Assembly: GCF_036188265.1 (NCBI RefSeq)
Contig: NZ_CP108093.1
Location: forward strand, 1 to 64,000
Source of the DNA: Streptomyces sp. NBC_00247
Lineage (GTDB): Bacteria > Actinomycetota > Actinomycetes > Streptomycetales > Streptomycetaceae
Direction: 5' to 3'
Length of the DNA stretch: 64,000 nt
The notes beneath the pieces are model-generated. The model saw only the letters and a list, made by a program, of their open reading frames with translations, was not told the DNA's origin and ran no database searches. Of this stretch, positions 1 to 64,000 are shown piece after piece; position 1 is the stretch's first letter; each line of letters begins with the position of its first letter. Both the position numbers and the translations under genes were made by a program.

Positions 1-2
1 GG

Positions 3-410
3 CTCGACGCGATGACGCGCGGCACGGCCGAGTCGCTGCTCGCCATCGACGTGATGGTGTTGCGCGCGGAAGTGAACCCGCTGCTGTTGCGGGCCAGTGA
101 ACTCGCCCGCGCCTCGGTGCCCGGCAAGAAGAAGGACCACCGGAACGCCGACCTCATGGGCAAGCGCATGACGACCGCCAAACTGCGCGGTGCCAGCATG
201 CGCGGCGCCTACCTGATCGCCGCCGACCTCTCCGGGGCGGACCTGCGCGACGCGGACTTCATCGGCGCGGACCTTCGAGACGCAAACCTGTGCGGGGCGG
301 ACCTCACGGGAGCCCTGTTTCTCACCCAGCCCCAGCTCAATGCCGCTCGAGGCGACCAGGCGACCCGGATCCCAGCGGCGTTGCAGCGACCGGGCCACTG
401 GGCCGCGTAG
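3..410 (+). CDS. Pentapeptide-repeat protein, 5' partial
   Basis: The reading frame is already open at the left edge, so the true start may lie outside the window; the first ATG inside is at position 12. The middle and C-terminal part carries consecutive A(D/N)Lxx five-residue repeats (for example ADLSGADLRDADFIGADL), which fold into a right-handed quadrilateral beta-helix. Such proteins are often cytosolic and some mimic DNA or act as scaffolds, but the repeat alone does not give a function. The tail after the repeats (about 30 residues) is ordinary. The family call is reliable; the role is unknown. Confidence 0.75.
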   Translation, partial: LDAMTRGTAESLLAIDVMVLRAEVNPLLLRASELARASVPGKKKDHRNADLMGKRMTTAKLRGASMRGAYLIAADLSGADLRDADFIGADLRDANLCGADLTGALFLTQPQLNAARGDQATRIPAALQRPGHWAA

Positions 411-581
411 CGCACGGCTCCGTGTCGCGCTCCGCAGGGGCCGGCCCCAGCGCGCCGGGCCGAACCCGGCCCTCCCGCCTGCCACGCCGGGGCGACTCGA
501 CGACGTCACCCATGAGACTGACGTGGCGTCAACCGAGTCGCGGCAGTCCAATCGATCCTGAGTGCGATGTGATCGACAGGA

Positions 582-917
582 CTACATCTCGCTTCCGGCG
601 GTGCGGGTGGTGAGGTCCTCGTCCGTGATGTGGCGGACCACCCGGCAAGGTGTTCCGAGTGCAACGGTCATCGCCGCAATGCTGCGGCTGACGACGCTGC
701 CGGCACCGATGACGGAGCCGTATCCGATGCGAACGCCGGGCAGGACCACGACGTTGCCGCCGATCCAGACCTTGTCCTCGATCACGATCGGCTCCGAGTA
801 GCGACCGAAGTCGACTCGGGGCGCGGGACGCACCGGATGCCCCGTCGTGGTCAGCGTCACGCTGGGAGCGATCATGACCCCGTCGCCCATGCGGATGTCC
901 ACGTAAGAGTCATTGGA
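582..917 (-). pseudogene. Truncated hexapeptide (maltose-type) O-acetyltransferase remnant
   Basis: The C-terminal half of a left-handed beta-helix acetyltransferase is recognisable: MGDGVMIAPSVTL, a TTGHP motif containing the usual catalytic-type histidine, VWIGGNVVVLPGV, and VIGAGSVVSRSI, ending in a normal GTPCRVVR-like tail. Complete maltose/galactoside acetyltransferases are about 185-200 residues and begin with a MAC domain. Here homology starts abruptly near 917, and the upstream in-frame residues are arginine-rich nonsense that antisense-like overlaps the neighbouring kinase in another frame. I therefore read it as a 5'-deleted pseudogene fused to foreign sequence, not a working enzyme. 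Confidence 0.7.
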
Positions 918-949
918 ACCATCCGATGACCCGGCCGCCGGATTTCCCG

Positions 950-1957
950 TCAAAGAGGCGGCTCGGTGAGCAATTCCCGCAGCCAGCGGGCGCCGTCCAC
1001 GAACCCGAGGTCGCCCGCACCACGCGCCGCGCCCGGGAAGAGCCGGGCCCAGGAGCAGGCTCGGCCGATCGCTCCGAGCCGCCACCCCAGGCTGACGGCT
1101 CGTCGCAGCTCAGAGGGGGTGTGGCAGGTCCCCGTCCATGGTTCCAGGTAGGCGTCACGCAGGCGCGGCAGCGCCTCGGGGCCGTATCGCTCGCGGACCA
1201 CCCGCCCGGGAATCAGGAGGCCGCAGAATGGGTGCGCAAGCGCCGCGTCTCCCCAGTCGAAGAAAACGAAGCGGCCCGGTTCCGGCACGAACGACTGGCC
1301 GTCGTGCAGGTCGCCATGGTCGAGCGTTTCGGCGATTCCGAAGCCCGCGAGTTCCGCGCACCACTCCGCGAGACGGGGACGGATGTCCCGTAACGCCGCG
1401 CGGTCGGCCTGAGCCAGCACGGAGTTGTCCTCGACCATCCGGTCGAAGATCTCCGGAAGGGCCGCCACGCGCCCGTCCGGAACACCGAGTGATTCCATTC
1501 TTCCGACGTACGGAGTCAATTCCCGCTGCGCTTGCGCGTACTGCCGCAGCATCTCCTCCCACTCCGCCGGACCCGCGGCTCCACGGTTCAGCTGGTCCCG
1601 GAAGAGGGGACCGCCGTCCGGCAGGAGCGACCACCCCCGCTCGGCGTCGACGGCGATCGGCTCCAGCACACGTCCGGGAATCCAGCGCGCCAGGGATTCG
1701 GTCAGCCCCGCTTCGAAGGCGCTCGCGGGCGGGGAGGCCTTGAAGAACACGACTCCGTGCCCCTCGACGGGAATCCGCACCAGGACGGACCACGGTCGCA
1801 GCCGCACGGCTCGCCCACCCGCTTCGCGCAGCCCGCGCGCCGCGAGCTCGCCCTCCACCCATGCCAGGGCGGCCTCCCGCCACGTACGGGTCTCCCAGGG
1901 CGTCACCGCGTCCCGGTACGACCCCCGGTCCACCGCCGCCGACTCGTCGCGCCTCAT
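950..1957 (-). CDS. Aminoglycoside phosphotransferase-like (APH) kinase
   Basis: This is a 335-residue protein with the protein-kinase-like APH fold. Visible motifs are the Brenner/catalytic loop HGDLHDGQS and the metal-binding FFDWGDAAL, followed by the helical C-lobe. The N-lobe includes VLVRIPVEGHGVVFFKAS, where the lysine is the likely ATP contact. Proteins of this kind phosphorylate small hydroxylated substrates such as aminoglycosides, macrolides, homoserine or sugars; nothing here identifies the substrate. It is isolated: the downstream acetyltransferase remnant is dead and the next gene is divergent. The ATG at 1957 gives a full-length N-lobe. Confidence 0.75.
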   Translation of the reverse strand: MRRDESAAVDRGSYRDAVTPWETRTWREAALAWVEGELAARGLREAGGRAVRLRPWSVLVRIPVEGHGVVFFKASPPASAFEAGLTESLARWIPGRVLEPIAVDAERGWSLLPDGGPLFRDQLNRGAAGPAEWEEMLRQYAQAQRELTPYVGRMESLGVPDGRVAALPEIFDRMVEDNSVLAQADRAALRDIRPRLAEWCAELAGFGIAETLDHGDLHDGQSFVPEPGRFVFFDWGDAALAHPFCGLLIPGRVVRERYGPEALPRLRDAYLEPWTGTCHTPSELRRAVSLGWRLGAIGRACSWARLFPGAARGAGDLGFVDGARWLRELLTEPPL

Positions 1958-2126
1958 CGCCCCATCCCATCACCGTGCCTGCCGCCGCCTCCATCCGTTT
2001 TCCGCCGGACCGGGCGGCGCCCCGGACGCCGCACCCCGGCACCACGCGCCGGCCCCGCACCAACCGCTGCGCGATGTATGGACACTGGCTTGACGGCGTG
2101 CTGTCATACCGCCGACATCATTTTTC

Positions 2127-2134
2127 CAACGTTG
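2127..2134. promoter_or_regulatory. Possible LacI-type half-palindrome upstream of the GH127 gene
   Basis: The perfect 8-bp palindrome CAACGTTG sits in the divergent gap about 115 bases before the GH127 start. LacI-family operators are typically palindromes with a central CG, and arabinoside-use genes are often under LacI control. No LacI gene is in the window and the motif is short, so this is only a pointer. Confidence 0.2.
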
Positions 2135-2249
2135 CATAGAAGTTGTCGCACCACCGCACCGGAACGCGGCAGCCTTCTTCGCCATGCGCCCAAGTCGTCG
2201 CACCAGGGCGCGGAACGAGGCTGCCGCAGAGCAGAAGTGGAGCTTCCAC

Positions 2250-4712
2250 ATGCCCCTGAACCGTCGGCACTTCATGACCAGCGCCCTGGTCACCGCCGCC
2301 TCGACCGCCGCCATGGGCCGCTGGGCCACCACCGCGACCGCGGCGGGTCACGTGGCGCCGGTGGCGCGCGGCGGCCACTACGCCCCGAACGCCGCCCCGC
2401 TGCACCCGACCGCGTTCCAGAAGCTGCCGCCCGGCCGGGTCAAGGCACGGGGCTGGCTCGCCGGCCAGCTCGAACTCCAGCTGGACGGCCTCTGCGGACG
2501 GTACGAGGAGTTCTCCCACTTCCTCGACTTCGACACCTCCGGCTGGGTGCACACCGACCAGGGCGGCTGGGAGGAAGTCCCATACTGGCTGCGGGGATAC
2601 ACCGACCTGGCGATCGTGACCGGCGACGCGAAGGCGCTCGCCGCCACCCGGCGCTGGATCGACGCGATCCTCACCACGCAGCAGTCGGACGGGTTCTTCG
2701 GCCCCAAGGCACTGCGCACCTCGCTCAACGGCGGACCCGACTTCTGGCCCTTCCTCCCGCTGATCCAGGCGCTGCGCTCCTGGCAGGAGTACAGCGGCGA
2801 CACCCGGGTGATCCCCTTCCTCAGCCGGTTCTTCCGGTACATGAACGCCCAGGGTCCGGGAGCCTTCAACACCAGTTGGATCGCGCTGCGTTGGGGCGAC
2901 GGCCTGGACAGCGTCTTCTGGCTGTTCAACCGGACCGGCGACACCTTCCTGCTCGAACTCGCCGACAAGATCCACCAGAACGGCGCCGACTGGGGCGACA
3001 ACCTGGTCAACCCGCACAACGTCAACATCGCGCAGGGATTCCGCGAGCCCGCCCAGTACGCGCTGCGCAGCGGCTCGGCGCAGGACACCAAGGACACGTA
3101 CGGCACGTACGCCAAGGCGATCGACCAGTACGGGCAGTTCGCCGGTGGCGGGATCGCCGGCGACGAGAACGCCCGCGCCGGGCACGGCGATCCACGGCAG
3201 GGGTTCGAGACCTGCGGCATCGTGGAGTTCATGGCGAGCCACCAGCTGCTCACCCGGATCACGGGCGACCCGCTCTGGGCGGACCGTTGCGAGGACTTGG
3301 CGTTCAACTCGCTTCCCGCCTCGCTCGATCCCTCGGGCAGGGCGATCCACTACATCACCAGCGCAAACAGCGTCGATCTGGACAACGAGCCCAAGCGGGA
3401 CCGGCAGTTCCAGAACCCCTTCGCGATGCAGGCGTACCTGCCGGGCGTGGACCAGTACCGCTGCTGCCCGCACAACTACGGCATGGGCTGGCCGTACTTC
3501 CTCGAAGAGCTCTGGCTCGCGACCCCCGACGGCGGGCTGGCGGCGGCGATGTACGCGGCCAGCGAGGTGACGGCCGCGGTCGCGGACGGCACCCAGATCA
3601 CGATCACCGAGGAGACCGACTACCCCTTCACGGACACGGTCACGCTCGCTCTCAAGACCCCGAAGCCGCTGAAGTTCCCGCTGGTGCTGCGTGTCCCGGC
3701 CTGGTGCACCGCGCCGGAGATCCGGGTCAACGGGCAGCGCGTCACCGCTCCCGCCGGTCCGGCCTTCACCCGCGTCGACCGCACCTGGAGCAACGGCGAC
3801 AAGGTCACGCTGCGCTTCCCGCAGCAGACCACCGTACGCACCTGGGCGGCGAACCACGGTTCGGTGAGCATCGACCGCGGGCCGCTCACGTACTCGCTCC
3901 GGATCGGCGAGAGCTACGAGCGTATCGGCGGCACAGACCAGTTCCCGGAGTACGCGGTGCACGCGACCACCCCGTGGAACTACGGGCTGGTGCTGGACGG
4001 CGCGCTGCCCCAGGCCACCGCGGCCCCGCGTGCCCGCGCGCGTGAGCGGTCCGCCCGGCTGGCGGCCGGCTCGAACCCCTTCACCCTGGAGGGCACCCCG
4101 CTCACGCTGACCGCGCGCGCCCGCCGCATCCCCGAGTGGAGCGCCGACGACGAGCACGTGGTGGCGCCGCTCCAGCAGAGCCCGGCGCGCAGCACCGAGC
4201 CCATCGAGCAGGTCACCCTCGTCCCGATGGGGGCGGCGCGGCTGCGGATCACGTCGTTCCCGACAGCCGCACCGGACGCGGCGCCCTGGCTGGCGGACCG
4301 CTGGTACAGGATCGCCAACAAGAACTCGGGCAAGGTGCTCGGCGTCGACGGGATGTCGATCACGAACAGCGCCCACGTGGTGCAGTTCGGCGACACCGGC
4401 ACCGACGACCACCTCTGGCGGCTGGTCGCCAACGGCGACGGCTGGTACCGCATCCGCAACCGGCACTCCGGCAAGGTGCTCGGCGTCGACCTGATGTCCA
4501 CGGCCAACAGCGCGCACGTCGTCCAGTTCGACGACAGCGACACCGACGACCACCTCTGGCAGCTCGTTCCGAACGGCGACGGCTGGTACCGCATCCGCAA
4601 CCGGCACTCGGACAAGGTGCTCGGCGTGGATCTGATGTCCCTCGCCGACAGCGCCCACGTCGTCCAGTTCGACGACAACGGCACCGACGACCACCTCTGG
4701 CAGCTGCTCTGA
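2250..4712 (+). CDS. Secreted GH127 beta-L-arabinofuranosidase with ricin-type lectin repeats
   Basis: About 820 residues. I chose the ATG at 2250 because it directly precedes a twin-arginine signal (LNRRHFMTSALVTAAS) with an Ala-rich cleavage region; an upstream in-frame ATG at 2184 would bury it. The catalytic body (about residues 60-640) carries the family signature: FETC (E320, C322) and a CC pair (C405, C406). These match the Glu and three Cys that bind zinc in the GH127 enzyme HypBA1, where one Cys is the nucleophile. The C-terminus has three near-identical units of about 47 residues (WYRIRNRHSGKVLGVD, then DDHLWQL), a RICIN_B_lectin_2 carbohydrate-binding module. It likely removes beta-L-arabinofuranose outside the cell and lies just upstream of a GH2 enzyme with an AbfB module. 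Confidence 0.85.
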   Translation: MPLNRRHFMTSALVTAASTAAMGRWATTATAAGHVAPVARGGHYAPNAAPLHPTAFQKLPPGRVKARGWLAGQLELQLDGLCGRYEEFSHFLDFDTSGWVHTDQGGWEEVPYWLRGYTDLAIVTGDAKALAATRRWIDAILTTQQSDGFFGPKALRTSLNGGPDFWPFLPLIQALRSWQEYSGDTRVIPFLSRFFRYMNAQGPGAFNTSWIALRWGDGLDSVFWLFNRTGDTFLLELADKIHQNGADWGDNLVNPHNVNIAQGFREPAQYALRSGSAQDTKDTYGTYAKAIDQYGQFAGGGIAGDENARAGHGDPRQGFETCGIVEFMASHQLLTRITGDPLWADRCEDLAFNSLPASLDPSGRAIHYITSANSVDLDNEPKRDRQFQNPFAMQAYLPGVDQYRCCPHNYGMGWPYFLEELWLATPDGGLAAAMYAASEVTAAVADGTQITITEETDYPFTDTVTLALKTPKPLKFPLVLRVPAWCTAPEIRVNGQRVTAPAGPAFTRVDRTWSNGDKVTLRFPQQTTVRTWAANHGSVSIDRGPLTYSLRIGESYERIGGTDQFPEYAVHATTPWNYGLVLDGALPQATAAPRARARERSARLAAGSNPFTLEGTPLTLTARARRIPEWSADDEHVVAPLQQSPARSTEPIEQVTLVPMGAARLRITSFPTAAPDAAPWLADRWYRIANKNSGKVLGVDGMSITNSAHVVQFGDTGTDDHLWRLVANGDGWYRIRNRHSGKVLGVDLMSTANSAHVVQFDDSDTDDHLWQLVPNGDGWYRIRNRHSDKVLGVDLMSLADSAHVVQFDDNGTDDHLWQLL

Positions 4713-4743
4713 CGAGCAGTCCCGCCGGATCTCCCCCGCACCA

Positions 4744-4770
4744 CCCCGCGCGCCGGTCCGGCGCGCGGGG
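4744..4770 (+). terminator. GC-rich hairpin between GH127 and GH2 genes
   Basis: A perfect inverted repeat with 13-base arms (CCCCGCGCGCCGG at 4744-4756, its complement at 4758-4770) has a single central base, so the loop must consume a few pairs. No T-tract follows. It could terminate or attenuate the GH127 transcript just before the GH2 ribosome-binding site. Confidence 0.5.
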
Positions 4771-4794
4771 CCCCCATGTGAAGGAGGTCTCAGG

Positions 4795-7146
4795 ATGAAG
4801 TCCGCACCCGCACCGCGCCGCAGAACCTGGTGGCGACGGCTCACGGCGGGCACCGGCCTGCTGGCTCTGATGGCCGGCGCCCTGGTCGGAGCCGGTACGG
4901 CTCCGGCCGCCGCGGCGGCCACCGCCTGGTCGCCGAAGACGGCGCCCATGACGACGCCGTGGACCAACCAGGTCTCCGTCGACCAGCCGTTGCCCGAGTA
5001 CCCGCGCCCGCAGCTCACCCGTCCGGACTGGGCGAACCTCAACGGCATCTGGGACTTCGCGGTGACCGGCAAGAACGCCGGTCAGCCCGCGTCGTTCACC
5101 GAACAGATCCGGGTGCCGTTCGTGGCGGAGTCCGCGCTCTCCGGCATCCAGCGCAAGATCACCGAGAACGACAAGCTCTGGTACAAGCGGACGTTCACCG
5201 TGCCGTCCAACTGGAGCGGGCGGCGGGTGCAGCTCAACTTCGGCGCCTCCGACTGGCAGACCACGGTCTGGGTCAACGGCACCCAGGTGGGGGCGCACAA
5301 GGGCGGGTACGACTCGTTCTCGTACGACATCACCCCGCAGCTGAACGGCGGGACGAACACCGTGGTCGTGTCGGTCTACGACCCGACGCAGACCGGCGGC
5401 CAGGCCGTCGGCAAGCAGCGGATCAACGACGTGGCGCCGCACTCGGGCGGCGGGATCTTCTACACCGCGGCATCCGGCATCTGGCAGACCGTCTGGCTGG
5501 AGCCGGTGGCCGTCGCGCACGTCACCCGGCTGGACATGACCCCGAGCCTGGGTGACAGCACCCTGCGGGTGAAGGTGCAGGCGGCGGGCGCCTCGGGCCG
5601 CAGCGCCCGGGTGACCGTCTCCACCGGCGGTACGACGGTGGGCACGGCGACGGGCACGGTGGGCGCGGAGGTCTCCGTGCCCGTGCCGAACACGCACCTG
5701 TGGACCCCGGAGGACCCGTTCCTGTACGACGTGAAGACGGAGCTGCTCGACGGTTCGGCGGTCACCGACACGGTGGGCGGCTACACCGGGATGCGGTCCA
5801 TCGGGCTCGCCAAGGTGGACAACATCCTGCGCCCGGTGCTCAACGGGAAGTTCGTCTTCCAGACCGGCACGCTGGACCAGGGCTACTGGCCGGACGGCAT
5901 CTACACCGCGCCGACCGACGCGGCGCTCAGGTCCGACCTCCAGGCGCACAAGGACCTCGGGTTCAACATGGTCCGCAAGCACATCAAGGTCGAGCCGCAG
6001 CGCTGGTTCTACTGGGCGGACAAGCTCGGGCTCCTCGTCTGGCAGGACATGCCCGCGATGGACACCGGCAAGTCGCCGGACAGTGCGGCACGGACGCAGT
6101 GGGAGGCGGAGTACCACGCGATCATCGACCAGCACCGCAGTTCGCCGTCGCTGGTGCTGTGGGTGAACGAGAACGAGGGCTGGGGCCAGTACGACCAGGC
6201 CAGGATCGCCAACGAGGTGAAGGCGTACGACCCGTCCCGGCTGGTCGACAACATGAGCGGGGTCAACTGCTGCGGCGCGGTGGACGGCGGCAACGGTGAC
6301 GTCGTCGACAACCACAACTACGTCGGACCGGGCAACACCGCGCCCTCCGCGACGCGGGCGGCCGTACTCGGCGAGTTCGGCGGGCTGGGGTACAAGGTCG
6401 CGGGCCACGAGTGGTACCCGGGCGGCGGTTTCAGCTACGAGGACCAGGCGAGCGTGTCGGCCCTCAACAACCGCTTCACGGGTCTGATCGACAGCATCCG
6501 GGTCGGTCAGCTGCCGGCCGGTCTCTCCGCCTCGGTGTACACGGAGATCACCGACGTGGAGAACGAGGCAAACGGCCTCCTCACCTACGACCGGCAGGTG
6601 GTGAAGGTGGACACCGCCCGGGTGAAGGCCGCCAACCAGGCCCTCATCGCCGCCTCGAAGGCGGGGACGACGGCGGTGACGCTGCCCACCGGCGGCTACA
6701 AGTCGCTCCGGGTCACCACCCCCGGCCACACCAACAAGTACCTGCGCCACTCCGAGGGGCTCGCGTACACGGCGGTCGTCGACGCCAACAGCGCCGCGCT
6801 GCTGAAGAGCGACGCCACCTGGAAGGTCGTCGCCGGCCTGGCGAACAGCAACTGCTATTCCTTCGAGTCGCGCAACTACCCGGGCGAGTACCTGCGCCAC
6901 CAGAACTTCCGGGTCCGCCGGGACACGAGCGACGGCTCGGCCCTCTTCAAGGCGGACGCCACCTGGTGCGCGGTCGCGGGGACCGGCGGGGTTCGTCTGT
7001 CGAGCGTCAACCTGCCCGGCAGCTACCTGCGCCACATCAACTCCGAGGTGTGGCTGGCCACCCCGGGCGGCACCAACACGTGGGACAACCAGGCGTCCTT
7101 CACCGAGGACACCACGTGGTCGGTGGACGCCCCCTGGGCGCCGTGA
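4795..7146 (+). CDS. Secreted GH2 glycoside hydrolase with C-terminal AbfB (CBM42) domain
   Basis: A strong GAAGGAGGT site precedes the ATG. The 783-residue product opens with a Sec signal peptide (Arg-rich n-region, hydrophobic core, cleavage near APAAAAA). A GH2 sugar-binding jelly roll (from LTRPDWANLNGIWDF), an immunoglobulin-like domain and a TIM barrel follow. In the barrel, LWVNENEGWG holds the acid/base Glu after Asn, and LGEFGGLG holds the probable nucleophile. From about residue 640 comes a beta-trefoil AbfB module with repeated YLRH motifs (TNKYLRHSEG, GEYLRHQNF, GSYLRHINS) that binds arabinofuranosyl side chains. With the GH127 gene before it, an arabinose-containing glycan or glycoprotein is the likely substrate; the exact bond cut is not determined by sequence. 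Confidence 0.82.
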   Translation: MKSAPAPRRRTWWRRLTAGTGLLALMAGALVGAGTAPAAAAATAWSPKTAPMTTPWTNQVSVDQPLPEYPRPQLTRPDWANLNGIWDFAVTGKNAGQPASFTEQIRVPFVAESALSGIQRKITENDKLWYKRTFTVPSNWSGRRVQLNFGASDWQTTVWVNGTQVGAHKGGYDSFSYDITPQLNGGTNTVVVSVYDPTQTGGQAVGKQRINDVAPHSGGGIFYTAASGIWQTVWLEPVAVAHVTRLDMTPSLGDSTLRVKVQAAGASGRSARVTVSTGGTTVGTATGTVGAEVSVPVPNTHLWTPEDPFLYDVKTELLDGSAVTDTVGGYTGMRSIGLAKVDNILRPVLNGKFVFQTGTLDQGYWPDGIYTAPTDAALRSDLQAHKDLGFNMVRKHIKVEPQRWFYWADKLGLLVWQDMPAMDTGKSPDSAARTQWEAEYHAIIDQHRSSPSLVLWVNENEGWGQYDQARIANEVKAYDPSRLVDNMSGVNCCGAVDGGNGDVVDNHNYVGPGNTAPSATRAAVLGEFGGLGYKVAGHEWYPGGGFSYEDQASVSALNNRFTGLIDSIRVGQLPAGLSASVYTEITDVENEANGLLTYDRQVVKVDTARVKAANQALIAASKAGTTAVTLPTGGYKSLRVTTPGHTNKYLRHSEGLAYTAVVDANSAALLKSDATWKVVAGLANSNCYSFESRNYPGEYLRHQNFRVRRDTSDGSALFKADATWCAVAGTGGVRLSSVNLPGSYLRHINSEVWLATPGGTNTWDNQASFTEDTTWSVDAPWAP

Positions 7147-7376
7147 GCTGACAGCGGAAGGTCCCGGTCGTCGGGGCCGTCCGTCGTTCGGTGGCCGGTC
7201 CGTCGGAACAGCCTGGCCGGCCGCCGGCGGCGTGCGTCCGGGACCCGGCCGCCGTGGCCCGGCGGCTCGGGGTGGGCCCGGCTCCGACCCCGAATTGTTA
7301 CCCGACGCAAGATCATCCGTCGGTAGGATCGTTCTTCGTCCTTGCTCAGGAACTGACTGATTTCCAGGAGACATTG

Positions 7377-8114
7377 GTGTTCATCGGTAGAATTCTTCCG
7401 GCCGCAATCGTCCTGCCCGTCCTCGTGCTGGCTTCGGCCTGCAGTTCGGACACGCACGACAAGGCCGCGGAGAAGAAGCCCGCGGCCACCGGCAAGGAGT
7501 CTCCGAGCAAGGAGGACAGCGCCGTCGAAAAGGCCACCGAGAACGCCAAGAAGATAGGCGCCGTCCCGCCCGCGGAACTGGAGAAGGCGGCCCTTTCCGG
7601 AAAGGCCGCCGGGTACGAGATGAAGAAGGTCTCCGAGGCGGAGGTTTCCGCCGGGCTGGACATGAAGGCCGACAAGAAGGAGTGCCAGCCCCTGGCCAGT
7701 CTGGCGGGCGGGACCACCAGTATCGCGCCGGTGAGCCTCGTGCACCGCTCCCTGGCGCCCTCGGACGCCAAGAACGCTACCGTCGGGTCCATGTGGCTTG
7801 CCTCGCACTCCGAGAAGAACGCGAAGCAGGTCATGAACGACCTGCGCACCGCGTTGAAGGAATGCCCGAAGGGATTCAAGACACTCGGCCTGGCCTACAA
7901 GTCCGTCAAACGGCTCGGTGACCCGGACCTCGGGGACGAGGCGGTCAGCTACGACATCACCACCGCCGTCTCCGACCAGACGATTCCCACGACCTACACG
8001 GTCGTGCGGCACGGCGGTGTGATCGCCGCCTTCTACGGGGTCAACATGCTGGACACGAAGAAGGCCGCCGTCCCGGAGAATCTGGTCGAGGCGCAGTTGA
8101 AATCGCTCGGCTGA
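7377..8114 (+). CDS. Putative secreted lipoprotein, unknown function
   Basis: A GTG at 7377 is preceded by AGGAG at a normal distance and yields a compact lipoprotein signal (FIGRILPAAIVLPVLVLASAC), with Cys as the probable lipidated residue. The mature part starts with a Lys/Glu-rich linker (about residues 25-75), then a globular region of about 160 residues with two Cys (KKECQPL and LKECPKGF), probably a disulfide, and a VSYDITTAV...TTYTVVRHGG beta-rich end. This resembles small actinobacterial cell-surface lipoproteins that I cannot assign to a function. It is a single gene ended by a clear terminator. Confidence 0.75.
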   Translation: MFIGRILPAAIVLPVLVLASACSSDTHDKAAEKKPAATGKESPSKEDSAVEKATENAKKIGAVPPAELEKAALSGKAAGYEMKKVSEAEVSAGLDMKADKKECQPLASLAGGTTSIAPVSLVHRSLAPSDAKNATVGSMWLASHSEKNAKQVMNDLRTALKECPKGFKTLGLAYKSVKRLGDPDLGDEAVSYDITTAVSDQTIPTTYTVVRHGGVIAAFYGVNMLDTKKAAVPENLVEAQLKSLG

Positions 8115-8153
8115 GAAGCGTTCGGACAAGGGGAAGCAAGAAGGCAGAGACCA

Positions 8154-8191
8154 CAGAATGCCTGGGCCGTGAATCCGGCCCAGGCATTCTG
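8154..8191 (+). terminator. Strong hairpin terminator after the lipoprotein gene
   Basis: A perfect inverted repeat has 16-base arms (CAGAATGCCTGGGCCG at 8154-8169 and its complement at 8176-8191) and a 6-base loop TGAATC. It lies 39 bases after the lipoprotein stop. No long U-tract follows, as is usual in Streptomyces. Confidence 0.85.
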
Positions 8192-8334
8192 CGTTCACAG
8201 TGGCTGTCGCGCTGTTCCGGGGTGAGCGGTCCGGTCGGGACCGCTCACCCCGGGAGGTCACGTCAGATCGTGCTGCCGTCGCCCAGGACGGGGGACCGCG
8301 CCGTTCCGCTCTCCCCGGTCAGGGCGCCGGCAGG

Positions 8335-8742
8335 TCAGTCGACGTGCCCCGATTCCGCCGGGAAGTCCGGCGGCCAGGGCTCGTCGTACAGCGACTGACG
8401 CTCACCCATCAGCTCGTACTCCGCTTCACGCCAGTTCGGATTGGCACCGACGACGAAGCTGTCGCCGTCCCGCTCCAGCATCCAGGTGTACTCGGCGCTT
8501 GCTTCCGGAATGCCGTGCCGTTCGCTGAGTACGGCGAACTCGGCGGTGGTCGCCCGGCGTATGTGGAGCCCGTTCCGGTACAGGGGCTTGAGGAACATCA
8601 GCTCCACATGCCCGATGGAGACCTCGACCCTCGTCGTGGTCCCGTCCACCAGCGTGGCTGCACTGGCCAGGAAAAGCAGTCGGTGCGAGGGGAGGAACGC
8701 GGTGACTCTGAAGAGCCGCCCCTCCCGGATGAAATCGGTCAT
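8335..8742 (-). CDS. Small unknown protein, candidate immunity partner
   Basis: About 135 residues with no signal peptide or membrane segment. The ATG at 8742 is chosen because a TAGGAGGAGG site lies about 9 bases upstream, while the ATG at 8751 would abut it. The sequence alternates beta strands (RLFRVTAFLP, TRVEVSIGHVELMFL) with an acidic C-terminus rich in Trp/Pro/Glu (YDEPWPPDFPAES). I do not recognise a family. It sits immediately downstream of, and in the same direction as, the giant secreted protein whose C-terminus looks like a polymorphic toxin, which is the usual place for an immunity gene. That role is inferred from position alone. Confidence 0.6.
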   Translation of the reverse strand: MTDFIREGRLFRVTAFLPSHRLLFLASAATLVDGTTTRVEVSIGHVELMFLKPLYRNGLHIRRATTAEFAVLSERHGIPEASAEYTWMLERDGDSFVVGANPNWREAEYELMGERQSLYDEPWPPDFPAESGHVD

Positions 8743-8812
8743 GACCACCATCCTCCTCCTACTGAGGCGTGTGCCGGGCGTCGCCGGACACGCGGGACTT
8801 TCGACACACGCT

Positions 8813-11800
8813 TCAGTCGACCGGCGTTCCGTTGGCGTACGTCAAGCGCTTCGGGTACACCTGCTCGAACACCTTCTTGCCGTTCTCGTCCAGCTTGGTC
8901 ATGTACCACTTGATGGAGTCCCATGTGCGGTACTGCACGCGGAGAGCCGCACGGAGTTTGACCATCTCCCAAGCGGTTCCGAAGCCGCCGTCCTGGATGA
9001 GCTTCCAGCTGCTGTCCGTAATCGAATCCCCTCTCTCCAGAAGAAGGGCCAGCGCCTCGTCGGCGTTCTTGGCACCTTCGACCCCGTCCAGGGTCACCGA
9101 GAGCTCCACTTTGGGGTTGGACACGGCTCGCTCCACTCCCACGGTCCAAATGGCGCGCTTTCCCATCCCCATGCTTTCCGGCAGTTCGATGCCGTACAGC
9201 TCCTTGTTGTTGAACGTGCCCCCGCCGACAGCCTTGGCCAGGTCGTCCGAGTAGGGGTTGATTCCGAGGACGACGTGATCGCCGTCCTTCACCAGGTCGG
9301 CGAGGATCCTGGCGCACTTCTTCACGATCCCGTCGCCGGACGCGGCGACGGAGAACGACACGACCCGGAAGGTCGCGATGTCCTCCGCCTCGCACGCCTC
9401 GCCGATCTTCCGGAGGATCCGGCTGATGATGCCGGCGGAGGCTCCCTCGGTCAGGCCGATGGCACGAAGCGCCCGGAAGGCGTCCATGAACCCGATGCCG
9501 GTCTTGAGGGAGGCGTCCAGCGCCGTCACCGCGACTTTGCCCGCCTTGAAGAGCGCGCCGACCGCGAACATGCCCACGACCCAGGCGCAGTCGCCCCAGC
9601 TGCCGCCCTCCATGAACGGATTGATCAGCTTGGCGCAGCCGATGAAGTCGCCGAGCAGGATGTCGATGGGGTCGATGCCCGAGTTGAACTCGACCATCGT
9701 CAGCGTCTGCGACATCCGCTCGGTGCGGGCGTCCGAGACCTCAGGACCGAGGTAGACCGTGTCCGCCTGCGGGCAGCTGCCCGAGTAGGAGCCCGACTCG
9801 GCCAGGCACATGAACACGTCGGAGTGCGACTTGTAGGTGACGTCGGCCGTGATGGTGCAGTCGCCGATGTGGACGATCGGGTTGCAGTTGTCCTTGTCGA
9901 CGTTCTTGGGATCGCCGATGTACTCGACGTGGTCGAGGACTTCCCACACACCACCGATCCCGGTGGTGGCACCCTGCGTGATGTGTTCGGTGTTGTCGGC
10001 CTTCTCGGTGCGGTCGGCGGCCTGCTGGGCCTCGTTCGCGGCGTCCCACGCCCCTTCGGACGCCTTCTCCGCCGCCGTCGCGTCGGTCTCCGCCTGGGTG
10101 GCGGTGTCGCGGGCGCTGGCCGCGTCCTCCTCGGCCTTGGTGGCCGTGGCACGGGCCGAAGCGGCGTCGTGCTCCGCCTCGGTGGCCGCGGCGTCCGCCG
10201 CTGCCGCGTCCGTGGCGGCGTCGTTCGAGGCCGTCCAGGCCCTCACCACGTCCGCGCCCGCCGACTGGACGTAGCCGTCGGCGCGGTTGGCCGACGCCTC
10301 GGCGAGCTTCGCGTCCTTCGCGGCCTGGGTGGCCGACGCCTGGGCCCGCTGGTACGCCTTGGCGGCACGGGCCGCGTCGGCGGCAGCCGCCGCGGACGCC
10401 TGCGCCGCCAGCTTCATGTCCGCCGCTGCCTGGGCTGCGAGGGCCTTGGCCTCCGCGGAGTACCCCTCGGCCATGTCTGCCGTTGCGGTGGCCGCCGCTG
10501 CCTGCTGCTGCGAGACCGTCAGGGCCTGCTGGCCGGTGAGTGTCGCGAACGCGGCCGAGCTGTCGGTCTCCTGGTACGGCGTACCGAGTGTGATCGCCTC
10601 GTTCGCCGGCTTGATCACCGCTGCCGCGGAGTCGCGCGCCGCGAGTGACGACTGCACGGCCGCGAGCGCCTTGCCCGCGGTGACCGCAGCCCATGACGCC
10701 GTCTGCAGCGCCTCACTGCGCGCCGCGGTCGCTTCCTCCTTGGCCTTCTTGGCCGCGGCGGAAGCCTTCTCGGACTGTTCCTTGGCACCCTTGGCGTCGA
10801 GCGCCGCCGCCTCGGAGGCGTCGATGGCCTCGGCCGCCGCGGCGTGGGCCGCCGCGGCGGAACCGACCGCCACCAGGTACGAGGCCCAGGTGGCGTCGGA
10901 CGCCGCCTGGGCACGCGATGCCGCGCCCTGCGCCTTGGTGGCAGCCTCACGGGCGGTGGTGGCCGCGGTCGTAGCCGCGTTCGCCGCCGCACGCGCGTTG
11001 GTGGCCGCCGTCGTCGCCGTATTGGCGGCAGCCCGCGCATCGGTGGCGGCGGCACGAGCGGCCTCTGCCGCGTCCGTGCCATCCACAGCCGCAGCGTGCG
11101 CCTCCAGGGCCGCGGCCTTCGCGCTCAGCGAATCCCGCCGCTGCTCGGCCTCCAAAGCCCTGCCACGGGCGTCGACCGCGTCGCGCTCCGCCTGCTCGGC
11201 GTCACCCCTGCGGGCCGACGCCGTGCTTCCCGCCGCCTCTGCCGAGGTCCGGGCGTCACTGGCGATCCGGCCCTGCGCGGAGGCCTCCGCCTCGGATGCG
11301 GATGCCTTGTCCCGCTCGCTCTCCGCGGTGGCCCGGTAGGCCGCCGCGTTGGCGCGCTCCAGTTCGGCCACGGCGCGCGACGCCTGGGCGTCGGCCGCAG
11401 CCTGGCGTGCGTCCTCCTCCTCCGCCAGGGCGGTTTCCTTGGCCTTCTTGGCGGTCGCGGCGTTCGCCGCGGCCGAGGCCGCGTAGGCATCGGCGCTGTC
11501 GGCCGCCGCCTTCGCCTGTGCTGCGGCCTCCTCCGCGGCGACGCGCCTGAACTCGGTGTTCACCGCGTGCGTCTCGGTCTTCGCCAGGGCGAGCAGCGCC
11601 TCGGACGTCGACACGGTCGCGTTGGCCGCGTTCAGCGACGTCTCCGTCGCCTTCGCGGCGGCCTCGGCGGCCGCGCCGGAGGCGCGGGCGACCTGGACCG
11701 ACTGCTGGGCGTACATCAGGCCCCGGCCGCGCGGGACTTCGGCCGCGTCGGCAATCGCCCAGGCGTCCTCCTGCGCGTCGACGGCCTTCTGCGCGGCGGT

Positions 11801-14800
11801 CTTCGCGGCGGCGGCGTTCGTCTTGGCGGAGGCGGTCAGCGCGGCGATCTTGCCCCGGGCGGTGGCCAGATCGGCCTTGGCCCGGTCGAACAAAGCCTGC
11901 TTGGGCTTGAAGATGTTGTCCGGGTCGTCCTCCAGGGTGTCGTGCCAGACCTGCTGCCAGGTGAGGATCTGCTGGGCGCGCCACGCCTGGCCGATGGCTT
12001 CGACCATGTCGTCGGTGGCCTCGCGCGTGGCGGCCGACGCGTCGGCCTCCGCCTGCGCGATCAGGGTGCGGGGAGCGGCCTGGGCGGCGTACTCCGCCTC
12101 CCACTCGGTGTGCGCCTGCGCGGTCACCGCGGAGAGCTTGTTCCGCGGGTCGGTGGGTTCCGCGCTGTCACAGGTGGCCCAGGACTGCTTGAGGTTCTCC
12201 ACCTCTTCGCGGAACTCCGGGCTGTCCTTGGCCGGGGCCTCGGTCAGGAAACCGCCGTGCCGGAGGTAGGACGCGATGTCGCTACCGGTGGTACCGCCCG
12301 CGTAGCGGGTGTTGGCCACCTCGCTGTCGCGCAGCATCACATCGGCGGTCCAGTCGTACCAGGAGTCCTTGCCCCGGTTGTCCTCGGTGATCTCCTTGGC
12401 GCGCGCGACGGACTCCGCGCCGGCGTTGCTGTGCCCGTCCCAGCCGAGACGGCCGGAGATCTTCTCCTGGGTGAAGAGGGTGAACTGCAGGACCTCTTCG
12501 TCGAATGCCGGTACGTGCCATTCCATGTCGTCGCTGAAGAACGCCGACTCGGCGTACGGCTTGTTGGCCTTCTCCAGCGCGTTCGACCGGGCAGCCAGCG
12601 CGTCCCGGTAGTCGAACGCGGCCTGCACGTCACGGGTGCGTGCCTGGCCGAGCGGTTCGAGACCGATCCATCCGATGTCACCGACGGCCGCGCGCAGATC
12701 GGCATTGGTGCCGGACAGCGCCGTGATGGCCTCGGCCTTCATCTCGGGGCCGCCCGCGTGCAGCGCGACACCTGCGATGCACCGGTCCAGGCGCGCGGTG
12801 CTGCGGGTCGTACCGATCAGCTCGGTGAGTTCGGTCAGCTTGCGCTGGGCGTCGTCGGCGTCGGTGAAGACCTGCTGGATGCCGGCGCTCACCTGCTCGA
12901 TCGCCGCCGCGAGCGCGGGAATCCGGCCGACGACGACGGCGGACGAGGCGATGTCCACCAGGTCCCAGAGGCAGCTCTCGACGCCGCTGTAGCTCAGGCA
13001 CTCCTTGACCTCGGCCACGCCGAGGTCGTCCAGGAGGATCTGCCCGCCGTGGGCCGCGACCCAGTCGAGGACGTGGACGGAGACGGCGGCGTACGCGTCG
13101 CGGTAGTCGTCGACGCAGCTCTGGCCGCACTTGGCCAGCAGGATGGCTTCCTGCTGCTCACCCAGCTCGGCCCACGAGGAGGGGCCGCCCGGGATCGGGT
13201 AGTCGCCCTCCTCCATGGCCTGCTGGTGCTGCTGCTCGTTCTCCTCCCGCTGCTCCTTCTCCGCCTGGTCGGCGGCCTCCTCGGCTGCGGCGCTGTCGCC
13301 GTCGGCGTCCGAGGCGCGGTCCTCGGCCTCCTGGGCGTCCTTGTCCGCCTTGTCGGCCTGCGCCTTGGCCTCCGCGGCGGCCTGGGCCGCCCGGTCGTCG
13401 GCTTCGGCGGCCTTCAGGGCGTCGCGTTCGGCGTCGGTGGCCTCGCGGTCCGCGTCACCGGCGACGGTGTCGGTCGAGTTGGCCGTCTGCTGGGCGCTGA
13501 GCGCGTCGTTGCCCGCCTGCTGCGCGTAGCCGGAGGCCGTGTCGGCGGCCTTCTTGGCGCCTTCCCGGGACACGGCCGCCGCTTGGGCGGATGTCTGGGC
13601 GGTGGCTGCGGCGGTGATAGCACGTGCCGAGTCTCCGGCGGCCTGTGCCGCCGCCTCGGCCGCGACCTTGACATCGCCCTGCGCCTGATCGGCGAGTTGC
13701 TGGGCGTCCTCGGCTGCCTGCTCCGCCTCGGCGGCCTTGGCCGCCGCGGCGGCCGCTTGCTGCTCGGCCACCGTCTTGGACTTCTGGCCGGTCAGCACGG
13801 CGAACGCGGCGGCGCTGTCGCTCTCCTGGTACGGCATACCGAGCGCGACGGCGTCGGCCGATGCGGCCACCGCCTTGGTCGCGCTGTCCCGCGCGGCGAG
13901 AGCCGCCTGCCCGGCCGCGTAGGCGCGGCCCGCGGTGACCGCGGCGGAGTCGACGGCCTGCGCGGCCTCGACCCCGGCCGAAGCGGCCTCGTCGCCGGCC
14001 CGCTTCGCCAGGGCGGATGCCTGGTCCGACGCGGTGGCGGCGTTCTGGGCGCGCAGTGCGGCGTCCCCGGCGGCGTCGAGTGCCTTGGCGGCCTCGGCGC
14101 GGGCGGAGGCCGCGGCGCCGGTCGACGCGAGGTACGCCGACCACGCGGCGTCCGCATCGGCCTGGGCCCGTCCGGCGGCTCCCTCGGCCTTCGTCGCGGC
14201 GGACCGCGCGGAGACCGCAGCGGCCGTCGCGGTCTCAGCCGCGCCGCGGGCGGTGGCCGCCGCGGTGGCGGCATCGGTGGCCGCCTGGTGTGCCTGCTGG
14301 GCGGCGGCGCGGGTCTCCTCGGCCGTGGCCTTGCCGTCGGCGGCGGCGGCCGCCGCCTCCAGGGCGGCGGCGCGGGCCGCGGTGGCCTGCTGCTTCTGCT
14401 GGGCCGCGGCGGCCTTCTCGCGTGCGGCCTGGGCAGCCCGGGCCTTCGCGTCGGCGGCCTCGCGCTTGGTAGCGGCGTCGGTCGCGGCCGTCTTGGCGCT
14501 CGCCTTGGCCGTACCGGCCGCGGCCTGCTGGGTCGCGGCCCTGGTCTCGGCCCCGGCGGCGGTGGTCCGCTGCCGGGCGGCCTCGGCGCGGGAGGCTACG
14601 GCGTTGGCGTACTCCAATTCGGCGGAGGCACGCTGGGTCTGCGCGACGGCGGCCTTCTGACGGGCCACCTCCTGCTTCCCCTTCGCGGCGGCCTCGGCCG
14701 TACCGGCGTCCTTCGCGCTGTCGGCCGCGGCCTTGGCGTTGGTCTCCGCGCTGTCGGCCGCGGCCTTGGCCTGAGCGGCCGCCTCCTGCGCGGCGATCCG

Positions 14801-16243
14801 GCGGAACTCGGTGTTGAGCGCGTGCGTCTCGGTCTGCGCCTTCGCCGCCAGAGTGCGACTGGTGCCGACCGCGGCGTCGGTGGCGTCGCGGGCCGTCCCG
14901 GTGGCCTTGGCGGCCGCTTCGGCCGCCGCCGCCGAGGCGCGGGCGACCTGCACGGACTGCTGGGCGTACATCAGACCCCGGCCGCGCGGCACCTTGGCCG
15001 TGTCGGCGAGGGCCCACGCCTCCTGCTGCGCGGTCGTGGCGCTCGTCGCCGCCGTCTTCGCGGCCGCGGCGTGGCTGTTGGCCGAGGTGGCCAGCTCGTC
15101 GGCCTTCGCCCGGGCGTCGGCGAGGTCAGCCTCGGCCTGCTCGTACAGCTCGGGTTCGGGCTTGAAGAGGAAGTCGGGGTCGTTGGCGAGTTCTTCCGCC
15201 ACGACCTTCTGCCAGGTGAGGATCTGGTCGGCGCGCCAGGCCTGCTGGATGGCCTGGATCATGTCGTCGGTGGCTTCGCGGGTCTCGTTCGCCGCGTCGG
15301 TCTCCGCCTGGATGATCGTGTCGCGCTGGGCCGCCTGCCCGGCGTACTCCAGCTCCCACTCCGCCATGGCGGTCATGACCGGGCCGTTGAGTACGCGGTC
15401 GAAGTCGAGCGGGTTCTGCCAGTCGCAGCCCGCCCATGCCTGCTTCAGGTCCTCCACCACGACCCGGTACTCCGGCGAGCCCTCGGCCGGAGCCTTCGTC
15501 GGCAGGCCGCCGAACTTCAGGTAGGACGCGACGTCGCCGGCGGTGGTGCCACCCGAGTAACGCGTCTCGTAGACGTCCTCGTCACGGAACGACCAGTCGG
15601 CGATCCAGTCGTTGTCGACGTCCTGCCCGCGGTTCTCCTCCATGATTTCACGGACGCGGGCGACCGCTTCGGGACTGGCGTTGGTGTGGCCGTCCCAGCC
15701 GAGCTGCCAGGAGAGCTGTTCCTGGGTGAAGAGGGTGAACTGGAGCACCTCGGAGTCGAACTCCGGTATGTGCCAGTCCATCTCGTCGCTGTAGAAGGCG
15801 TTGGAGGCGAACGGCTTGTTGCCGTCCTCCAGCGCGGTCGACCGGGCGCGGAGGTCGTCGCGGTAGGTGAGTCCGGCCTCCTGGTCCTCGCCGCCGGCGA
15901 GTCCGAGCGGGTAGAAGCCGATCCAGCCGACGTCACCGACGGTGGAGCGCAGTTGCTCGGCGCTGCCCGAGAGGCCCTCGACCGCCTTGGCCTTCATCCG
16001 CGGCCCGCCGGCGTGCAGCGCCACTCCGGCGAGACAGCGGTCCTGCCGCACGGTGTCGCCGATGGTGTTGCGGAAGAGGCCCGTGTCCTCCTCCTGCTCC
16101 GCGCCGGCGGCGGAGGCCGGTACCGCGGTGATGAGACCGGCGAGTACGGCCACGGCCGAGACGAAGGCCGCCCCACCCGTGGCTCTCTTCAGAGTCTGTC
16201 TTCTGCGACGCCGTCTTCTGCCGACGTCCCGGGCCCATGACAT
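8813..16243 (-). CDS. Giant secreted Ala-rich coiled-coil protein, tandemly duplicated, toxin-like C-terminus
   Basis: 2,476 residues. A Sec signal with a poly-Arg n-region ends near residue 46 (VPASAAGAEQ). The body consists of two copies of one long module. Each begins with DRC(L/I)AGVALHAGGP (Asp 68 and Asp 1153), continues through a globular region (GWDGH, YxGGTT, TREATDDM), a PRGRGLMYAQQSVQVARAS motif, and then some 500 residues of Ala/Lys/Glu/Asp heptad-like coiled coil. The copies stay in register: both landmarks are offset by exactly 1,085 residues. After the second coil (about 2085) comes a Cys-containing hydrophobic segment resembling a pre-toxin region, then a compact C-terminal domain (about 2290-2476) with DHVVLGINPYSDDLAKAV, GVERAVSNP and GTAWEM...WDSIKWYM, the pattern of a polymorphic-toxin tip. 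The coils suggest a stalk projecting from the cell. Function is inferred; the duplication is seen directly. Confidence 0.8.
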   Translation of the reverse strand: MSWARDVGRRRRRRRQTLKRATGGAAFVSAVAVLAGLITAVPASAAGAEQEEDTGLFRNTIGDTVRQDRCLAGVALHAGGPRMKAKAVEGLSGSAEQLRSTVGDVGWIGFYPLGLAGGEDQEAGLTYRDDLRARSTALEDGNKPFASNAFYSDEMDWHIPEFDSEVLQFTLFTQEQLSWQLGWDGHTNASPEAVARVREIMEENRGQDVDNDWIADWSFRDEDVYETRYSGGTTAGDVASYLKFGGLPTKAPAEGSPEYRVVVEDLKQAWAGCDWQNPLDFDRVLNGPVMTAMAEWELEYAGQAAQRDTIIQAETDAANETREATDDMIQAIQQAWRADQILTWQKVVAEELANDPDFLFKPEPELYEQAEADLADARAKADELATSANSHAAAAKTAATSATTAQQEAWALADTAKVPRGRGLMYAQQSVQVARASAAAAEAAAKATGTARDATDAAVGTSRTLAAKAQTETHALNTEFRRIAAQEAAAQAKAAADSAETNAKAAADSAKDAGTAEAAAKGKQEVARQKAAVAQTQRASAELEYANAVASRAEAARQRTTAAGAETRAATQQAAAGTAKASAKTAATDAATKREAADAKARAAQAAREKAAAAQQKQQATAARAAALEAAAAAADGKATAEETRAAAQQAHQAATDAATAAATARGAAETATAAAVSARSAATKAEGAAGRAQADADAAWSAYLASTGAAASARAEAAKALDAAGDAALRAQNAATASDQASALAKRAGDEAASAGVEAAQAVDSAAVTAGRAYAAGQAALAARDSATKAVAASADAVALGMPYQESDSAAAFAVLTGQKSKTVAEQQAAAAAAKAAEAEQAAEDAQQLADQAQGDVKVAAEAAAQAAGDSARAITAAATAQTSAQAAAVSREGAKKAADTASGYAQQAGNDALSAQQTANSTDTVAGDADREATDAERDALKAAEADDRAAQAAAEAKAQADKADKDAQEAEDRASDADGDSAAAEEAADQAEKEQREENEQQHQQAMEEGDYPIPGGPSSWAELGEQQEAILLAKCGQSCVDDYRDAYAAVSVHVLDWVAAHGGQILLDDLGVAEVKECLSYSGVESCLWDLVDIASSAVVVGRIPALAAAIEQVSAGIQQVFTDADDAQRKLTELTELIGTTRSTARLDRCIAGVALHAGGPEMKAEAITALSGTNADLRAAVGDIGWIGLEPLGQARTRDVQAAFDYRDALAARSNALEKANKPYAESAFFSDDMEWHVPAFDEEVLQFTLFTQEKISGRLGWDGHSNAGAESVARAKEITEDNRGKDSWYDWTADVMLRDSEVANTRYAGGTTGSDIASYLRHGGFLTEAPAKDSPEFREEVENLKQSWATCDSAEPTDPRNKLSAVTAQAHTEWEAEYAAQAAPRTLIAQAEADASAATREATDDMVEAIGQAWRAQQILTWQQVWHDTLEDDPDNIFKPKQALFDRAKADLATARGKIAALTASAKTNAAAAKTAAQKAVDAQEDAWAIADAAEVPRGRGLMYAQQSVQVARASGAAAEAAAKATETSLNAANATVSTSEALLALAKTETHAVNTEFRRVAAEEAAAQAKAAADSADAYAASAAANAATAKKAKETALAEEEDARQAAADAQASRAVAELERANAAAYRATAESERDKASASEAEASAQGRIASDARTSAEAAGSTASARRGDAEQAERDAVDARGRALEAEQRRDSLSAKAAALEAHAAAVDGTDAAEAARAAATDARAAANTATTAATNARAAANAATTAATTAREAATKAQGAASRAQAASDATWASYLVAVGSAAAAHAAAAEAIDASEAAALDAKGAKEQSEKASAAAKKAKEEATAARSEALQTASWAAVTAGKALAAVQSSLAARDSAAAVIKPANEAITLGTPYQETDSSAAFATLTGQQALTVSQQQAAAATATADMAEGYSAEAKALAAQAAADMKLAAQASAAAAADAARAAKAYQRAQASATQAAKDAKLAEASANRADGYVQSAGADVVRAWTASNDAATDAAAADAAATEAEHDAASARATATKAEEDAASARDTATQAETDATAAEKASEGAWDAANEAQQAADRTEKADNTEHITQGATTGIGGVWEVLDHVEYIGDPKNVDKDNCNPIVHIGDCTITADVTYKSHSDVFMCLAESGSYSGSCPQADTVYLGPEVSDARTERMSQTLTMVEFNSGIDPIDILLGDFIGCAKLINPFMEGGSWGDCAWVVGMFAVGALFKAGKVAVTALDASLKTGIGFMDAFRALRAIGLTEGASAGIISRILRKIGEACEAEDIATFRVVSFSVAASGDGIVKKCARILADLVKDGDHVVLGINPYSDDLAKAVGGGTFNNKELYGIELPESMGMGKRAIWTVGVERAVSNPKVELSVTLDGVEGAKNADEALALLLERGDSITDSSWKLIQDGGFGTAWEMVKLRAALRVQYRTWDSIKWYMTKLDENGKKVFEQVYPKRLTYANGTPVD

Positions 16244-16722
16244 GAGTTCTGCCCAACTTCCGGAGGGAGGCAGAGCCCGCTCGTGGGCACGACGGCATCA
16301 GCCGGTCACGCTGCCGTCACCTCGTTCGGAACGGCATCGCTCCGGCGCTCCCTCCCCCCAGGAACGGGCAACTGCCGTTCTGTGTGGGGCGTGCGGCAGT
16401 GGACACGGTGGCGTCCCGCCTGCGAACACGCCCGGCAGACAGTCTCACGACCGGAGCGATCATGGGAAGGTCAAATGATCTTCACGTATCACCCAAGATC
16501 TACCCGTTGGACGACAAAGAGATCGCCGATGTTTCGCGATCGTTGCACCCCGCCGCCGGAAAGCGCCCGCTCGGCCAACCGGCCTCCGTCCCGGCCCGCA
16601 TGACGGCAGGTCATGCGGGTGGCACCCTCTCTTCGCCCCGTGACGTCGACAAGCCGCCCGCCGACCGGAAGGGCCCGCACGCACGAGCTCCGGGCCGCGG
16701 AGCCGGACCTCTTCCCGGACCC
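16244..16722. other. Gene-free stretch upstream of the giant protein gene
   Basis: About 480 bases between the start of the giant protein gene and the end of the TetR gene. No open frame here looks like a protein. Two short inverted repeats near 16459-16500 (GATCAT/ATGATC and GATCTT/AAGATC) may belong to the giant gene's promoter region, which is somewhat less GC-rich than its surroundings. I see nothing else. Confidence 0.4.
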
Positions 16723-17304
16723 TCAGGCCCGCGCGCCGTCGAGCACCAGGGCGACCAGCCGCTCGGCCAGCCCCTCGTCCACCGGCGCGTCGCTCACCAG
16801 GACACGGGCGAAGAGGGGGCCGCTGACCGCTTCCACCAGCAGTCGCGGATCGGTGTCGCCGGCGAGCTCACCACGCTCGATGCCGCGCCGGACCATCACG
16901 GTCCCGCGCTCCAGCCGGTCCTTCCAGTACGGGCCCCGACGGTCTTCCAGGGTGGCGTCCCGTTCGACGCTCAGCCGCAGCAGCGCCTGGCCCTGGACGG
17001 TACGCAGCAGCCGGACGAGGGAGACGAAGAACGTCGTGAGGTCCTCCCGCACGTCTCCGGTGTCCGGGACGGGCACGGCCGCGTCGAGTTCGGCGACCAA
17101 CGCCTCGGCGATGAGGTTCTCCCGGGTCTTCCACCGCCGGTAGATCGACGTCTCGTGCACTCCGGCGGACCTGGCGACCGCGGTGACGGTCGCGCCCGCG
17201 AGCCCTTCGGCCGAGAGGATCTCGACGACGGCGGTCAGGACGGCTCTGCGCATGTTCTCCCCGCGTCGGCGCAGCGGCGGGGCGGCGGGGCGGGGAGTGG
17301 TCAT
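16723..17304 (-). CDS. TetR-family transcriptional regulator
   Basis: 193 residues. The N-terminal helix-turn-helix is clear (about residues 20-65: AVVEILSAEGLAGATVTAVARSAGV, then ETSIYRRWKTRENLIAEA). The C-terminal helical domain resembles the TetR_C group whose members usually sense small organic molecules. It is divergent from the alcohol dehydrogenase gene, with 155 bases between the starts, and most likely represses that gene and itself. A tandem 17-bp repeat in the gap is a candidate binding site. Confidence 0.85.
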   Translation of the reverse strand: MTTPRPAAPPLRRRGENMRRAVLTAVVEILSAEGLAGATVTAVARSAGVHETSIYRRWKTRENLIAEALVAELDAAVPVPDTGDVREDLTTFFVSLVRLLRTVQGQALLRLSVERDATLEDRRGPYWKDRLERGTVMVRRGIERGELAGDTDPRLLVEAVSGPLFARVLVSDAPVDEGLAERLVALVLDGARA

Positions 17305-17370
17305 GCGGCAAGCCTAAAGCAACTCCACTTGCGCTGAACCTCCGGATCGCCGTACCGTCTATCGCAAGAT

Positions 17371-17419
17371 GACCTGCGTTGCACTGCGACCTGCGTTGCA
17401 CTGCGACCCGCGTCGCACC
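17371..17419. repeat. Tandem 17-bp repeat in the TetR/dehydrogenase gap
   Basis: Two perfect adjacent copies of GACCTGCGTTGCACTGC (17371-17387 and 17388-17404) are followed by a degenerate third beginning GACCCGCGTCGCACC. The array ends about 40 bases before the dehydrogenase ATG. It may be an operator array for the divergent TetR protein; replication slippage is the alternative. Confidence 0.6.
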
Positions 17420-17459
17420 GTCGGCCGTCGAGGCAGTAGTCGTATCTGGAGGTCACGTC

Positions 17460-18473
17460 ATGGAGCAGATGCTCGCCGCACGCCTGCACGTCCCGAGCCG
17501 CACCCTGCGGGTCGAGGAGGTGCCCAGGCCGCAGCCCGGCCCGGGACAGGTGCTCGTGAAGGTCGAGGCGGCCGGGGTGTGCCTCTCCGACGTGCACCTG
17601 ATCGGTGGCAGCCTCACCCCGCAGCTGCTGGAGGGCGACACGGTCACCCTCGGCCACGAGGTGTCCGGCACGATCGCCGAAACGGGCGAGGGCGTCACGT
17701 CCTGGATGCCCGGTCAGCGGGTGGTGCTGTACGCCGGCGAGACACGGAACGGCGTCACGTACACCCGGGGCGTCGACTACGACGGCGGCTGGGCCGAGTA
17801 CGCGCTCTCCTGCGAGGACGCGCTGACACTGCTGCCCGACGCCATTCCGTTCGACCAGGGCGCGATCATCCCGGACGCCGTGTCCACCCCGTGGGGCGCG
17901 ATCACCGCCACCGCGGCGGTCCGGCCCGCCGAGGCGGTGGGCGTGTGGGGCGCGGGCGGTCTGGGAATCCACGCGGTGCAGTTGCTGCGCGCGGTGGGCG
18001 CGTATCCGATCGTCGCCGTCGACCCGAACCCGATCGCCCGGCAGCGGGCGCTCGCCGCCGGCGCCGACCTGGCCCTCGACCCGGCCGCCCCGGACCTGGC
18101 GGAGCGGGTGGCCGCCGTCACGGCGGGAGCGGGACTCGCCGCCGCCTTCGACTTCGCGGGAGTGCCCGCCGTGCGCGAGCAGGCGCTGACCGCCCTGGCC
18201 AAGGGGGGACGGCTCGTCCTCGTCGGCCTCACCGACAAGCCGCTGACAGTCACACAGGGCACCCGCTTCAGCTATCTCCAGCAGCGCATCCTCGGCCACT
18301 ACGGCTCCGACATGCCCGTCGCGCTCCCCCAGCTCCTCGGGCTGGTCGAGGGCGGACGGCTGGACTTCTCCGGTTCGATCAGCGGAACCCTGCCGCTGGC
18401 CGAGGCGGCGGAGGCGGTGGCCCGTCTGGAGCGCAAGGAGGGCGACCCCATCCGTCTGGTCCTGCGACCCTGA
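17460..18473 (+). CDS. Zinc-type alcohol dehydrogenase (MDR family) lacking the structural zinc site
   Basis: 337 residues from the ATG at 17460, which follows a GGAGG site. It has the GroES-like N-domain with the catalytic-zinc Cys and His (GVCLSDVHLIGG, TLGHEVSG) and a Rossmann domain with VGVWGAGGLGIHAVQLLRAVG near residues 160-185. The four-Cys loop that binds structural zinc in classical ADHs is absent; the corresponding stretch reads YAGETRNGVTYTRGVDYDGGW, with no Cys. It probably oxidises an alcohol or reduces an aldehyde with NAD(P)H. The divergent TetR suggests induction by its substrate. Confidence 0.82.
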   Translation: MEQMLAARLHVPSRTLRVEEVPRPQPGPGQVLVKVEAAGVCLSDVHLIGGSLTPQLLEGDTVTLGHEVSGTIAETGEGVTSWMPGQRVVLYAGETRNGVTYTRGVDYDGGWAEYALSCEDALTLLPDAIPFDQGAIIPDAVSTPWGAITATAAVRPAEAVGVWGAGGLGIHAVQLLRAVGAYPIVAVDPNPIARQRALAAGADLALDPAAPDLAERVAAVTAGAGLAAAFDFAGVPAVREQALTALAKGGRLVLVGLTDKPLTVTQGTRFSYLQQRILGHYGSDMPVALPQLLGLVEGGRLDFSGSISGTLPLAEAAEAVARLERKEGDPIRLVLRP

Positions 18474-18595
18474 CGGTTCCTCGGACCGGGCCCTCCCGTG
18501 CGGCGCGCTCTCCGGCCGCAGGGGCGAAATCGCTCCGCCCGCGCATCCGGGGGGTGTTGTCGGGGCGGCGTCAGGGTCCTGTGAAAATAGGGGCC

Positions 18596-18955
18596 ATGAC
18601 CTGGGACGAAGGTGCCACCGTGCGGGTGGCGAGACAGCCGGACGTGTTCGTGATCGGCGTCACCGGCGCCGTCGACCAGGCGGAGCGCGACCTTCTCGCC
18701 GCCGCCTGGCTGGAGGCGGCGGAGGCCGATCTGCCCGCCACGGTGGTCGACCTGTCCGGTGTCACCTTCGGGGACAGCGGGCTGCTCAACGAGTTGCTCG
18801 TGGCGGAGCGCGGACACCGTCTCCGGGGGCGGGCGTTCATCATCGCCGGCCCGCTGCGCCCGCAGGTGCGGCGGCTGTTCACCGTCACCGGAACGCTGGA
18901 GCACTTCGTCGTCGTGGGCACCGCCGGGGACACCCCCGAGCACCACGCGGGCTGA
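18596..18955 (+). CDS. STAS-domain protein (anti-sigma factor antagonist type)
   Basis: 119 residues covering a single STAS domain. VVDLSGVTFGDSGLLNELL contains the D-S-G motif whose Ser is phosphorylated by RsbW-type kinases in SpoIIAA/RsbV proteins. The C-terminus (PQVRRLFTVTGTLEHFVVV) is typical of the family. The ATG at 18596 has a purine-rich leader. It stands 120 bases after the dehydrogenase and faces the partner-switch operon convergently, so it is probably a separate unit. Its cognate kinase is not obvious; the HATPase at 23.9 kb is one candidate. Confidence 0.8.
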   Translation: MTWDEGATVRVARQPDVFVIGVTGAVDQAERDLLAAAWLEAAEADLPATVVDLSGVTFGDSGLLNELLVAERGHRLRGRAFIIAGPLRPQVRRLFTVTGTLEHFVVVGTAGDTPEHHAG

Positions 18956-18995
18956 CACACCGTCACCAAGCGTGTGTCCACCGGCGGGTTGCGGT

Positions 18996-19505
18996 TCAGC
19001 CCGCCGGGCCGCGAACGTCGGACACGGCGAACACCGGCGGAGCCACCGGCACGCCGCACAGGGCGGCCCGCAGCCCGGTGAGCCCCCGGGCCAGCTCCGC
19101 ACGCTGGCCGGCGGACATGCGGTCGATCGCCCCGTTCAGCACCTCGCCGCGCTTCCTGCGCACCTCGGCGAGGTGCGCGTGCCCCTCCGCGGTCAGGTTC
19201 AGCGTCACTTCGCGTCCACTGTGGGGACTGGGCCGCCGTTCGACGAAGCCCACGGACTGGAGCCGGTCGCACAGCCGGCTGAGCGAGGGCGCGGACACGT
19301 TGAGTACGGCTCCGAGCGCCCGCATCCTGATGCCGTTCTCGCGGTCGACGGCGTACATCAGACGGAGTTGCGCCAGGGAGGCGGGGGCGGCCCAGTCCCG
19401 GTCGCGGTTCCGTTCCCAGAGCACGTCGAGCAGTTCCACGATGTCGCCCGCCGCGAACGCCACGTCGGGGGAGCCCGGAGGTGTGACCTCGACGTCGGGC
19501 CTCAT
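18996..19505 (-). CDS. MarR-family transcriptional regulator
   Basis: 169 residues with a winged helix-turn-helix: LAQLRLMYAVDRENGIRMRALGAVLNVSAPSLSRLCDRLQ, then the wing VERRPSPHSGREVTLNLT and a C-terminal dimer helix. It is the last gene of a same-strand run after the STAS gene (56-base gap), so it may be co-transcribed with the phosphatase/B12-sensor/STAS operon. It could be the transcriptional output of that pathway or an autoregulator. Its ligand is unknown. Confidence 0.82.
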   Translation of the reverse strand: MRPDVEVTPPGSPDVAFAAGDIVELLDVLWERNRDRDWAAPASLAQLRLMYAVDRENGIRMRALGAVLNVSAPSLSRLCDRLQSVGFVERRPSPHSGREVTLNLTAEGHAHLAEVRRKRGEVLNGAIDRMSAGQRAELARGLTGLRAALCGVPVAPPVFAVSDVRGPAG

Positions 19506-19561
19506 GGCGTTTCCCCTCTGTTCCCGGTGTCCCCGGGGGCGGGCTGGACGCACCGCGTGCG

Positions 19562-20026
19562 TCAGGCTGTGCCGTCCGGGCCGGTGGGACGGGCCGAGCG
19601 GTTCTGTACGCCCTCGATGGCCGAGGGGGCCTCGTGCGCGGTCTCCGGGGTGGTCCGCCCGGTGCGCCCCGGGGTCCGCTCCGCGTCCATGGAGGTCGTG
19701 GTGAGGTACCCCAGCGTACCGGTGACCTCCAGCAACCGGTCGAGCGCGGCTCCGCGCCCGTCCAAGTGCAGGGCCACGCCCGCCTCGCCGGTCCGTCTGC
19801 GGATCATGATCAGGGCGGCGAGCCCTGAGGAGTCGACGGTTCCCGACGACGCGCAGTCGAGACGGATTTCGCGGGCGTCCGGGTGCCCGGCCAGCAGTTC
19901 CACGACGGTGGCGAGCAGGGTGTCGGCGTTGGTGTGGTCGAGGTCTCCGCGCATCTCCACCCGGACCGCGCCCGGGTCGTCGTACCGCGTGCGGAGCCGG
20001 AAACCTTCGGAGGGTGTCGTCGTCAT
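19562..20026 (-). CDS. STAS-domain protein, coupled to the B12 sensor gene
   Basis: 154 residues. The STAS fold spans about residues 1-115, with IRLDCASSGTVDSSGLAALIMI holding the D-S-S-G site expected to be phosphorylated. A disordered tail rich in Thr/Arg/Pro follows. The ATG overlaps the stop of the B12-binding gene by four bases (ATGA), so the two are translationally coupled. In known partner switches the PP2C phosphatase dephosphorylates such a protein, which then frees a sigma factor from its anti-sigma kinase. No kinase gene lies in this operon. Confidence 0.82.
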   Translation of the reverse strand: MTTTPSEGFRLRTRYDDPGAVRVEMRGDLDHTNADTLLATVVELLAGHPDAREIRLDCASSGTVDSSGLAALIMIRRRTGEAGVALHLDGRGAALDRLLEVTGTLGYLTTTSMDAERTPGRTGRTTPETAHEAPSAIEGVQNRSARPTGPDGTA

Positions 20027-21126
20027 GCGTGCTTTCCGGAGGGAGTGTGCGGACGGAGGGGGGCACCGGACCGGGCGGCCGCGACGCGGAGGTGGTGGGT
20101 GGCGCGGGGGAAGTCCCGGAGCTCCTCGCCCAGCACCTCCAGTGCCGGTACGAGGGAGAGCGCCGGCACTCCGCGGGCGCTCAGGATCCCCCCGGTCCAT
20201 TCGAGGAATCCGGTGAAGAGTTCCGGGTCGTCGGTGTAGAGGGCGACAGCCAGGAAGTCGACGATGTGCGCCACGTCTTCGGCCGTCCGGTCGCGCTGGG
20301 ACTCGGTGTAGTCGCGCGCCCCGGGAAAGCGCTCGTCGAGCCCGACGAGCACCGCCTTGACCAGTTGCGCCTTGCTGCGCACCACCAGGGTGTACTCCTG
20401 GTCGCCGAGGTGCGGCAGATCGTCGATGGGCTGGTGGGCTCGCGGGGTGCGGGAGGTGGAGCCCGCCGCGAGGAGAGCGGCGGCGGAGCGGGCGTCCGGG
20501 GCCCAGGCGTCCGCGCCGAGCAGGCGCGCGTACCGGCCGTCCGCACCGAACGCCGCTCCACCGGCCAGGACCGGGGTGCCGGTCGCCTGGCAGGCGGTGA
20601 TCGCGGTGTGGGCGGCGGGCAGCCGGGTGGCGAGGGAGGCGGACAGGGCCACGGCGGTGGCGCCGGTCCGGTGCAGATGGGCGATCAGGTGCGCGGTGGG
20701 GACCTGGGCGCCGAGATAGTCGACCCGCAGGCCGCGCAGGGTGAGCACCTCGGCGAGGATGCGGGCCGGCAGGGCGTGCCACTCGCCGTCGACGCAGGCG
20801 ACGGTGACCCGGCCGGACGCACCGGACGCGCGGACGGCGCGGGCCGCGCCGCTCCGGGAGACGGCGCCGACGACCCTGTCGTTGATCGCGGTGGCCGCGT
20901 GCTCCTGGGCGACGGTGATGCGGTTGGCGGCCCACTCCATCCCGATCCGGCCCTGGACGGGCACGACGACGTCCAGCAGCACGCTCTCGGCGTGCACTCC
21001 GTCGTGGAGGGCGTCCAGCACGAGGCCGGTTGCGGTGTGCTCGTCGCCTTCCAGGACGGCGTCCCACAGTCCGTCCCGGAGTCGTGTCAGCGGGTGGCCC
21101 GGTGCCCGGCGGGTGGGCGTGCTCAT
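20023..21126 (-). CDS. Cobalamin-binding sensor protein with W-x9-EH photoreceptor-type motif
   Basis: 367 residues. Residues 1-95 form the helical cap domain found over the corrin in CarH/MetH-type proteins and contain W65-x9-E75-H76, the motif typical of adenosyl-B12 photoreceptors. Residues 105-225 are a Rossmann-like B12 domain with E115-x-H117-x-x-P120 (His as lower cobalt ligand), Ser161 and G189-G190 at the canonical spacings. The residue after Trp65 is Ala, where CarH has the His that caps cobalt after light, so the photochemistry, if any, must differ. Residues 235-360 are a helical RsbR-like sensor domain (TAEDVAHIVDFLAVALYTDDPELF). There is no DNA-binding domain. ATGA overlaps link it to the phosphatase before it and the STAS gene after it. 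Confidence 0.82.
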   Translation of the reverse strand: MSTPTRRAPGHPLTRLRDGLWDAVLEGDEHTATGLVLDALHDGVHAESVLLDVVVPVQGRIGMEWAANRITVAQEHAATAINDRVVGAVSRSGAARAVRASGASGRVTVACVDGEWHALPARILAEVLTLRGLRVDYLGAQVPTAHLIAHLHRTGATAVALSASLATRLPAAHTAITACQATGTPVLAGGAAFGADGRYARLLGADAWAPDARSAAALLAAGSTSRTPRAHQPIDDLPHLGDQEYTLVVRSKAQLVKAVLVGLDERFPGARDYTESQRDRTAEDVAHIVDFLAVALYTDDPELFTGFLEWTGGILSARGVPALSLVPALEVLGEELRDFPRATHHLRVAAARSGAPLRPHTPSGKHA

Positions 21127-22763
21127 GCGGTGAACCTCCCACGGGTGTGGCCGTCCACCGCGCTGAGGTGGTGGGTGCGGGGTGCGGCGATGACCACGAC
21201 GGCCATGTCGTCGTGGCGTCCGGCGCCGACCCACTGCGAGGCGAGCATCTGGATGTGCTCGACGATGGCCTCGGCGGGCATCCCCCCGCACCGGGACAGC
21301 GCGTCCCTCAGCCGGTCCTCGCCGAAGAGGCCGTCCCCGAGAGGGCCGCCCCTGGCCTCGGTGATGCCGTCGGTGAACAGCACACAGCTCTCCCCGGGCG
21401 CGAGGACGGCCTCCACCGTCTCGGCCCTGGCCTCCGGGAGCGCCCCCACCAGGGTGCCCCGGGTGGCGGCCTCCTCGACCTCGCCGTCCGCGCGGACGAT
21501 CAACGGGGCGGCGTGCCCGGCGCTGGTCAGCCGCAGCCGCACCGAGGCGGAGTCCCGCACCGCGGAGGCGAGGACGAGGGTGGCGAACCGGGCGTGGTGG
21601 GAATTGAGGAGCGCGCCGTTGAGGAGGTCGATCATCCGCTGGTGGTCGTCGGCCATCGGCAGCAGCGCGTGCAGGGTGTTGCGGATCTTCCCGGTCAGCA
21701 CGGCGGCGTTCAGGCCCTTGCCGCAGACGTCTCCGAGCACGGCGAGGGAGGGTTCGCCCTCGACCGCCGCGGGGTGCACGTCGTAGAAGTCGCCGCCGAC
21801 CCGCTCGGCGTCGCGCGAGGCGCGGTAGCCGCCCGCGTACTCCACTCCGGAGACCTGGTGGAGGACCGGGGGCAGGAGTTCCCGCATCAGGGTCTCGGTG
21901 ATCGAGGCCTGTTCGGCGTACATGCGCGCGGCGGACATCGCCGCGCCCGCGCGGGCGGCGAACAGCCGGGCGAAGGTCTCCTCGTTCCGGCTGAACGCGT
22001 GGTGTTCACCGCGGCGGAGCAGGATGAGGGCCCCGGCCGGGACGCCGTGGCCGGGCAGCGGAGTGACCACGATGGAGCCCACTTCGCCCATGTCCCGCGG
22101 CACCACCCAGGACGGGGCGAGTGCCGGGTCCATCCATCGCGACGGCACGGGCGGGAATCCCTGGAGCGCCTCGGCGAGGCCGGGCACCGTCTCGGGGTCG
22201 ACGCGCTCCCGGGTGAGCGTCGCGGCGCCGCCCCGGGAGCACCGGGCGATCAGCGTGCCGGCGGTGGACGGGGCCACGACCAGAGCGGCGTCCGCCAGGT
22301 GCGCGGCAGCCAACTGGGCGGTCACTTCGGCGCATTTGTCGAGATTGAGCGAGGACAGCAGCCTGTTGGACGCCTCGGTCAGGAAGGCGGTGCGCTCGCG
22401 TTCCCCGCGCAACGCCTCGGTGGCGCGCAGCCGGTCGGTGTCGTCCACCAGCCACCACACCACCCCGCCGTCCTCCTGTCCGGCCGGGTGCGCCTCGAAG
22501 CTCCGGTCGCCGACGGGACCGGCGGCCGTGGCCGGGTCCTTCCCGGCCGGCCGGACGAGGTGCGCGTCCGCCAGCCAGGACGGAACGGCGTCCGTCAGCG
22601 GGGTTCCGGGACGGGCCTCGGGAAAGAGGGCGGCAGCGGCGTCATTGGCCCGCTCGACGGCTCCTCTCGGTCCCACCACCAGGGCGGGGCAGGGAGCCGT
22701 GTTCCAGGCCGGCTCGGCCGAAGCGCTCGCACGGGCGGCAGGCGCCCGGTGTGCGGAAGTCAC
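21123..22763 (-). CDS. PAS/GAF/PP2C (SpoIIE-type) serine phosphatase
   Basis: 546 residues from a GTG at 22763 (a TTG lies one codon upstream). An N-terminal PAS-like domain (about 18-110, with CPALVVGPRGAVERANDAA), a GAF domain (about 130-270) and a linker coil (AARMYAEQASITETLMRELLP) lead to a SpoIIE/RsbU phosphatase (about 320-535). Metal-binding acidic motifs are visible: ERVGGDFYDV, VLGDVCGKG, FTDGITEAR and GRHDDMAVVV. It should dephosphorylate STAS antagonists, most obviously the one encoded two genes downstream. The four-base overlap with the B12 sensor suggests that cobalamin state, and perhaps light, controls its activity. Confidence 0.85.
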   Translation of the reverse strand: MTSAHRAPAARASASAEPAWNTAPCPALVVGPRGAVERANDAAAALFPEARPGTPLTDAVPSWLADAHLVRPAGKDPATAAGPVGDRSFEAHPAGQEDGGVVWWLVDDTDRLRATEALRGERERTAFLTEASNRLLSSLNLDKCAEVTAQLAAAHLADAALVVAPSTAGTLIARCSRGGAATLTRERVDPETVPGLAEALQGFPPVPSRWMDPALAPSWVVPRDMGEVGSIVVTPLPGHGVPAGALILLRRGEHHAFSRNEETFARLFAARAGAAMSAARMYAEQASITETLMRELLPPVLHQVSGVEYAGGYRASRDAERVGGDFYDVHPAAVEGEPSLAVLGDVCGKGLNAAVLTGKIRNTLHALLPMADDHQRMIDLLNGALLNSHHARFATLVLASAVRDSASVRLRLTSAGHAAPLIVRADGEVEEAATRGTLVGALPEARAETVEAVLAPGESCVLFTDGITEARGGPLGDGLFGEDRLRDALSRCGGMPAEAIVEHIQMLASQWVGAGRHDDMAVVVIAAPRTHHLSAVDGHTRGRFTA

Positions 22764-23008
22764 CAAACGAAGAAGGCCCGCTGCGCGAACCCCTCACCTC
22801 ATCAACTCGACGACAGAATCATTGCCCCCCGGCAACACTCCTCCACCCGAGGGTCTTCTGGCAACCCGTCATCGTCTCCGGCGCCCCGGCGGGGCGGTGT
22901 GACGGGCCCCTCCTCGCGCGCGCGGCTCTTCCTGTGTGAGTTTCGGCACGCGGGGAAAGCGGTCGGTGTGACCCGCGCGAATCGGCGGGCGGACGGAAAG
23001 GCGAGAGC

Positions 23009-23359
23009 GTGAGAAATGTCTGGAGCGGCCCCGTGGCCCTGGACGTGCTGGCCGAGACGGATCCGACCGAGTTCTCGGTGGAGGCTTCCGACGACTCCCT
23101 CGGAACAGTGGACCGCCGTTCCCTCGACCCGGAATTCGACCACCTCGTCGTCGACACCGGTCATTGGAAATTCGGTCGCAGCGCCGCCATTCCCATGGGT
23201 ATGGTCGCGCGGGTGGATGCCGAACACCGAGTGATCACCCTGCTCTGCACGAAGGAGCAGGTGAAGGACGCTCCGCGGTTCGCTCGCGACCAGGACACCA
23301 ACGACCCGGCCTATTTGACGCGCCTGGGCGCCTATTACGCCGGAATCCTGACGCCGTGA
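23009..23359 (+). CDS. PRC-barrel-like small protein
   Basis: 116 residues from a GTG. The centre (HWKFGRSAAIPMGMVARVDAEHRVITLLCTKEQVKDAPRF) resembles a PRC-barrel beta-barrel, a fold that binds small ligands or proteins and recurs in Streptomyces stress genes. No signal peptide or membrane helix is seen. It precedes a STAS gene on the same strand by about 110 bases and may share its promoter. Its function is unknown. Confidence 0.6.
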   Translation: MRNVWSGPVALDVLAETDPTEFSVEASDDSLGTVDRRSLDPEFDHLVVDTGHWKFGRSAAIPMGMVARVDAEHRVITLLCTKEQVKDAPRFARDQDTNDPAYLTRLGAYYAGILTP

Positions 23360-23467
23360 AGCGGAGCACACATGTCCGGGCCCGGGGTACGGACGGCCGC
23401 CCCGGGCCCGCGCGGCATTCCGCCTGCGCCGATGCGTACGTCTCGGGGGTGAAGCGCCATCAGTGAA

Positions 23468-23830
23468 ATGACCGGGCGGAAGAGACCGACCAGGGGAACG
23501 GCGTTCCTGGTCCCGGCGGAAGGGTTCGCGCTCGTCCGGGTAAGGGGCGACGCCGACGAGAATTCCGGAGCGCCCGAGTTGGCCGAAGCTCTCGGGACGG
23601 CGTTGCGCGAGGGGAGAGAACGTACTGTGGTGGATCTGTCGGAGACGGAATTCGCGGACTCCGCGGTGCTGCACACCCTGCTCGACGCGCGCGCACGTCA
23701 TGAGCGCGCCGGCGTGAGGCTGGTGCTCGCGGGCCCTTTCCGCACCGCCGTACGTCGCTTGTTCGACGTCACCGGCACGGCGGACGCCTTCGCCATGGCG
23801 ATGAGCGTGGAAGAGGCGGCCACATGCTGA
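23468..23830 (+). CDS. STAS-domain protein (anti-sigma factor antagonist type)
   Basis: 120 residues, essentially a lone STAS domain. The phosphorylation-type loop reads VVDLSETEFADSAVLHTLLDA, where D-S-A replaces the commoner D-S-G and keeps the Ser. The C-terminal FRTAVRRLFDVTGTADAFAM matches the family. The next gene encodes a HATPase of the RsbW type on the same strand, about 65 bases on, so the two are likely an antagonist/anti-sigma pair. Confidence 0.82.
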   Translation: MTGRKRPTRGTAFLVPAEGFALVRVRGDADENSGAPELAEALGTALREGRERTVVDLSETEFADSAVLHTLLDARARHERAGVRLVLAGPFRTAVRRLFDVTGTADAFAMAMSVEEAATC

Positions 23831-23894
23831 AGCCGGCACGACACGCACGGCCCGTCGCCCCGGCGGTGCCGTGTTCCAGGGGGCGGAGGAGTAC

Positions 23895-24326
23895 GTGAGC
23901 AGGGAACATCCGGTGGGCCGCGACGACAGCGGATCCGTCGGCACGGGGCTGCCTCTGCCCGGCGACGCCGCCGCCGCGCGTGCCATCGTGCGTGAGTTGC
24001 TGGACGAGCAGTTCTGCACGCTGGGGGGCATGGACCCGGACGACGTGGTCATCTCGGACGCGATGCTGGTGACGTCGGAGCTCGTCACGAACGCCATCCG
24101 TCACGGGGGCGGGCTCACCGGGTTCAGTGCCCGGCTCAGCGGTGAGGGGCTGTTGCTGGACGTGGCGGACGCCAGTCCCACGGAGCCGCGGACCGTGGCG
24201 CCGGTTCCCGACACCGTACGGGTCGGAGGGTACGGATGGCCGCTGGTGCGGCGGCTCTCCAAGCGGGTCACCATCACCCCGCAGGCACGCGGCAAGAAGA
24301 TCAGCGTGGTCATCACCCTGTTCTGA
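23895..24326 (+). CDS. HATPase_c_2 anti-sigma/serine kinase-like protein (RsbW type)
   Basis: 143 residues from a GTG at 23895, chosen for the GGAGGAG site seven bases upstream. The GHKL N-box is clear (DAMLVTSELVTNAIRHGGG), and GGYGWPLVRRLSKRVTITPQARGKKISVVI forms the G-box and last strands. In partner switching such proteins bind a sigma factor when free and phosphorylate a STAS antagonist with ATP. The DAS...SPTEPRTV loop is also typical. The adjacent STAS gene is its likely partner. No sigma gene is next to it, so its target is elsewhere. Confidence 0.82.
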   Translation: MSREHPVGRDDSGSVGTGLPLPGDAAAARAIVRELLDEQFCTLGGMDPDDVVISDAMLVTSELVTNAIRHGGGLTGFSARLSGEGLLLDVADASPTEPRTVAPVPDTVRVGGYGWPLVRRLSKRVTITPQARGKKISVVITLF

Positions 24327-24381
24327 GGCCGTCCGGCGAGCCGTGCGCCCTCGCTGACCGGCTGCGCGCGGCGCGTGCGGT

Positions 24382-25023
24382 TCAGCAGCGGTGCGTGACC
24401 CGGGCCACCAGGTCCTTCCAGCCGTCCTCCACGCGCTCGGCCGAGAAACATCGGCCGTTGCGGTGGTGGTTGAGGAACGAGGGGTCCAGATAGGCGAGCA
24501 GCACCTGGGTCAGCAGTTCCACGTCGCCCGTCGCGCCGGCCCGCCGGAGCAGGTCGGTGACGTGGGTGGCCCGTACCGTCCGGGCGGGCGCGCTGTAGCG
24601 GCGGGTCGGGCAGTTGTCCGCCTCCACGTACAGATCGACGTACTTCATCATGTGGCGGATCGTGTGGACGCCGAAGGCTTCCAGCCGCTCCAGCGGAGCC
24701 GCGCCGGGGCCCAGCGGCGGCGGTCCGCAGATGACCGCGCTCTGGAATTCCTTCTCGGCGTGGTCGATGAGCGCGTTCATCAGGCCGACCCGGTCGCCGA
24801 AGCGGCGGAAGACGGTTCCCTTGCCCACCTGCGCCGCGGCGGCGACGGCTTCCATGGTGACGTGGTCGGCGCCCACCTCGCGGACCAGCCGGGATGCGGC
24901 TTCCAGCAGGCGGATTCGGTTGCGGGCGGCGTCGGCGCGCTCCTGGGGCTCGTGACCGGCCAGGGGCAGCAGCGTGACAGGGCGGGCGGAGGGTGCCTCT
25001 TCGGATCCGGTCTGCGCGGTCAT
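24382..25023 (-). CDS. TetR-family transcriptional regulator
   Basis: 213 residues. The HTH lies near residues 35-80 (RLLEAASRLVREVGADHVTMEAVAAAAQVGKGTVFRRFGDRVGLMNALI). The C-terminal domain is helical. It is divergent from the FMN reductase gene and the 128-base gap holds two strong palindromes, so it very likely represses the reductase and itself, as is common for Streptomyces TetR/NADPH-FMN-reductase pairs that respond to quinones or oxidants. Confidence 0.86.
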   Translation of the reverse strand: MTAQTGSEEAPSARPVTLLPLAGHEPQERADAARNRIRLLEAASRLVREVGADHVTMEAVAAAAQVGKGTVFRRFGDRVGLMNALIDHAEKEFQSAVICGPPPLGPGAAPLERLEAFGVHTIRHMMKYVDLYVEADNCPTRRYSAPARTVRATHVTDLLRRAGATGDVELLTQVLLAYLDPSFLNHHRNGRCFSAERVEDGWKDLVARVTHRC

Positions 25024-25048
25024 CGCACCAGCGTAACTCCATCCGAGC

Positions 25049-25070
25049 GAAGTGGACCGCGGTCCGCTTC
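25049..25070. promoter_or_regulatory. Palindromic operator 1 (TetR/FMN reductase gap)
   Basis: The core GGACCGCGGTCC (25054-25065) is a perfect palindrome. The flanks GAAG (25049-25052) and CTTC (25067-25070) continue it with a single T/G mismatch pair. It lies 26 bases upstream of the TetR start, where binding would block the regulator's own transcription. Confidence 0.7.
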
Positions 25071-25086
25071 GCGTGCTATACCCATT

Positions 25087-25104
25087 ACCGGACCACGGTC
25101 CGGT
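25087..25104. promoter_or_regulatory. Palindromic operator 2 (TetR/FMN reductase gap)
   Basis: Perfect inverted repeat ACCGGACC-AC-GGTCCGGT. It shares the GGACC/GGTCC half-sites with operator 1, which supports recognition by one dimeric regulator. It sits about 48 bases before the reductase ATG. Confidence 0.7.
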
Positions 25105-25151
25105 TTTATCCCTGCCACCGTCCCCGGCACTTTTTCCCACAGGAGACCCCC

Positions 25152-25718
25152 ATGTCCACTCGCATCGTCGCCCTCGTCGGCAGCCTCCGTTCCGGTTCCC
25201 ACAACCGTCAGCTGGCCGAGGCCGCCGTGAAGCTCGCCCCCGAGGGCGTGGAGGTCGTGATCCAGGACGAGATCGCCGACCTGCCCTTCTACAACGAGGA
25301 CATCGACGTCGAGGGCAAGCTTCCGGCCGTCGCCGCGAGGCTGCGCGAGGCCGCCACCAGCGCCGACGCCTTCCTCCTCTTCTCCCCCGAGTACAACGGC
25401 ACCATCCCGGCCGTCCTCAAGAACGCAATCGACTGGTACTCCCGCCCCTACGGCGGCGGCGCCTTCACCGGCAAGCCGGTCGCCGTGGTCGGCACCGCCT
25501 ACGGCCAGTTCGGTGGCGTGTGGGCCCAGGACGACGCCCGCAAGGCCGTCGGCATCGCCGGTGGTTCCGTGCTGGAAGAGGTCAAGCTCTCCGTGCCCGG
25601 CTCCGTCGTCCGCTTCGCCGAGACGCACCCGGCCGACGACGAAGAGGTCGCGCAGCAGCTGACCGCCGTTCTCGCCGAGCTGGCGAAGGCGGCCACCGCC
25701 GCGCCGCAGGCCGTCTGA
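25152..25718 (+). CDS. NADPH-dependent FMN reductase
   Basis: 188 residues of flavodoxin-like fold. The phosphate-binding loop VGSLRSGSHNRQLAE and the FSPEYNGTIPAVLKNAIDW motif are diagnostic of the ChrR/SsuE/azoreductase family; GGAFTGKPVAVVGTAYGQFGG follows. AGGAG precedes the ATG. It reduces FMN or quinone-type substrates with NAD(P)H in the cytoplasm and probably protects against redox-active compounds. The divergent TetR gene and the palindromes point to inducer-controlled expression. Confidence 0.9.
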   Translation: MSTRIVALVGSLRSGSHNRQLAEAAVKLAPEGVEVVIQDEIADLPFYNEDIDVEGKLPAVAARLREAATSADAFLLFSPEYNGTIPAVLKNAIDWYSRPYGGGAFTGKPVAVVGTAYGQFGGVWAQDDARKAVGIAGGSVLEEVKLSVPGSVVRFAETHPADDEEVAQQLTAVLAELAKAATAAPQAV

Positions 25719-25734
25719 GCACACTGATACGGCC

Positions 25735-25772
25735 GTGAGGCGCCGTCCCGCTCCTGCGGGGCGGCGCCTCAC
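25735..25772. terminator. Bidirectional terminator hairpin
   Basis: 17-base arms (GTGAGGCGCCGTCCCGC at 25735-25751 and 25756-25772) pair fully apart from one T-G wobble and close a TCCT loop. It lies between the convergent FMN reductase and GH18-like genes and can serve both. Confidence 0.8.
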
Positions 25773-25813
25773 GTCGTGCCCCGGCCCTCCCGCCACGGAC
25801 GGTGCCCGCCGCT

Positions 25814-26860
25814 TCACTCTCCCCCGAGGGCCTCGCCGAACGCACCGTCCTCCTGCTCGACACCGCTGCAGGAGTCGTCGGCCCCGGTCGTGTCCGTGTC
25901 GGCGCACGCCCGGTCGCGGAAGGTGGCCCACAGTGAGAGCGCCCCCACTCCCCGCTCCCCGGCGAAGGTCCGCAGGGCGGACGCGTCGGCCAGGGTGAAG
26001 GTCTCCCCCGCCACGTCGTTGACCCCGGCCATCACCGTGAGGTGCAGGGCCTTCCACGCCTCGGCGGAGCCGAGGCCCAGCGCTTTCGCCAGCTGGGTGT
26101 GGGCGGCGCGGGCCGCCCGCTGTGCGTACTGCCCCATGTCCCCGGTGCGGGACTCGCTGTAGTTCATCGCCATGACGTTGACCGCCGAGAGAGTGACGCC
26201 CTCGGTGACTGCGTCGTCCAGCAGCGCGAGGGCGCTCGCCTCCAGGCCGGCCGGCATCACCGGCAGGGTGTACGTGACGTCCAGGTCCCGGGACTTCTGG
26301 AGCAGCCGGATCGCACGGTCGCGGCGCGCCACGGACGCCTCGTCGGTGAGGGTGCTCCCCTCGACGTCGAAGTCCGCCTTGTCCGCGCCGACCGCGTCCA
26401 GCACCTCGGCGTACGCGTCGGCGAGCTCCCGGGCGCTGCCGCAGGCGCGCGCCAGTTCGGTACCGGCGGCGCCGCCGAAGGAGACCCGCACGTCCGCCCC
26501 GGACGCGGTGAGCGCGGCGACCCGTGCGAGCACCGCCGCGTCGTCGGCCGCCGCACTGCCGCCCCAGCTCGGGGTGCAGCCGCCGCCGTCGGCGACGACG
26601 AAGGCGAGGTCGTACGTGTCGGGGGAACCCGCCCCGTCGGTGTCCGAGGCGGTGGTGGCGCTGACGTAGGGGGTGTAGGCGGGGCCGTCGGCGGCTTCCG
26701 CCGAACCGGTCGGCGGTGCGGGCGCGTTGGCGCTCTGGTCGGCGACCGTACCGGTGGCGCATCCGCCGCAGGCCAGCGCGAGGGCGGCCAGGCCGGCGAG
26801 CGACGCCGTGACGCGTTTCGACGGTGTGCGCACGGATGGTGTCCCACGCAAGACAGGCAC
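25814..26860 (-). CDS. GH18 chitinase-like lipoprotein
   Basis: 348 residues from a GTG at 26860, chosen because GGAGGAGAGAG lies just upstream. A lipoprotein-type signal follows (ASLAGLAALALACGGCA, Cys 31 or 34). The catalytic region keeps the complete GH18 signature D-x-x-D-x-D-x-E as DKADFDVE (D160, D163, D165, E167), with AMNYSES further on in the position of the usual YD/Q substrate strand. It resembles Streptomyces chitinase-like proteins acting on GlcNAc polymers or serving as lectin-like binders. No separate chitin-binding module is present. Confidence 0.78.
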   Translation of the reverse strand: MPVLRGTPSVRTPSKRVTASLAGLAALALACGGCATGTVADQSANAPAPPTGSAEAADGPAYTPYVSATTASDTDGAGSPDTYDLAFVVADGGGCTPSWGGSAAADDAAVLARVAALTASGADVRVSFGGAAGTELARACGSARELADAYAEVLDAVGADKADFDVEGSTLTDEASVARRDRAIRLLQKSRDLDVTYTLPVMPAGLEASALALLDDAVTEGVTLSAVNVMAMNYSESRTGDMGQYAQRAARAAHTQLAKALGLGSAEAWKALHLTVMAGVNDVAGETFTLADASALRTFAGERGVGALSLWATFRDRACADTDTTGADDSCSGVEQEDGAFGEALGGE

Positions 26861-27144
26861 CTGCTCTCTCCTCCGATGCGCCCCGGGAAGGGTGACGAAA
26901 GGGGCGGCATCCGCCGCAAACCTCTCACGGTCCGGCGTCCGCGAGAACCAACGCATCTCACATCCGGCGGTCCGGCGCCATCACCGCCGGCGCCGAATCC
27001 CTTACGGGCAGGGGAAGTCGGGCGTTCGCACGGAGTCGGCGGCCGGGCCCGGCTCTCAGCGACCCGACAGCTTGCGGGCCGTCGCACAGGGCGCGCTCAG
27101 GGTCCTGCCACGGGGCGCACATCGGCGCCCGTCACCATGCGCTC

Positions 27145-27537
27145 ATGCATGCCGACACCACTTACCAGAAAGCCCCGACGCCGCACGGCCGCCGCCGCAG
27201 GCACGCGGGTCCCGCACGGCAAAGGCAGGCCGGGGGCCCCGTGTTCGTCGACGCCTCGGGGCGCCGGGCCCGGTTGCTGCGCCGGGCCGGCGCCGTGCTC
27301 GGGCTCGCCGTCGTCGGTTACGCGGCCGTGCTCGGGCTCGCCTTCGTGGGCGGCCTCTCCACGTCGCCCTCGCAGCTGTTGCCCTTCGACGCCGGGCAGC
27401 CCGCGAAGGCCGCCCCGGGCGGTCACGCGCCCCCGGACGCGTCCGCGCGGCCCGTCGGCGGGGCGGCTTCGCCCACCGGCGAGTCCTCGGACGCCGCCGG
27501 TGACGCGGACTCCGCCGATGCCGCAGTCGCCGGGTGA
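27145..27537 (+). CDS. Small single-pass membrane protein heading the polysaccharide operon
   Basis: 130 residues: a basic N-terminus (HGRRRRHAG), one membrane helix (about 48-70, AGAVLGLAVVGYAAVLGLAFVG) and a Pro/Ala/Asp-rich extracytoplasmic tail of some 55 residues. It has no recognisable domain. Its stop overlaps the GTG start of the deacetylase/glycosyltransferase gene by four bases (GTGA), so it is translationally coupled and may be an accessory subunit of that synthase. Confidence 0.65.
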   Translation: MHADTTYQKAPTPHGRRRRHAGPARQRQAGGPVFVDASGRRARLLRRAGAVLGLAVVGYAAVLGLAFVGGLSTSPSQLLPFDAGQPAKAAPGGHAPPDASARPVGGAASPTGESSDAAGDADSADAAVAG

Positions 27538-29783
27538 CCGCCTCGACACGGCGTCGCCGCTCGGCGGCCCGAGAGGCACGGCACGCGACCCCGGGCCGGA
27601 TGGAACGTGTCCGCCGGCAGGCCGTTCCCCGTCCCCGCGCGGTGCTGGCGGTCCTGCTGCTGCTCGGGCTGGTGAGCACCCTGCTGCTGGACGGCTATCT
27701 GCGCTCCGAGGTGGGCGGCGACCAGCGGGTGCGCTCGGGTGCGGCCGCGGACGACGTGCCGCGGAGCGTGCTGGACGGCGGCCCGTTCCTGAGCTTCGCG
27801 GGAGGCGAGGCACGCTCGGAGTCCGTACCGGACAAGACGATCGTGCTCACCTTCGACGACGGACCCGATCCGGAGTGGACCGAGCAGGTGCTGGACGTCC
27901 TCGACGACAACGACGTACCCGGCACGTTCTTCCTGGTCGGTTCCATGATCGCGCGCCACCCCGGGGTGGTGCGCGAGATGGTCGCCGACGGTGACGAGGT
28001 GGGCATCCACACCTTCACGCACGTCGACCTCTCCTACCAGAGCGAGGCCCGCGTGACGCGGGAGATCGCCCAGACGCAGCTCGCGCTGGCCGGAGCCGCG
28101 GGCATCACCACCAACCTGTTCCGCGCCCCCTACTCCTCCACCCCCGACGCCATCGACGACTACAGCTGGCCCGTCTACGAGAGGCTGGGGGTGATGGGGT
28201 ACACCAGCGTCTTCATCGACACCGACAGCGAGGACTGGAAGACGCCGGGCGTCGACGCGATCGTGCGGGGGGCCACCCCCGCGAGCGGCGAAGGCGCCTC
28301 CGTCCTCTTCCACGACTCCGGCGGCGACCGCTCGCAGACCCTGGAGGCGCTGCCCGCGTACATCAAGAAGATGAAGGCCGCCGGGTACACCTTCACCACG
28401 GTCAGCGGCGCCCGGCAGCAGGCCGCGCGGGACTCCGGCACGGCGGCGCCCGTACCGACCGGCGGCTCCGACGACCCGGAACAGGCCGCGCACCACACCG
28501 CGGACACCGCGTCGGTCTGGGAGGGCCGGGGGCTGCTCCTCGCCGTCGCCGTGGCGGAGTGGACGGTACCGGCGCTGGCCACCCTCCTCGGGGTGGTCGG
28601 GGTCGCCGTCCTCGGCAGGTTCGGGCTGATGGTCTTCCTCGCCGGGCGCCACCGCCGGCGGCGGAACCGGCGGCGGTTCTCCTGGGGGCCCGCGGTGACC
28701 CGGCCGGTGAGCGTCGTGGTGCCCGCCTACAACGAGAAGGAGTGCATCGCCGGCACGTTGACCTCACTGGCGGCGAGCACCCATCCGATCGAGATCATCA
28801 TGGTCGACGACGGATCCACCGACGGGACCGCGGAGATCGCCGAGTCGCTCGGACTGCACCAGGTCCGGGTGGTCCGACAGGATAACGCCGGCAAGTCCGC
28901 GGCGCTCAACAACGGCGTGCGCGAGGCGAGTTGCGATCTGGTCGTGATGATGGACGGCGACACGGTCTTCGAACCCGACACCGTACGGCAGTTGGTCCAG
29001 CCCTTCGCCGACCCCCGGGTCGGTGCCGTGGCGGGGAACGCCAAGGTCGGCAACCGCGACACCCTGATCGGGGCCTGGCAGCACATCGAGTACGTCATGG
29101 GCTTCAACCTCGACCGGCGGATGTACGACCTGCTCGGCTGCATGCCCACCATTCCGGGCGCGATCGGGGCGTTCCGCCGTGAGGCGGTGCTCCAGGTGGG
29201 CGGGATGAGCGAGGACACACTCGCCGAGGACACGGACATCACCATCGCCCTGCACCGTGCGGGCCACCGGGTCGTCTACACCGAACACGCCCGGGCGTGG
29301 ACCGAAGCACCCTCCTCGTTCGGCCAGTTGTGGCGCCAGCGCTACCGCTGGAGCTACGGCACCATGCAGGCGCTCTGGAAGCACCGCCGCTCCGTCACCG
29401 ACCGGGGGCCCTCGGGCCGGTTCGGCCGGATCGGAATGCCGCTGGTGGTCCTCTTCCAGATCCTCACCCCGCTGCTCGCCCCGCTCATCGACGTCTTCAC
29501 CCTCTACGCGATGCTCTTCGTCGGCTTCGAGGGGTCGCTGCTGGCGTGGCTGGCCGTACTCGGCATCCAACTGGCCTGCGCGGCTTACGCGTTCCGGCTC
29601 GACCGGGAGAAGTACCGCTACCTGCTGATGCTGCCGCTCCAGCAACTCGCCTACCGGCAGATGATGTACCTGGTGCTGATGCACTCCGCGCTGACCGCGC
29701 TCACCGGCGGGCGGCTGCGCTGGCAGAAGCTGAGACGCACCGGTGCGGTGGGCGTACCCGGCGCCCCCACGGAGGCGGACTGA
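27534..29783 (+). CDS. Bifunctional polysaccharide deacetylase / GT2 glycosyltransferase
   Basis: 749 residues. A membrane anchor (about 35-53) is followed by an extracellular NodB deacetylase (about 98-290) with TFDDGPDP at 106-113, HTFTH (metal His pair) and FRAPYSST. After a linker and transmembrane segments (about 330-370) comes a cytosolic GT2 synthase: VVVPAYNEKE, MVDDGSTDGT, MMDGDTVFEP, LAEDTDITIAL and RQRYRW, the QxxRW-like acceptor/processive motif. Four or so C-terminal helices complete an export channel. This one-chain combination suggests synthesis and partial deacetylation of a beta-1,4/1,6-GlcNAc-type surface polymer. The acyltransferase after it overlaps by one base (TGATG). 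Confidence 0.85.
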   Translation: MTASTRRRRSAAREARHATPGRMERVRRQAVPRPRAVLAVLLLLGLVSTLLLDGYLRSEVGGDQRVRSGAAADDVPRSVLDGGPFLSFAGGEARSESVPDKTIVLTFDDGPDPEWTEQVLDVLDDNDVPGTFFLVGSMIARHPGVVREMVADGDEVGIHTFTHVDLSYQSEARVTREIAQTQLALAGAAGITTNLFRAPYSSTPDAIDDYSWPVYERLGVMGYTSVFIDTDSEDWKTPGVDAIVRGATPASGEGASVLFHDSGGDRSQTLEALPAYIKKMKAAGYTFTTVSGARQQAARDSGTAAPVPTGGSDDPEQAAHHTADTASVWEGRGLLLAVAVAEWTVPALATLLGVVGVAVLGRFGLMVFLAGRHRRRRNRRRFSWGPAVTRPVSVVVPAYNEKECIAGTLTSLAASTHPIEIIMVDDGSTDGTAEIAESLGLHQVRVVRQDNAGKSAALNNGVREASCDLVVMMDGDTVFEPDTVRQLVQPFADPRVGAVAGNAKVGNRDTLIGAWQHIEYVMGFNLDRRMYDLLGCMPTIPGAIGAFRREAVLQVGGMSEDTLAEDTDITIALHRAGHRVVYTEHARAWTEAPSSFGQLWRQRYRWSYGTMQALWKHRRSVTDRGPSGRFGRIGMPLVVLFQILTPLLAPLIDVFTLYAMLFVGFEGSLLAWLAVLGIQLACAAYAFRLDREKYRYLLMLPLQQLAYRQMMYLVLMHSALTALTGGRLRWQKLRRTGAVGVPGAPTEAD

Positions 29784-31027
29784 TGGCCGGTGCGCACCGC
29801 AGGACCGCGACGAAGCGCCGGCCCCCGCGGCGGGCGGAGCGGTTCGAGGAGCTGAGGGCGCGCGACCCGTACATCGACGGCCTGCGCGCCCTCGCGCTCG
29901 TCCGTGTGGTCACCTACCACACCTTCGGATGGCCCTGGCTGGGGTTCGTCTTCCCGTCCATGGGCGTGATGTTCGCGCTCGCCGGCTCCCTGATGGCGCG
30001 TTCGCTGGAGCGGCCCGCGTGGTCGGTGATCCGCGGCAGGCTGCGCCGGCTCCTCGTGCCGGTCTGGGTGTTCGGGCTGGTTCTGGGCACGGCGATGGTG
30101 CTGCACGGGTGGGTTCCCGGCCCGGACGCGCTGTACTGGGTGCTGCCGGTCGGTGATCCGCCGGGCAACGCCTGGGGCGAGCAGGCGTGGGCGGTGCTCT
30201 GGTATCTGCGGACCTATCTGTGGTTCGTCCTGCTCTCCCCCGTACTGCTGCGCCCGTTCTCCCGGTGGCCCCTGCCGGTCCTGGCCCTGTCGCTCGTACC
30301 GGCGGTGCTGCTGGGCACGGTGTGGCGGGTGCCGGACGGGCGGCTGGGCAGCGGGATCAGCGATCTGTCGGTGTTCCTCTTCTGCTGGTTGCTGGGCTTC
30401 GCGCACCGCGACGGCACCCTGGACCGCATCCGGCCGGGACGGGTCGTCGGGGTGGCGGCGGGGCTGATGGCGGCGGGTGCGTGGTGGGCCCTCACCCACC
30501 GGGCCGGCGGGAGCTACGACCTCGACGACATCCCGCTCGCCCAGGCGCTCTGGTCCGGCGGTGCGGTCGCGCTGCTCCTGCGGTTCAGGCGGCGCGGGGC
30601 GGACCGGGACCGGCCGGGGCGGGGTGCGTCGCAGGGCGCCGGAACGCCCTCGTCGCGGAGCGATGCGGACGGTTCGACGAGGGGGCGGGGTGCCGCACCG
30701 GCCGTCGACACCCCGACCGTGGTCCTCCGGACAGGCCCGGGGCCCGGCGCCCCCGCCGCTCCCACCCGCCGTCCGCTGATCGGGCGGGTGGTGCGCGTCT
30801 TCAACTCCCGGGCGGTGAGCATCTATCTGTGGCACGAGGTCGCACTGATGCTGAGCGTGGCGGTGATCGATCCGATGTGGCAGGTCCCGTCGCTGGAGGA
30901 GCGTCTGCCGCTGGGCAGCACGTGGTTCCAGTTCGTGGTCGTCTGGCCGCTGATCGCCGCCGCCGTCGCCGTGTTCGGCTGGGTGGAGGACGTGGCGGCC
31001 GGGCGGTCGCCACGTCTGCTGCCGTGA
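29783..31027 (+). CDS. Membrane acyltransferase (acyltransferase 3 family)
   Basis: 414 residues with about ten membrane helices. The start region RDPYIDGLRALALVRVVTYHTFGWPW has the R/H pattern of acyltransferase-3 enzymes (the RxxR-like basic residue in helix 1 and the following His). A long low-complexity cytosolic loop (about residues 270-330, Arg/Gly/Ser/Thr-rich) interrupts the helices before VSIYLWHEVALML. Such proteins O-acetylate or succinylate surface glycans across the membrane. Tight coupling to the deacetylase/synthase suggests that it decorates that polymer. Confidence 0.8.
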   Translation: MAGAHRRTATKRRPPRRAERFEELRARDPYIDGLRALALVRVVTYHTFGWPWLGFVFPSMGVMFALAGSLMARSLERPAWSVIRGRLRRLLVPVWVFGLVLGTAMVLHGWVPGPDALYWVLPVGDPPGNAWGEQAWAVLWYLRTYLWFVLLSPVLLRPFSRWPLPVLALSLVPAVLLGTVWRVPDGRLGSGISDLSVFLFCWLLGFAHRDGTLDRIRPGRVVGVAAGLMAAGAWWALTHRAGGSYDLDDIPLAQALWSGGAVALLLRFRRRGADRDRPGRGASQGAGTPSSRSDADGSTRGRGAAPAVDTPTVVLRTGPGPGAPAAPTRRPLIGRVVRVFNSRAVSIYLWHEVALMLSVAVIDPMWQVPSLEERLPLGSTWFQFVVVWPLIAAAVAVFGWVEDVAAGRSPRLLP

Positions 31028-31080
31028 GGGCCCGGAAGTCTCCGCCGGTGGCGGCCACGCGGGTCAGTGAGGTGTGCGGG

Positions 31081-31527
31081 TCAGTGAGGTGCCGGCGCGG
31101 GCTCCAGGACGAAGACGGGGATCACCCGGTCCGTCTTCTTCTGGTAGTCCGCGTAGTCCGGGAACGCCTCGACCGCGCGCTCCCACCACGCGGCTTTCTC
31201 GTCCCCGGTCACCTCACGGGCGATCATGTCCTGGCGGACCGGGCCGTCCTGGAGCTCGACCCGGGGGTCGGCGCTGACGTTGTGGTACCAGACCGGGTGT
31301 TTCGGAGCCCCGCCGAGGGAGGCGACCACCGCGTAGACGCCGTCGTGCTCGACACGCATCAGCGCGGATTTGCGGATCTTCCCGCTGCGGGCGCCCCGGG
31401 TGGTGAGCACGACGACCGGCATGTCGCGCATCGTGGTGCCCCGCGTCCCGCCGGAGCTCTCGTACAACTCGACCTGGTCACGCACCCACTGGGTGGGGCT
31501 GGGCTCGTACTCGCCCTGGAGCGGCAT
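31081..31527 (-). CDS. Deazaflavin (F420)-dependent nitroreductase-family protein
   Basis: 148 residues matching the DDN/AclJ-like split-barrel family: [47 protein letters not shown] is the characteristic F420-phosphate and active-site strand set. Members use reduced F420 to reduce nitroaromatics, quinones or unsaturated metabolites. It is a single gene between the polysaccharide operon and litR, with no link to either. Confidence 0.88.
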
Positions 31528-31646
31528 GGTGTGTCCTGTCGTCGTTGGGTCCGGCCGTGCCTTCGCCGTGCACGGTCGCGTCCATCATGCAGCGCCGAGG
31601 CCCCGGGGCGGGTTTCCGGCGCGGCGCGCCGCGGTCCACCCGTGGT

Positions 31647-32687
31647 TCAGCGGGAGGCGAGCGCGGACAGCAGGGCGAGCGCCTCGGCCAGACTGGTGGG
31701 CCGCAGCACGCCCTCCGGTTGGTTCCCCGCCCAGCCGGGTCCGGCGAGCACGACGGTCGGGGCCGCGCGGGCCCCGCGCACTCCCCACTCGATGGAGGCG
31801 ATGCGCTGAGCCAGCGGCCGACTGGCCGTCGAACGCCCCTGCGACCAGAGGACGATGCCGGCCGGACCGGTGCGCCGGGCCGCCTCCTCCAGCGCGTCGA
31901 CCGGCAGGGCAGCCCCGAACATCCGTACGGGCAGGCCGCGTTGCGTCAGTCCGGCGGTGAGCGCTTCCAGGGGCAGCGTGTGGTTCTCGTCCGGCGCGCA
32001 GGCGAGCAGGGAGACGGCGGCGCCGCGTGCGGGCGGCGGACCGACGGCGGCGCGGCGGAGAGCGGTGGAGACGTGCCAGGACAAGAGGTGCTCCACCTCC
32101 ACGTACCGCTCGCCGGAGCTCTCCCACCGCCGGCCCACGGCGTTCAGGGTCGGCATGATGACCTCGTCCCAGGCGGCCACCAACCCGTGCCGGTCGATCG
32201 CGCGGGCGAGCTGGTCCTCGACGGCGCGGGCGTCCAGGCGCACGGCCGCCCGTGCGAGACCCCGGGCTTCGGTGCGCCCGCGGCCGACCGGGAGAGCGCC
32301 CGGAGCGGTGGACGGACGGGCCGGGGCGGGGCGCGTCTCCCCGACGGCGCCCGGGGGCGCACCTCCGGCACCCGGCGCGGCGGCGAGCGCGGCGCGGGCG
32401 GCCTCGGCCGGCGGAAGCCCGGCACTGGTGAAGTCGCACATGCGCATGAGGAGTTCGACGTCGCCGGAGGTCCAGCGCCGGTGTCTGCCGCCTTCCCGCT
32501 CGGCGGGCCCGATGCCGTAACGGCGCTCCCAGGAGCGGAGGGTGGTGGGAGCCACACCCAGCAGCCGCGCGACGGCTCCGGTGGTCAGTCCTCCGTCATG
32601 ACCGGCGGGGCGGGGGCGGTTGGTGCCCGGTGCGGCCGTGATCCCGGGGCCCGACGTCTTCGCGTGCCCGCGACTCGATGCGTCCAT
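31647..32687 (-). CDS. litR: LitR-type MerR/B12-binding light regulator
   Basis: 346 residues. An N-terminal MerR helix-turn-helix (about 35-75, TTGAVARLLGVAPTTLRSWERRYGIGP) is joined by a Pro/Ala-rich linker to a B12 cap and a Rossmann-like domain. The B12 lower-ligand motif E234-x-H236-x-x-P239 is present. The cap motif reads W188-x10-E199-H200, one residue longer than the W-x9-EH of CarH. LitR proteins keep carotenoid genes off in the dark. It is divergent from litS, the arrangement expected for direct control of that sigma gene. A TATCGT box six bases before the ATG would allow a leaderless transcript. Confidence 0.88.
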   Translation of the reverse strand: MDASSRGHAKTSGPGITAAPGTNRPRPAGHDGGLTTGAVARLLGVAPTTLRSWERRYGIGPAEREGGRHRRWTSGDVELLMRMCDFTSAGLPPAEAARAALAAAPGAGGAPPGAVGETRPAPARPSTAPGALPVGRGRTEARGLARAAVRLDARAVEDQLARAIDRHGLVAAWDEVIMPTLNAVGRRWESSGERYVEVEHLLSWHVSTALRRAAVGPPPARGAAVSLLACAPDENHTLPLEALTAGLTQRGLPVRMFGAALPVDALEEAARRTGPAGIVLWSQGRSTASRPLAQRIASIEWGVRGARAAPTVVLAGPGWAGNQPEGVLRPTSLAEALALLSALASR

Positions 32688-32693
32688 GCGCCC

Positions 32694-32699
32694 ACGATA
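32694..32699 (-). promoter_or_regulatory. Possible -10 box for a leaderless litR transcript
   Basis: Read on the minus strand, TATCGT ends six bases before the litR ATG, the usual distance from a -10 box to the first transcribed base. There is no good Shine-Dalgarno sequence there. The -35 region is weak, so this is tentative. Confidence 0.35.
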
Positions 32700-32874
32700 C
32701 GACGCAGAAACGATGCATGTTGCCGCGCTGGTGCGGAGCCGGGTTGTCTGGCGCCGATGGAACACCCCGGCTCCGGCGAGCCGTTGGCGTTCCTGGCCGG
32801 GCGGCGGTGCGGTCTTTACGGCCTTCCGCCGCCCGGACTCCGGGCTTCCCGGGTTCCTGAGGAGGAGGACACCG

Positions 32875-33510
32875 ATGACCGCAGTCGACGTACCGGTGGG
32901 GCATCGCGCACCGGAGGGCCTGGTCCGCCCGCCCGCCGAGGAGCGTAGCGAGGACGAGGAGCACGCCGCAGCAGAACTGGCGGATGGACTTCTCCGGGGC
33001 GACGCGGAGTCCTTCGCACGGATCTTCCGTCGGTGGGGAACCCTGGTGCACACGCTGGCCGCGCGTTCCCTCGGCGATTCCCGGGAGGCGGAGGACGTCA
33101 CCCAGCAGGTGTTCCTGGCCGCGTGGCGGGGGCGCGCCGGCTACCGCCCGGAGCGGGGACCGCTGCCCGGGTGGCTGGTCGGCATCACCCGGCGCAAGAT
33201 CGCCGACGCCCTGGCCGCCCGTACCCGGCGCGGCGAACTGGCCTCCGCGTCCGCCGCGCGGGAACAGGTGCGCGGCACCGAGGGAGGCGGGCCGGAGGCC
33301 GTGCTCGACCGGGTCCTGGTCGTCCAGGAGCTGGGCAAACTCCCCGCCGTGCAGCGGCACATCCTCTGCATGGCCTTCTTCGACGACCTCACCCAGGTGC
33401 AGATCGCCGAGCGGACCGGCCTGCCCCTGGGAACCGTCAAGAGCCATGCCCGCCGGGCCCTGGCGCGGATGCGCCGGTCGCTCACGGCGGCCGCGCCGGA
33501 GATGCGCTGA
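32875..33510 (+). CDS. litS: ECF-type RNA polymerase sigma factor LitS
   Basis: 211 residues from the ATG after GGAGGAGGAC. Sigma region 2 spans about 38-105 (ARIFRRWGTLVHTLAARSLGDSREAEDVTQQVFLAAWRG), region 4 about 150-205 (GKLPAVQRHILCMAFFDDLTQVQIAERTGLPLGTVKSHARRALARMR). In S. coelicolor and S. griseus the sigma factor beside litR drives light-dependent transcription of crt and photolyase genes; position and partners here match. The next gene encodes a small zinc anti-sigma protein. Confidence 0.88.
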   Translation: MTAVDVPVGHRAPEGLVRPPAEERSEDEEHAAAELADGLLRGDAESFARIFRRWGTLVHTLAARSLGDSREAEDVTQQVFLAAWRGRAGYRPERGPLPGWLVGITRRKIADALAARTRRGELASASAAREQVRGTEGGGPEAVLDRVLVVQELGKLPAVQRHILCMAFFDDLTQVQIAERTGLPLGTVKSHARRALARMRRSLTAAAPEMR

Positions 33511-33601
33511 CGCGACGTCACCCCGTGAGAGCGCGTGGAAGACCGTCCGAGTGCGTCCGGCCGGTGCCCCCGAGGGGAAGCAGGTCCTGAGGGAGGTGCA
33601 C

Positions 33602-33829
33602 ATGGCGCACCATGTCCACGAGGACGACCTGACGGAACTGGCTCTCGGTCACCGGTCCGCACATGACGGCCCCGTAGTCGCGCACCTGCGCCGGTGCGCG
33701 GACTGCCGAGCCGAGTTCGAAGCGCTCGGGGCCGTGGTGGCGGCCGCCCGCGCGGTGACGGCCGCCGACCTTCCCCTTCCGCCGCCGCAGGGGGTGTGGG
33801 AGGCGATCAGCGCCGAGATCGGTGGATGA
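33602..33829 (+). CDS. Minimal zinc-binding anti-sigma (ZAS) protein
   Basis: 75 residues, preceded by GGGAGGTGCAC. The HxxxCxxC zinc motif is visible as H-LRR-C-AD-C around residues 28-35. The protein is little more than the ZAS domain and has no membrane helix or sensor domain, so it would be a soluble anti-sigma factor for LitS. Zinc release upon Cys oxidation is a known control mode in this family. Short length and overlap with spurious frames make it easy to miss. Confidence 0.75.
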   Translation: MAHHVHEDDLTELALGHRSAHDGPVVAHLRRCADCRAEFEALGAVVAAARAVTAADLPLPPPQGVWEAISAEIGG

Positions 33830-34067
33830 GGGCGGGGCACGCGCGCGCAGAAGCACCTCCGCGCGCGTCCGACGCGCGACACCCACGCGTCGGATGCGTC
33901 CGGGAGCGCTCCGGCTGCGCGAGTATCGGCGGGAGCACCGGTGCGGCCGCGGAGCACGCCACGCGCCGCTGTGACCGGTGCGCCCATGTCCCGCCCGTGC
34001 GCCGTCCCGTGGACGGCAGGAAGCCACCCGCCCGTCCACCTTTTCCCGGAGGAGAGAGCGTCCCCCC

Positions 34068-35315
34068 TTGACGTACGCCGACGTGGTCATCGTGGGTGCC
34101 GGAGCGGCCGGTCTGTCGCTGGCGTACCGGCTGTGCGCGCCGGACGGGCGAGTGCCGCTCTCCGTGCTCCTGGTCGACGCTCCGCCCGGGCCGCTCCGCC
34201 CGCCGCCGCGCACCTGGTGTTTCTGGGAGGAACCGGACGGCGAGTTCGACGCGGCGCTGTCCGCCTCCTGGCAGCGGCTGCGGGTGCGCGCGGCCGACGG
34301 CTCGCCCACGGTGGCGGTGCCGTCGCCGCTCCGGTACAAGATGCTCCGGTCCGACGCGTTCACCGCGCTGGTGGAGAGTCGCCTGGCGACAGCCGTGGGT
34401 TTCGGACGCGTCGAACTGACCGTACGGGCGGTGCGCGACGCGGCCGGGGGCGGCGGTGAGGTGGTCGGCGAGGACGCCCGGGGCCGTCGAACCGTGGTGA
34501 GGGGGCGGTACGTCTTCGACTCGCGTCCGCCCCAGCAGCTGCCGGCGGCCCGGACCACGCTGCTCCAGCACTTCACCGGCTGGTTCGTCCACACCGAGCG
34601 GCCGGTGTTCGATCCGGACACCGCCGACCTGATGGACTTCCGGACCCCCCAGCCGCGCCACGGTCTCTCCTTCGCCTACGTGCTCCCGCTGGACGCGCGC
34701 ACGGCCCTCGTGGAGTACACGGAGTTCTCCCGCGACGCCCTCGAACCGGCGGCATACGAACGGGCGTTGGACCATCACCTCGGTGAGGTGCTCGGCGCTT
34801 CGCCCTACCGGGTGTCCGCGACCGAGCACGGCGTCATCCCGATGACGGACGGCCGCTTCCCGCCGCGCGTCGGACGGTCGGTGTTCCGCATCGGTACCGC
34901 GGGCGGTGCCACCCGGCCCTCCACCGGCTACACCTTCAGCGCGGTCCAACGTCAGAGTCGGTCGCTGGCGGCGGCGCTGCGCGCCGGGGAGCCACCGCGG
35001 ACACCGTCCCCCTACCGCGCCCGGTCCCTCGCCATGGACGCGGTCATGCTGCGGGCGCTGGACGCCGGTCGGGTGGACGGCGCCGCCTTCTTCACCGGCC
35101 TCTTCCGCTCGGTGCCCCCCGCACGCCTGCTCCGTTTCCTGGACGGATCGGCCCCACTGCGCGAGGAGTTGCTGGTGGGACTGCGCACCCCGGTCGTCCC
35201 GATGCTCAGGACGGTCGCCGAACTGCCCTTCCGCGCCCGCCGGCCCGCCCCCGATCCGCCCGTCTCCTCCATCCCCCTCCCCCTCCCCAACCCGCACCCC
35301 TCCGATGAGGAATGA
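34068..35315 (+). CDS. crtY: Lycopene cyclase CrtY
   Basis: About 415 residues. The start is taken as TTG at 34068, behind GGAGGAGAGAG, because the FAD-binding motif (DVVIVGAGAAGLSLAYRL) follows directly; an in-frame ATG at 33978 would add an unlikely Arg/Pro-rich leader. PRTWCFWEEPDGEF is the signature of beta-type lycopene cyclases, and GVIPMTDGRFPP...RIGTAGGATRPSTGYTF is the conserved C-terminal substrate region. It cyclises lycopene to beta-carotene. It is the first gene of crtY-crtT-crtU. Confidence 0.9.
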   Translation: MTYADVVIVGAGAAGLSLAYRLCAPDGRVPLSVLLVDAPPGPLRPPPRTWCFWEEPDGEFDAALSASWQRLRVRAADGSPTVAVPSPLRYKMLRSDAFTALVESRLATAVGFGRVELTVRAVRDAAGGGGEVVGEDARGRRTVVRGRYVFDSRPPQQLPAARTTLLQHFTGWFVHTERPVFDPDTADLMDFRTPQPRHGLSFAYVLPLDARTALVEYTEFSRDALEPAAYERALDHHLGEVLGASPYRVSATEHGVIPMTDGRFPPRVGRSVFRIGTAGGATRPSTGYTFSAVQRQSRSLAAALRAGEPPRTPSPYRARSLAMDAVMLRALDAGRVDGAAFFTGLFRSVPPARLLRFLDGSAPLREELLVGLRTPVVPMLRTVAELPFRARRPAPDPPVSSIPLPLPNPHPSDEE

Positions 35316-35322
35316 CCGCACC

Positions 35323-36081
35323 ATGACCCTGCTGCACGACGCCGAGTTGTCCTCCGCGTTCGATCACGCCTCCCTCGCCTACGACCGTCTGGTGGCGGCC
35401 AACCCCGGCTACCACGCCCATTTGCGGCGCTCCGCCCGCCGCCTCGGACTGCCCCACGGCGGTGCGGGGCTGCGGGTACTCGACCTGGGGTGCGGTACGG
35501 GGGCCTCCACCGCCGCTCTGCTGTCCGCCGCCCCGTACGCGGAGATCGTGGCCGTCGACGCCTCCGCGGGCATGCTCGCGCAGGCCGCCGCCAAGGAGTG
35601 GCCCGCCCATGTCAGCTTCGTACACTCCCCGGTGGAGGCGCTGGCGGACACCCTTCGGGCGGACGGGAACGGCGGCTCCGTCGACCGCCGTTTCGACGCG
35701 GTGTTCGCCGCCTATCTCTTCCGCAACGTCACCGATCCGGACACCGTCCTCACCTCGGCCCGCGAACTCCTCATGCCGGGAGGGCGGTTGGCGGTGCACG
35801 AGTACGCCCTGTCGGAAGGGCGGGCGCACCGGGCCCTGTGGAATTCGGTCTGCCGCTCGGTGGTGATGCCGCTGGGCCGGGCCGCCGGGGACGGGGAGCT
35901 CTACCGTCATCTCTGGCGCAGCGTGATCGCCTTCGACACCGCGCCCGTGTTCGCCGAACGGGTCGGCCGGGCCGGCTTCGAGGAGGTGCGGGTGCTGCCG
36001 CTGCCCGGCTGGCAGACCGGCATCGCCCACACCTTCGTCGCCCGGGCTCCGCGCCGTTCCGGGGACCGGGGCACGGCGTGA
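35323..36081 (+). CDS. crtT: CrtT, SAM-dependent methyltransferase of the carotenoid cluster
   Basis: 252 residues (ATG at 35323; an in-frame ATG at 35305 overlaps crtY). Class I methyltransferase motif I is LRVLDLGCGTGAST, with VDASAGMLAQA as motif post-I and FDAVFAAYLFRNVTDPD typical of UbiE-like enzymes. In S. griseus the crtT gene lies between crtY and crtU, as here. Its exact step in isorenieratene formation is not settled. Its stop overlaps the GTG of crtU (GTGA). Confidence 0.85.
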   Translation: MTLLHDAELSSAFDHASLAYDRLVAANPGYHAHLRRSARRLGLPHGGAGLRVLDLGCGTGASTAALLSAAPYAEIVAVDASAGMLAQAAAKEWPAHVSFVHSPVEALADTLRADGNGGSVDRRFDAVFAAYLFRNVTDPDTVLTSARELLMPGGRLAVHEYALSEGRAHRALWNSVCRSVVMPLGRAAGDGELYRHLWRSVIAFDTAPVFAERVGRAGFEEVRVLPLPGWQTGIAHTFVARAPRRSGDRGTA

Positions 36082-37640
36082 GGCGGTCGGGCGGTCGGGT
36101 CCCGGACGGCCGGCGGCACGGTCGTGACCGACGGGCCGAGGTGCTCCGGGCCCCGGAGGGCCGTGCGCGGTTCGACGTCGGGGCCCCGGAGGTGGCGGTG
36201 ATCGGCGGCGGTATCGCCGGACTCGCCGCGGCCACCCTGCTGGCCGAGCGGGGCGCGCGGGTCACCCTCCACGAACGGGAACCCACCCTCGGCGGGCGGC
36301 TCGCGGGGTGGTCCACCGAGCTGGCGGACGGCTCCCCGGTCACCATGAGCCGGGGCTTCCACGCCTTCTTCCGTCAGTACTACAACCTGCGCGGGCTGCT
36401 CCGCCGGGTGGACCCCGGGCTGGAGTCGCTCACCGCCGTGCCGGACTACCCGCTGCGGCACAGCGACGGGATGTACGACAGCTTCGCGCGGGTACCGCGC
36501 ACCCCTCCGCTCAGCGCGATGGGGTTCGTCGCCCTCAGCCCTTCCTTCGGGGCGCGCGATCTGCTGCGGATGAACCCGCGCGCCGCGCTGCCGCTGCTCG
36601 ACGTGCGCGTCCCCGAGGTCTACGAGCGGCTGGACACGGTCAGCGCCCGCGACTTCCTGGCGCGTGTCCGCTTCCCGGAGGCGGCGCACCACCTGGCCTT
36701 CGAGGTGTTCTCGCGAAGCTTCTTCGCCGATCCGGGCGACCTCTCCGCCGCGGAACTGGTCCTGATGTTCCACATCTACTTTCTCGGCTCCAGTGAGGGC
36801 CTGCTCTTCGACGTACCGGCGGAGCCGTACCCGCAGGCGCTGTGGGACCCGCTCCACGGATATCTGGAGAAGCACGGGGTGCGGGTGCGGACCGGTTCGA
36901 CGATGGAGAGCGTGACCCCCGCCCCGGACGGCGGGCTGGACGTCACGGCGGACGGCCGCACCCACCGCCGGGACGCGGTGGTGCTGGCACTCGACTCCGG
37001 CGGGCTGCGGCACCTGGTGGCGGCCTCTCCCGGACTCGGCGACGGCCGGTGGCGCGGCAGGGTGGCACGGCTGCGCACCGCCCCGCCGTTCCTGGTGTCG
37101 CGACTCTGGCTGGAGCGGCCCGTGGCGGCCGACCGCCCGGGCTTCCTCGGCACCAGTGGGTACGGCCCGCTGGACAACGTAAGCGTCCTGGAGCGCTGGG
37201 AGGGCGAGGCTCTTCGGTGGTCCCGCCGCACCGGCGGCTCGGTGGTGGAGCTGCACGCGTACGCGGTGGCACCGGACGCGGACCGGGCAGCCGTACAGGC
37301 CGAGCTGGTAAGCCAGTTGCACCGGGTCTACCCGGAGACCGCGGGTGTCCGGGTGGTGGACTCCCGGCACGAATGGCGGGCGGACTGCCCGCACTTCCCC
37401 GTGGGCGGCTACCGCGACCGTCCCGCCGTACGCACACCCCACCAGGCCGTGGTCGTCGCGGGCGACCTGGTCCGCACCGAACTGCCGGTCGCCCTCATGG
37501 AACGGGCCGCCACCAGCGGGTTCATGGCCGCGAACGCCCTGTTGGCCGACTGGGGGGTGCGGGGTCAGACCCTGTGGACGGTGCCGCGCGGCGGACGATC
37601 GGTGGTGCTGCGCCAACTCGCCCGACTGGGAACGGCGTAG
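36078..37640 (+). CDS. crtU: Beta-carotene desaturase/methyl-transferring aromatase CrtU
   Basis: 520 residues from a GTG overlapping the crtT stop. After a basic leader of about 35 residues comes the FAD-binding fold (VAVIGGGIAGLAAATLLAERGARVTLHERE, LGGRLAGW). Family motifs include MSRGFHAFFRQYYNLR and, at the end, VAGDLVRTELPVALMERAATSGFMAANALL. CrtU converts the beta-ionone rings of beta-carotene to aromatic rings with a methyl shift, giving beta-isorenieratene and isorenieratene. Its presence defines the likely end product of this locus. Confidence 0.9.
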   Translation: MRRSGGRVPDGRRHGRDRRAEVLRAPEGRARFDVGAPEVAVIGGGIAGLAAATLLAERGARVTLHEREPTLGGRLAGWSTELADGSPVTMSRGFHAFFRQYYNLRGLLRRVDPGLESLTAVPDYPLRHSDGMYDSFARVPRTPPLSAMGFVALSPSFGARDLLRMNPRAALPLLDVRVPEVYERLDTVSARDFLARVRFPEAAHHLAFEVFSRSFFADPGDLSAAELVLMFHIYFLGSSEGLLFDVPAEPYPQALWDPLHGYLEKHGVRVRTGSTMESVTPAPDGGLDVTADGRTHRRDAVVLALDSGGLRHLVAASPGLGDGRWRGRVARLRTAPPFLVSRLWLERPVAADRPGFLGTSGYGPLDNVSVLERWEGEALRWSRRTGGSVVELHAYAVAPDADRAAVQAELVSQLHRVYPETAGVRVVDSRHEWRADCPHFPVGGYRDRPAVRTPHQAVVVAGDLVRTELPVALMERAATSGFMAANALLADWGVRGQTLWTVPRGGRSVVLRQLARLGTA

Positions 37641-37856
37641 TCCCCTCCGCCCGGTCCGCCCCGCATCTCGGCCGACCTGCATCCCGGCTGGGCCGGCACA
37701 CGGGGCGGAGAAGGCGCGCGGCGGCTCACCGGGCGGGGGCCGGACCGGTCGATCCGGGCGAATTTCGGGGTGTGCCGGACGAGTTGGGTGTGCCACCGAT
37801 TGAGACGCCCCGCCATCTCTTCCGGGGGCAAAGGAGTATGTCGTTAGGATTCGGCG

Positions 37857-38942
37857 ATGACCACCGACTTCCCTCTCTTCCGGACCACGAAGCCCACCCC
37901 CGAGGCCGAGCGCGAGAACATCCTCGCCGCACCGGGGTTCGGCCAGTACTTCACCGATCACATGGCCTCGGCGGTGTGGACGTCGGCGGACGGTTGGCAG
38001 GACCGAAAGATCGGTCCGCTGGAGCCGTTTTCGCTGCATCCGAGTGCGGCGGTTCTGCACTACGGGCAGGAGATCTTCGAGGGGCTGAAGGCCTACCGCC
38101 ACGCGGACGGCAGCGTCTGGCTGTTCCGGCCGGAGGCCAACGCCCGGCGCTTCGCCCGCTCCGCCGAGCGGCTCGCGCTGCCCCAGCTGTCCGTGGAGGA
38201 TTTCCTCGCCAGCATTGAAGAGTTGGTGCGTGCGGACGAGCCCTGGGTTCCCGTGTCCACCGGAGAAGAGAGCCTCTATCTGAGGCCGTTCATGTTCGCC
38301 TCCGAGGTGTTCCTGGGCGTGCGGCCCGCCGCACAGGTGACCTATTCGGTGATCGCCAGCCCTGCGGGCCCCTTCTTCGCCTCGGGCATCGAGGGTGTGA
38401 CCCTGTGGATCAGCAGCAAGTTCACCCGCTCGGCCAAGGGCGGTACCGGAGAGGCCAAGTGCGGCGGCAACTACGCCGCGAGCCTCGCCGCGCAGGTCGA
38501 CGCGAAGCAGCACGGCTGTGACCAGGTGATGTACTTGGACAGTGCGGGAGATAACACACTGGAGGAGTCCGGCACCATGAACGTGTGCCTGATCACCGCG
38601 GACGGCCGGCTGGTCACCCCCGCACTCGGCACCATTCTGGAAGGTGTCACCCGTGACACGGTCCTGACTCTGGCGGGCGACCTCGACCTGGTCCCCGAGG
38701 AGCGGCCGATCACCCTGGGCGAGCTCCGGTCAAGGGCCGCCGACGGCAGCATCACCGAGGTGTTCGCGGCCGGCACGGCCGCGGTGATCACTCCGATGGT
38801 CGGCTTCAAGGGCGAGGGCTACGAGTTCACCATCGGAGACGGTACGCCCGGCAAGCACACCCTGGCCATGCGTGAGCATGTTCTGGACATTCAGTTCGGT
38901 CGTACCGAGGACAAGCACGGCTGGATGCGGCGCGTTCTCTGA
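37857..38942 (+). CDS. ilvE: Branched-chain amino-acid aminotransferase
   Basis: 361 residues, full length for class IV PLP aminotransferases. Landmarks are LHYGQEIFEGLKAYR, YLRPFMFASE, the Schiff-base Lys in GGTGEAKCGGNYAASL, and EESGTMNVCLI with GTILEGVTRDTVL. It interconverts valine, leucine and isoleucine with their 2-oxo acids. Streptomyces normally carry the housekeeping copy elsewhere, so this one, placed between the two crt blocks and next to a transposase remnant, may be an extra copy supplying branched precursors; that is inference. Confidence 0.9.
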   Translation: MTTDFPLFRTTKPTPEAERENILAAPGFGQYFTDHMASAVWTSADGWQDRKIGPLEPFSLHPSAAVLHYGQEIFEGLKAYRHADGSVWLFRPEANARRFARSAERLALPQLSVEDFLASIEELVRADEPWVPVSTGEESLYLRPFMFASEVFLGVRPAAQVTYSVIASPAGPFFASGIEGVTLWISSKFTRSAKGGTGEAKCGGNYAASLAAQVDAKQHGCDQVMYLDSAGDNTLEESGTMNVCLITADGRLVTPALGTILEGVTRDTVLTLAGDLDLVPEERPITLGELRSRAADGSITEVFAAGTAAVITPMVGFKGEGYEFTIGDGTPGKHTLAMREHVLDIQFGRTEDKHGWMRRVL

Positions 38943-38954
38943 GCCCGCATCACG

Positions 38955-39308
38955 GTGGACGGTTGCGCGGATCTTCGGGACGCGGTGGTGACGGCGCTCG
39001 ACTCCAGCGGGCTTGGGCAAGTGGCGGCGGCCCGCCCCGGAGTCGGAGCACACTGGGTGACGCGACAGGCCGGTTCGGCTGCGCACCACGTCATGCAGCA
39101 CCTGCTCCACCGGGCGACATGGGACGCCGACGCGATCCGTGACGACGTACGCGCCTACGTGGTCGAGCACCTGCGCGACACCGAGGCGGTGCTCGTGGTC
39201 GACGAGACGGCCGATCCGAAGAAGGGCACCGCGACCGTCGGCGTCCAGCGTCAGTGCGCCGGCACGGCCGGCCGCGTCGAGAATGCCCAGGTCGCCATCC
39301 ATCCATGA
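38955..39308 (+). pseudogene. IS701-family transposase remnant
   Basis: An open frame of 117 codons whose second half is unmistakable: IRDDVRAYVVEHL, EAVLVVDETADPKKGT, VGVQRQCAGTAGRVENAQVAI. These are the catalytic-core strands of IS701-type DDE transposases including the first Asp (VVDET). Complete enzymes are about 400 residues; here both the N-terminal portion and everything after NAQVAI are missing, with a stop immediately after. I found no clear terminal inverted repeats. It marks an old insertion inside the carotenoid locus. Confidence 0.85.
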
Positions 39309-39346
39309 AGATCACGATCTGCGGCTGGAGTACCAAGAGCTGCCCC

Positions 39347-40120
39347 TCAGCGTCCCCGATACCTCCGTCGCTCGATGGAACGCAGTCCGGGAACGGCTCG
39401 AACTCGCGCCAGAATCCTCATGAGTTCGAACTGGGACTCCTTGGTGAGGAGCGAAGGGTTCTCCTCCAGCATCAGTCTCACGTCGTCCCTGATCTGTTGG
39501 GGCGTGCGCCTTACGAGCGCACCTGACTCCGAGGAGCTGTCACTCTCCTCGATCCGTTCCCCTCGCAGAACCCTCAACTGCTCCTCGCTGAACAGCCTCC
39601 GCATCAACGCTGCGCCACGTCGTGCCGACCCCCATTCGCTGTCCATGCTCACTCGGTCCTCGCCACGTCCGGTGTCGCCCTCCCCCGAGGTTTCCCAGGA
39701 ATCGGAACCGGTCGGGACGAGCGGCTCGGCGGTCTCGTCCTTGTTGTCGCTCTTGGGGGTACGGGCGAACTTGCCGCGCGTCGACTCCACGAACGGACGG
39801 GCCTGACCGTCCCACCATCGCTTGAGGCGTGGCGCGCTCCACTGCACGAACGTGACGAGCATGACCAAGAGTGCCAGCACCTCCTCCACGTCCAAACGCT
39901 CCGGTTCCTCGGGTTGCGCCCCGCAGTGGCACTCGTGCGCGCACGGAGACAGCGGGTCGGTGAACGAGTACTCCTGGTGGTGAGGATCGTCGGGGACGAA
40001 CGTGGCGTGCCCGACAAGGTGCATCTCTTCGTCGTACAGGTTGTGGTGGAGCCCACCGTCTTTCGACTGCCCGGGAGTCAGCCCGTCGGCATACTCGAAA
40101 CTTCCACGAACACTGACCAT
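39347..40120 (-). CDS. Unknown protein with a Cys/His cluster and a hydrophobic segment
   Basis: 257 residues; the ATG at 40120 follows GGGGGAAC. An N-terminal beta-rich part (VSVRGSFEYADG, HLVGHATFVPDD) leads to a Cys/His cluster (CAHECHCGA, about residues 60-68), one hydrophobic helix (EEVLALLVMLVTFVQWSA, about 80-97) and a long charged, Ser/Glu-rich C-terminus ending in an Arg-rich tail. I do not recognise a family. Its mixed charged composition differs from its crt neighbours, and with the adjacent transposase scar this suggests an acquired gene. Confidence 0.6.
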   Translation of the reverse strand: MVSVRGSFEYADGLTPGQSKDGGLHHNLYDEEMHLVGHATFVPDDPHHQEYSFTDPLSPCAHECHCGAQPEEPERLDVEEVLALLVMLVTFVQWSAPRLKRWWDGQARPFVESTRGKFARTPKSDNKDETAEPLVPTGSDSWETSGEGDTGRGEDRVSMDSEWGSARRGAALMRRLFSEEQLRVLRGERIEESDSSSESGALVRRTPQQIRDDVRLMLEENPSLLTKESQFELMRILARVRAVPGLRSIERRRYRGR

Positions 40121-40306
40121 GTGCTGTTCCCCCAAGAAGTGGATGCCGAACGGATCCCGACCACATCGCCCCCGGCTCGTCCGGGCACCGGGCACGCAGC
40201 CAGGTGGCGGACGCGGCTGGGCCCCCGGCTCGTGCCCAACTGTACTGACGGGCACCAGCGTCGGGCATCGGTGGTCAGCGGCGACGGATACCCTCGGGTC
40301 GCTCCC

Positions 40307-41332
40307 TCACCCAGGGAACCGGCCGCTGCTGCGCAGCTCCCAGCGGCGTTCGGCGTACGCCAGGTCGTCGCGCCAGAGCCGCCCGGCCGAGGCCCTCATG
40401 AGCGGTCGCAGCAGCGGGGCCGCCGCGCGGGCGACGGCGAAGCCGCGCCGGTCGGAGGCGGCGACGACCGCCTCCACCACGGCGGTGCGCGGCCGGCCGC
40501 TCGCGTCGGCGCCGAGCGGGGTGGCGTGGCTCTCGACGACGGAGCCCCGGCCCTCCCCCTCGGTGATGTGCATGACGACGGTACGGGGTTCGGGCGCCGT
40601 GAACACGGCGCGTACGGGCACCACGACGCGGCCCGCCACCTTGAAGGAGACGTCGACCGCGAATCCGTCCCGGCCGTCCCCGGCGTCGCCGCCGGGGACG
40701 TCGAGCACGGTCAGGTCCACGAAGGAGTACGGGTGGAACCAGGCGCCGTGCCAGGGGTCGAGGCGGTTGGCGACGACGTCCTCGGGTTCGCAGGTGCCGA
40801 AGCCCTCGTACACCGCGTCGACCGCCGTCGAAGGCACCGGGCGTTCGGGGACCACGGGCCTCTCCAGCGGGGTCTCGCCGCCCACTTCGTCGAGCCGTAC
40901 CCAGGCGAGGACTCCGTCGTCGTGGGCGGGGTAGGGCTCCCATCCGGCGAACGGCTCGCCGTTCAGGGCGAGTCCGTGCCAGTGGCAGACGAGGGTGCCG
41001 CAGCGGACCGGGCTGTCCCGCAGCGGTGCGCCCAGATGCGGGCAGGCGCCGGGACCGGCGCGCAGGCGGCCCGAGGCGTCGCGCCAGGCGACGACCTCGG
41101 TGCCCCGGACGGTCCGGCCGAAGGAGCGGCCGGGTGTGATGCGGCGGGAGGCGCCGATGACGTACCAGTTGCCGGAGGGTCGGCTCAGCGCGTGCTTGAG
41201 GGCGCCCGCGATGAGGGCGGGCCGGGCCTCGCGCCAGGTGGGGCGCTGCCGTTCCCACGGTACGGGGTCGCGGCGCAGCCGCAGGGGAAGGCGGCCGCGG
41301 CGGCCGGGCCCGTCGGCCTGTGGGGGTGTCAT
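40307..41332 (-). CDS. Rieske [2Fe-2S] protein of the carotenoid operon
   Basis: 341 residues. The Rieske centre is explicit: C-P-H-LGAP and later C-HW-H-G, the CxH...CxxH ligand set, around residues 96-118. The C-terminal domain resembles the DUF5914 family rather than a classical ring-hydroxylating alpha subunit. The start overlaps the crtB stop by four bases, making it the fourth gene of crtE-crtI-crtB-x, the slot called crtV in S. griseus and S. coelicolor. It may hydroxylate or otherwise oxidise the carotenoid end group. I leave the symbol blank because crtV has been described as a methylesterase. Confidence 0.82.
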
Positions 41333-42384
41333 GCCGCGTCCTTTCGACCGGCTCCGGTGACGGCCGGGTCGTGGTGCGGCCGGCCGGCCCTGGGGGCGTC
41401 CGACACCGGGAGGGGGCGGGACCGGACGGATCGTCGCGGCGCGGCGGTGGTGCGGAGCGCCGAGCGGGCGGCGAGGGCGCGTACCAGGCCGTCCAGGGCG
41501 ACCGTGGCGCGGCGGGCTCGGGAGACGACGGCGCGCCGGTGAAGCGAGGCGTAGCCGTCCGCCTCGATGGCGTCGAGGATGCCGCCGTACAGCACGAACG
41601 CGGTGCGGATGCAGGGACGCGACTCGGGGGCGAGCAGGGCGATGCCGGGCAGCGCCCGCCGGTAGATCTCGCGGTTGTACGCGGCGGCGGCCCGCAGGGC
41701 CGACGTGATGCGTGGGTCGCGAACGCCCGACGCCCGGCTGTGCAGCAGGAGTTCGCGGTCGACGCCGTGCGCGGCGAGCAGGTCGGCGGGGAGGTAGACG
41801 CGGCCCCGGTCGAGGTCCTCGCCGACGTCCCGGAGGAAGTTGCTGAGCTGGAAGGCGACACCCAGGTCGGCGGCGTACGGGGCGGCCTCCTCGCGCGGGA
41901 CGACGGTACCGAGGACGGGGAGCATCTGGAGGCCGATCACGGCGGCCGATCCGTGGGTGTAGCCGCCGAGTTCGTCCCAGGACGCGTACTCGGTGACCGT
42001 GAGGTCGCTGCGCATGGAGGCCATGAAGTCGGTGAAGTGGCGGTGGTCGATGCCGTACACGTCGGCGGTGTGGACCAGTGCCCGGATCACCGGTTCGCCG
42101 GTGGCGCGGTGCGCGAGGCCCTCGGCGAGCCGCTCTTCGAAGGCGAGCAGCGCCCGCGCGCGGTCCCCGGGCGCGGCGTCGGTGTTCAGGTCGTCCACGA
42201 TGTCGTCGGCCCGGCGGGCGAAGCCGTAGAGGGCGTGGACGGCGGGGCGGCGGTCGGCGGGGAGCAGCCGGGTGGCGAGGAAGTACGTCCTGCCGTGGCG
42301 TGCGTTGAGCCTCCGGCAGGTGGCGTACGCGGCGCGCAGGGCGGGGTCGTGGATGGCTGCCGCGTCGAGTTCACGGGCGGTCAT
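41329..42384 (-). CDS. crtB: Phytoene synthase CrtB
   Basis: 351 residues. The two Asp-rich substrate-binding motifs of squalene/phytoene synthases are present: DDIVD (60-64) and DVGED (186-190, in [20 protein letters not shown]). It condenses two geranylgeranyl diphosphates to phytoene, the first committed step. The gene starts 14 bases inside the end of crtI and ends overlapping the Rieske gene. The Ala/Arg-rich C-terminal 40 residues are a non-conserved tail. Confidence 0.93.
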
Positions 42385-43927
42385 GCGGGGTGCCTTTCGG
42401 TACGGGGCGCGGGGTGGTCGCGGTGGCCGGCCGGGGCCGCACGGACGAGGGCGGACCGGTGATCCGGGCGGCGGCGAGCTTTCCGGAGATGAGGACGGTC
42501 GGCACGCCGACGCCGGGGGTGGTGCCGCAGCCGGCGAGTACGGCGTTGGTGGTGCCCCGCACGAGGTTGCGGGGCCGGAAGGGGCCGGTCTGCGGGAAGG
42601 TGTGGGCGGCCGAGAACGGGGTTCCGGCGGCGTGCCCCTGGGCGGTCCAGTCGACCGGGGTGACCAGGCACTCTTCCTCGATGGCGGCGCCGAGTCCGGC
42701 GAGGCCCCGGCGTTCCAGCTCGGTCAGCAGGCTGTCCCGGTAGCGGGGTGCCAGCTCGTCCCAGGTGCGTGTGCAGGGGCCGATGTCGGTGTTCGGGCAC
42801 GGGGCGAGTACGTAGTGGAGGTGCTTGCCGGGCGGTGCGAGCGCCGGATCTCCGGCGGTGGGGCGGGTGATGAGCAGCGACGGGTCGCTCATCAGGGAGC
42901 CGGTGCGGGTGAGTTCGTGAAAGGTGCCCTTCCAGGCCCGGCCGAACGAGAGGGTGTGGTGGGCGAGTCCGGGCCAGGTGCGGTCCGTTCCGGCGTGCAG
43001 GACGACGGCGGACGGCGAGTGCCGCAGCCCGCCCGGTCGGCGGGGGGTACGGCCGAGCAGCCGGTAGCTGACGGGCAGGTCCGGGGTGAGGACGACCGCG
43101 TCGCACGGGATGCGGCCCCGGTCGGTGACGACGGCGGTGACCCGGTCGCCTGAGCGCTCCAGGCTGCTGACGGACTCGCCGTAGCGGAACGCGGCACCGG
43201 CCTCCGCGGCGGAGTCCGCCAGCGCCCGGGGCAGGGCGTGCATCCCGCCGCGTGGGAAGTACACCCCGGCGACCGTGTCCATGTAGGCGATGACGGCGTA
43301 CGCGGCGAGCGCCCGGGCCGGGGGCACCCCGGCGTACAGGGCCTGGAAGGAGAAGACGCGGCGCAGCCGTTCGTCGCTCAGGTAGCGGCCGATCCGCGCG
43401 TCGAGCCGGCCGAAGCCGCCGAGTGCGGCGAGCCGGGCCAGGTCCGGGTGGAGGAGCTGGAGCGGCGAGTCGAAGTTGGCGTCGATGAAGCGGCGCATCT
43501 GGACGGCGTAGAGGCGTTCCAGCCACCGTCGCAGACGGCGGTAGCCGAGCGCTTCGTGGCCGCCCGCGAACTCCTCCACGGCGGCCTCCATCGCGGCCGG
43601 TTCGGTGTGCACGTCGAGGGTGGAGCCGTCGGCGAACCAGGCGCGGTAGGCGGGGTGGAGCGGGATCAGGTCGAGCCGGTCGGCGAGCCGGTGTCCGACG
43701 GCGGCGAAGGCCTCCTCGACGAGGTCGGGCATGGTGAGCACGGTGGGGCCGGTGTCGATGCGGTAGCCGCCGCGCTCCAGCAGCCCGGCGCGTCCGCCCG
43801 GTGTGGGGTCGCGCTCGACGACGGTGACCCGCCGCCCGGCGCCGAGCAGATGGAGGGTCGCCGACAGGCCGGCGAGGCCGGCGCCGATCACCACGACGTG
43901 GTCGGTGCGCCCGGGGACGGTCCTCAT
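42371..43927 (-). CDS. crtI: Phytoene desaturase CrtI
   Basis: 518 residues. The FAD-binding start is [22 protein letters not shown] with [13 protein letters not shown], followed by the family segment [20 protein letters not shown]. The C-terminal signature is [33 protein letters not shown]. It introduces the double bonds that turn phytoene into lycopene. ATG overlaps the crtE stop (ATGA) and the end overlaps crtB, so the operon is translationally coupled. Confidence 0.93.
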
Positions 43928-45411
43928 CGGGTGGTGTCTCCTTCGGAGCCGGGGCCGTGGCCGAGGCCGAAGCCGGGTGCGGACGGTGGGACGGGAGGCC
44001 CGGACCGCGGCGGGGTGCGCCCGCCCGCGGCCTCCCGCAGCAGCAGGCGCAGCTGCCGGGCGCCCTCCGGGTGGAGTCCCGCGAGGTCGAGGCGGGCTTC
44101 GGCCTCCGCGGCGAGCCGGTCCGCCCGGTGTTCGACGGCGGCGCGCGCGCCGCTCCGGGTGAGTGCGTCCCGTACCCGGGCGAGCCCTTCGTCGGTGAGG
44201 GCGGGGTTGCCCACGCCGGCGTCCAGGACCGCGAGCAGGGCGGTGTCGCCCGCCGCCTCGGCGCGCTCCCGGGCGACGGCCACCAGGTAGGTGGGCTTGC
44301 CGTCGCGGAGGTCGCCGCCGGAGGGTTTCCCGGTGACGGCCGGGTCGCCGAACGCGCCGAGCAGGTCGTCGCGGAGCTGGAAGGCGGTACCGGCGCTCCG
44401 GCCGGCCGCGCAGAGCGCGGCGGTCGTTCGGTCGTCGGCGCCCGCCAGCGCGGCGCCCAGGGCGAGGGGGCGTTCCACGGAGTAGAGGGCGCTCTTGAGG
44501 CAGGCGGTCCGCAGGGCGTGCGTGGAGGTTCGGGTGACCGCCGCCTGTCCGTGCAGGTCGAGGTACTGGCCGGCCACCATCTCGGTGCGCATCGCCCGCC
44601 AGATCGTGAGGACCCGGCGCCGGGTGGCGGGGTCCGTCGGGACGGCGGCGACGGTGTCGTCCGCCCAGGCGAGCGCGAGGTCGCCGACGAGGACGGCGGC
44701 CGAGGTGCCGAACGCGGTGTCGGGGGGTCCGCCGGGGACGCTTGCCAGTTCGACGTGGACGGCGGGGCGGCCCCGGCGCAGCGGGGAGCCGTCCATCACG
44801 TCGTCGTGGACCAGGGCGCAGGTCTGGATGAGTTCGAGTGCGACGCCGAGGCGTAGCGCCGCGCCTGCGGCGTCCGCACCGCCGCAGGCCCGCATCGCCC
44901 ACCAGAGGAAGCGGGGCCGGGCGCGTTTCCCGCCGCCGAGGGTGAAGTCCGCGACTCGCCGGGCCAGGTCCCGGGTGAAGACGTCGTCGATGGCGGATGC
45001 CTCGGCGAGGTGGTCCCGGAGCACCGTGCGGGCGGTACGCAGGACGGCTCCGGCCACGTCGGCGTCGACGGCTTCCACGGTCTCGACGGATTCGAGCGGG
45101 TCGAGGGGGGCGGCGGCTCGCGATCCGGGCCCTGGCGGCGCGGCGGCCGGGCCGTCCGGGTCGCGGCTGCCGCGCGTCCCGCCGGAGCCGTCGGCGGCCC
45201 TGCGGGGTCCGTCGTGCGTCCGGGTGTGGTCGCCGTCCGCCGGGTCGTCGTGCGCGCGGGCCGTCGCGCCGTACGGTTCCCGGGCGTCCGGACCTGCCGG
45301 CGCCCCCTCGGCGGGGCGGCGGGGCCGGTCGGGTGGCTGCGCGCCCCCGGAGGACCGATCCGACCGCCGGTGGTCGGCAGAGGCGGAAACCGCTGCCCGG
45401 GTGAGGCGCAT
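43924..45411 (-). CDS. crtE: Geranylgeranyl diphosphate synthase CrtE
   Basis: About 495 residues from the ATG at 45411 (GAAGGACC upstream; an in-frame ATG at 45432 is also possible). The prenyltransferase domain starts only near residue 115, and the first Asp-rich motif DDVMD is at 203-207 (LVHDDVMDGSPLRRGRP). The second, FQLRDDLLGAFGD, also fits. The roughly 110-residue N-terminal leader is Pro/Arg/Asp-rich and unlike the usual 360-residue enzyme, so either a long disordered extension exists or the true start is internal. It makes the C20 precursor for CrtB and is first in the operon. Confidence 0.88.
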   Translation of the reverse strand: MRLTRAAVSASADHRRSDRSSGGAQPPDRPRRPAEGAPAGPDAREPYGATARAHDDPADGDHTRTHDGPRRAADGSGGTRGSRDPDGPAAAPPGPGSRAAAPLDPLESVETVEAVDADVAGAVLRTARTVLRDHLAEASAIDDVFTRDLARRVADFTLGGGKRARPRFLWWAMRACGGADAAGAALRLGVALELIQTCALVHDDVMDGSPLRRGRPAVHVELASVPGGPPDTAFGTSAAVLVGDLALAWADDTVAAVPTDPATRRRVLTIWRAMRTEMVAGQYLDLHGQAAVTRTSTHALRTACLKSALYSVERPLALGAALAGADDRTTAALCAAGRSAGTAFQLRDDLLGAFGDPAVTGKPSGGDLRDGKPTYLVAVARERAEAAGDTALLAVLDAGVGNPALTDEGLARVRDALTRSGARAAVEHRADRLAAEAEARLDLAGLHPEGARQLRLLLREAAGGRTPPRSGPPVPPSAPGFGLGHGPGSEGDTTR

Positions 45412-45805
45412 CGCTGGTCCTTCTGGTCGCATCGGTCTCCGTACCGCTCGGGCGGGCCCCGCACCGCCGGGCCGGCGTGCCGGCGGTACGGGGTCCGTCG
45501 CGGGTCCGCGGTCTTCCGGACCCGTCGCGTCTCTTCCGCCGTCCCTCGTCCGGCGGATGCGGGTGGGCCCCGATCCGTGCCGGCGGTGTGCCGGTGCCGC
45601 GGGCCCCGGCTCCCGAGGGGATCACGCCGACCGGCCGGGCGGTGGCTGCCGGGGCCGGTGAGGAGGACTCCGGAGCGGCCCCGCGACCCATTCGGCCGTC
45701 CCGGACCGTGGCACGGTGCCTCCACCGGGCCCCGCCGGGCGGAATGCGGTAGGGGCGGGGACGGTGGAAGAGGAAGACCCGGATCGAACGCGAGGCGGAG
45801 GCGCC
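45412..45805. promoter_or_regulatory. Divergent crtE / litQ promoter region
   Basis: Nearly 400 bases without a convincing gene separate crtE (leftward) and the litQ-like gene (rightward). Both are expected LitS targets in related species, so light-dependent promoters should lie here. I could not pick out a confident -35/-10 pair or LitR site by eye. Confidence 0.45.
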
Positions 45806-47374
45806 ATGGAGACGGCCAAGGGGACCAGGGACGACGGGAAGGGCCTGCGCTGCCTGGTGACGGGGGCCACCGGCTACATCGGGGGCCGTCTGGTGCCGGA
45901 GCTGCTCCTCGCCGGCCACCGGGTGCGGTGCCTGGCGAGGACCCCCCAGAAGTTGCGCGACTATCCCTGGGTGGGCGAGGCGGAGGTGGTGCGCGGGGAC
46001 GTCACCGATCCGGAGTCGCTGGACTCGGCGATGCGGGACATCGACGTCGCGTACTACCTGGTGCACGCGCTGGGTACCGGTCCGGGCTTCGAGGGGACCG
46101 ACCGCAGGGCGGCCCGGAACTTCGGTGAGCGGGCCCGCGCGGCCGGGGTGCGCCGCATCGTCTACCTGGGGGGCCTCACCCCCGGGGACGTACCGGAGGA
46201 CGAGCTCTCTCCTCATCTGCGGTCCCGTGCGGAGGTCGGCCGCATCCTGCTGGATTCGGGGGTGCCGACGACCGTGCTGCGGGCCGCCGTCATCATCGGT
46301 TCGGGGTCGGCGTCCTTCGAGATGCTCCGCTACCTCACCGAGCGGCTGCCTGTCATGGTCACCCCGAGCTGGGTGTCCACCCGGATCCAGCCGATCGGTG
46401 TCCGGGACGTGCTGCGCTACCTCGTCGGCTGCGCCCGGATGCCCGCGGACGTGCACCGCTCCTTCGACATCGGCGGGCCCGACGTCCTCACCTACCGGGT
46501 GATGATGGAGCGGTACGCCGAGGTCGGGGGCCTGCCGAAACGGCTGATCCTGCCCGTCCCGATGCTCACGCCCCGGCTGTCCAGCCACTGGATCGGGCTG
46601 GTGACCCCGGTGCCCCGGTCCATCGCCCGACCGCTCGCGGAGTCGCTGAGGTACGAGGTGGTCTGCCGCGAGCACGACATCGCGCGGTACGTACCGGACG
46701 GGCCGGGGCAGCCGTTCCCGTTCGACACGGCGCTCTCCCTCGCGCTCCAGCGGGTGCGGGACGCGAAGGTGACCACCCGGTGGTCCTCGGCCTCGCTCCC
46801 GGGCGCGCCGAGCGACCCGCTGCCCACGGACCCGGACTGGGCGGGCGGCAGCCTGTACGAGGACGTCCGGGAGCGGGACGTCGACGCTTCCCCTGCGGCG
46901 CTGTGGCGGGTGGTGGAAGGGATCGGGGGCGACAACGGCTGGTACTCGTTCCCGCTGGCCTGGGCGGTGCGGGGGTGGCTGGACCGGGCGATGGGCGGGG
47001 TCGGGCTGCGGCGGGGCCGCCGGGACGCCCACCGGCTCCGGGTGGGGGACTCGCTGGACTTCTGGCGGGTGGAGGAGATCGAGCCGGGCAGGCTGCTGCG
47101 GCTGCGGGCGGAGATGCGGGTGCCGGGGCTGGCCTGGCTGGAGATGTACGTCGAGAACCGGGAGGGCGGGCACTCCCACTACCGTCAGCGGGCGCTCTTC
47201 CATCCGCGCGGGCTGCTGGGCCACGCCTACTGGTGGAGCGTCTCGCCCTTCCACGCGATCGTCTTCGGCGGGATGGCCCGCAACATCGCCCGGGCCGCGT
47301 CCCGGCCCCCCGGCTCGGCCCGTGCCCGGGCCGAGACCGCGGCGGTGCGTCCGCGTCCTCGGGAACAGTCCTGA
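45806..47374 (+). CDS. litQ: LitQ-like NAD(P)-binding oxidoreductase (SDR plus DUF2867)
   Basis: 522 residues from the ATG after GGCGGAGG. The N-terminal half is an extended/atypical short-chain dehydrogenase fold (CLVTGATGYIGGRLVPELLLAGHRVRCLART), with YYLVHALG and LGGLTPGD. The C-terminal part (about 350-500) is a DUF2867 domain (ASPAALWRVVEGIGG, DFWRVEEIEPGRLLRLRAEM). Genes of this type beside crtE and phr in Streptomyces are called litQ. The substrate is unknown; a role in pigment or membrane quinone chemistry has not been shown. It precedes the photolyase gene by 144 bases. Confidence 0.78.
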   Translation: METAKGTRDDGKGLRCLVTGATGYIGGRLVPELLLAGHRVRCLARTPQKLRDYPWVGEAEVVRGDVTDPESLDSAMRDIDVAYYLVHALGTGPGFEGTDRRAARNFGERARAAGVRRIVYLGGLTPGDVPEDELSPHLRSRAEVGRILLDSGVPTTVLRAAVIIGSGSASFEMLRYLTERLPVMVTPSWVSTRIQPIGVRDVLRYLVGCARMPADVHRSFDIGGPDVLTYRVMMERYAEVGGLPKRLILPVPMLTPRLSSHWIGLVTPVPRSIARPLAESLRYEVVCREHDIARYVPDGPGQPFPFDTALSLALQRVRDAKVTTRWSSASLPGAPSDPLPTDPDWAGGSLYEDVRERDVDASPAALWRVVEGIGGDNGWYSFPLAWAVRGWLDRAMGGVGLRRGRRDAHRLRVGDSLDFWRVEEIEPGRLLRLRAEMRVPGLAWLEMYVENREGGHSHYRQRALFHPRGLLGHAYWWSVSPFHAIVFGGMARNIARAASRPPGSARARAETAAVRPRPREQS

Positions 47375-47518
47375 GCCCGAACAGCGGCCGGCGGCCCGGA
47401 CGGCCGGTGCCCCGCGCCTCTTCGGGGGTGCGGCGCATCCGGACCGCCGAGCCGCGCGGAAGCACCGATCGCACCAGATGTCCCCGTTCCGGTTCCGATC
47501 CCGTCCAGGAGTAGCGCC

Positions 47519-48898
47519 ATGACCGTCTCGGTCGTCCTGTTCACCTCCGACCTGCGGCTGCACGACCATCCGCCGCTGCGTGCCGCCTCGGCCGCGAGCG
47601 ACACGGTGGTGCCGCTCTTCGTCCTCGACCGGCGCGTGGAGGGGGCCGGTTTCGCGGTGCCCAACCGGCGGGCCTTCCTCGCCGACTGCCTGCGGGACCT
47701 GGACGCCGGACTGCGCGAGCGGGGCGGGCGCCTCGTGATCCGTACCGGGGACGTGGCCGAGGAGGTCTGCCGGGTCGCCGCCGCGACGGGCGCCGCGGAC
47801 GTCCACATGTCCGGCGGAGTCAGCGCGTACGCCCATGCCCGCGAGGAGCGGCTGCGCGGGGAACTGGAGTCGCAGGGGCGGAGGTTGCACGTCCATGACG
47901 CGGTGGTGACCGCCGTCGCCCCCGGGGCGGTACGGCCCACGGGCTCGGGAGCGGACCACTTCGCCGTGTTCACCCCGTACTTCCGGCGCTGGTCCCAGGA
48001 ACGTCTGCGGGACCCCCTCACCCCGCCCCGCGCGCTTCGGGTGCCGGACGCCGCGCGCTCCGGCGAACTGCCGTCCCGGAAAGCGGTGTCCGGGGTTTCG
48101 CCCGGACTGGCGGAGGGCGGCGAGAAAGCGGGCCGGGCCCTGCTCACCGCGTGGCGCAGGGCCGGACTCGACTCGTACGAGGAGACGCACGACGACCTCG
48201 CGGGCGACGCGACCTCACGGCTCTCACCGCATCTGCACTTCGGCACGGTCTCACCCGCCGAGTTGGTCGGGCGGGCCCGCGGAGCGGGCGGCGCGGGTGC
48301 GGAGGCGTTCGTACGGCAGGTGTGCTGGCGGGACTTCCACTACCAGGTCCTCGCCGCGCGCCCGGCCGCCTCGCACGAGAACTACCGTACGCAGCACGAC
48401 GACTGGCGGGACGAGAAGGAGGCGGGGGACGAGATCGAGGCGTGGCGGGAGGGGCGTACCGGCTATCCGGTCGTGGACGCCGCGATGCGTCAACTGCGCC
48501 ACGAGGGCTGGATGCACAACCGGGGCCGGCTGCTCGCGGCGAGCTTCCTGGCGAAGTCGCTGTACGTGGACTGGCGGATCGGCGCGCGTCACTTCCTGGA
48601 CCTGCTGGTGGACGGCGACGTCGCCAACAACCAGCTCAACTGGCAGTGGGTGGCGGGCACCGGGACCGACAGCCGCCCCAACCGCGTGCTCAACCCGGTG
48701 CGCCAGGGCCACCGTTACGACCCCGACGGGGCGTACGTACGCCGCTGGGTACCGGAGTTGGCGGGCATCGGGGGCGGGGCGGTGCACGAGCCGTGGCAGC
48801 TCCCCGAGCCGGAGCGCGCCGCGCTGGACTACCCGGCTCCGCTGGTCGGTCTGGCGGACGCGCTGGACCGGTTCAAGCAGGCGCGCGGCCTGGTCTGA
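47519..48898 (+). CDS. phr: Deoxyribodipyrimidine photolyase
   Basis: 459 residues, ATG after CCAGGAGTAG. The N-terminal antenna-binding Rossmann domain (SVVLFTSDLRLHDHPPL) and the C-terminal FAD domain are complete. The conserved FAD/DNA region reads FHYQVLAARP, HNRGRLLAASFLAKSLYVDWRIGARHF, then NNQLNWQWVAGTGTDSRPNRVLNP. It uses blue light to reverse cyclobutane pyrimidine dimers. Its place in the lit/crt locus means light induces both shielding pigment and DNA repair. Confidence 0.93.
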   Translation: MTVSVVLFTSDLRLHDHPPLRAASAASDTVVPLFVLDRRVEGAGFAVPNRRAFLADCLRDLDAGLRERGGRLVIRTGDVAEEVCRVAAATGAADVHMSGGVSAYAHAREERLRGELESQGRRLHVHDAVVTAVAPGAVRPTGSGADHFAVFTPYFRRWSQERLRDPLTPPRALRVPDAARSGELPSRKAVSGVSPGLAEGGEKAGRALLTAWRRAGLDSYEETHDDLAGDATSRLSPHLHFGTVSPAELVGRARGAGGAGAEAFVRQVCWRDFHYQVLAARPAASHENYRTQHDDWRDEKEAGDEIEAWREGRTGYPVVDAAMRQLRHEGWMHNRGRLLAASFLAKSLYVDWRIGARHFLDLLVDGDVANNQLNWQWVAGTGTDSRPNRVLNPVRQGHRYDPDGAYVRRWVPELAGIGGGAVHEPWQLPEPERAALDYPAPLVGLADALDRFKQARGLV

Positions 48899-48923
48899 GG
48901 GCGCGCCGCACAGGGGTCAGGGG

Positions 48924-48962
48924 ACGGCCCCGCCGGTGGGTGGGGGTGCCCGGCGGGGCCGT
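48924..48962. terminator. Bidirectional hairpin terminator after phr
   Basis: 13-base perfect arms (ACGGCCCCGCCGG at 48924-48936, complement at 48950-48962) with a 13-base G-rich loop, between the convergent photolyase and DUF1206 genes. Confidence 0.7.
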
Positions 48963-48981
48963 GTCGGGGTGGACGGGGGTG

Positions 48982-49830
48982 TCAGACCTTGCGCCAGCGG
49001 GCGTTGGCCCAGGAGAAGACGCCGAAGGCGGCCAGTCCGAGGGCGATGAGCACGAGCAGCCAGGGACCGGCGGGGGTGTCGGTGAAGGAGCGGAGGGTGT
49101 CGTCCATGCCCTTGGCCTGTCCCGGTTCGTGCTGGACGGCCGCGGCGATGGCGAAGCCGCCCGCCGTGCCGAAGACGACGCCCCGGGCCGTTCCGCCGAA
49201 CACGCCGACCGCGTCGACGGTCCGGCGGACCTTCTCCCCGGTACCGGACATGTCGAGGTGCTTGCGGAACTTCAGGGTCACCGCACGGAAGATCAGCCAC
49301 AGACCGACGCCCACGACGACGGCTCCGGCGATCCCTACGAGCCACTGGCCGCCGGACCAGTCGAGGACCTTGGCGGTGACATCGTCGGTCCGCTTGTCAC
49401 TCGACCCGCTGCCGCTGCCCTTGTCCCCGGCGGCGTAGGAGATCACGGAGTACGCGACGAAGGCGTAGAACACGCAGCGCCCGGCGGCGATGATCCGCTT
49501 CATGGGCTTCTGCCCGTCCGGCCCGGCCTGGCCGAACAGCGCCTCGGAGAGCCGCCAGAGCGCCATGCCCACGAGTCCGATGCCGAGCAGCCACAGAAGG
49601 ACCCCGCCGAGCGGCTGCTCGGCCACTTTCTTCAGGGCGCCACCCCGGTCGGCCTGCTCTCCGCCGCCGCTGTCGCCCGGGAAGGCCACGCGCAGGGCGA
49701 GCACTCCGACGAGCAGGTAGATGACACCGCGCGCCACGAATCCGGCGCGCGCCGCCGTCTCGACCGCTTTTCCGGTGGCCCCGCTCCGGGCTTGTCCTCG
49801 TCCGCGTTCCGCTATCGCACTGGTCTCCAT
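48982..49830 (-). CDS. DUF1206 membrane protein
   Basis: 282 residues with six hydrophobic helices arranged as three repeats of about 70-80 residues. Each begins with a pattern like ARAGFVARGVIYLLVGVLALR, AAGRCVFYAFVAYSVIS and VGVFGGTARGVVFGTAGGF, which is the DUF1206 repeat. The N-terminus is cytosolic and basic. The family is widespread in actinobacteria with no known function. The gene stands alone, downstream of and convergent with the photolyase. Confidence 0.88.
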   Translation of the reverse strand: METSAIAERGRGQARSGATGKAVETAARAGFVARGVIYLLVGVLALRVAFPGDSGGGEQADRGGALKKVAEQPLGGVLLWLLGIGLVGMALWRLSEALFGQAGPDGQKPMKRIIAAGRCVFYAFVAYSVISYAAGDKGSGSGSSDKRTDDVTAKVLDWSGGQWLVGIAGAVVVGVGLWLIFRAVTLKFRKHLDMSGTGEKVRRTVDAVGVFGGTARGVVFGTAGGFAIAAAVQHEPGQAKGMDDTLRSFTDTPAGPWLLVLIALGLAAFGVFSWANARWRKV

Positions 49831-49850
49831 GGACCGACGGATGCCCCTGA

Positions 49851-52673
<2,823 letters not shown>

Positions 52674-52709
52674 ACCCGTGCCTCCGTCCGCGTTCGTAGG
52701 ATGCACCCC

Positions 52710-53291
52710 ATGTCACTGCCGCACGCGATCCTCACCGCTCTGCTGGAGAAGCCGTCGTCGGGACTGGAGCTGACCCGCCGGTTCGACCGGTCGATCGGCT
52801 ACTTCTGGTCGTCGACGCACCAGCAGATCTACCGTGAGCTGGGCAGGCTGGAGCAGGCCGGGCGGATCCGGGCCCTGCTGCCGGAGCAGCCGGCCAGGGG
52901 CAGCAAGAAGGAGTACGAGGTGCTGCCGGCCGGCCGCGAGGAGCTGGCGGCCTGGGTGGCGCTCCCCGAGGACCCCAAGCCGGTCCGCGATCCGCTGCTG
53001 CTGCGGATGCGGGCGGCGGCGGTCGTCGGGGCACCCCGGCTCGGCGGGGAGCTGCGCCGCCATCTGGAGCTGCACCGGCGGCAGCTGGCGAAGTACCTGG
53101 AGATCGAGAGGCGCGACTTCCCCCCGGAGCGGAGGAAGGGCCAGGACGACCGGCTCCGCCACCTCCTGCTGCGCGGCGGCATCGACTTGGAGAACTTCTG
53201 GATCACCTGGCTGACCGGAGCGATCGAAGAGCTCGAGGGCGGGCCGGACGGAGCCGTGCGGGAGGGCGCCGCACCGCCGGGCACCCCGTGA
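52710..53291 (+). CDS. PadR-family transcriptional regulator
   Basis: 193 residues. The winged helix (SLPHAILTALLEKPSSGLELTRRFDRSIGYFWSSTHQQIYRELGRLEQAGRI) and the C-terminal dimerising helices (ENFWITWLTGAIEELE) are diagnostic of the PadR-s2/Vir family. The ATG at 52710 is preferred to one at 52701 because AGGATG gives a reasonable site. It lies directly behind the fadH-like gene on the same strand and probably represses that transcript through the 22-bp palindrome. Confidence 0.87.
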   Translation: MSLPHAILTALLEKPSSGLELTRRFDRSIGYFWSSTHQQIYRELGRLEQAGRIRALLPEQPARGSKKEYEVLPAGREELAAWVALPEDPKPVRDPLLLRMRAAAVVGAPRLGGELRRHLELHRRQLAKYLEIERRDFPPERRKGQDDRLRHLLLRGGIDLENFWITWLTGAIEELEGGPDGAVREGAAPPGTP

Positions 53292-53484
53292 CCGTCCGGG
53301 CAGCCACGGCGGGCAGGGGGCCGGCCCGGCGGTCCGGCGTGCGCGCCCCCTCCCACGCGCCCGCGTGCCGGGTCCCGGCGGAGCCGCCCGGTGCCGGCGT
53401 TCACGCCCTCCCGCACGTGCCGCGTACGCGCCTAACCTGGGCCGATCCGGCCGTCGGATCGGCCCAGTGCCAGGGGAGACGCAT

Positions 53485-54228
53485 GTGAGCGCGTACGACG
53501 AACTGATCGAAGCCGAAGACCCCGTGCTCTACCTCCGGCTGGGCGGCGCCGGTACGGAGCTGTCCCCGGGCGGCGGGCGCGCCCTCTTCCACGGTTCGCC
53601 GTCCCACAGCCATCTGCCGAACGGCGACAGCGCCACCCTCTTCGACGGAACCCCCGGCCAGTACGTCGAGGTCCCCGACGACCGCTCCCTGTCCGTGTCG
53701 ACGACCGGGGCGCTGACGGTGGAAGCCTGGTTCCGGCCCGACACCCTCACGTTCCCGGCGAGCGAGGGCACCGGGTACGTGCACTGGCTGGGAAAGCTCA
53801 CCTACGCCACGGTCAACCAGGCCGAGTGGGCGGCGCGCGTCTACAGCGCCGACAACACCGAGGGCCGGGCCAACCGCGTCTCCGGGTACGCCTTCAACCC
53901 CGCCGGAGGCCTGGGCGCCGGCTCCTACTTCCAGGACACCTTGTACCCCGGGGAGTGGATCCACTACGCCCTGGTGATCAACACCAGTCCCGCCGGCCCC
54001 TCGTACCCGACCGGTTACACGAAGATCTACCGCGACGGGAGGCTGCGCGACCAGGACGCGCTCGCCGACTACTCGATCGTGCCGGGCGACACCCCGTCCC
54101 CCGTGCGCATCGGTACCGCGAGCCTGAGGTCCTTCTTCCTGGGTGCGATCGGCAAGGTCGCCGTCTACCCGCGAGAACTGACCGCCGAGCGTCTCCTGGC
54201 CCACCACGTCGTCATGACCAGTACCTGA
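53485..54228 (+). CDS. LamG-like concanavalin-type lectin domain protein
   Basis: 247 residues from a GTG after AGGGGAGAC. One LamG/laminin-G-like jelly roll spans nearly the whole chain: LFDGTPGQYVEVPDDRSLSVSTTGALTVEAWFRPD, then YFQDTLYPGEWIHYALVIN, KIYRDGRLRDQD and FLGAIGKVAVYPRELTAERLLAHH. No signal peptide is visible at either possible start, which is unusual for a glycan-binding module, so it may be cytosolic or exported another way. It is monocistronic. Confidence 0.8.
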   Translation: MSAYDELIEAEDPVLYLRLGGAGTELSPGGGRALFHGSPSHSHLPNGDSATLFDGTPGQYVEVPDDRSLSVSTTGALTVEAWFRPDTLTFPASEGTGYVHWLGKLTYATVNQAEWAARVYSADNTEGRANRVSGYAFNPAGGLGAGSYFQDTLYPGEWIHYALVINTSPAGPSYPTGYTKIYRDGRLRDQDALADYSIVPGDTPSPVRIGTASLRSFFLGAIGKVAVYPRELTAERLLAHHVVMTST

Positions 54229-54272
54229 GGCGCCCCCGCACGGTCGGGTCGGAACGACCGCCCCCGGTCCGG

Positions 54273-55364
54273 TCAGCTTCCGGAGGCCGTCACGGGTTCG
54301 GGGCTTTCGGCCACCGGCCGCTTCAGGCTCCGCGGGCTCCCGATGACCGTGCGCCGCCGGACTCCGGATCTCCGGCGGGTCCCCGGGACGTCGGGTACCG
54401 GAGAGGCCGGGTGGCGGCCCCGCACGGCGACGGGGGCGGGTACGAAGGTGGGCGCGGAAGCGGGCACGGGACGTACCGGAGTGCCGGCATCGTCCGACAC
54501 CTGTTCGGGCACCGGTACGCCGGCTGCCGCGGCCTGCGTCCGGGACTGCGCCCTGCTGAGCAGGACCACTCCGTACGCCGAGAGCGCGACGCCCGTGACC
54601 GCGGGGATCACGCTGAGGGGGCCGCCCTGGAGGCGCTCGCCGAGCAGCACCATCCCGATCGCGGCGGCGGCCACCGGGTTGGCGAGGGTCAGTACGGCGA
54701 GCGGCGCGCCCAGGCCGTCGCGGTACGCGGTCTGGGAGAGCAGCATCCCGCCCATGGAGAAGGCCGCGACCAGCAGCGTCACCACCACGGTGCGCGGGGT
54801 GAACAGGGCGCCCGAGGTGTGGTCGGTGAGGGCGACCGTCAGGGTCTGGGTCAGTGCGGAGGCGACCCCGGAGGTGATCCCGGAGGCTGCCGCGTGCCGC
54901 AGGCCGGGGCGGGCTCCGGGCCTGCCGAGGCCGGACACCACCGCCAGCGTGACCGCGCCGACCCCGAGGGCTTCCCCGAGGCCGAGGGTCTCGTGCGGCG
55001 CGGCGCCGCCCGCCGCGGTCAGCAGTGCGGCCAGTCCGACGAGGGTGAGGACCGTGCCCCGCCACTCGGTGCCGCTGACCTTGCGGCCTGCGGTACGGGC
55101 GCCGAGCGGTACGGCGGCCACCAGGGTCAGCGCGCCGAGCGGCTGGACCAGGGTGAGCGGCCCGTACCTCAGGGCGGCGACGTGCAGAAGGGCCCCGGTG
55201 GCGTTGAGTCCGACCGACGCCCACCAGGCGCCGCGACCGAGCAGTCGGAGCCCGCCGGAGCCGGGTGCGGTGCGTCCGGCCAGCCGGGACTGGGCCACGG
55301 CGGCGGCCGCGTAGGCGACGGCGGAGACGAGGCAGAAAAGGATGGCGACGAGCGTGGCGTTCAC
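54273..55364 (-). CDS. DMT-superfamily (EamA-like) transporter
   Basis: 363 residues from a GTG overlapping the PAP2 gene stop (GTGA). About ten helices in two EamA-like halves: VAILFCLVSAVAYAAAAVAQSRL, VQPLGALTLVAAVPLG; then VTLLVAAFSMGGMLLSQTAYRDGLGAPLAVLTLANPVAAAAIGMVLLGERL. A C-terminal tail of some 85 residues is Pro/Ser/Arg-rich and probably cytosolic. The substrate is unknown. It is coupled to the membrane phosphatase before it. Confidence 0.8.
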   Translation of the reverse strand: MNATLVAILFCLVSAVAYAAAAVAQSRLAGRTAPGSGGLRLLGRGAWWASVGLNATGALLHVAALRYGPLTLVQPLGALTLVAAVPLGARTAGRKVSGTEWRGTVLTLVGLAALLTAAGGAAPHETLGLGEALGVGAVTLAVVSGLGRPGARPGLRHAAASGITSGVASALTQTLTVALTDHTSGALFTPRTVVVTLLVAAFSMGGMLLSQTAYRDGLGAPLAVLTLANPVAAAAIGMVLLGERLQGGPLSVIPAVTGVALSAYGVVLLSRAQSRTQAAAAGVPVPEQVSDDAGTPVRPVPASAPTFVPAPVAVRGRHPASPVPDVPGTRRRSGVRRRTVIGSPRSLKRPVAESPEPVTASGS

Positions 55365-56257
55365 CGTCCGGCTCCTGGTGCGGTGAGGGTCCGCCGCGGG
55401 GCGGACGGGTTGCCTGCGTAGGCGTGGGCGCCGGCCGGGGCGGGCACGCCGGCGGCGTGGGCCGCGTGGCTTCCGGCGGGGCCTACGAGTCCGGCGGCGG
55501 AGGGCCAGGGGCCTCGGAGCCGTACCGCCCGGGAGGGCTGGTGCAGCGGGATCGCGGCCAGCGCGAGCGCGAGGAGGGCCGAGACGACGAGGGCGTCGAG
55601 CCAGTAGTGGTTGGCGGTGCCGACGATCACCAGCAGGGTGGCGAGCGGGTGGGCCAGCCAGAGCCAGCGCCACCGGGAGCGGCCGGCGGCGACGAGCCCG
55701 ATCGCCACCATGAGGGCCCAGCCGAAGTGCAGCGAGGGCATCGCCGCGAACTGGTTGGCCACGGTGTCGGTGGTGGGCGTGGCGCCGTAGACCGTGGGTC
55801 CGTACACCTGGCCGGTGTCGACCAGTCCCGCGGCGGCCAGCATGCGCGGCGGGGCCAGCGGGAAGAGGAGGTGGAGCGCGAGGGCGGCGCCGGTGAGCGC
55901 CGCGAGTATTCGGCGGGACCAGACGTAGTGGTGGGGGTGCCGCCAGTACAGCCAGACCAGGAACAGCACGGTGGCCGGGAAGTGGACCGCCGCGTAGTAG
56001 GAGTTCGCCAGGTGGATCAGAGTCTCGCTGTGCAGCAGGGCTCCCTGGACGTCTCCCTCCCCGGGCAGACCGAGCGCACGTTCGAAGTTCCAGACGTGTC
56101 CGGCGTTGTGAAAAGCCTCGTCGACATGGCCGTTGGCCGCTTGGCGCCCGAGCTTGTAGACGACGAAGAGCCCGACGACGAGCAGGAACTCCCGGACGAG
56201 GGGCGGGCGGGCCGAGATGTCCGGCTCCCGTCCCACAGGCGTTCTGCGGGCGTACAT
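55361..56257 (-). CDS. PAP2-family membrane phosphatase/phosphotransferase
   Basis: 298 residues (ATG 56257; a GTG sits one codon before). Six helices with the PAP2_3/inositol-phosphotransferase motifs: NSYYAAVHFPATVLFLVWLYWR, MPSLHFGWALMVAIG (motif 2 His) and GTANHYWLDALVVSALLA (motif 3 His-Asp). These enzymes remove or transfer phosphate on lipids at the outer membrane face. A Pro/Ala tail follows. It is divergent from the TetR gene at 56.4 kb, and the 52-bp inverted repeat between them probably controls both. Confidence 0.84.
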   Translation of the reverse strand: MYARRTPVGREPDISARPPLVREFLLVVGLFVVYKLGRQAANGHVDEAFHNAGHVWNFERALGLPGEGDVQGALLHSETLIHLANSYYAAVHFPATVLFLVWLYWRHPHHYVWSRRILAALTGAALALHLLFPLAPPRMLAAAGLVDTGQVYGPTVYGATPTTDTVANQFAAMPSLHFGWALMVAIGLVAAGRSRWRWLWLAHPLATLLVIVGTANHYWLDALVVSALLALALAAIPLHQPSRAVRLRGPWPSAAGLVGPAGSHAAHAAGVPAPAGAHAYAGNPSAPRRTLTAPGAGR

Positions 56258-56317
56258 CACCCGTGCCCCTTACTGACGGTTGTGGTGGTACCTGGGTGCG
56301 GTTCCCTCCACACCCAA

Positions 56318-56369
56318 TCGATACGCCAGTGTACCGATACGCAAACGTATCGGTACACTGGCGTATCGA
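56318..56369. promoter_or_regulatory. 52-bp perfect inverted repeat, four-box TetR operator candidate
   Basis: 24-base arms (56318-56341 and 56346-56369) match without a mismatch around the centre CAAA. Each arm carries two CGATACG boxes, so the site reads box-box then inverted box-box (56319, 56335, 56346, 56362). It lies 35 bases before the TetR start and about 60 bases from the PAP2 start. Confidence 0.85.
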
Positions 56370-56403
56370 AAGGCTTTCCCGCCGAGTCCAGGAGGAACGA
56401 ACC

Positions 56404-57084
56404 GTGCCGACCCGGGACTCCGCACAGGGAGCTCAGGAAAACGCGGCGACCCGGGACACCGAGGCGCAGGACTCAGCGACACCCTCACCCCGGTCACCCA
56501 GGTCGAAAATCACACCGGAGCGCGCTCAGGAGCTCTACGCGGCAGTGCTGGAGCTGCTCCGCGAGAGCGGGTACGAATCCCTCACCATGGAGGGCGTCGC
56601 CGCGCGGACCCGTTGCGGCAAGTCGACGCTCTACCGGCAGTGGGGGTCGAAGCCCGAGCTGGTCGTGGCGGCACTGCACAGCACCCGGCGCGAGTCGCTC
56701 GCCCACATCGACACCGGCACCCTGGCCGGCGATCTGCTGGCGGCGGCACGGGCGATCGGCGCCCGCTCCGGCCTCGACACCTCGCTGGTGCACGCACTGA
56801 GCCACGCCGCCCTGCAGAGTCCGGAGCTGCTCTGCGCGATGCGCGAGTCGCTGGTGATGCCGGAGATCGCGGCGATCGAGGCGATGGTCCGCAGGGGCCG
56901 CGAACGCGGCGAGATCACCCCCGACTGCGCGACCGCCCAGTACGTCGCGGCCCAGCTGTTCGGCATGGTGCGCGTGCGCCCTCTGCTCGACGCCCGGCAG
57001 GCCGACGGGGAGTACCTCGTGCGCTTCACGGAGCGGGCCATCCTGCCCGGGCTCGGCCTGGAGCATCCTGCGACCGAGCCCTGA
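56404..57084 (+). CDS. TetR-family transcriptional regulator
   Basis: 226 residues from a GTG behind CCAGGAGGAACG. A disordered leader of about 35 residues precedes the HTH (ELYAAVLELLRESGYESLTMEGVAARTRCGKSTLYRQWGSKPELV, about 42-88). The C-terminal domain (LLAAARAIGARS...QYVAAQLFGMVRVRPLL) resembles the TetR_C_16-like group. It is divergent from the PAP2/DMT pair; the large inverted repeat in the gap is its probable operator. Confidence 0.87.
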   Translation: MPTRDSAQGAQENAATRDTEAQDSATPSPRSPRSKITPERAQELYAAVLELLRESGYESLTMEGVAARTRCGKSTLYRQWGSKPELVVAALHSTRRESLAHIDTGTLAGDLLAAARAIGARSGLDTSLVHALSHAALQSPELLCAMRESLVMPEIAAIEAMVRRGRERGEITPDCATAQYVAAQLFGMVRVRPLLDARQADGEYLVRFTERAILPGLGLEHPATEP

Positions 57085-57210
57085 CCGAACGTGGGCCGTC
57101 CATCCCAGCGGAGGGAACGGCCCGCTCGCGCCGCACCGTGGGGACGGGGGCGGCGCACCCCGACGGCCGGCGACTTCCACCGAAGACGCCGGCCGTTCGC
57201 GTGGCCGAAG

Positions 57211-57242
57211 GGCTCCGAGGGTTCGCCCTCGGAGCCTTTTTT
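57211..57242 (+). terminator. Classical intrinsic terminator after the TetR gene
   Basis: Perfect 11-bp stem (GGCTCCGAGGG at 57211-57221, complement at 57226-57236), TTCG tetraloop, and a run of six T residues. It is the most canonical rho-independent terminator in the window. Confidence 0.92.
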
Positions 57243-57249
57243 CGTCCTC

Positions 57250-57301
57250 TTGACGATATCCCCTCGCGCCTCTATCGTCTCACTTGTCGTCATCCTGACG
57301 A
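57250..57301 (+). promoter_or_regulatory. Promoter and downstream palindrome of the SPFH/NADK operon
   Basis: TTGACG (57250-57255), a 17-base spacer and TATCGT (57273-57278) form a good housekeeping-type promoter. Just after it, TCGTCA-TCC-TGACGA (57287-57301) is a perfect palindrome at the expected transcription start, suited to repression. The regulator is unknown. Confidence 0.65.
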
Positions 57302-57322
57302 GAAATGGAAGGGGCCGTTCCC

Positions 57323-58336
57323 ATGGCCGACATCACACGGCGCTTCGGCTGGCGCCACCTGCGCTCCGCCCCCACCGCCCACATCCGTCACCACAAGCGC
57401 GGCACGCTCACCCACGACGGTCCCGGGCTGAGTTTCTGGTACCGCTCGCTGAGCGCCGCGCTCTCCGAGGTGCCGGTGGACGACCGGGAGCTGGCGATGG
57501 CGTTCCACGCCCGCACCGCCGACTTCCAGGACGTGACCGTGCAGGCCACCGTCACCTACCGGGTCAGCGACCCGGCGCAGGCGGCGGCCCGGCTGGACTT
57601 CTCCGTGGACCCGGACACGGGCGTGTGGCGCGGCTCCCCGCTCGAACAGATCGCCACCCTGCTGACCGAGACCGCGCAGCAGCACACGCTCGACGCCCTG
57701 GCCCGTACCCCGCTCGCCACCGCCCTCGTCGACGGTGTGGCCCTGGTGCGCGAGCGGGTGTCCGCCGGACTCGCGGCCGAGCCCCGGCTGCCCGCGACGG
57801 GGATCGACGTGGTGGCGACCCGGGTCGTGGCCATCCGCCCGGAGGCCGAGGTGGAGCGCGCCCTGCGCACCCCCGCCCGCGAGCAGATCCAGCAGGAGGC
57901 CGATCGGGCCACCTACGAACGCCGCGCGGTGGCGGTCGAACGGGAACGCGCCATCGCCGAGAACGAACTCGCCAGCCAGATAGAACTGGCCCGGCGGGAG
58001 GAGCAGTTGGTCGACCAGCGCGGTACCAACGCCCGGCGCGAGGCCGAGGAGAAGGCGGCGGCCGACGACGTCCGCGCCCGCGCCGAGGCCTCCCGCGCGG
58101 TACGGCTGGCCAAGGCGGAGGCGGAGGCCGTACGAGAGACGGGCGCGGCCCGGGCCGACGCGCAGGCGGCCTGGCTGCGCGTCCACGCGGAGGTCGACGC
58201 GGCCACCCTGCACGCCCTCGCGGCGACCAGGCTGGCGGAGAACCTGCCGCGCATCGACAGCCTCACCCTCTCCCCCGACGTGCTGACCGGGCTGCTCTCG
58301 CGCCTCGGCCGCCCCGGTGGCGGGACCCCGGCGTGA
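57323..58336 (+). CDS. SPFH/band-7 domain protein
   Basis: 337 residues (ATG at 57323 after GGAAGGGG). The SPFH fold runs from about 20 to 190 (VTVQATVTYRVSDPAQAAARL, TGIDVVATRVVAIRPEAEVERAL). A long Ala/Glu/Arg coiled coil follows (about 195-300), ending in DSLTLSPDVLTGLLSRLG. There is no N-terminal membrane helix, so it may be a soluble or peripheral member. SPFH proteins oligomerise into cages or membrane scaffolds. The stop overlaps the GTG of the NAD-kinase-like gene (GTGA). Confidence 0.83.
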   Translation: MADITRRFGWRHLRSAPTAHIRHHKRGTLTHDGPGLSFWYRSLSAALSEVPVDDRELAMAFHARTADFQDVTVQATVTYRVSDPAQAAARLDFSVDPDTGVWRGSPLEQIATLLTETAQQHTLDALARTPLATALVDGVALVRERVSAGLAAEPRLPATGIDVVATRVVAIRPEAEVERALRTPAREQIQQEADRATYERRAVAVERERAIAENELASQIELARREEQLVDQRGTNARREAEEKAAADDVRARAEASRAVRLAKAEAEAVRETGAARADAQAAWLRVHAEVDAATLHALAATRLAENLPRIDSLTLSPDVLTGLLSRLGRPGGGTPA

Positions 58337-59250
58337 GCCTCGCCCCCCGCGCCGTCCTCGTGCACCGGACCACGGAGTACGAGGAGTTGCTCGCCCGGCA
58401 CGGTACGCACGGCCAGGCCGCGTTCTTCCTCTCCACCCGCGGGCGCTCCCTGGACGAGGTGGCGGAACGGCACCACCGGACGTTGCGGGCGCTGGCCGAC
58501 GTGGCGTCGGCGGTGCCGCTCACCTGGCGGCGCTCCCGGGTGGAACGCGCCGACCTGGACCGCTTCCTCTTCGCGCCGGAGGACGTGGTGATCGTGGCCG
58601 GGCAGGACGGACTGGTCGCCAACGCGGCGAAGTACCTCTCGGGGCAGCCGGTGATCGGCATCGACACCGACCCGGGGCGCAATCCCGGCGTCCTCGTGCG
58701 CCACCGCGTACGGGACACGGCGGCCCTGCTCCGCGCGGTGACCACACCCGCGGCCGGCGGGCGGGTCGACGAGCTGACGATGGTGGAGGCGGTCGCGGAC
58801 GACGGCGAGCGGCTGGTGGCCCTCAACGAGATCTACCTCGGGCCGCCGGGACACCAGACCGCCCGCTACCGGATCGGGCCGGACACCGGGGCCGCGCCTC
58901 ACCCCGGAGCCGCTGAGGCGCAGGCGTCCTCGGGCGTGCTGGTCGGTACGGGCACGGGCGCCACCGGCTGGCTCCGCTCCCTCTGGCAGGAACGCGGCAG
59001 CACCCTGCGGCTGCCCGCCCCCTCGGACCCCCGACTGCTCTGGTTCGTGCGCGAGGCCTGGCCGTCGCCGGTGACGGGAACGTCGATGGTCGCCGGGGAG
59101 CTGGGGCGCGGCCGGCGGCTGCGGCTGACGGTCGAGTCGGACCGGATGGTGGTGTTCGGCGACGGAATGGAGTCCGACGCGCTGGAGCTGACGTGGGGCC
59201 AGTCGGTACGGATCGGGGTATCCCCGACCTCGTTGCGGCTGGTCGGCTGA
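58333..59250 (+). CDS. NAD kinase-like (ATP-NAD kinase fold) protein
   Basis: 305 residues from a GTG overlapping the SPFH stop. The diacylglycerol/NAD-kinase fold is visible: DVVIVAGQDGLVANAAKYL (GGDG becomes GQDG), PVIGIDTDPGRNPGVLV (the NP-GVL strand), ALNEIYLG (cf. NE) and SGVLVGTGTGATGWLRSL. Housekeeping NadK is usually about 300 residues with an intact GGDG, so this is a divergent paralogue. It may phosphorylate NAD or a related nucleotide in a complex scaffolded by the SPFH partner. Confidence 0.72.
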   Translation: MSLAPRAVLVHRTTEYEELLARHGTHGQAAFFLSTRGRSLDEVAERHHRTLRALADVASAVPLTWRRSRVERADLDRFLFAPEDVVIVAGQDGLVANAAKYLSGQPVIGIDTDPGRNPGVLVRHRVRDTAALLRAVTTPAAGGRVDELTMVEAVADDGERLVALNEIYLGPPGHQTARYRIGPDTGAAPHPGAAEAQASSGVLVGTGTGATGWLRSLWQERGSTLRLPAPSDPRLLWFVREAWPSPVTGTSMVAGELGRGRRLRLTVESDRMVVFGDGMESDALELTWGQSVRIGVSPTSLRLVG

Positions 59251-59321
59251 GGGCGGCCTGTACGGCGCGGACGGGGAGTAGGGTGCCCATCCGGATCGCC
59301 GGATCACCGAGGGGGACGGTC

Positions 59322-60614
59322 ATGGCCTGGGGCCCGGCCGGAGTACTGAGGGACCGCAACGCCCGCATCTATCTGGCGGGGGTACTCGTCTCCGGGTTCG
59401 GCGACTCGGCCATGTCCCTGGCCGCGGGTGTGTGGGTGAAGGAACTGACCGGTTCCGACGCGCTCGCCGCCCTCGTCACCTTCTGCGCGTGGGCCCCGGC
59501 GACGGCAGGGCCGCTCATCGGCACCATGGCCGACCGGGTGCGCCGCCGTCCGCTCCTGATCGCGACCTGCCTCGTGCTGGCCCTCGTGATGACCGCGCCC
59601 CTCGCCGTGCGCTCCGCCCCGGACGTCTGGGTGCTGTTCACGGTGCTGGCGCTGGTGGGTGTCGGCAGTGTGCTGATGGACGCGGCGGAGGCCGCTCTGA
59701 TCGCCGCCGCGATACCCGCCGGGCTGCGCGGCGACTTCAACGGGCTGGTGAGAACGGCGGTCGAGAGCACCAGCCTCATCGGCCCGCTGGCCGGTGCGAG
59801 CCTCTTCGTCGTGGTGGGCGGGCCGACCGCCGCCCTGCTGGACGCGCTCACCTTCCTGCTGGCCGCCGCCGCGTTCACCCTGATCCGGGTCGACGAACCC
59901 GCACCCGTGAAGAAGGCGGAGCGCGCGAACTGGGCCCGGGAGACCGCGGACGGGGTACGCCACCTGTGGCGCCACCCGCACTTGCGTTCCCTGGTGGTCG
60001 TGGGCGGCTGCGCCATGGCCGCCTCCAGCCTGAGCAGTTCCGCCAACTACGCCCTCGTCGAGCACGGTCTGCACCGGCCCGCCGCCTTCGTGGGCGTGCT
60101 CGCCACGGTCCAAGGGCTCGGATCGGTCGCGGGCGGGCTGTCGGCCGGCCCGCTGCTGCGCCGGCTGTCCTCCCGTACGGTGTCGGCCCTGGGCCTCGGG
60201 CTCTTCGCCGCCGGGGTGCTGGCGCGGGCGACCGGCCTCCTCCCGCTGGTCCTGGCCGGGGGGCTGATGGTGGGTCTGGGGCTTCCGTGGCCGCTGATCA
60301 GCGCCATGACGTCGGTCCAGAAGGAGACGCCGGGCGCACTGCTCGGCAGGGTCGCCGCCACCGCGGGCACACTGGTCTTCGGCCCCACCGGGCCCGCCCT
60401 CCTGCTGGGCACGCTCATGGTCACCGCTTTCGACCACCGGGTACAGCTCCTCGCGGCAGCCGCCGTCGCGCTGACCGGGGCGGTGTGGCTCCTCGGCAAG
60501 GGCCCGGGCCGAGTCCCGGCGGCGGGGGCGGCTCCCGGCGGGGCCGACCCGGCTCTCCCGCCGCAGCGGTCCGGCGCACCGGCAGCGGCCGACCAGGACA
60601 CGGACCACGGCTGA
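59322..60614 (+). CDS. MFS transporter
   Basis: 430 residues, ATG after GAGGGGGAC. Twelve membrane helices; the loop between helices 2 and 3 carries the MFS-A-type motif GTMADRVRRRPLLIA. The N-terminal RDRNARIYLAGVLVSGFGDSAMSLAAGVWV resembles MFS_3/enterobactin-exporter-like carriers. It probably exports a small molecule. It follows the SPFH/NADK pair by 71 bases and may be a separate unit. The Pro/Ala/Gly tail is non-conserved. Confidence 0.85.
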   Translation: MAWGPAGVLRDRNARIYLAGVLVSGFGDSAMSLAAGVWVKELTGSDALAALVTFCAWAPATAGPLIGTMADRVRRRPLLIATCLVLALVMTAPLAVRSAPDVWVLFTVLALVGVGSVLMDAAEAALIAAAIPAGLRGDFNGLVRTAVESTSLIGPLAGASLFVVVGGPTAALLDALTFLLAAAAFTLIRVDEPAPVKKAERANWARETADGVRHLWRHPHLRSLVVVGGCAMAASSLSSSANYALVEHGLHRPAAFVGVLATVQGLGSVAGGLSAGPLLRRLSSRTVSALGLGLFAAGVLARATGLLPLVLAGGLMVGLGLPWPLISAMTSVQKETPGALLGRVAATAGTLVFGPTGPALLLGTLMVTAFDHRVQLLAAAAVALTGAVWLLGKGPGRVPAAGAAPGGADPALPPQRSGAPAAADQDTDHG

Positions 60615-60645
60615 CGGATCTCCCGCGTGCCCGGCCCACCGCGAA

Positions 60646-60685
60646 CGGGTCCGGCCCCGTCGCGTGAGCGGCGGGGCCGGACCCG
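60646..60685 (+). terminator. Hairpin terminator after the MFS gene
   Basis: 13-base perfect arms (CGGGTCCGGCCCC at 60646-60658, complement at 60673-60685), with a loop that itself can form a short CGC/GCG extension, 32 bases after the MFS stop. Confidence 0.75.
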
Positions 60686-60801
60686 GGTCGTGGCAGACCA
60701 GGCACGCCAAGAAACCGTCCGCCCCGCCGCCCGTGGTGATCCCCACGAGCATCGCGGAGTGCGGGAGACGCGGGAGAAGTGAAGGGACGCGGGACGGAAC
60801 G

Positions 60802-60879
60802 TCAGGTCTGAGGCTTTTTGCCGTGGTTCGCGGGATGCCTGCGACGGGCCTTCTTCTTACGCCGACGCTTCGATGACAT
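60802..60879 (-). CDS. 50S ribosomal protein bL37
   Basis: A 25-residue, very basic peptide: MSSKRRRKKKARRRHPANHG followed by KKPQT. The poly-basic start and the NHG-(K/R/S)-(K/R)-P end match the small actinobacterial large-subunit protein bL37. A GGAGGTGGCC site precedes the ATG, which supports translation. The usual Streptomyces form as I recall it has KNGANHGSRPQS at the end, so this copy is slightly divergent. It is too short for most gene finders. It faces the DUF4232 lipoprotein gene divergently. Confidence 0.8.
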   Translation of the reverse strand: MSSKRRRKKKARRRHPANHGKKPQT

Positions 60880-61105
60880 GGCCACCTCCAGCTGGATCGG
60901 GAGGTCGGAAAGCTGCTGTTCCGACCGCTCCATGGTCCCAGGACCGGGCGGGCGGCGCGATTCGTGCGTTCCGGCACGCGCCTCAAAGCCGTACACGCCC
61001 CGGTTCGTACGTTTCCGCGCGAGGTACTTCCTCTTCCGGTACCGATTCCGGTCCTGTTCCACGTCGGAAAGGTTCGAACGGCGCGGTACCGAGCAGGCGA
61101 GAGAC

Positions 61106-61849
61106 ATGGATTCTCTCCCGCGCACCACCACACCGCCCGCCGTCCGCTCCCCCGCCCCGGGGCCCCGCGCGCGTACGCCGCGTCCCGGTGGGCTCCGCCG
61201 GTTCGGCGTCGTCCCGGTGCTGGCCGCGTCGATCGCCCTCGCCGCGGCCGGCTGCGGCGGCAGCGATGCGACCGAACCGGCCGGTGCGAGCAGCTCCGTC
61301 GCGGGCGGGGCCACGCCCGAAGCGCCCATCGCATCCGGTGAACCGACCGCGGGCGGCCCCTCGGCGCCGGACACCGCCCCGGCCCCCTCCGGACCGTCCG
61401 ATCCCGCCTCCCCTACCGCGACGTCCGCGGCCGGTGGTGCGAGCGCCGTACAGCGGTGCGCGGCCGAGACGCTGACCATGGGCCTGTCTCCCGCCGACGC
61501 GGGCGCGGGGCAGGTCTACTACCGGCTCACCTTCACGAACACGTCCAAGGAGACGTGCACACTGACGGGTTACCCCGGAGTCTCGCTGATCCGGCGCGAC
61601 GGCAGCGCGGTCGGCGTCCCGGCCACGCACGAGGGAACGGCCGGTACGCGTACGGCGATCGGCCCCGGCGGTACGGCCGAGGTCACGTTGCACACCAACA
61701 ACGAGGGCGTCTCCGACTCCCCTTGCTGGGGCCGGCCCGACTACCTCAAGGTCTATCCGCCGGGCTCCACCCGGGCGCTCACCCTGCGGACCGCCGACCC
61801 CCGCGTCTGCGGCGACCGCTTCACGACGACGGCGGTGTCGGGCGGTTGA
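61106..61849 (+). CDS. DUF4232 lipoprotein
   Basis: 247 residues. After a basic, Pro-rich leader a lipoprotein signal ends in the lipobox SIALAAAGCGG (Cys about residue 50). A low-complexity Ser/Pro/Ala/Gly spacer (about 50-112) links the lipid anchor to the DUF4232 domain: RCAAETLTMGLSPADAGAGQVYYRLTFTNTSKETCTLTGYPGVSLI and a final VCGDRFTTTAVSG, with four conserved Cys likely forming two disulfides. The family is common in Streptomyces envelopes; its function is unknown. Confidence 0.87.
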   Translation: MDSLPRTTTPPAVRSPAPGPRARTPRPGGLRRFGVVPVLAASIALAAAGCGGSDATEPAGASSSVAGGATPEAPIASGEPTAGGPSAPDTAPAPSGPSDPASPTATSAAGGASAVQRCAAETLTMGLSPADAGAGQVYYRLTFTNTSKETCTLTGYPGVSLIRRDGSAVGVPATHEGTAGTRTAIGPGGTAEVTLHTNNEGVSDSPCWGRPDYLKVYPPGSTRALTLRTADPRVCGDRFTTTAVSGG

Positions 61850-61898
61850 GAGACGCCGCGCGCGGTGCCGTAACGGCATCGCTGCACGCCGGTTTCCT

Positions 61899-63368
61899 TC
61901 ACAGTCCGGCGAGAGCGAGAAGCCGGTGCATCTCCGCGGGCGGCAGAACGGGGTTTCCGGCAGCCGCGGTCGCGACCTGTTCCGACGGATCGGCCAGCAG
62001 CCGTGTCAGTTCCCGGAGCGGAACTCCGGGATGGGCCGCGACCGTTCGGCGCACCCCCGGATCGGAATCTGCCGCCAGAGCGCGAAGGAGTTCCGACGGC
62101 AGATCCGGTTCGCGGGTGGCCAGTTGCCTCATTCTCGGTTCGGGGTCGGTGGCCAATAGGCGCAGAACGGCTGCCGGGAGGGGGAATTCGTCGGCCGGAC
62201 GCCATGCCGTTCTCTTGGCCGGTCGGTGGCTACGGTCGATGCGTTCGGCGGTCGCGGGATCGATCCGGTCGCGGGCGTGCAGAGCCATCGTCGTACGGAC
62301 GTCGCTCTCCTCGTCGTGAAGCAGCCGGGCCACGACCTGCTCGGGGAGGCAGTCGGACATGGCTGCCGACGCGCGGAAGCAGGCGTAGGGCGAGTCCACG
62401 TGCGGCAGCGGGTCGGCCGTCACCCACGGGAGCCGCAGTGAGCGGAGTTCCGCCCACGCCAGGTGGTGCGTCAACTCCCGTTCCGGCGCGTCGTCGTCCA
62501 GGTAGTCGAGGTGGTCGGCGAGCCAGTCGGAGCCGTGGGTCACGATCCTCGCGTGGATCGCGGCACGGGTCGAGGGCGGGGTGTCCGGGCGGGCGAAGAC
62601 ACGGAGCCTGACGAGCGCGCTGGGGTCCTCGGCGAGTACGTCGCGCACCGACGACGGGATTCCGGGGTGTGCCGCGAGTTCCCGGCGCACGTCCTCGTCC
62701 GGGTCGTCGGCCAGTCGGGACGCGGCTTCGGCGTCCAGCGCGGTGTGGCGTACCGCTCCGGCGCGCGTGACGGGGTCGGCCAGCAGGGCAGGGACCAGAT
62801 CGGCGGGCGGGACGGGACGCGGAAGCCGCCGGTAGTAGGTCGAGCAGGCTCCCGCGCGTACCGAGTCGTCGGGATCGGTCAGCAGGATGCGGCGTACCGC
62901 TTCGGGAGCCCCGGGCCACCACTGGGCGAGCGCGGCCCGGACTCCGGGGTCCGGGTCGGCCGCCGATCGGGCGCGCAGATCCTCCGGGACATGGTCGTTC
63001 TCCACTACCTGTTCGCGCACCCGCGGATCCGGATCGGCGAGCAGTCGCTCGAACATTTCTCGCGGTGCGTCGGCTGCGGCGACCGCGAGGGCCACACGGA
63101 TTCCCGGGTCCGGATGCCTGGCGAGTGTCATCCGGTGCGCGTGCGGGAGGGCCCTGTTGAGGGCGAGCGAGTGGGTGAGCCAGTAGTCGCCGGCGGCGAT
63201 GATCGCACCGATCGTGTCGTCGGTCAGGTCAGGGCGCTTGGCGATCTCTCCGAATCCCCTGCGGTGGGCGAAGAGCCGGTGGACGCTTTCGGGCGGCAGC
63301 GCGGGGTTCTTCGCCAGACCGTCCGCCACCGCGTCCAGGTGGATGGGGTTGTTGGCGGCGTACGGCAT
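61899..63368 (-). CDS. Leucine-rich-repeat-variant (LRV) superhelical protein
   Basis: 489 residues composed almost entirely of short alpha-helical repeats of about 24 residues with the pattern L-LADPDP-VR--VA-HP-(L/V)P (for example LLADPDPRVREQVVENDHVPEDLR, LADDPDEDVRRELAAHPGIPSSVR, LLATDPEPRMRQLATREPDLPSELL). This is the LRV/HEAT-like pattern. I count roughly a dozen units with some interruptions. No catalytic domain, signal or membrane segment is seen. It is probably a cytosolic protein- or nucleic-acid-binding scaffold; the partner is unknown. Confidence 0.8.
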   Translation of the reverse strand: MPYAANNPIHLDAVADGLAKNPALPPESVHRLFAHRRGFGEIAKRPDLTDDTIGAIIAAGDYWLTHSLALNRALPHAHRMTLARHPDPGIRVALAVAAADAPREMFERLLADPDPRVREQVVENDHVPEDLRARSAADPDPGVRAALAQWWPGAPEAVRRILLTDPDDSVRAGACSTYYRRLPRPVPPADLVPALLADPVTRAGAVRHTALDAEAASRLADDPDEDVRRELAAHPGIPSSVRDVLAEDPSALVRLRVFARPDTPPSTRAAIHARIVTHGSDWLADHLDYLDDDAPERELTHHLAWAELRSLRLPWVTADPLPHVDSPYACFRASAAMSDCLPEQVVARLLHDEESDVRTTMALHARDRIDPATAERIDRSHRPAKRTAWRPADEFPLPAAVLRLLATDPEPRMRQLATREPDLPSELLRALAADSDPGVRRTVAAHPGVPLRELTRLLADPSEQVATAAAGNPVLPPAEMHRLLALAGL

Positions 63369-63465
63369 TCCGGGGGCCTCCCGCTCCGCTGGGATGATCG
63401 CCGAGTTTCGCACACGGTCGTCTCCGCGCGCCGCCGGGGGCGGCCGGTCGCTCCGGCCGGCCCGC

Positions 63466-64000
63466 TCAGGCCTGGCGTCCCGCCAGCTCGTCGGCGCGGG
63501 CGGTGATGAGCCGCCGCACGACGATGGCGGACCGCGACGGCTGGCTGTCGGCGCGCTGGACCAGGCTGACCTCGACCGGCTCCGTGTCCGCGAGCGGCAG
63601 CCACGTCAGGTCTCCCGCCGTCCCGCGGGTGTCGAACCGGGCGAGGAGCCCGATCCCGGCGCCCCGGGCGACCATGGTCTGCACGGTGCGCGCCGACATC
63701 GCCTCGACCATCACCTGCCCCTTGGGAAGGTGTTTGCGCAGCCGCTGGTGCAGGACGGTGCCGGGTCTCATGGTGACGATCGGAAAGTGTTCCAGGTCGT
63801 TCCAGGTCACCTCACCGCGCTGGGCGAGCGGATGGTCGGGCCGGGTGTGGACGCCGAGCGGTGCCGTCATCAGCCGCCTGCGGGCGAGACCGCTCGGGGC
63901 GGGTTCGTCGGGCGTGGTGACCACGCCGAGGTCGAGTTCACCGCCCAGCACCGCGCTCTCGATGTCGCCCGAGGGTCCCTCGCGCACGGAGAAGCGCAGA
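63466..64000 (-). CDS. LysR-family regulator, 5' part outside the window
   Basis: The frame is open to the right edge; about 178 C-terminal residues are visible. They form the type-2 periplasmic-binding-like effector domain of LysR regulators: LRFSVREGPSGDIESAVLGGELDLGVVT, LGVHTRPDHPLAQRGEVTWNDLEHFPIVT, and MVEAMSARTVQTMVARGAGIGLLARF, which lines the ligand pocket. The helix-turn-helix lies beyond the window. It ends about 98 bases from the LRV gene start, on the same strand. Confidence 0.85.
   Translation of the reverse strand, partial: LRFSVREGPSGDIESAVLGGELDLGVVTTPDEPAPSGLARRRLMTAPLGVHTRPDHPLAQRGEVTWNDLEHFPIVTMRPGTVLHQRLRKHLPKGQVMVEAMSARTVQTMVARGAGIGLLARFDTRGTAGDLTWLPLADTEPVEVSLVQRADSQPSRSAIVVRRLITARADELAGRQA

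Follow-up and report, generated by a model that had tools for sequence, protein, structure and literature searches.

A photocobilin, a PP2C phosphatase and a STAS protein in Streptomyces sp. NBC_00247 as a probable light-gated partner switch

What does a B12-binding protein act upon when it is encoded between a phosphatase gene and a STAS gene? The question is raised by four minus-strand genes in the window (the 64,000 nucleotides from position 1 of contig NZ_CP108093.1 of Streptomyces sp. NBC_00247), which follow each other in the order PP2C, B12 protein, STAS and MarR. They encode a PP2C/SpoIIE-type phosphatase of 546 aa (21123..22763; Pfam SpoIIE 1.3e-40; start codon, GTG at 22763, uncertain), a B12 protein of 367 aa (20023..21126), a STAS anti-anti-sigma-type protein of 154 aa (19562..20026; STAS_2 2.5e-12) and a MarR-family regulator of 169 aa (18996..19505; MarR_2 4.3e-12). 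All four open reading frames lie where a preliminary description had placed them, and the four-base overlaps that it reported between the first three genes are indeed read as ATGA at both junctions (21123-21126 for PP2C/B12 and 20023-20026 for B12/STAS); 56 bp separate the STAS stop from the MarR start.

Identity of the B12-binding protein

Judged by its sequence and its predicted structure, the B12 protein is a stand-alone photocobilin. Besides a four-helix cap (PF02607, residues 17-88; B12-binding_2 1.6e-14) and a Rossmann B12 domain (PF02310, 105-215; B12-binding 3.5e-15), it has a helical bilin-binding photoglobin domain in its C-terminal third (~233-353), which was absent from the preliminary description. 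The best PDB match in a phmmer sequence search is SasPcob of Saccharothrix syringae (8J2W/8J2X, E 1.1e-85), with a near full-length alignment that extends through residue 350, and the same structures are the top Foldseek match of the AlphaFold model (TM 0.90-0.91, 48% identity, 345-347 columns), in which the C-terminal domain is likewise helical.

The cap motif W65-x9-E75-H76 and the lower-ligand motif E115-x-H117-x-x-P120, both recognised earlier, are complete, and the cap, the lower ligand and the bilin Asp and Trp are shared with SasPcob. The bilin contacts Asp270, Trp296 and His137 (of the other chain) in SasPcob correspond to D284, W310 and H146 here, as mapped by hand via the phmmer alignment (chain number + 6 = paper number). 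W65, E75, H76, E115, H117, P120, H146, D284 and W310 are all invariant in 49/49 aligned photocobilins, the alignment covering 48 of 80 named actinobacterial loci picked for spread. Adenosylcobalamin is probably bound by the protein, with H117 as lower ligand and W65/E75/H76 as cap, and so is biliverdin (D284, W310); for the supply of the two the genome has one corrinoid adenosyltransferase and one heme oxygenase. The CXQD bilin motif given for photoglobins (PMC10151467) is not found, the sequence here being T281-A-E-D284; the motif was not taken as defining, since SasPcob reads T-L-D-D at the aligned place and photocobilins lack the linking Cys according to the accessible text of PMC10979010.

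With CarH/LitR the protein shares the W-x9-EH cap, the ExHxxP lower-ligand motif and the four-helix and Rossmann fold, but it differs in its additional photoglobin domain, in having no MerR HTH and in having no His at the position of CarH H132. The Pfam search found no HTH in it, which bears out the earlier statement that a DNA-binding domain is missing, and with the NCBIfam CarH model it scores 54.7 bits versus a cut-off of 400. Ala66 does stand at the position of CarH's second capping His, as had been pointed out, but this is not peculiar to the present protein: Ala is found in 77/80 relatives. The aligned SasPcob residue is Gln, and the light state of SasPcob is water/hydroxide-ligated rather than bis-His (PMC10979010).

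The phosphatase, the STAS protein and their conservation

The phosphatase consists of two N-terminal sensor-like domains (PAS-like and GAF-like), a long linker helix (259-295) and a catalytic domain (~300-527). Its AlphaFold model (pLDDT 85.9, pTM 0.54) has two alpha/beta sensor-like domains ahead of the phosphatase domain, and its Foldseek matches include Rv1364c RsbU-RsbW, RssB and SpoIIE. Of the PAS/GAF/SpoIIE architecture described previously, the SpoIIE part thus stands, whereas the GAF match (0.0043) fell short of its cut-off and a PAS family was not called. The metal-ligand residues D325, D345, D465, D518 and D519 are invariant in 34/34 aligned PP2Cs (the alignment covering 33 of the 76 loci with a PP2C frame, picked for spread); a text pattern, which missed the third phosphatase motif in 12/76 and the last in 53/76, was too narrow, given the invariance of the aligned Asp residues (n = 34).

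A PP2C gene lies directly upstream of the photocobilin gene, on the same strand, in 60/60 Streptomyces loci and 80/80 named actinobacterial loci, which places the neighbourhood far beyond chance (an explanation that was rejected on these counts), and the photocobilin start lies exactly 4 bases back into the PP2C gene in 50/60 and 78/80, respectively. The Streptomyces set comprises 60 of the 63 photocobilin places besides the window's own; of the three left out, two (G112 and G123:C13) have an adjacent PP2C match and one, the partial photocobilin G016:C37, lacks such a match at the cut-off. The named set is biased to close relatives, because the best 80 of 516 relatives were taken. Of 150 Streptomyces genomes, 58 have at least one of the two genes, and 56 of these have both. 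In a phylum-wide sample of 30 loci, PP2C was upstream in 11 (own included), downstream in 1 and not found within ~1.5 kb in 18; among the 19 loci without an upstream PP2C, the match is limited to the B12 domains in 8 and spans most of the photocobilin in 11. No photocobilin-PP2C fusions were recognised in the reading frames around these matches. Conservation of the three-gene order, which had been put forward as a check, is therefore found for PP2C throughout both close sets and for STAS in most loci, but for PP2C in only 11/30 loci phylum-wide.

The STAS gene comes next after the photocobilin gene in 41/60 Streptomyces and 71/80 named loci; with the queries used, STAS was undetected in the other 19/60 and 9/80, and none was seen in nine outlying Streptomyces loci (L040-L048). 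The protein encoded here, whose ant_ant_sig match (3.7e-11) is under that model's cut-off, has DSSG at 65-68, a DSxG-type motif with a candidate phosphorylatable serine, and DSxG is present in 67/71 STAS proteins of the named loci. At four PP2C loci that lack an intact photocobilin, three retain STAS (two of the same type, one of another) and one of those also MarR, as expected if the photocobilin is an input to a PP2C-STAS core.

For the kinase and the sigma factor there are candidates. Divergent from the operon, on the plus strand, lie genes for a 116-aa protein with no Pfam match (23009..23359), a second STAS protein with DS at 64-65 (23468..23830; STAS_2 3.1e-12) and an HATPase_c_2 protein (23871..24326; HATPase_c_2 3e-8), the latter being a candidate for the cognate RsbW-type kinase/anti-sigma factor by sequence. 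A third STAS gene (18596..18955, plus strand; STAS_2 3.4e-9) is convergent with the operon and of uncertain membership. Only 20/60 Streptomyces and 25/80 named loci have an RsbW-type HATPase_c_2 homologue at a distance of up to 5 kb from the photocobilin. Six SigB-family genes exceed the cut-off in the genome, the nearest (at 85588) being outside the window. Among the SigB matches listed, which cover 30/57 photocobilin genomes, none adjoins the operon; compared by eye, the closest is ~8.5 kb from the partial photocobilin in G016 and the other same-contig ones are at least 100 kb away.

Light, ligand status or MarR

Since a light sensor, a phosphatase and its probable STAS substrate are encoded in one operon, light probably switches a stress-response relay. 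A light-gated partner switch, one of the options that the preliminary description suggested, is the best reading because CarH-type motifs are found without an HTH alongside a PP2C partner that is constant in this clade, mostly followed by STAS; the MarR protein, which had been counted in, does not belong to the conserved core. That the operon is light-gated, with the signal passing from photocobilin to PP2C to STAS, is considered reasonably probable. SasPcob is a head-to-tail dimer in the dark, and green light, or red light via the bilin, splits the Co-C bond to give a monomer (PMC10979010); by analogy, the photocobilin studied here would do the same. The lit form may then alter PP2C activity by direct contact (a photocobilin supplied in trans changed the activity of a separate diguanylate cyclase domain in vitro; PMC10979010), and PP2C, going by its family, would strip phosphate from the DSSG serine of STAS. 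Unphosphorylated STAS would in turn bind an RsbW-type ATPase, possibly that at 23871-24326, so that a SigB-family sigma factor encoded elsewhere would be freed. The sign of the light effect is not predictable, since light acted in the opposite sense on a non-cognate cyclase when SasPcob lacked biliverdin (PMC10979010).

It is also conceivable, but unlikely, that the photocobilin mainly senses cobalamin or adenosyl-ligand status (as a nutrient or redox signal) and feeds the same PP2C-STAS switch, light being incidental. Occupancy alone can signal, because the cyclase activity of AbDPcob varies between its apo, dark-holo and lit forms (PMC10979010), and 16/57 photocobilin genomes have no crtY match at E <= 1e-45, a cut-off of our own choice. 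Against this stand the invariance of the cap, the lower-ligand motif and both bilin contacts (49/49), a bilin antenna that hardly fits a nutrient sensor, and the linkage to light-protection genes: in the window the operon has a carotenoid cluster no more than 15 kb away, and in 8/41 genomes having both, operon and carotenoid genes are likewise at most 15 kb apart, this distance having been set after the neighbourhoods were viewed. Excluded from the linked loci were L082 (a litR-like gene at 6 kb) and L177 and L184 (other genes of the window's carotenoid island).

Improbable to a greater degree is that the photocobilin works as a light-responsive antirepressor on MarR, with PP2C-STAS as a separate output. 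Such a role is that of AerR, a B12-binding co-regulator acting on CrtJ; the present protein would likewise act via a partner protein, though one that is a phosphatase, and it has a bilin domain. For AerR-type proteins, action through another protein is described in PMC9144470, and light-inducible carotenoid production in Corynebacterium is under a MarR-type regulator (PMC6739363). Here, as in 11/60 Streptomyces and 16/80 named loci, a same-strand MarR gene comes immediately after the trio (the Streptomyces count being 13 when not limited to the place right after STAS), and the trio with MarR adjoins crt genes in L058 (G066). MarR is, however, confined to one 39-row group of the tree (27/135 rows, 7 changes; tree without L049, L050 and 4 duplicates), compared with 60/60 and 80/80 for PP2C; it is retained in L222, which has lost the photocobilin gene; and the 16 STAS-MarR gaps plus the window's own share no palindrome that could serve as a MarR operator. 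MarR, although the fourth same-strand gene here, is thus a clade-specific add-on outside the conserved core, and may act as an extra output or autoregulator.

A reading of the B12 protein as a usual MtgC/MtbC-type corrinoid methyl carrier that is next to a phosphatase by accident is hardly credible and was rejected, as the NCBIfam matches (MtgC 1.2e-10, MtbC 1.5e-7) are far under the cut-offs, the SasPcob match surpasses that to the best non-photocobilin PDB B12 protein (7.8e-10) by ~76 orders, and PP2C is the partner in every locus of both close sets.

Known systems and wider meaning

Photocobilins as a sensor family were known before, and the wiring itself has already been proposed: STAS, SpoIIE and PP2C were predicted as SasPcob partners in PMC10979010, whose accessible text contains no tests of them, so that the earlier claim that no such system had been described does not hold. 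The same text calls the function of stand-alone photocobilins less clear. Beside the open-licence literature, the pairing counts, the restriction of MarR to a clade and the proximity to crt genes are new from this analysis. The PP2C-photocobilin-STAS order recurs in Saccharothrix loci L113, L134 and L151 (of species other than that of SasPcob), while the MarR gene after the trio and the nearby carotenoid cluster are features of the present locus as compared with SasPcob.

RsbU/RsbP-RsbV-RsbW partner switches, which include YtvA-coupled SigB control, resemble the locus in their sensor-half PP2C, DSxG STAS and RsbW-like ATPase (nearby here), but the input here is a separate B12/bilin protein, and kinase and sigma factor are candidates. 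If the light-gated partner switch is real, it would connect light sensing by B12 and bilin with the sigma-factor control of stress responses in actinobacteria, and would make a protein phosphatase accessible to green/red optogenetic control. More tentatively, and with the balance of expectation somewhat against it, PP2C may be the natural and obligate effector of a large actinobacterial clade of stand-alone photocobilins, in which a green/red receptor would control the phosphatase by dimer-monomer switching and drive a sigma-factor partner switch for photoprotection, beside or replacing LitR at the carotenoid cluster. With a constant, translationally coupled phosphatase as partner, what stand-alone photocobilins do can be tested directly with three proteins.

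Two minor observations concern the surroundings of the trio. One locus (L049, in G064) is decayed, and in L082, L089 and L163 a homologue of the 116-aa neighbour comes after the trio, together with STAS and ATPase genes.

Identity of the B12-binding protein

In a phmmer search of the PDB, the 367-residue B12 protein encoded at 20023-21126 (minus strand) matched both structures of SasPcob, the stand-alone photocobilin of Saccharothrix syringae (8j2w, 1.1e-85, residues 17-347; 8j2x, 1.3e-85, residues 17-350), as well as AbPcob (8j2y, 7.6e-36); the best non-photocobilin B12 protein was 1y80 (7.8e-10), with CarH chains from 1.2e-9. The SasPcob structures also headed the Foldseek results for its AlphaFold model (pLDDT 90.6, pTM 0.87, 49 sequences), with E-values of 3.3e-26 (8j2x) and 2.3e-25 (8j2w), a target TM of 0.90-0.91 and 48% identity. 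Residues Trp61, Glu71, His72, His108, His137, Asp270 and Trp296 of SasPcob correspond in the phmmer alignment to W65, E75, H76, H117, H146, D284 and W310, all seven unchanged in each of the 49 aligned relatives. By those defining features that can be checked from sequence or model, the protein is a photocobilin, and the helical domain at its C-terminus is the biliverdin-binding photoglobin domain set out in PMC10979010.

Identity as a CarH/LitR repressor was rejected, since both the HTH and the capping His of those repressors are absent. The preliminary description had taken Ala66, at the place of the CarH capping His, as a sign of a different mechanism; the residue is indeed present, but it is a family trait, given that Ala is found in 77 of 80 relatives and Gln in SasPcob. 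The CXQD motif given for photoglobins (PMC10151467) is replaced by T-A-E-D in this protein and by T-L-D-D in SasPcob, i.e. this photoglobin mark is absent. According to PMC10979010, SasPcob binds AdoCbl and biliverdin and responds to green light (and to red light with the bilin), upon which the dimer becomes monomeric and ends in a water/hydroxide-ligated, not a bis-His, state.

Four outlying Streptomyces photocobilins (loci L045, L046, L047 and L048; 34-36% identity, PP2C upstream) retain the B12 motifs and carry Phe at both bilin-contact positions (D284 and W310), and may therefore, judged from sequence, lack bilin binding.

The phosphatase partner

The photocobilin gene is flanked on the minus strand by genes for a PP2C phosphatase (21123-22763) and a STAS protein (19562-20026), followed by a MarR gene (18996-19505). 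The window takes up bases 1-64000, at one end of a single 7,336,920-base contig. Sequence and alignment checks bore out the four genes, two ATGA overlaps and every residue cited previously; MarR starts 56 bp past the STAS stop, without overlap. Pfam recovered SpoIIE, both B12 domains, STAS and MarR, but the claimed GAF domain fell below the cut-off and no family was called for the claimed PAS domain. The metal ligands of the phosphatase are intact in its sequence, and its AlphaFold model (mean pLDDT 85.9, pTM 0.54, 34 sequences) comprises a pair of alpha/beta sensor-like domains, a helix spanning 259-295 and the catalytic domain, in a relative placement that is unreliable. Foldseek matched it best to Rv1364c (an RsbU-RsbW protein), to RssB and to further PP2C phosphatases including SpoIIE. 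The modelled domain arrangement is plausible; a long helix between the GAF-like and catalytic domains also occurs in RsbU-type phosphatases.

Relatives of the photocobilin occur in 57 of 150 Streptomyces genomes (E <= 1e-30). In the 60 Streptomyces loci fetched (mostly 20 kb), PP2C immediately precedes the photocobilin gene on the same strand in 60/60, a STAS homologue immediately follows it in 41/60, MarR comes next after STAS in 11/60, and 20/60 have an RsbW-like ATPase no more than 5 kb away. For the best 80 of 516 relatives from named genomes (Streptomyces, Saccharothrix, Amycolatopsis, Pseudonocardia, Mycobacterium, Actinomadura, Nonomuraea, Kutzneria, Nocardioides and others), a set sharing at least 4 loci with the former, the counts are 80 (PP2C), 71 (STAS), 16 (MarR) and 25 (ATPase). 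The PP2C-to-photocobilin offset is -4 in 50/60 Streptomyces loci and, with a script that favoured a -4 start wherever one existed, in 78/80 named loci, where the photocobilin-to-STAS offset is -4 in 68/71. The phosphatase query (E <= 1e-50) also found 57 of the same 150 genomes: 56 have both proteins, G111 only the phosphatase and G057 only the photocobilin, still with a partial PP2C match directly upstream.

In a phylum-wide sample, photocobilin profile matches were obtained in 43 of 396 genomes. Thirty loci were retrieved: PP2C lies upstream in 11, the window's among them, downstream in 1, and was not seen within ~1.5 kb in 18. In 8 of the 19 loci lacking an upstream PP2C the match is confined to the B12 domains; in the other 11 it extends over most of the photocobilin, at 28-36% identity. 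The PP2C partner is therefore a mark of one large clade and not of photocobilins generally.

Among 66 listed PP2C matches, 4 have no adjoining photocobilin match: L222 (genome G071) retains PP2C, STAS and MarR and L225 (G059) PP2C and STAS, both with the photocobilin gene absent, L224 has PP2C with another STAS (closest to that at 18596-18955, plus strand), and in L223 a broken photocobilin separates PP2C from a STAS that is broken too. Of these four genomes, three (not G111) have a photocobilin beside PP2C elsewhere, and the pattern fits a photocobilin that feeds into a PP2C-STAS core as an input module. PP2C adjoins decayed or split copies of the photocobilin in L223, L049 and L050.

A putative light-responsive partner switch

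The photochemistry of photocobilins, a fused cyclase under their light control, and their effects on a cyclase domain supplied separately have been shown (PMC10979010). For the present locus, the sequences establish family membership, conserved contacts, intact phosphatase metal ligands, the DSSG serine and constant pairing within the clade, and chromophore-supply genes are present in the genome. The photocobilin would contact PP2C and thereby raise or lower its activity, possibly through the helix between the GAF-like and catalytic domains, where a dimer-monomer change could act; STAS would be the PP2C substrate, with the ATPase (23871-24326, plus strand) and a sigma factor as putative downstream elements. 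The PP2C-STAS pair shares the marks of the RsbU-RsbV switch, whereas kinase and sigma factor are candidates only. A small protein (23009-23359), a STAS protein (23468-23830) and the ATPase, divergent upstream in the window, follow the three genes on the same strand in L082, L089 and L163, which suggests one functional set.

The wiring had been thought undescribed; however, STAS, SpoIIE and PP2C partners were already predicted for SasPcob in PMC10979010, where Streptomyces sp. M41 was analysed as well. Loci L148 and L159 belong to a strain with this name. The literature searched, which did not include the 2022 photoglobin paper, yielded no account of a constant PP2C partner across the clade, of the MarR-bearing clade or of repeated linkage to carotenoid genes. 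With this locus, an acknowledged open question on stand-alone photocobilins becomes testable.

MarR and carotenoid genes

MarR is a lineage-specific addition. A quick tree built from 135 photocobilins puts all 27 rows with MarR into a single 39-row group (support 87, not starred), at the base of which lies the window's protein. The presence of MarR takes 7 changes on this tree, against a mean of 25 and a minimum of 21 in 100 shuffles. No conserved operator was found on comparing the window with 16 other MarR-bearing loci; the palindrome GACGCACGCGGTGCGTC (19547-19563), which overlaps the STAS stop ahead of MarR, is unconserved in those loci.

Starting ~9 kb from the operon, 31647-48898 holds a MerR-B12 regulator (31647-32687; by eye, cap spaced W-x10-EH and lower-ligand motif E-N-H-T-L-P), an ECF-like sigma factor (32875-33510), crt genes and a DNA photolyase, and is likely a light-induced carotenoid island. 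Lycopene cyclase, a methyltransferase, two Amino_oxidase-family proteins, phytoene synthase, polyprenyl synthase and photolyase are encoded in the window; litR, litS, crt and phr are the gene labels for this known Streptomyces arrangement.

Photocobilin and crtY (lycopene cyclase) occur together in 41 of the 150 genomes, photocobilin only in 16, crtY only in 32 and neither in 61 (odds ratio 4.9, p 1e-5, by a test that ignores relatedness). Of the 41, 21 have both on one contig and 8 (window included) within 15 kb, a distance picked after the fact, for which the binomial p is ~3e-12 against uniform placement and ~2e-7 with both restricted to 2 Mb of arms. Since the 10 crt-linked rows of the tree need 6 changes, at least 5 of them forced by starred branches, the linkage probably arose several times. 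LitR and the photocobilin operon are both near crt genes in the window and G061; the LitR homologue is far from the crt genes near the photocobilin operon, or on another contig, in G066, G132, G131, G016 and G110, and G027 has only LitR fragments, located elsewhere than these genes. This placement pattern is suggestive only.

Elsewhere, 8813-16243 (minus strand) encodes an Ala-rich protein of ~2,450 residues, apparently composed of two similar halves.
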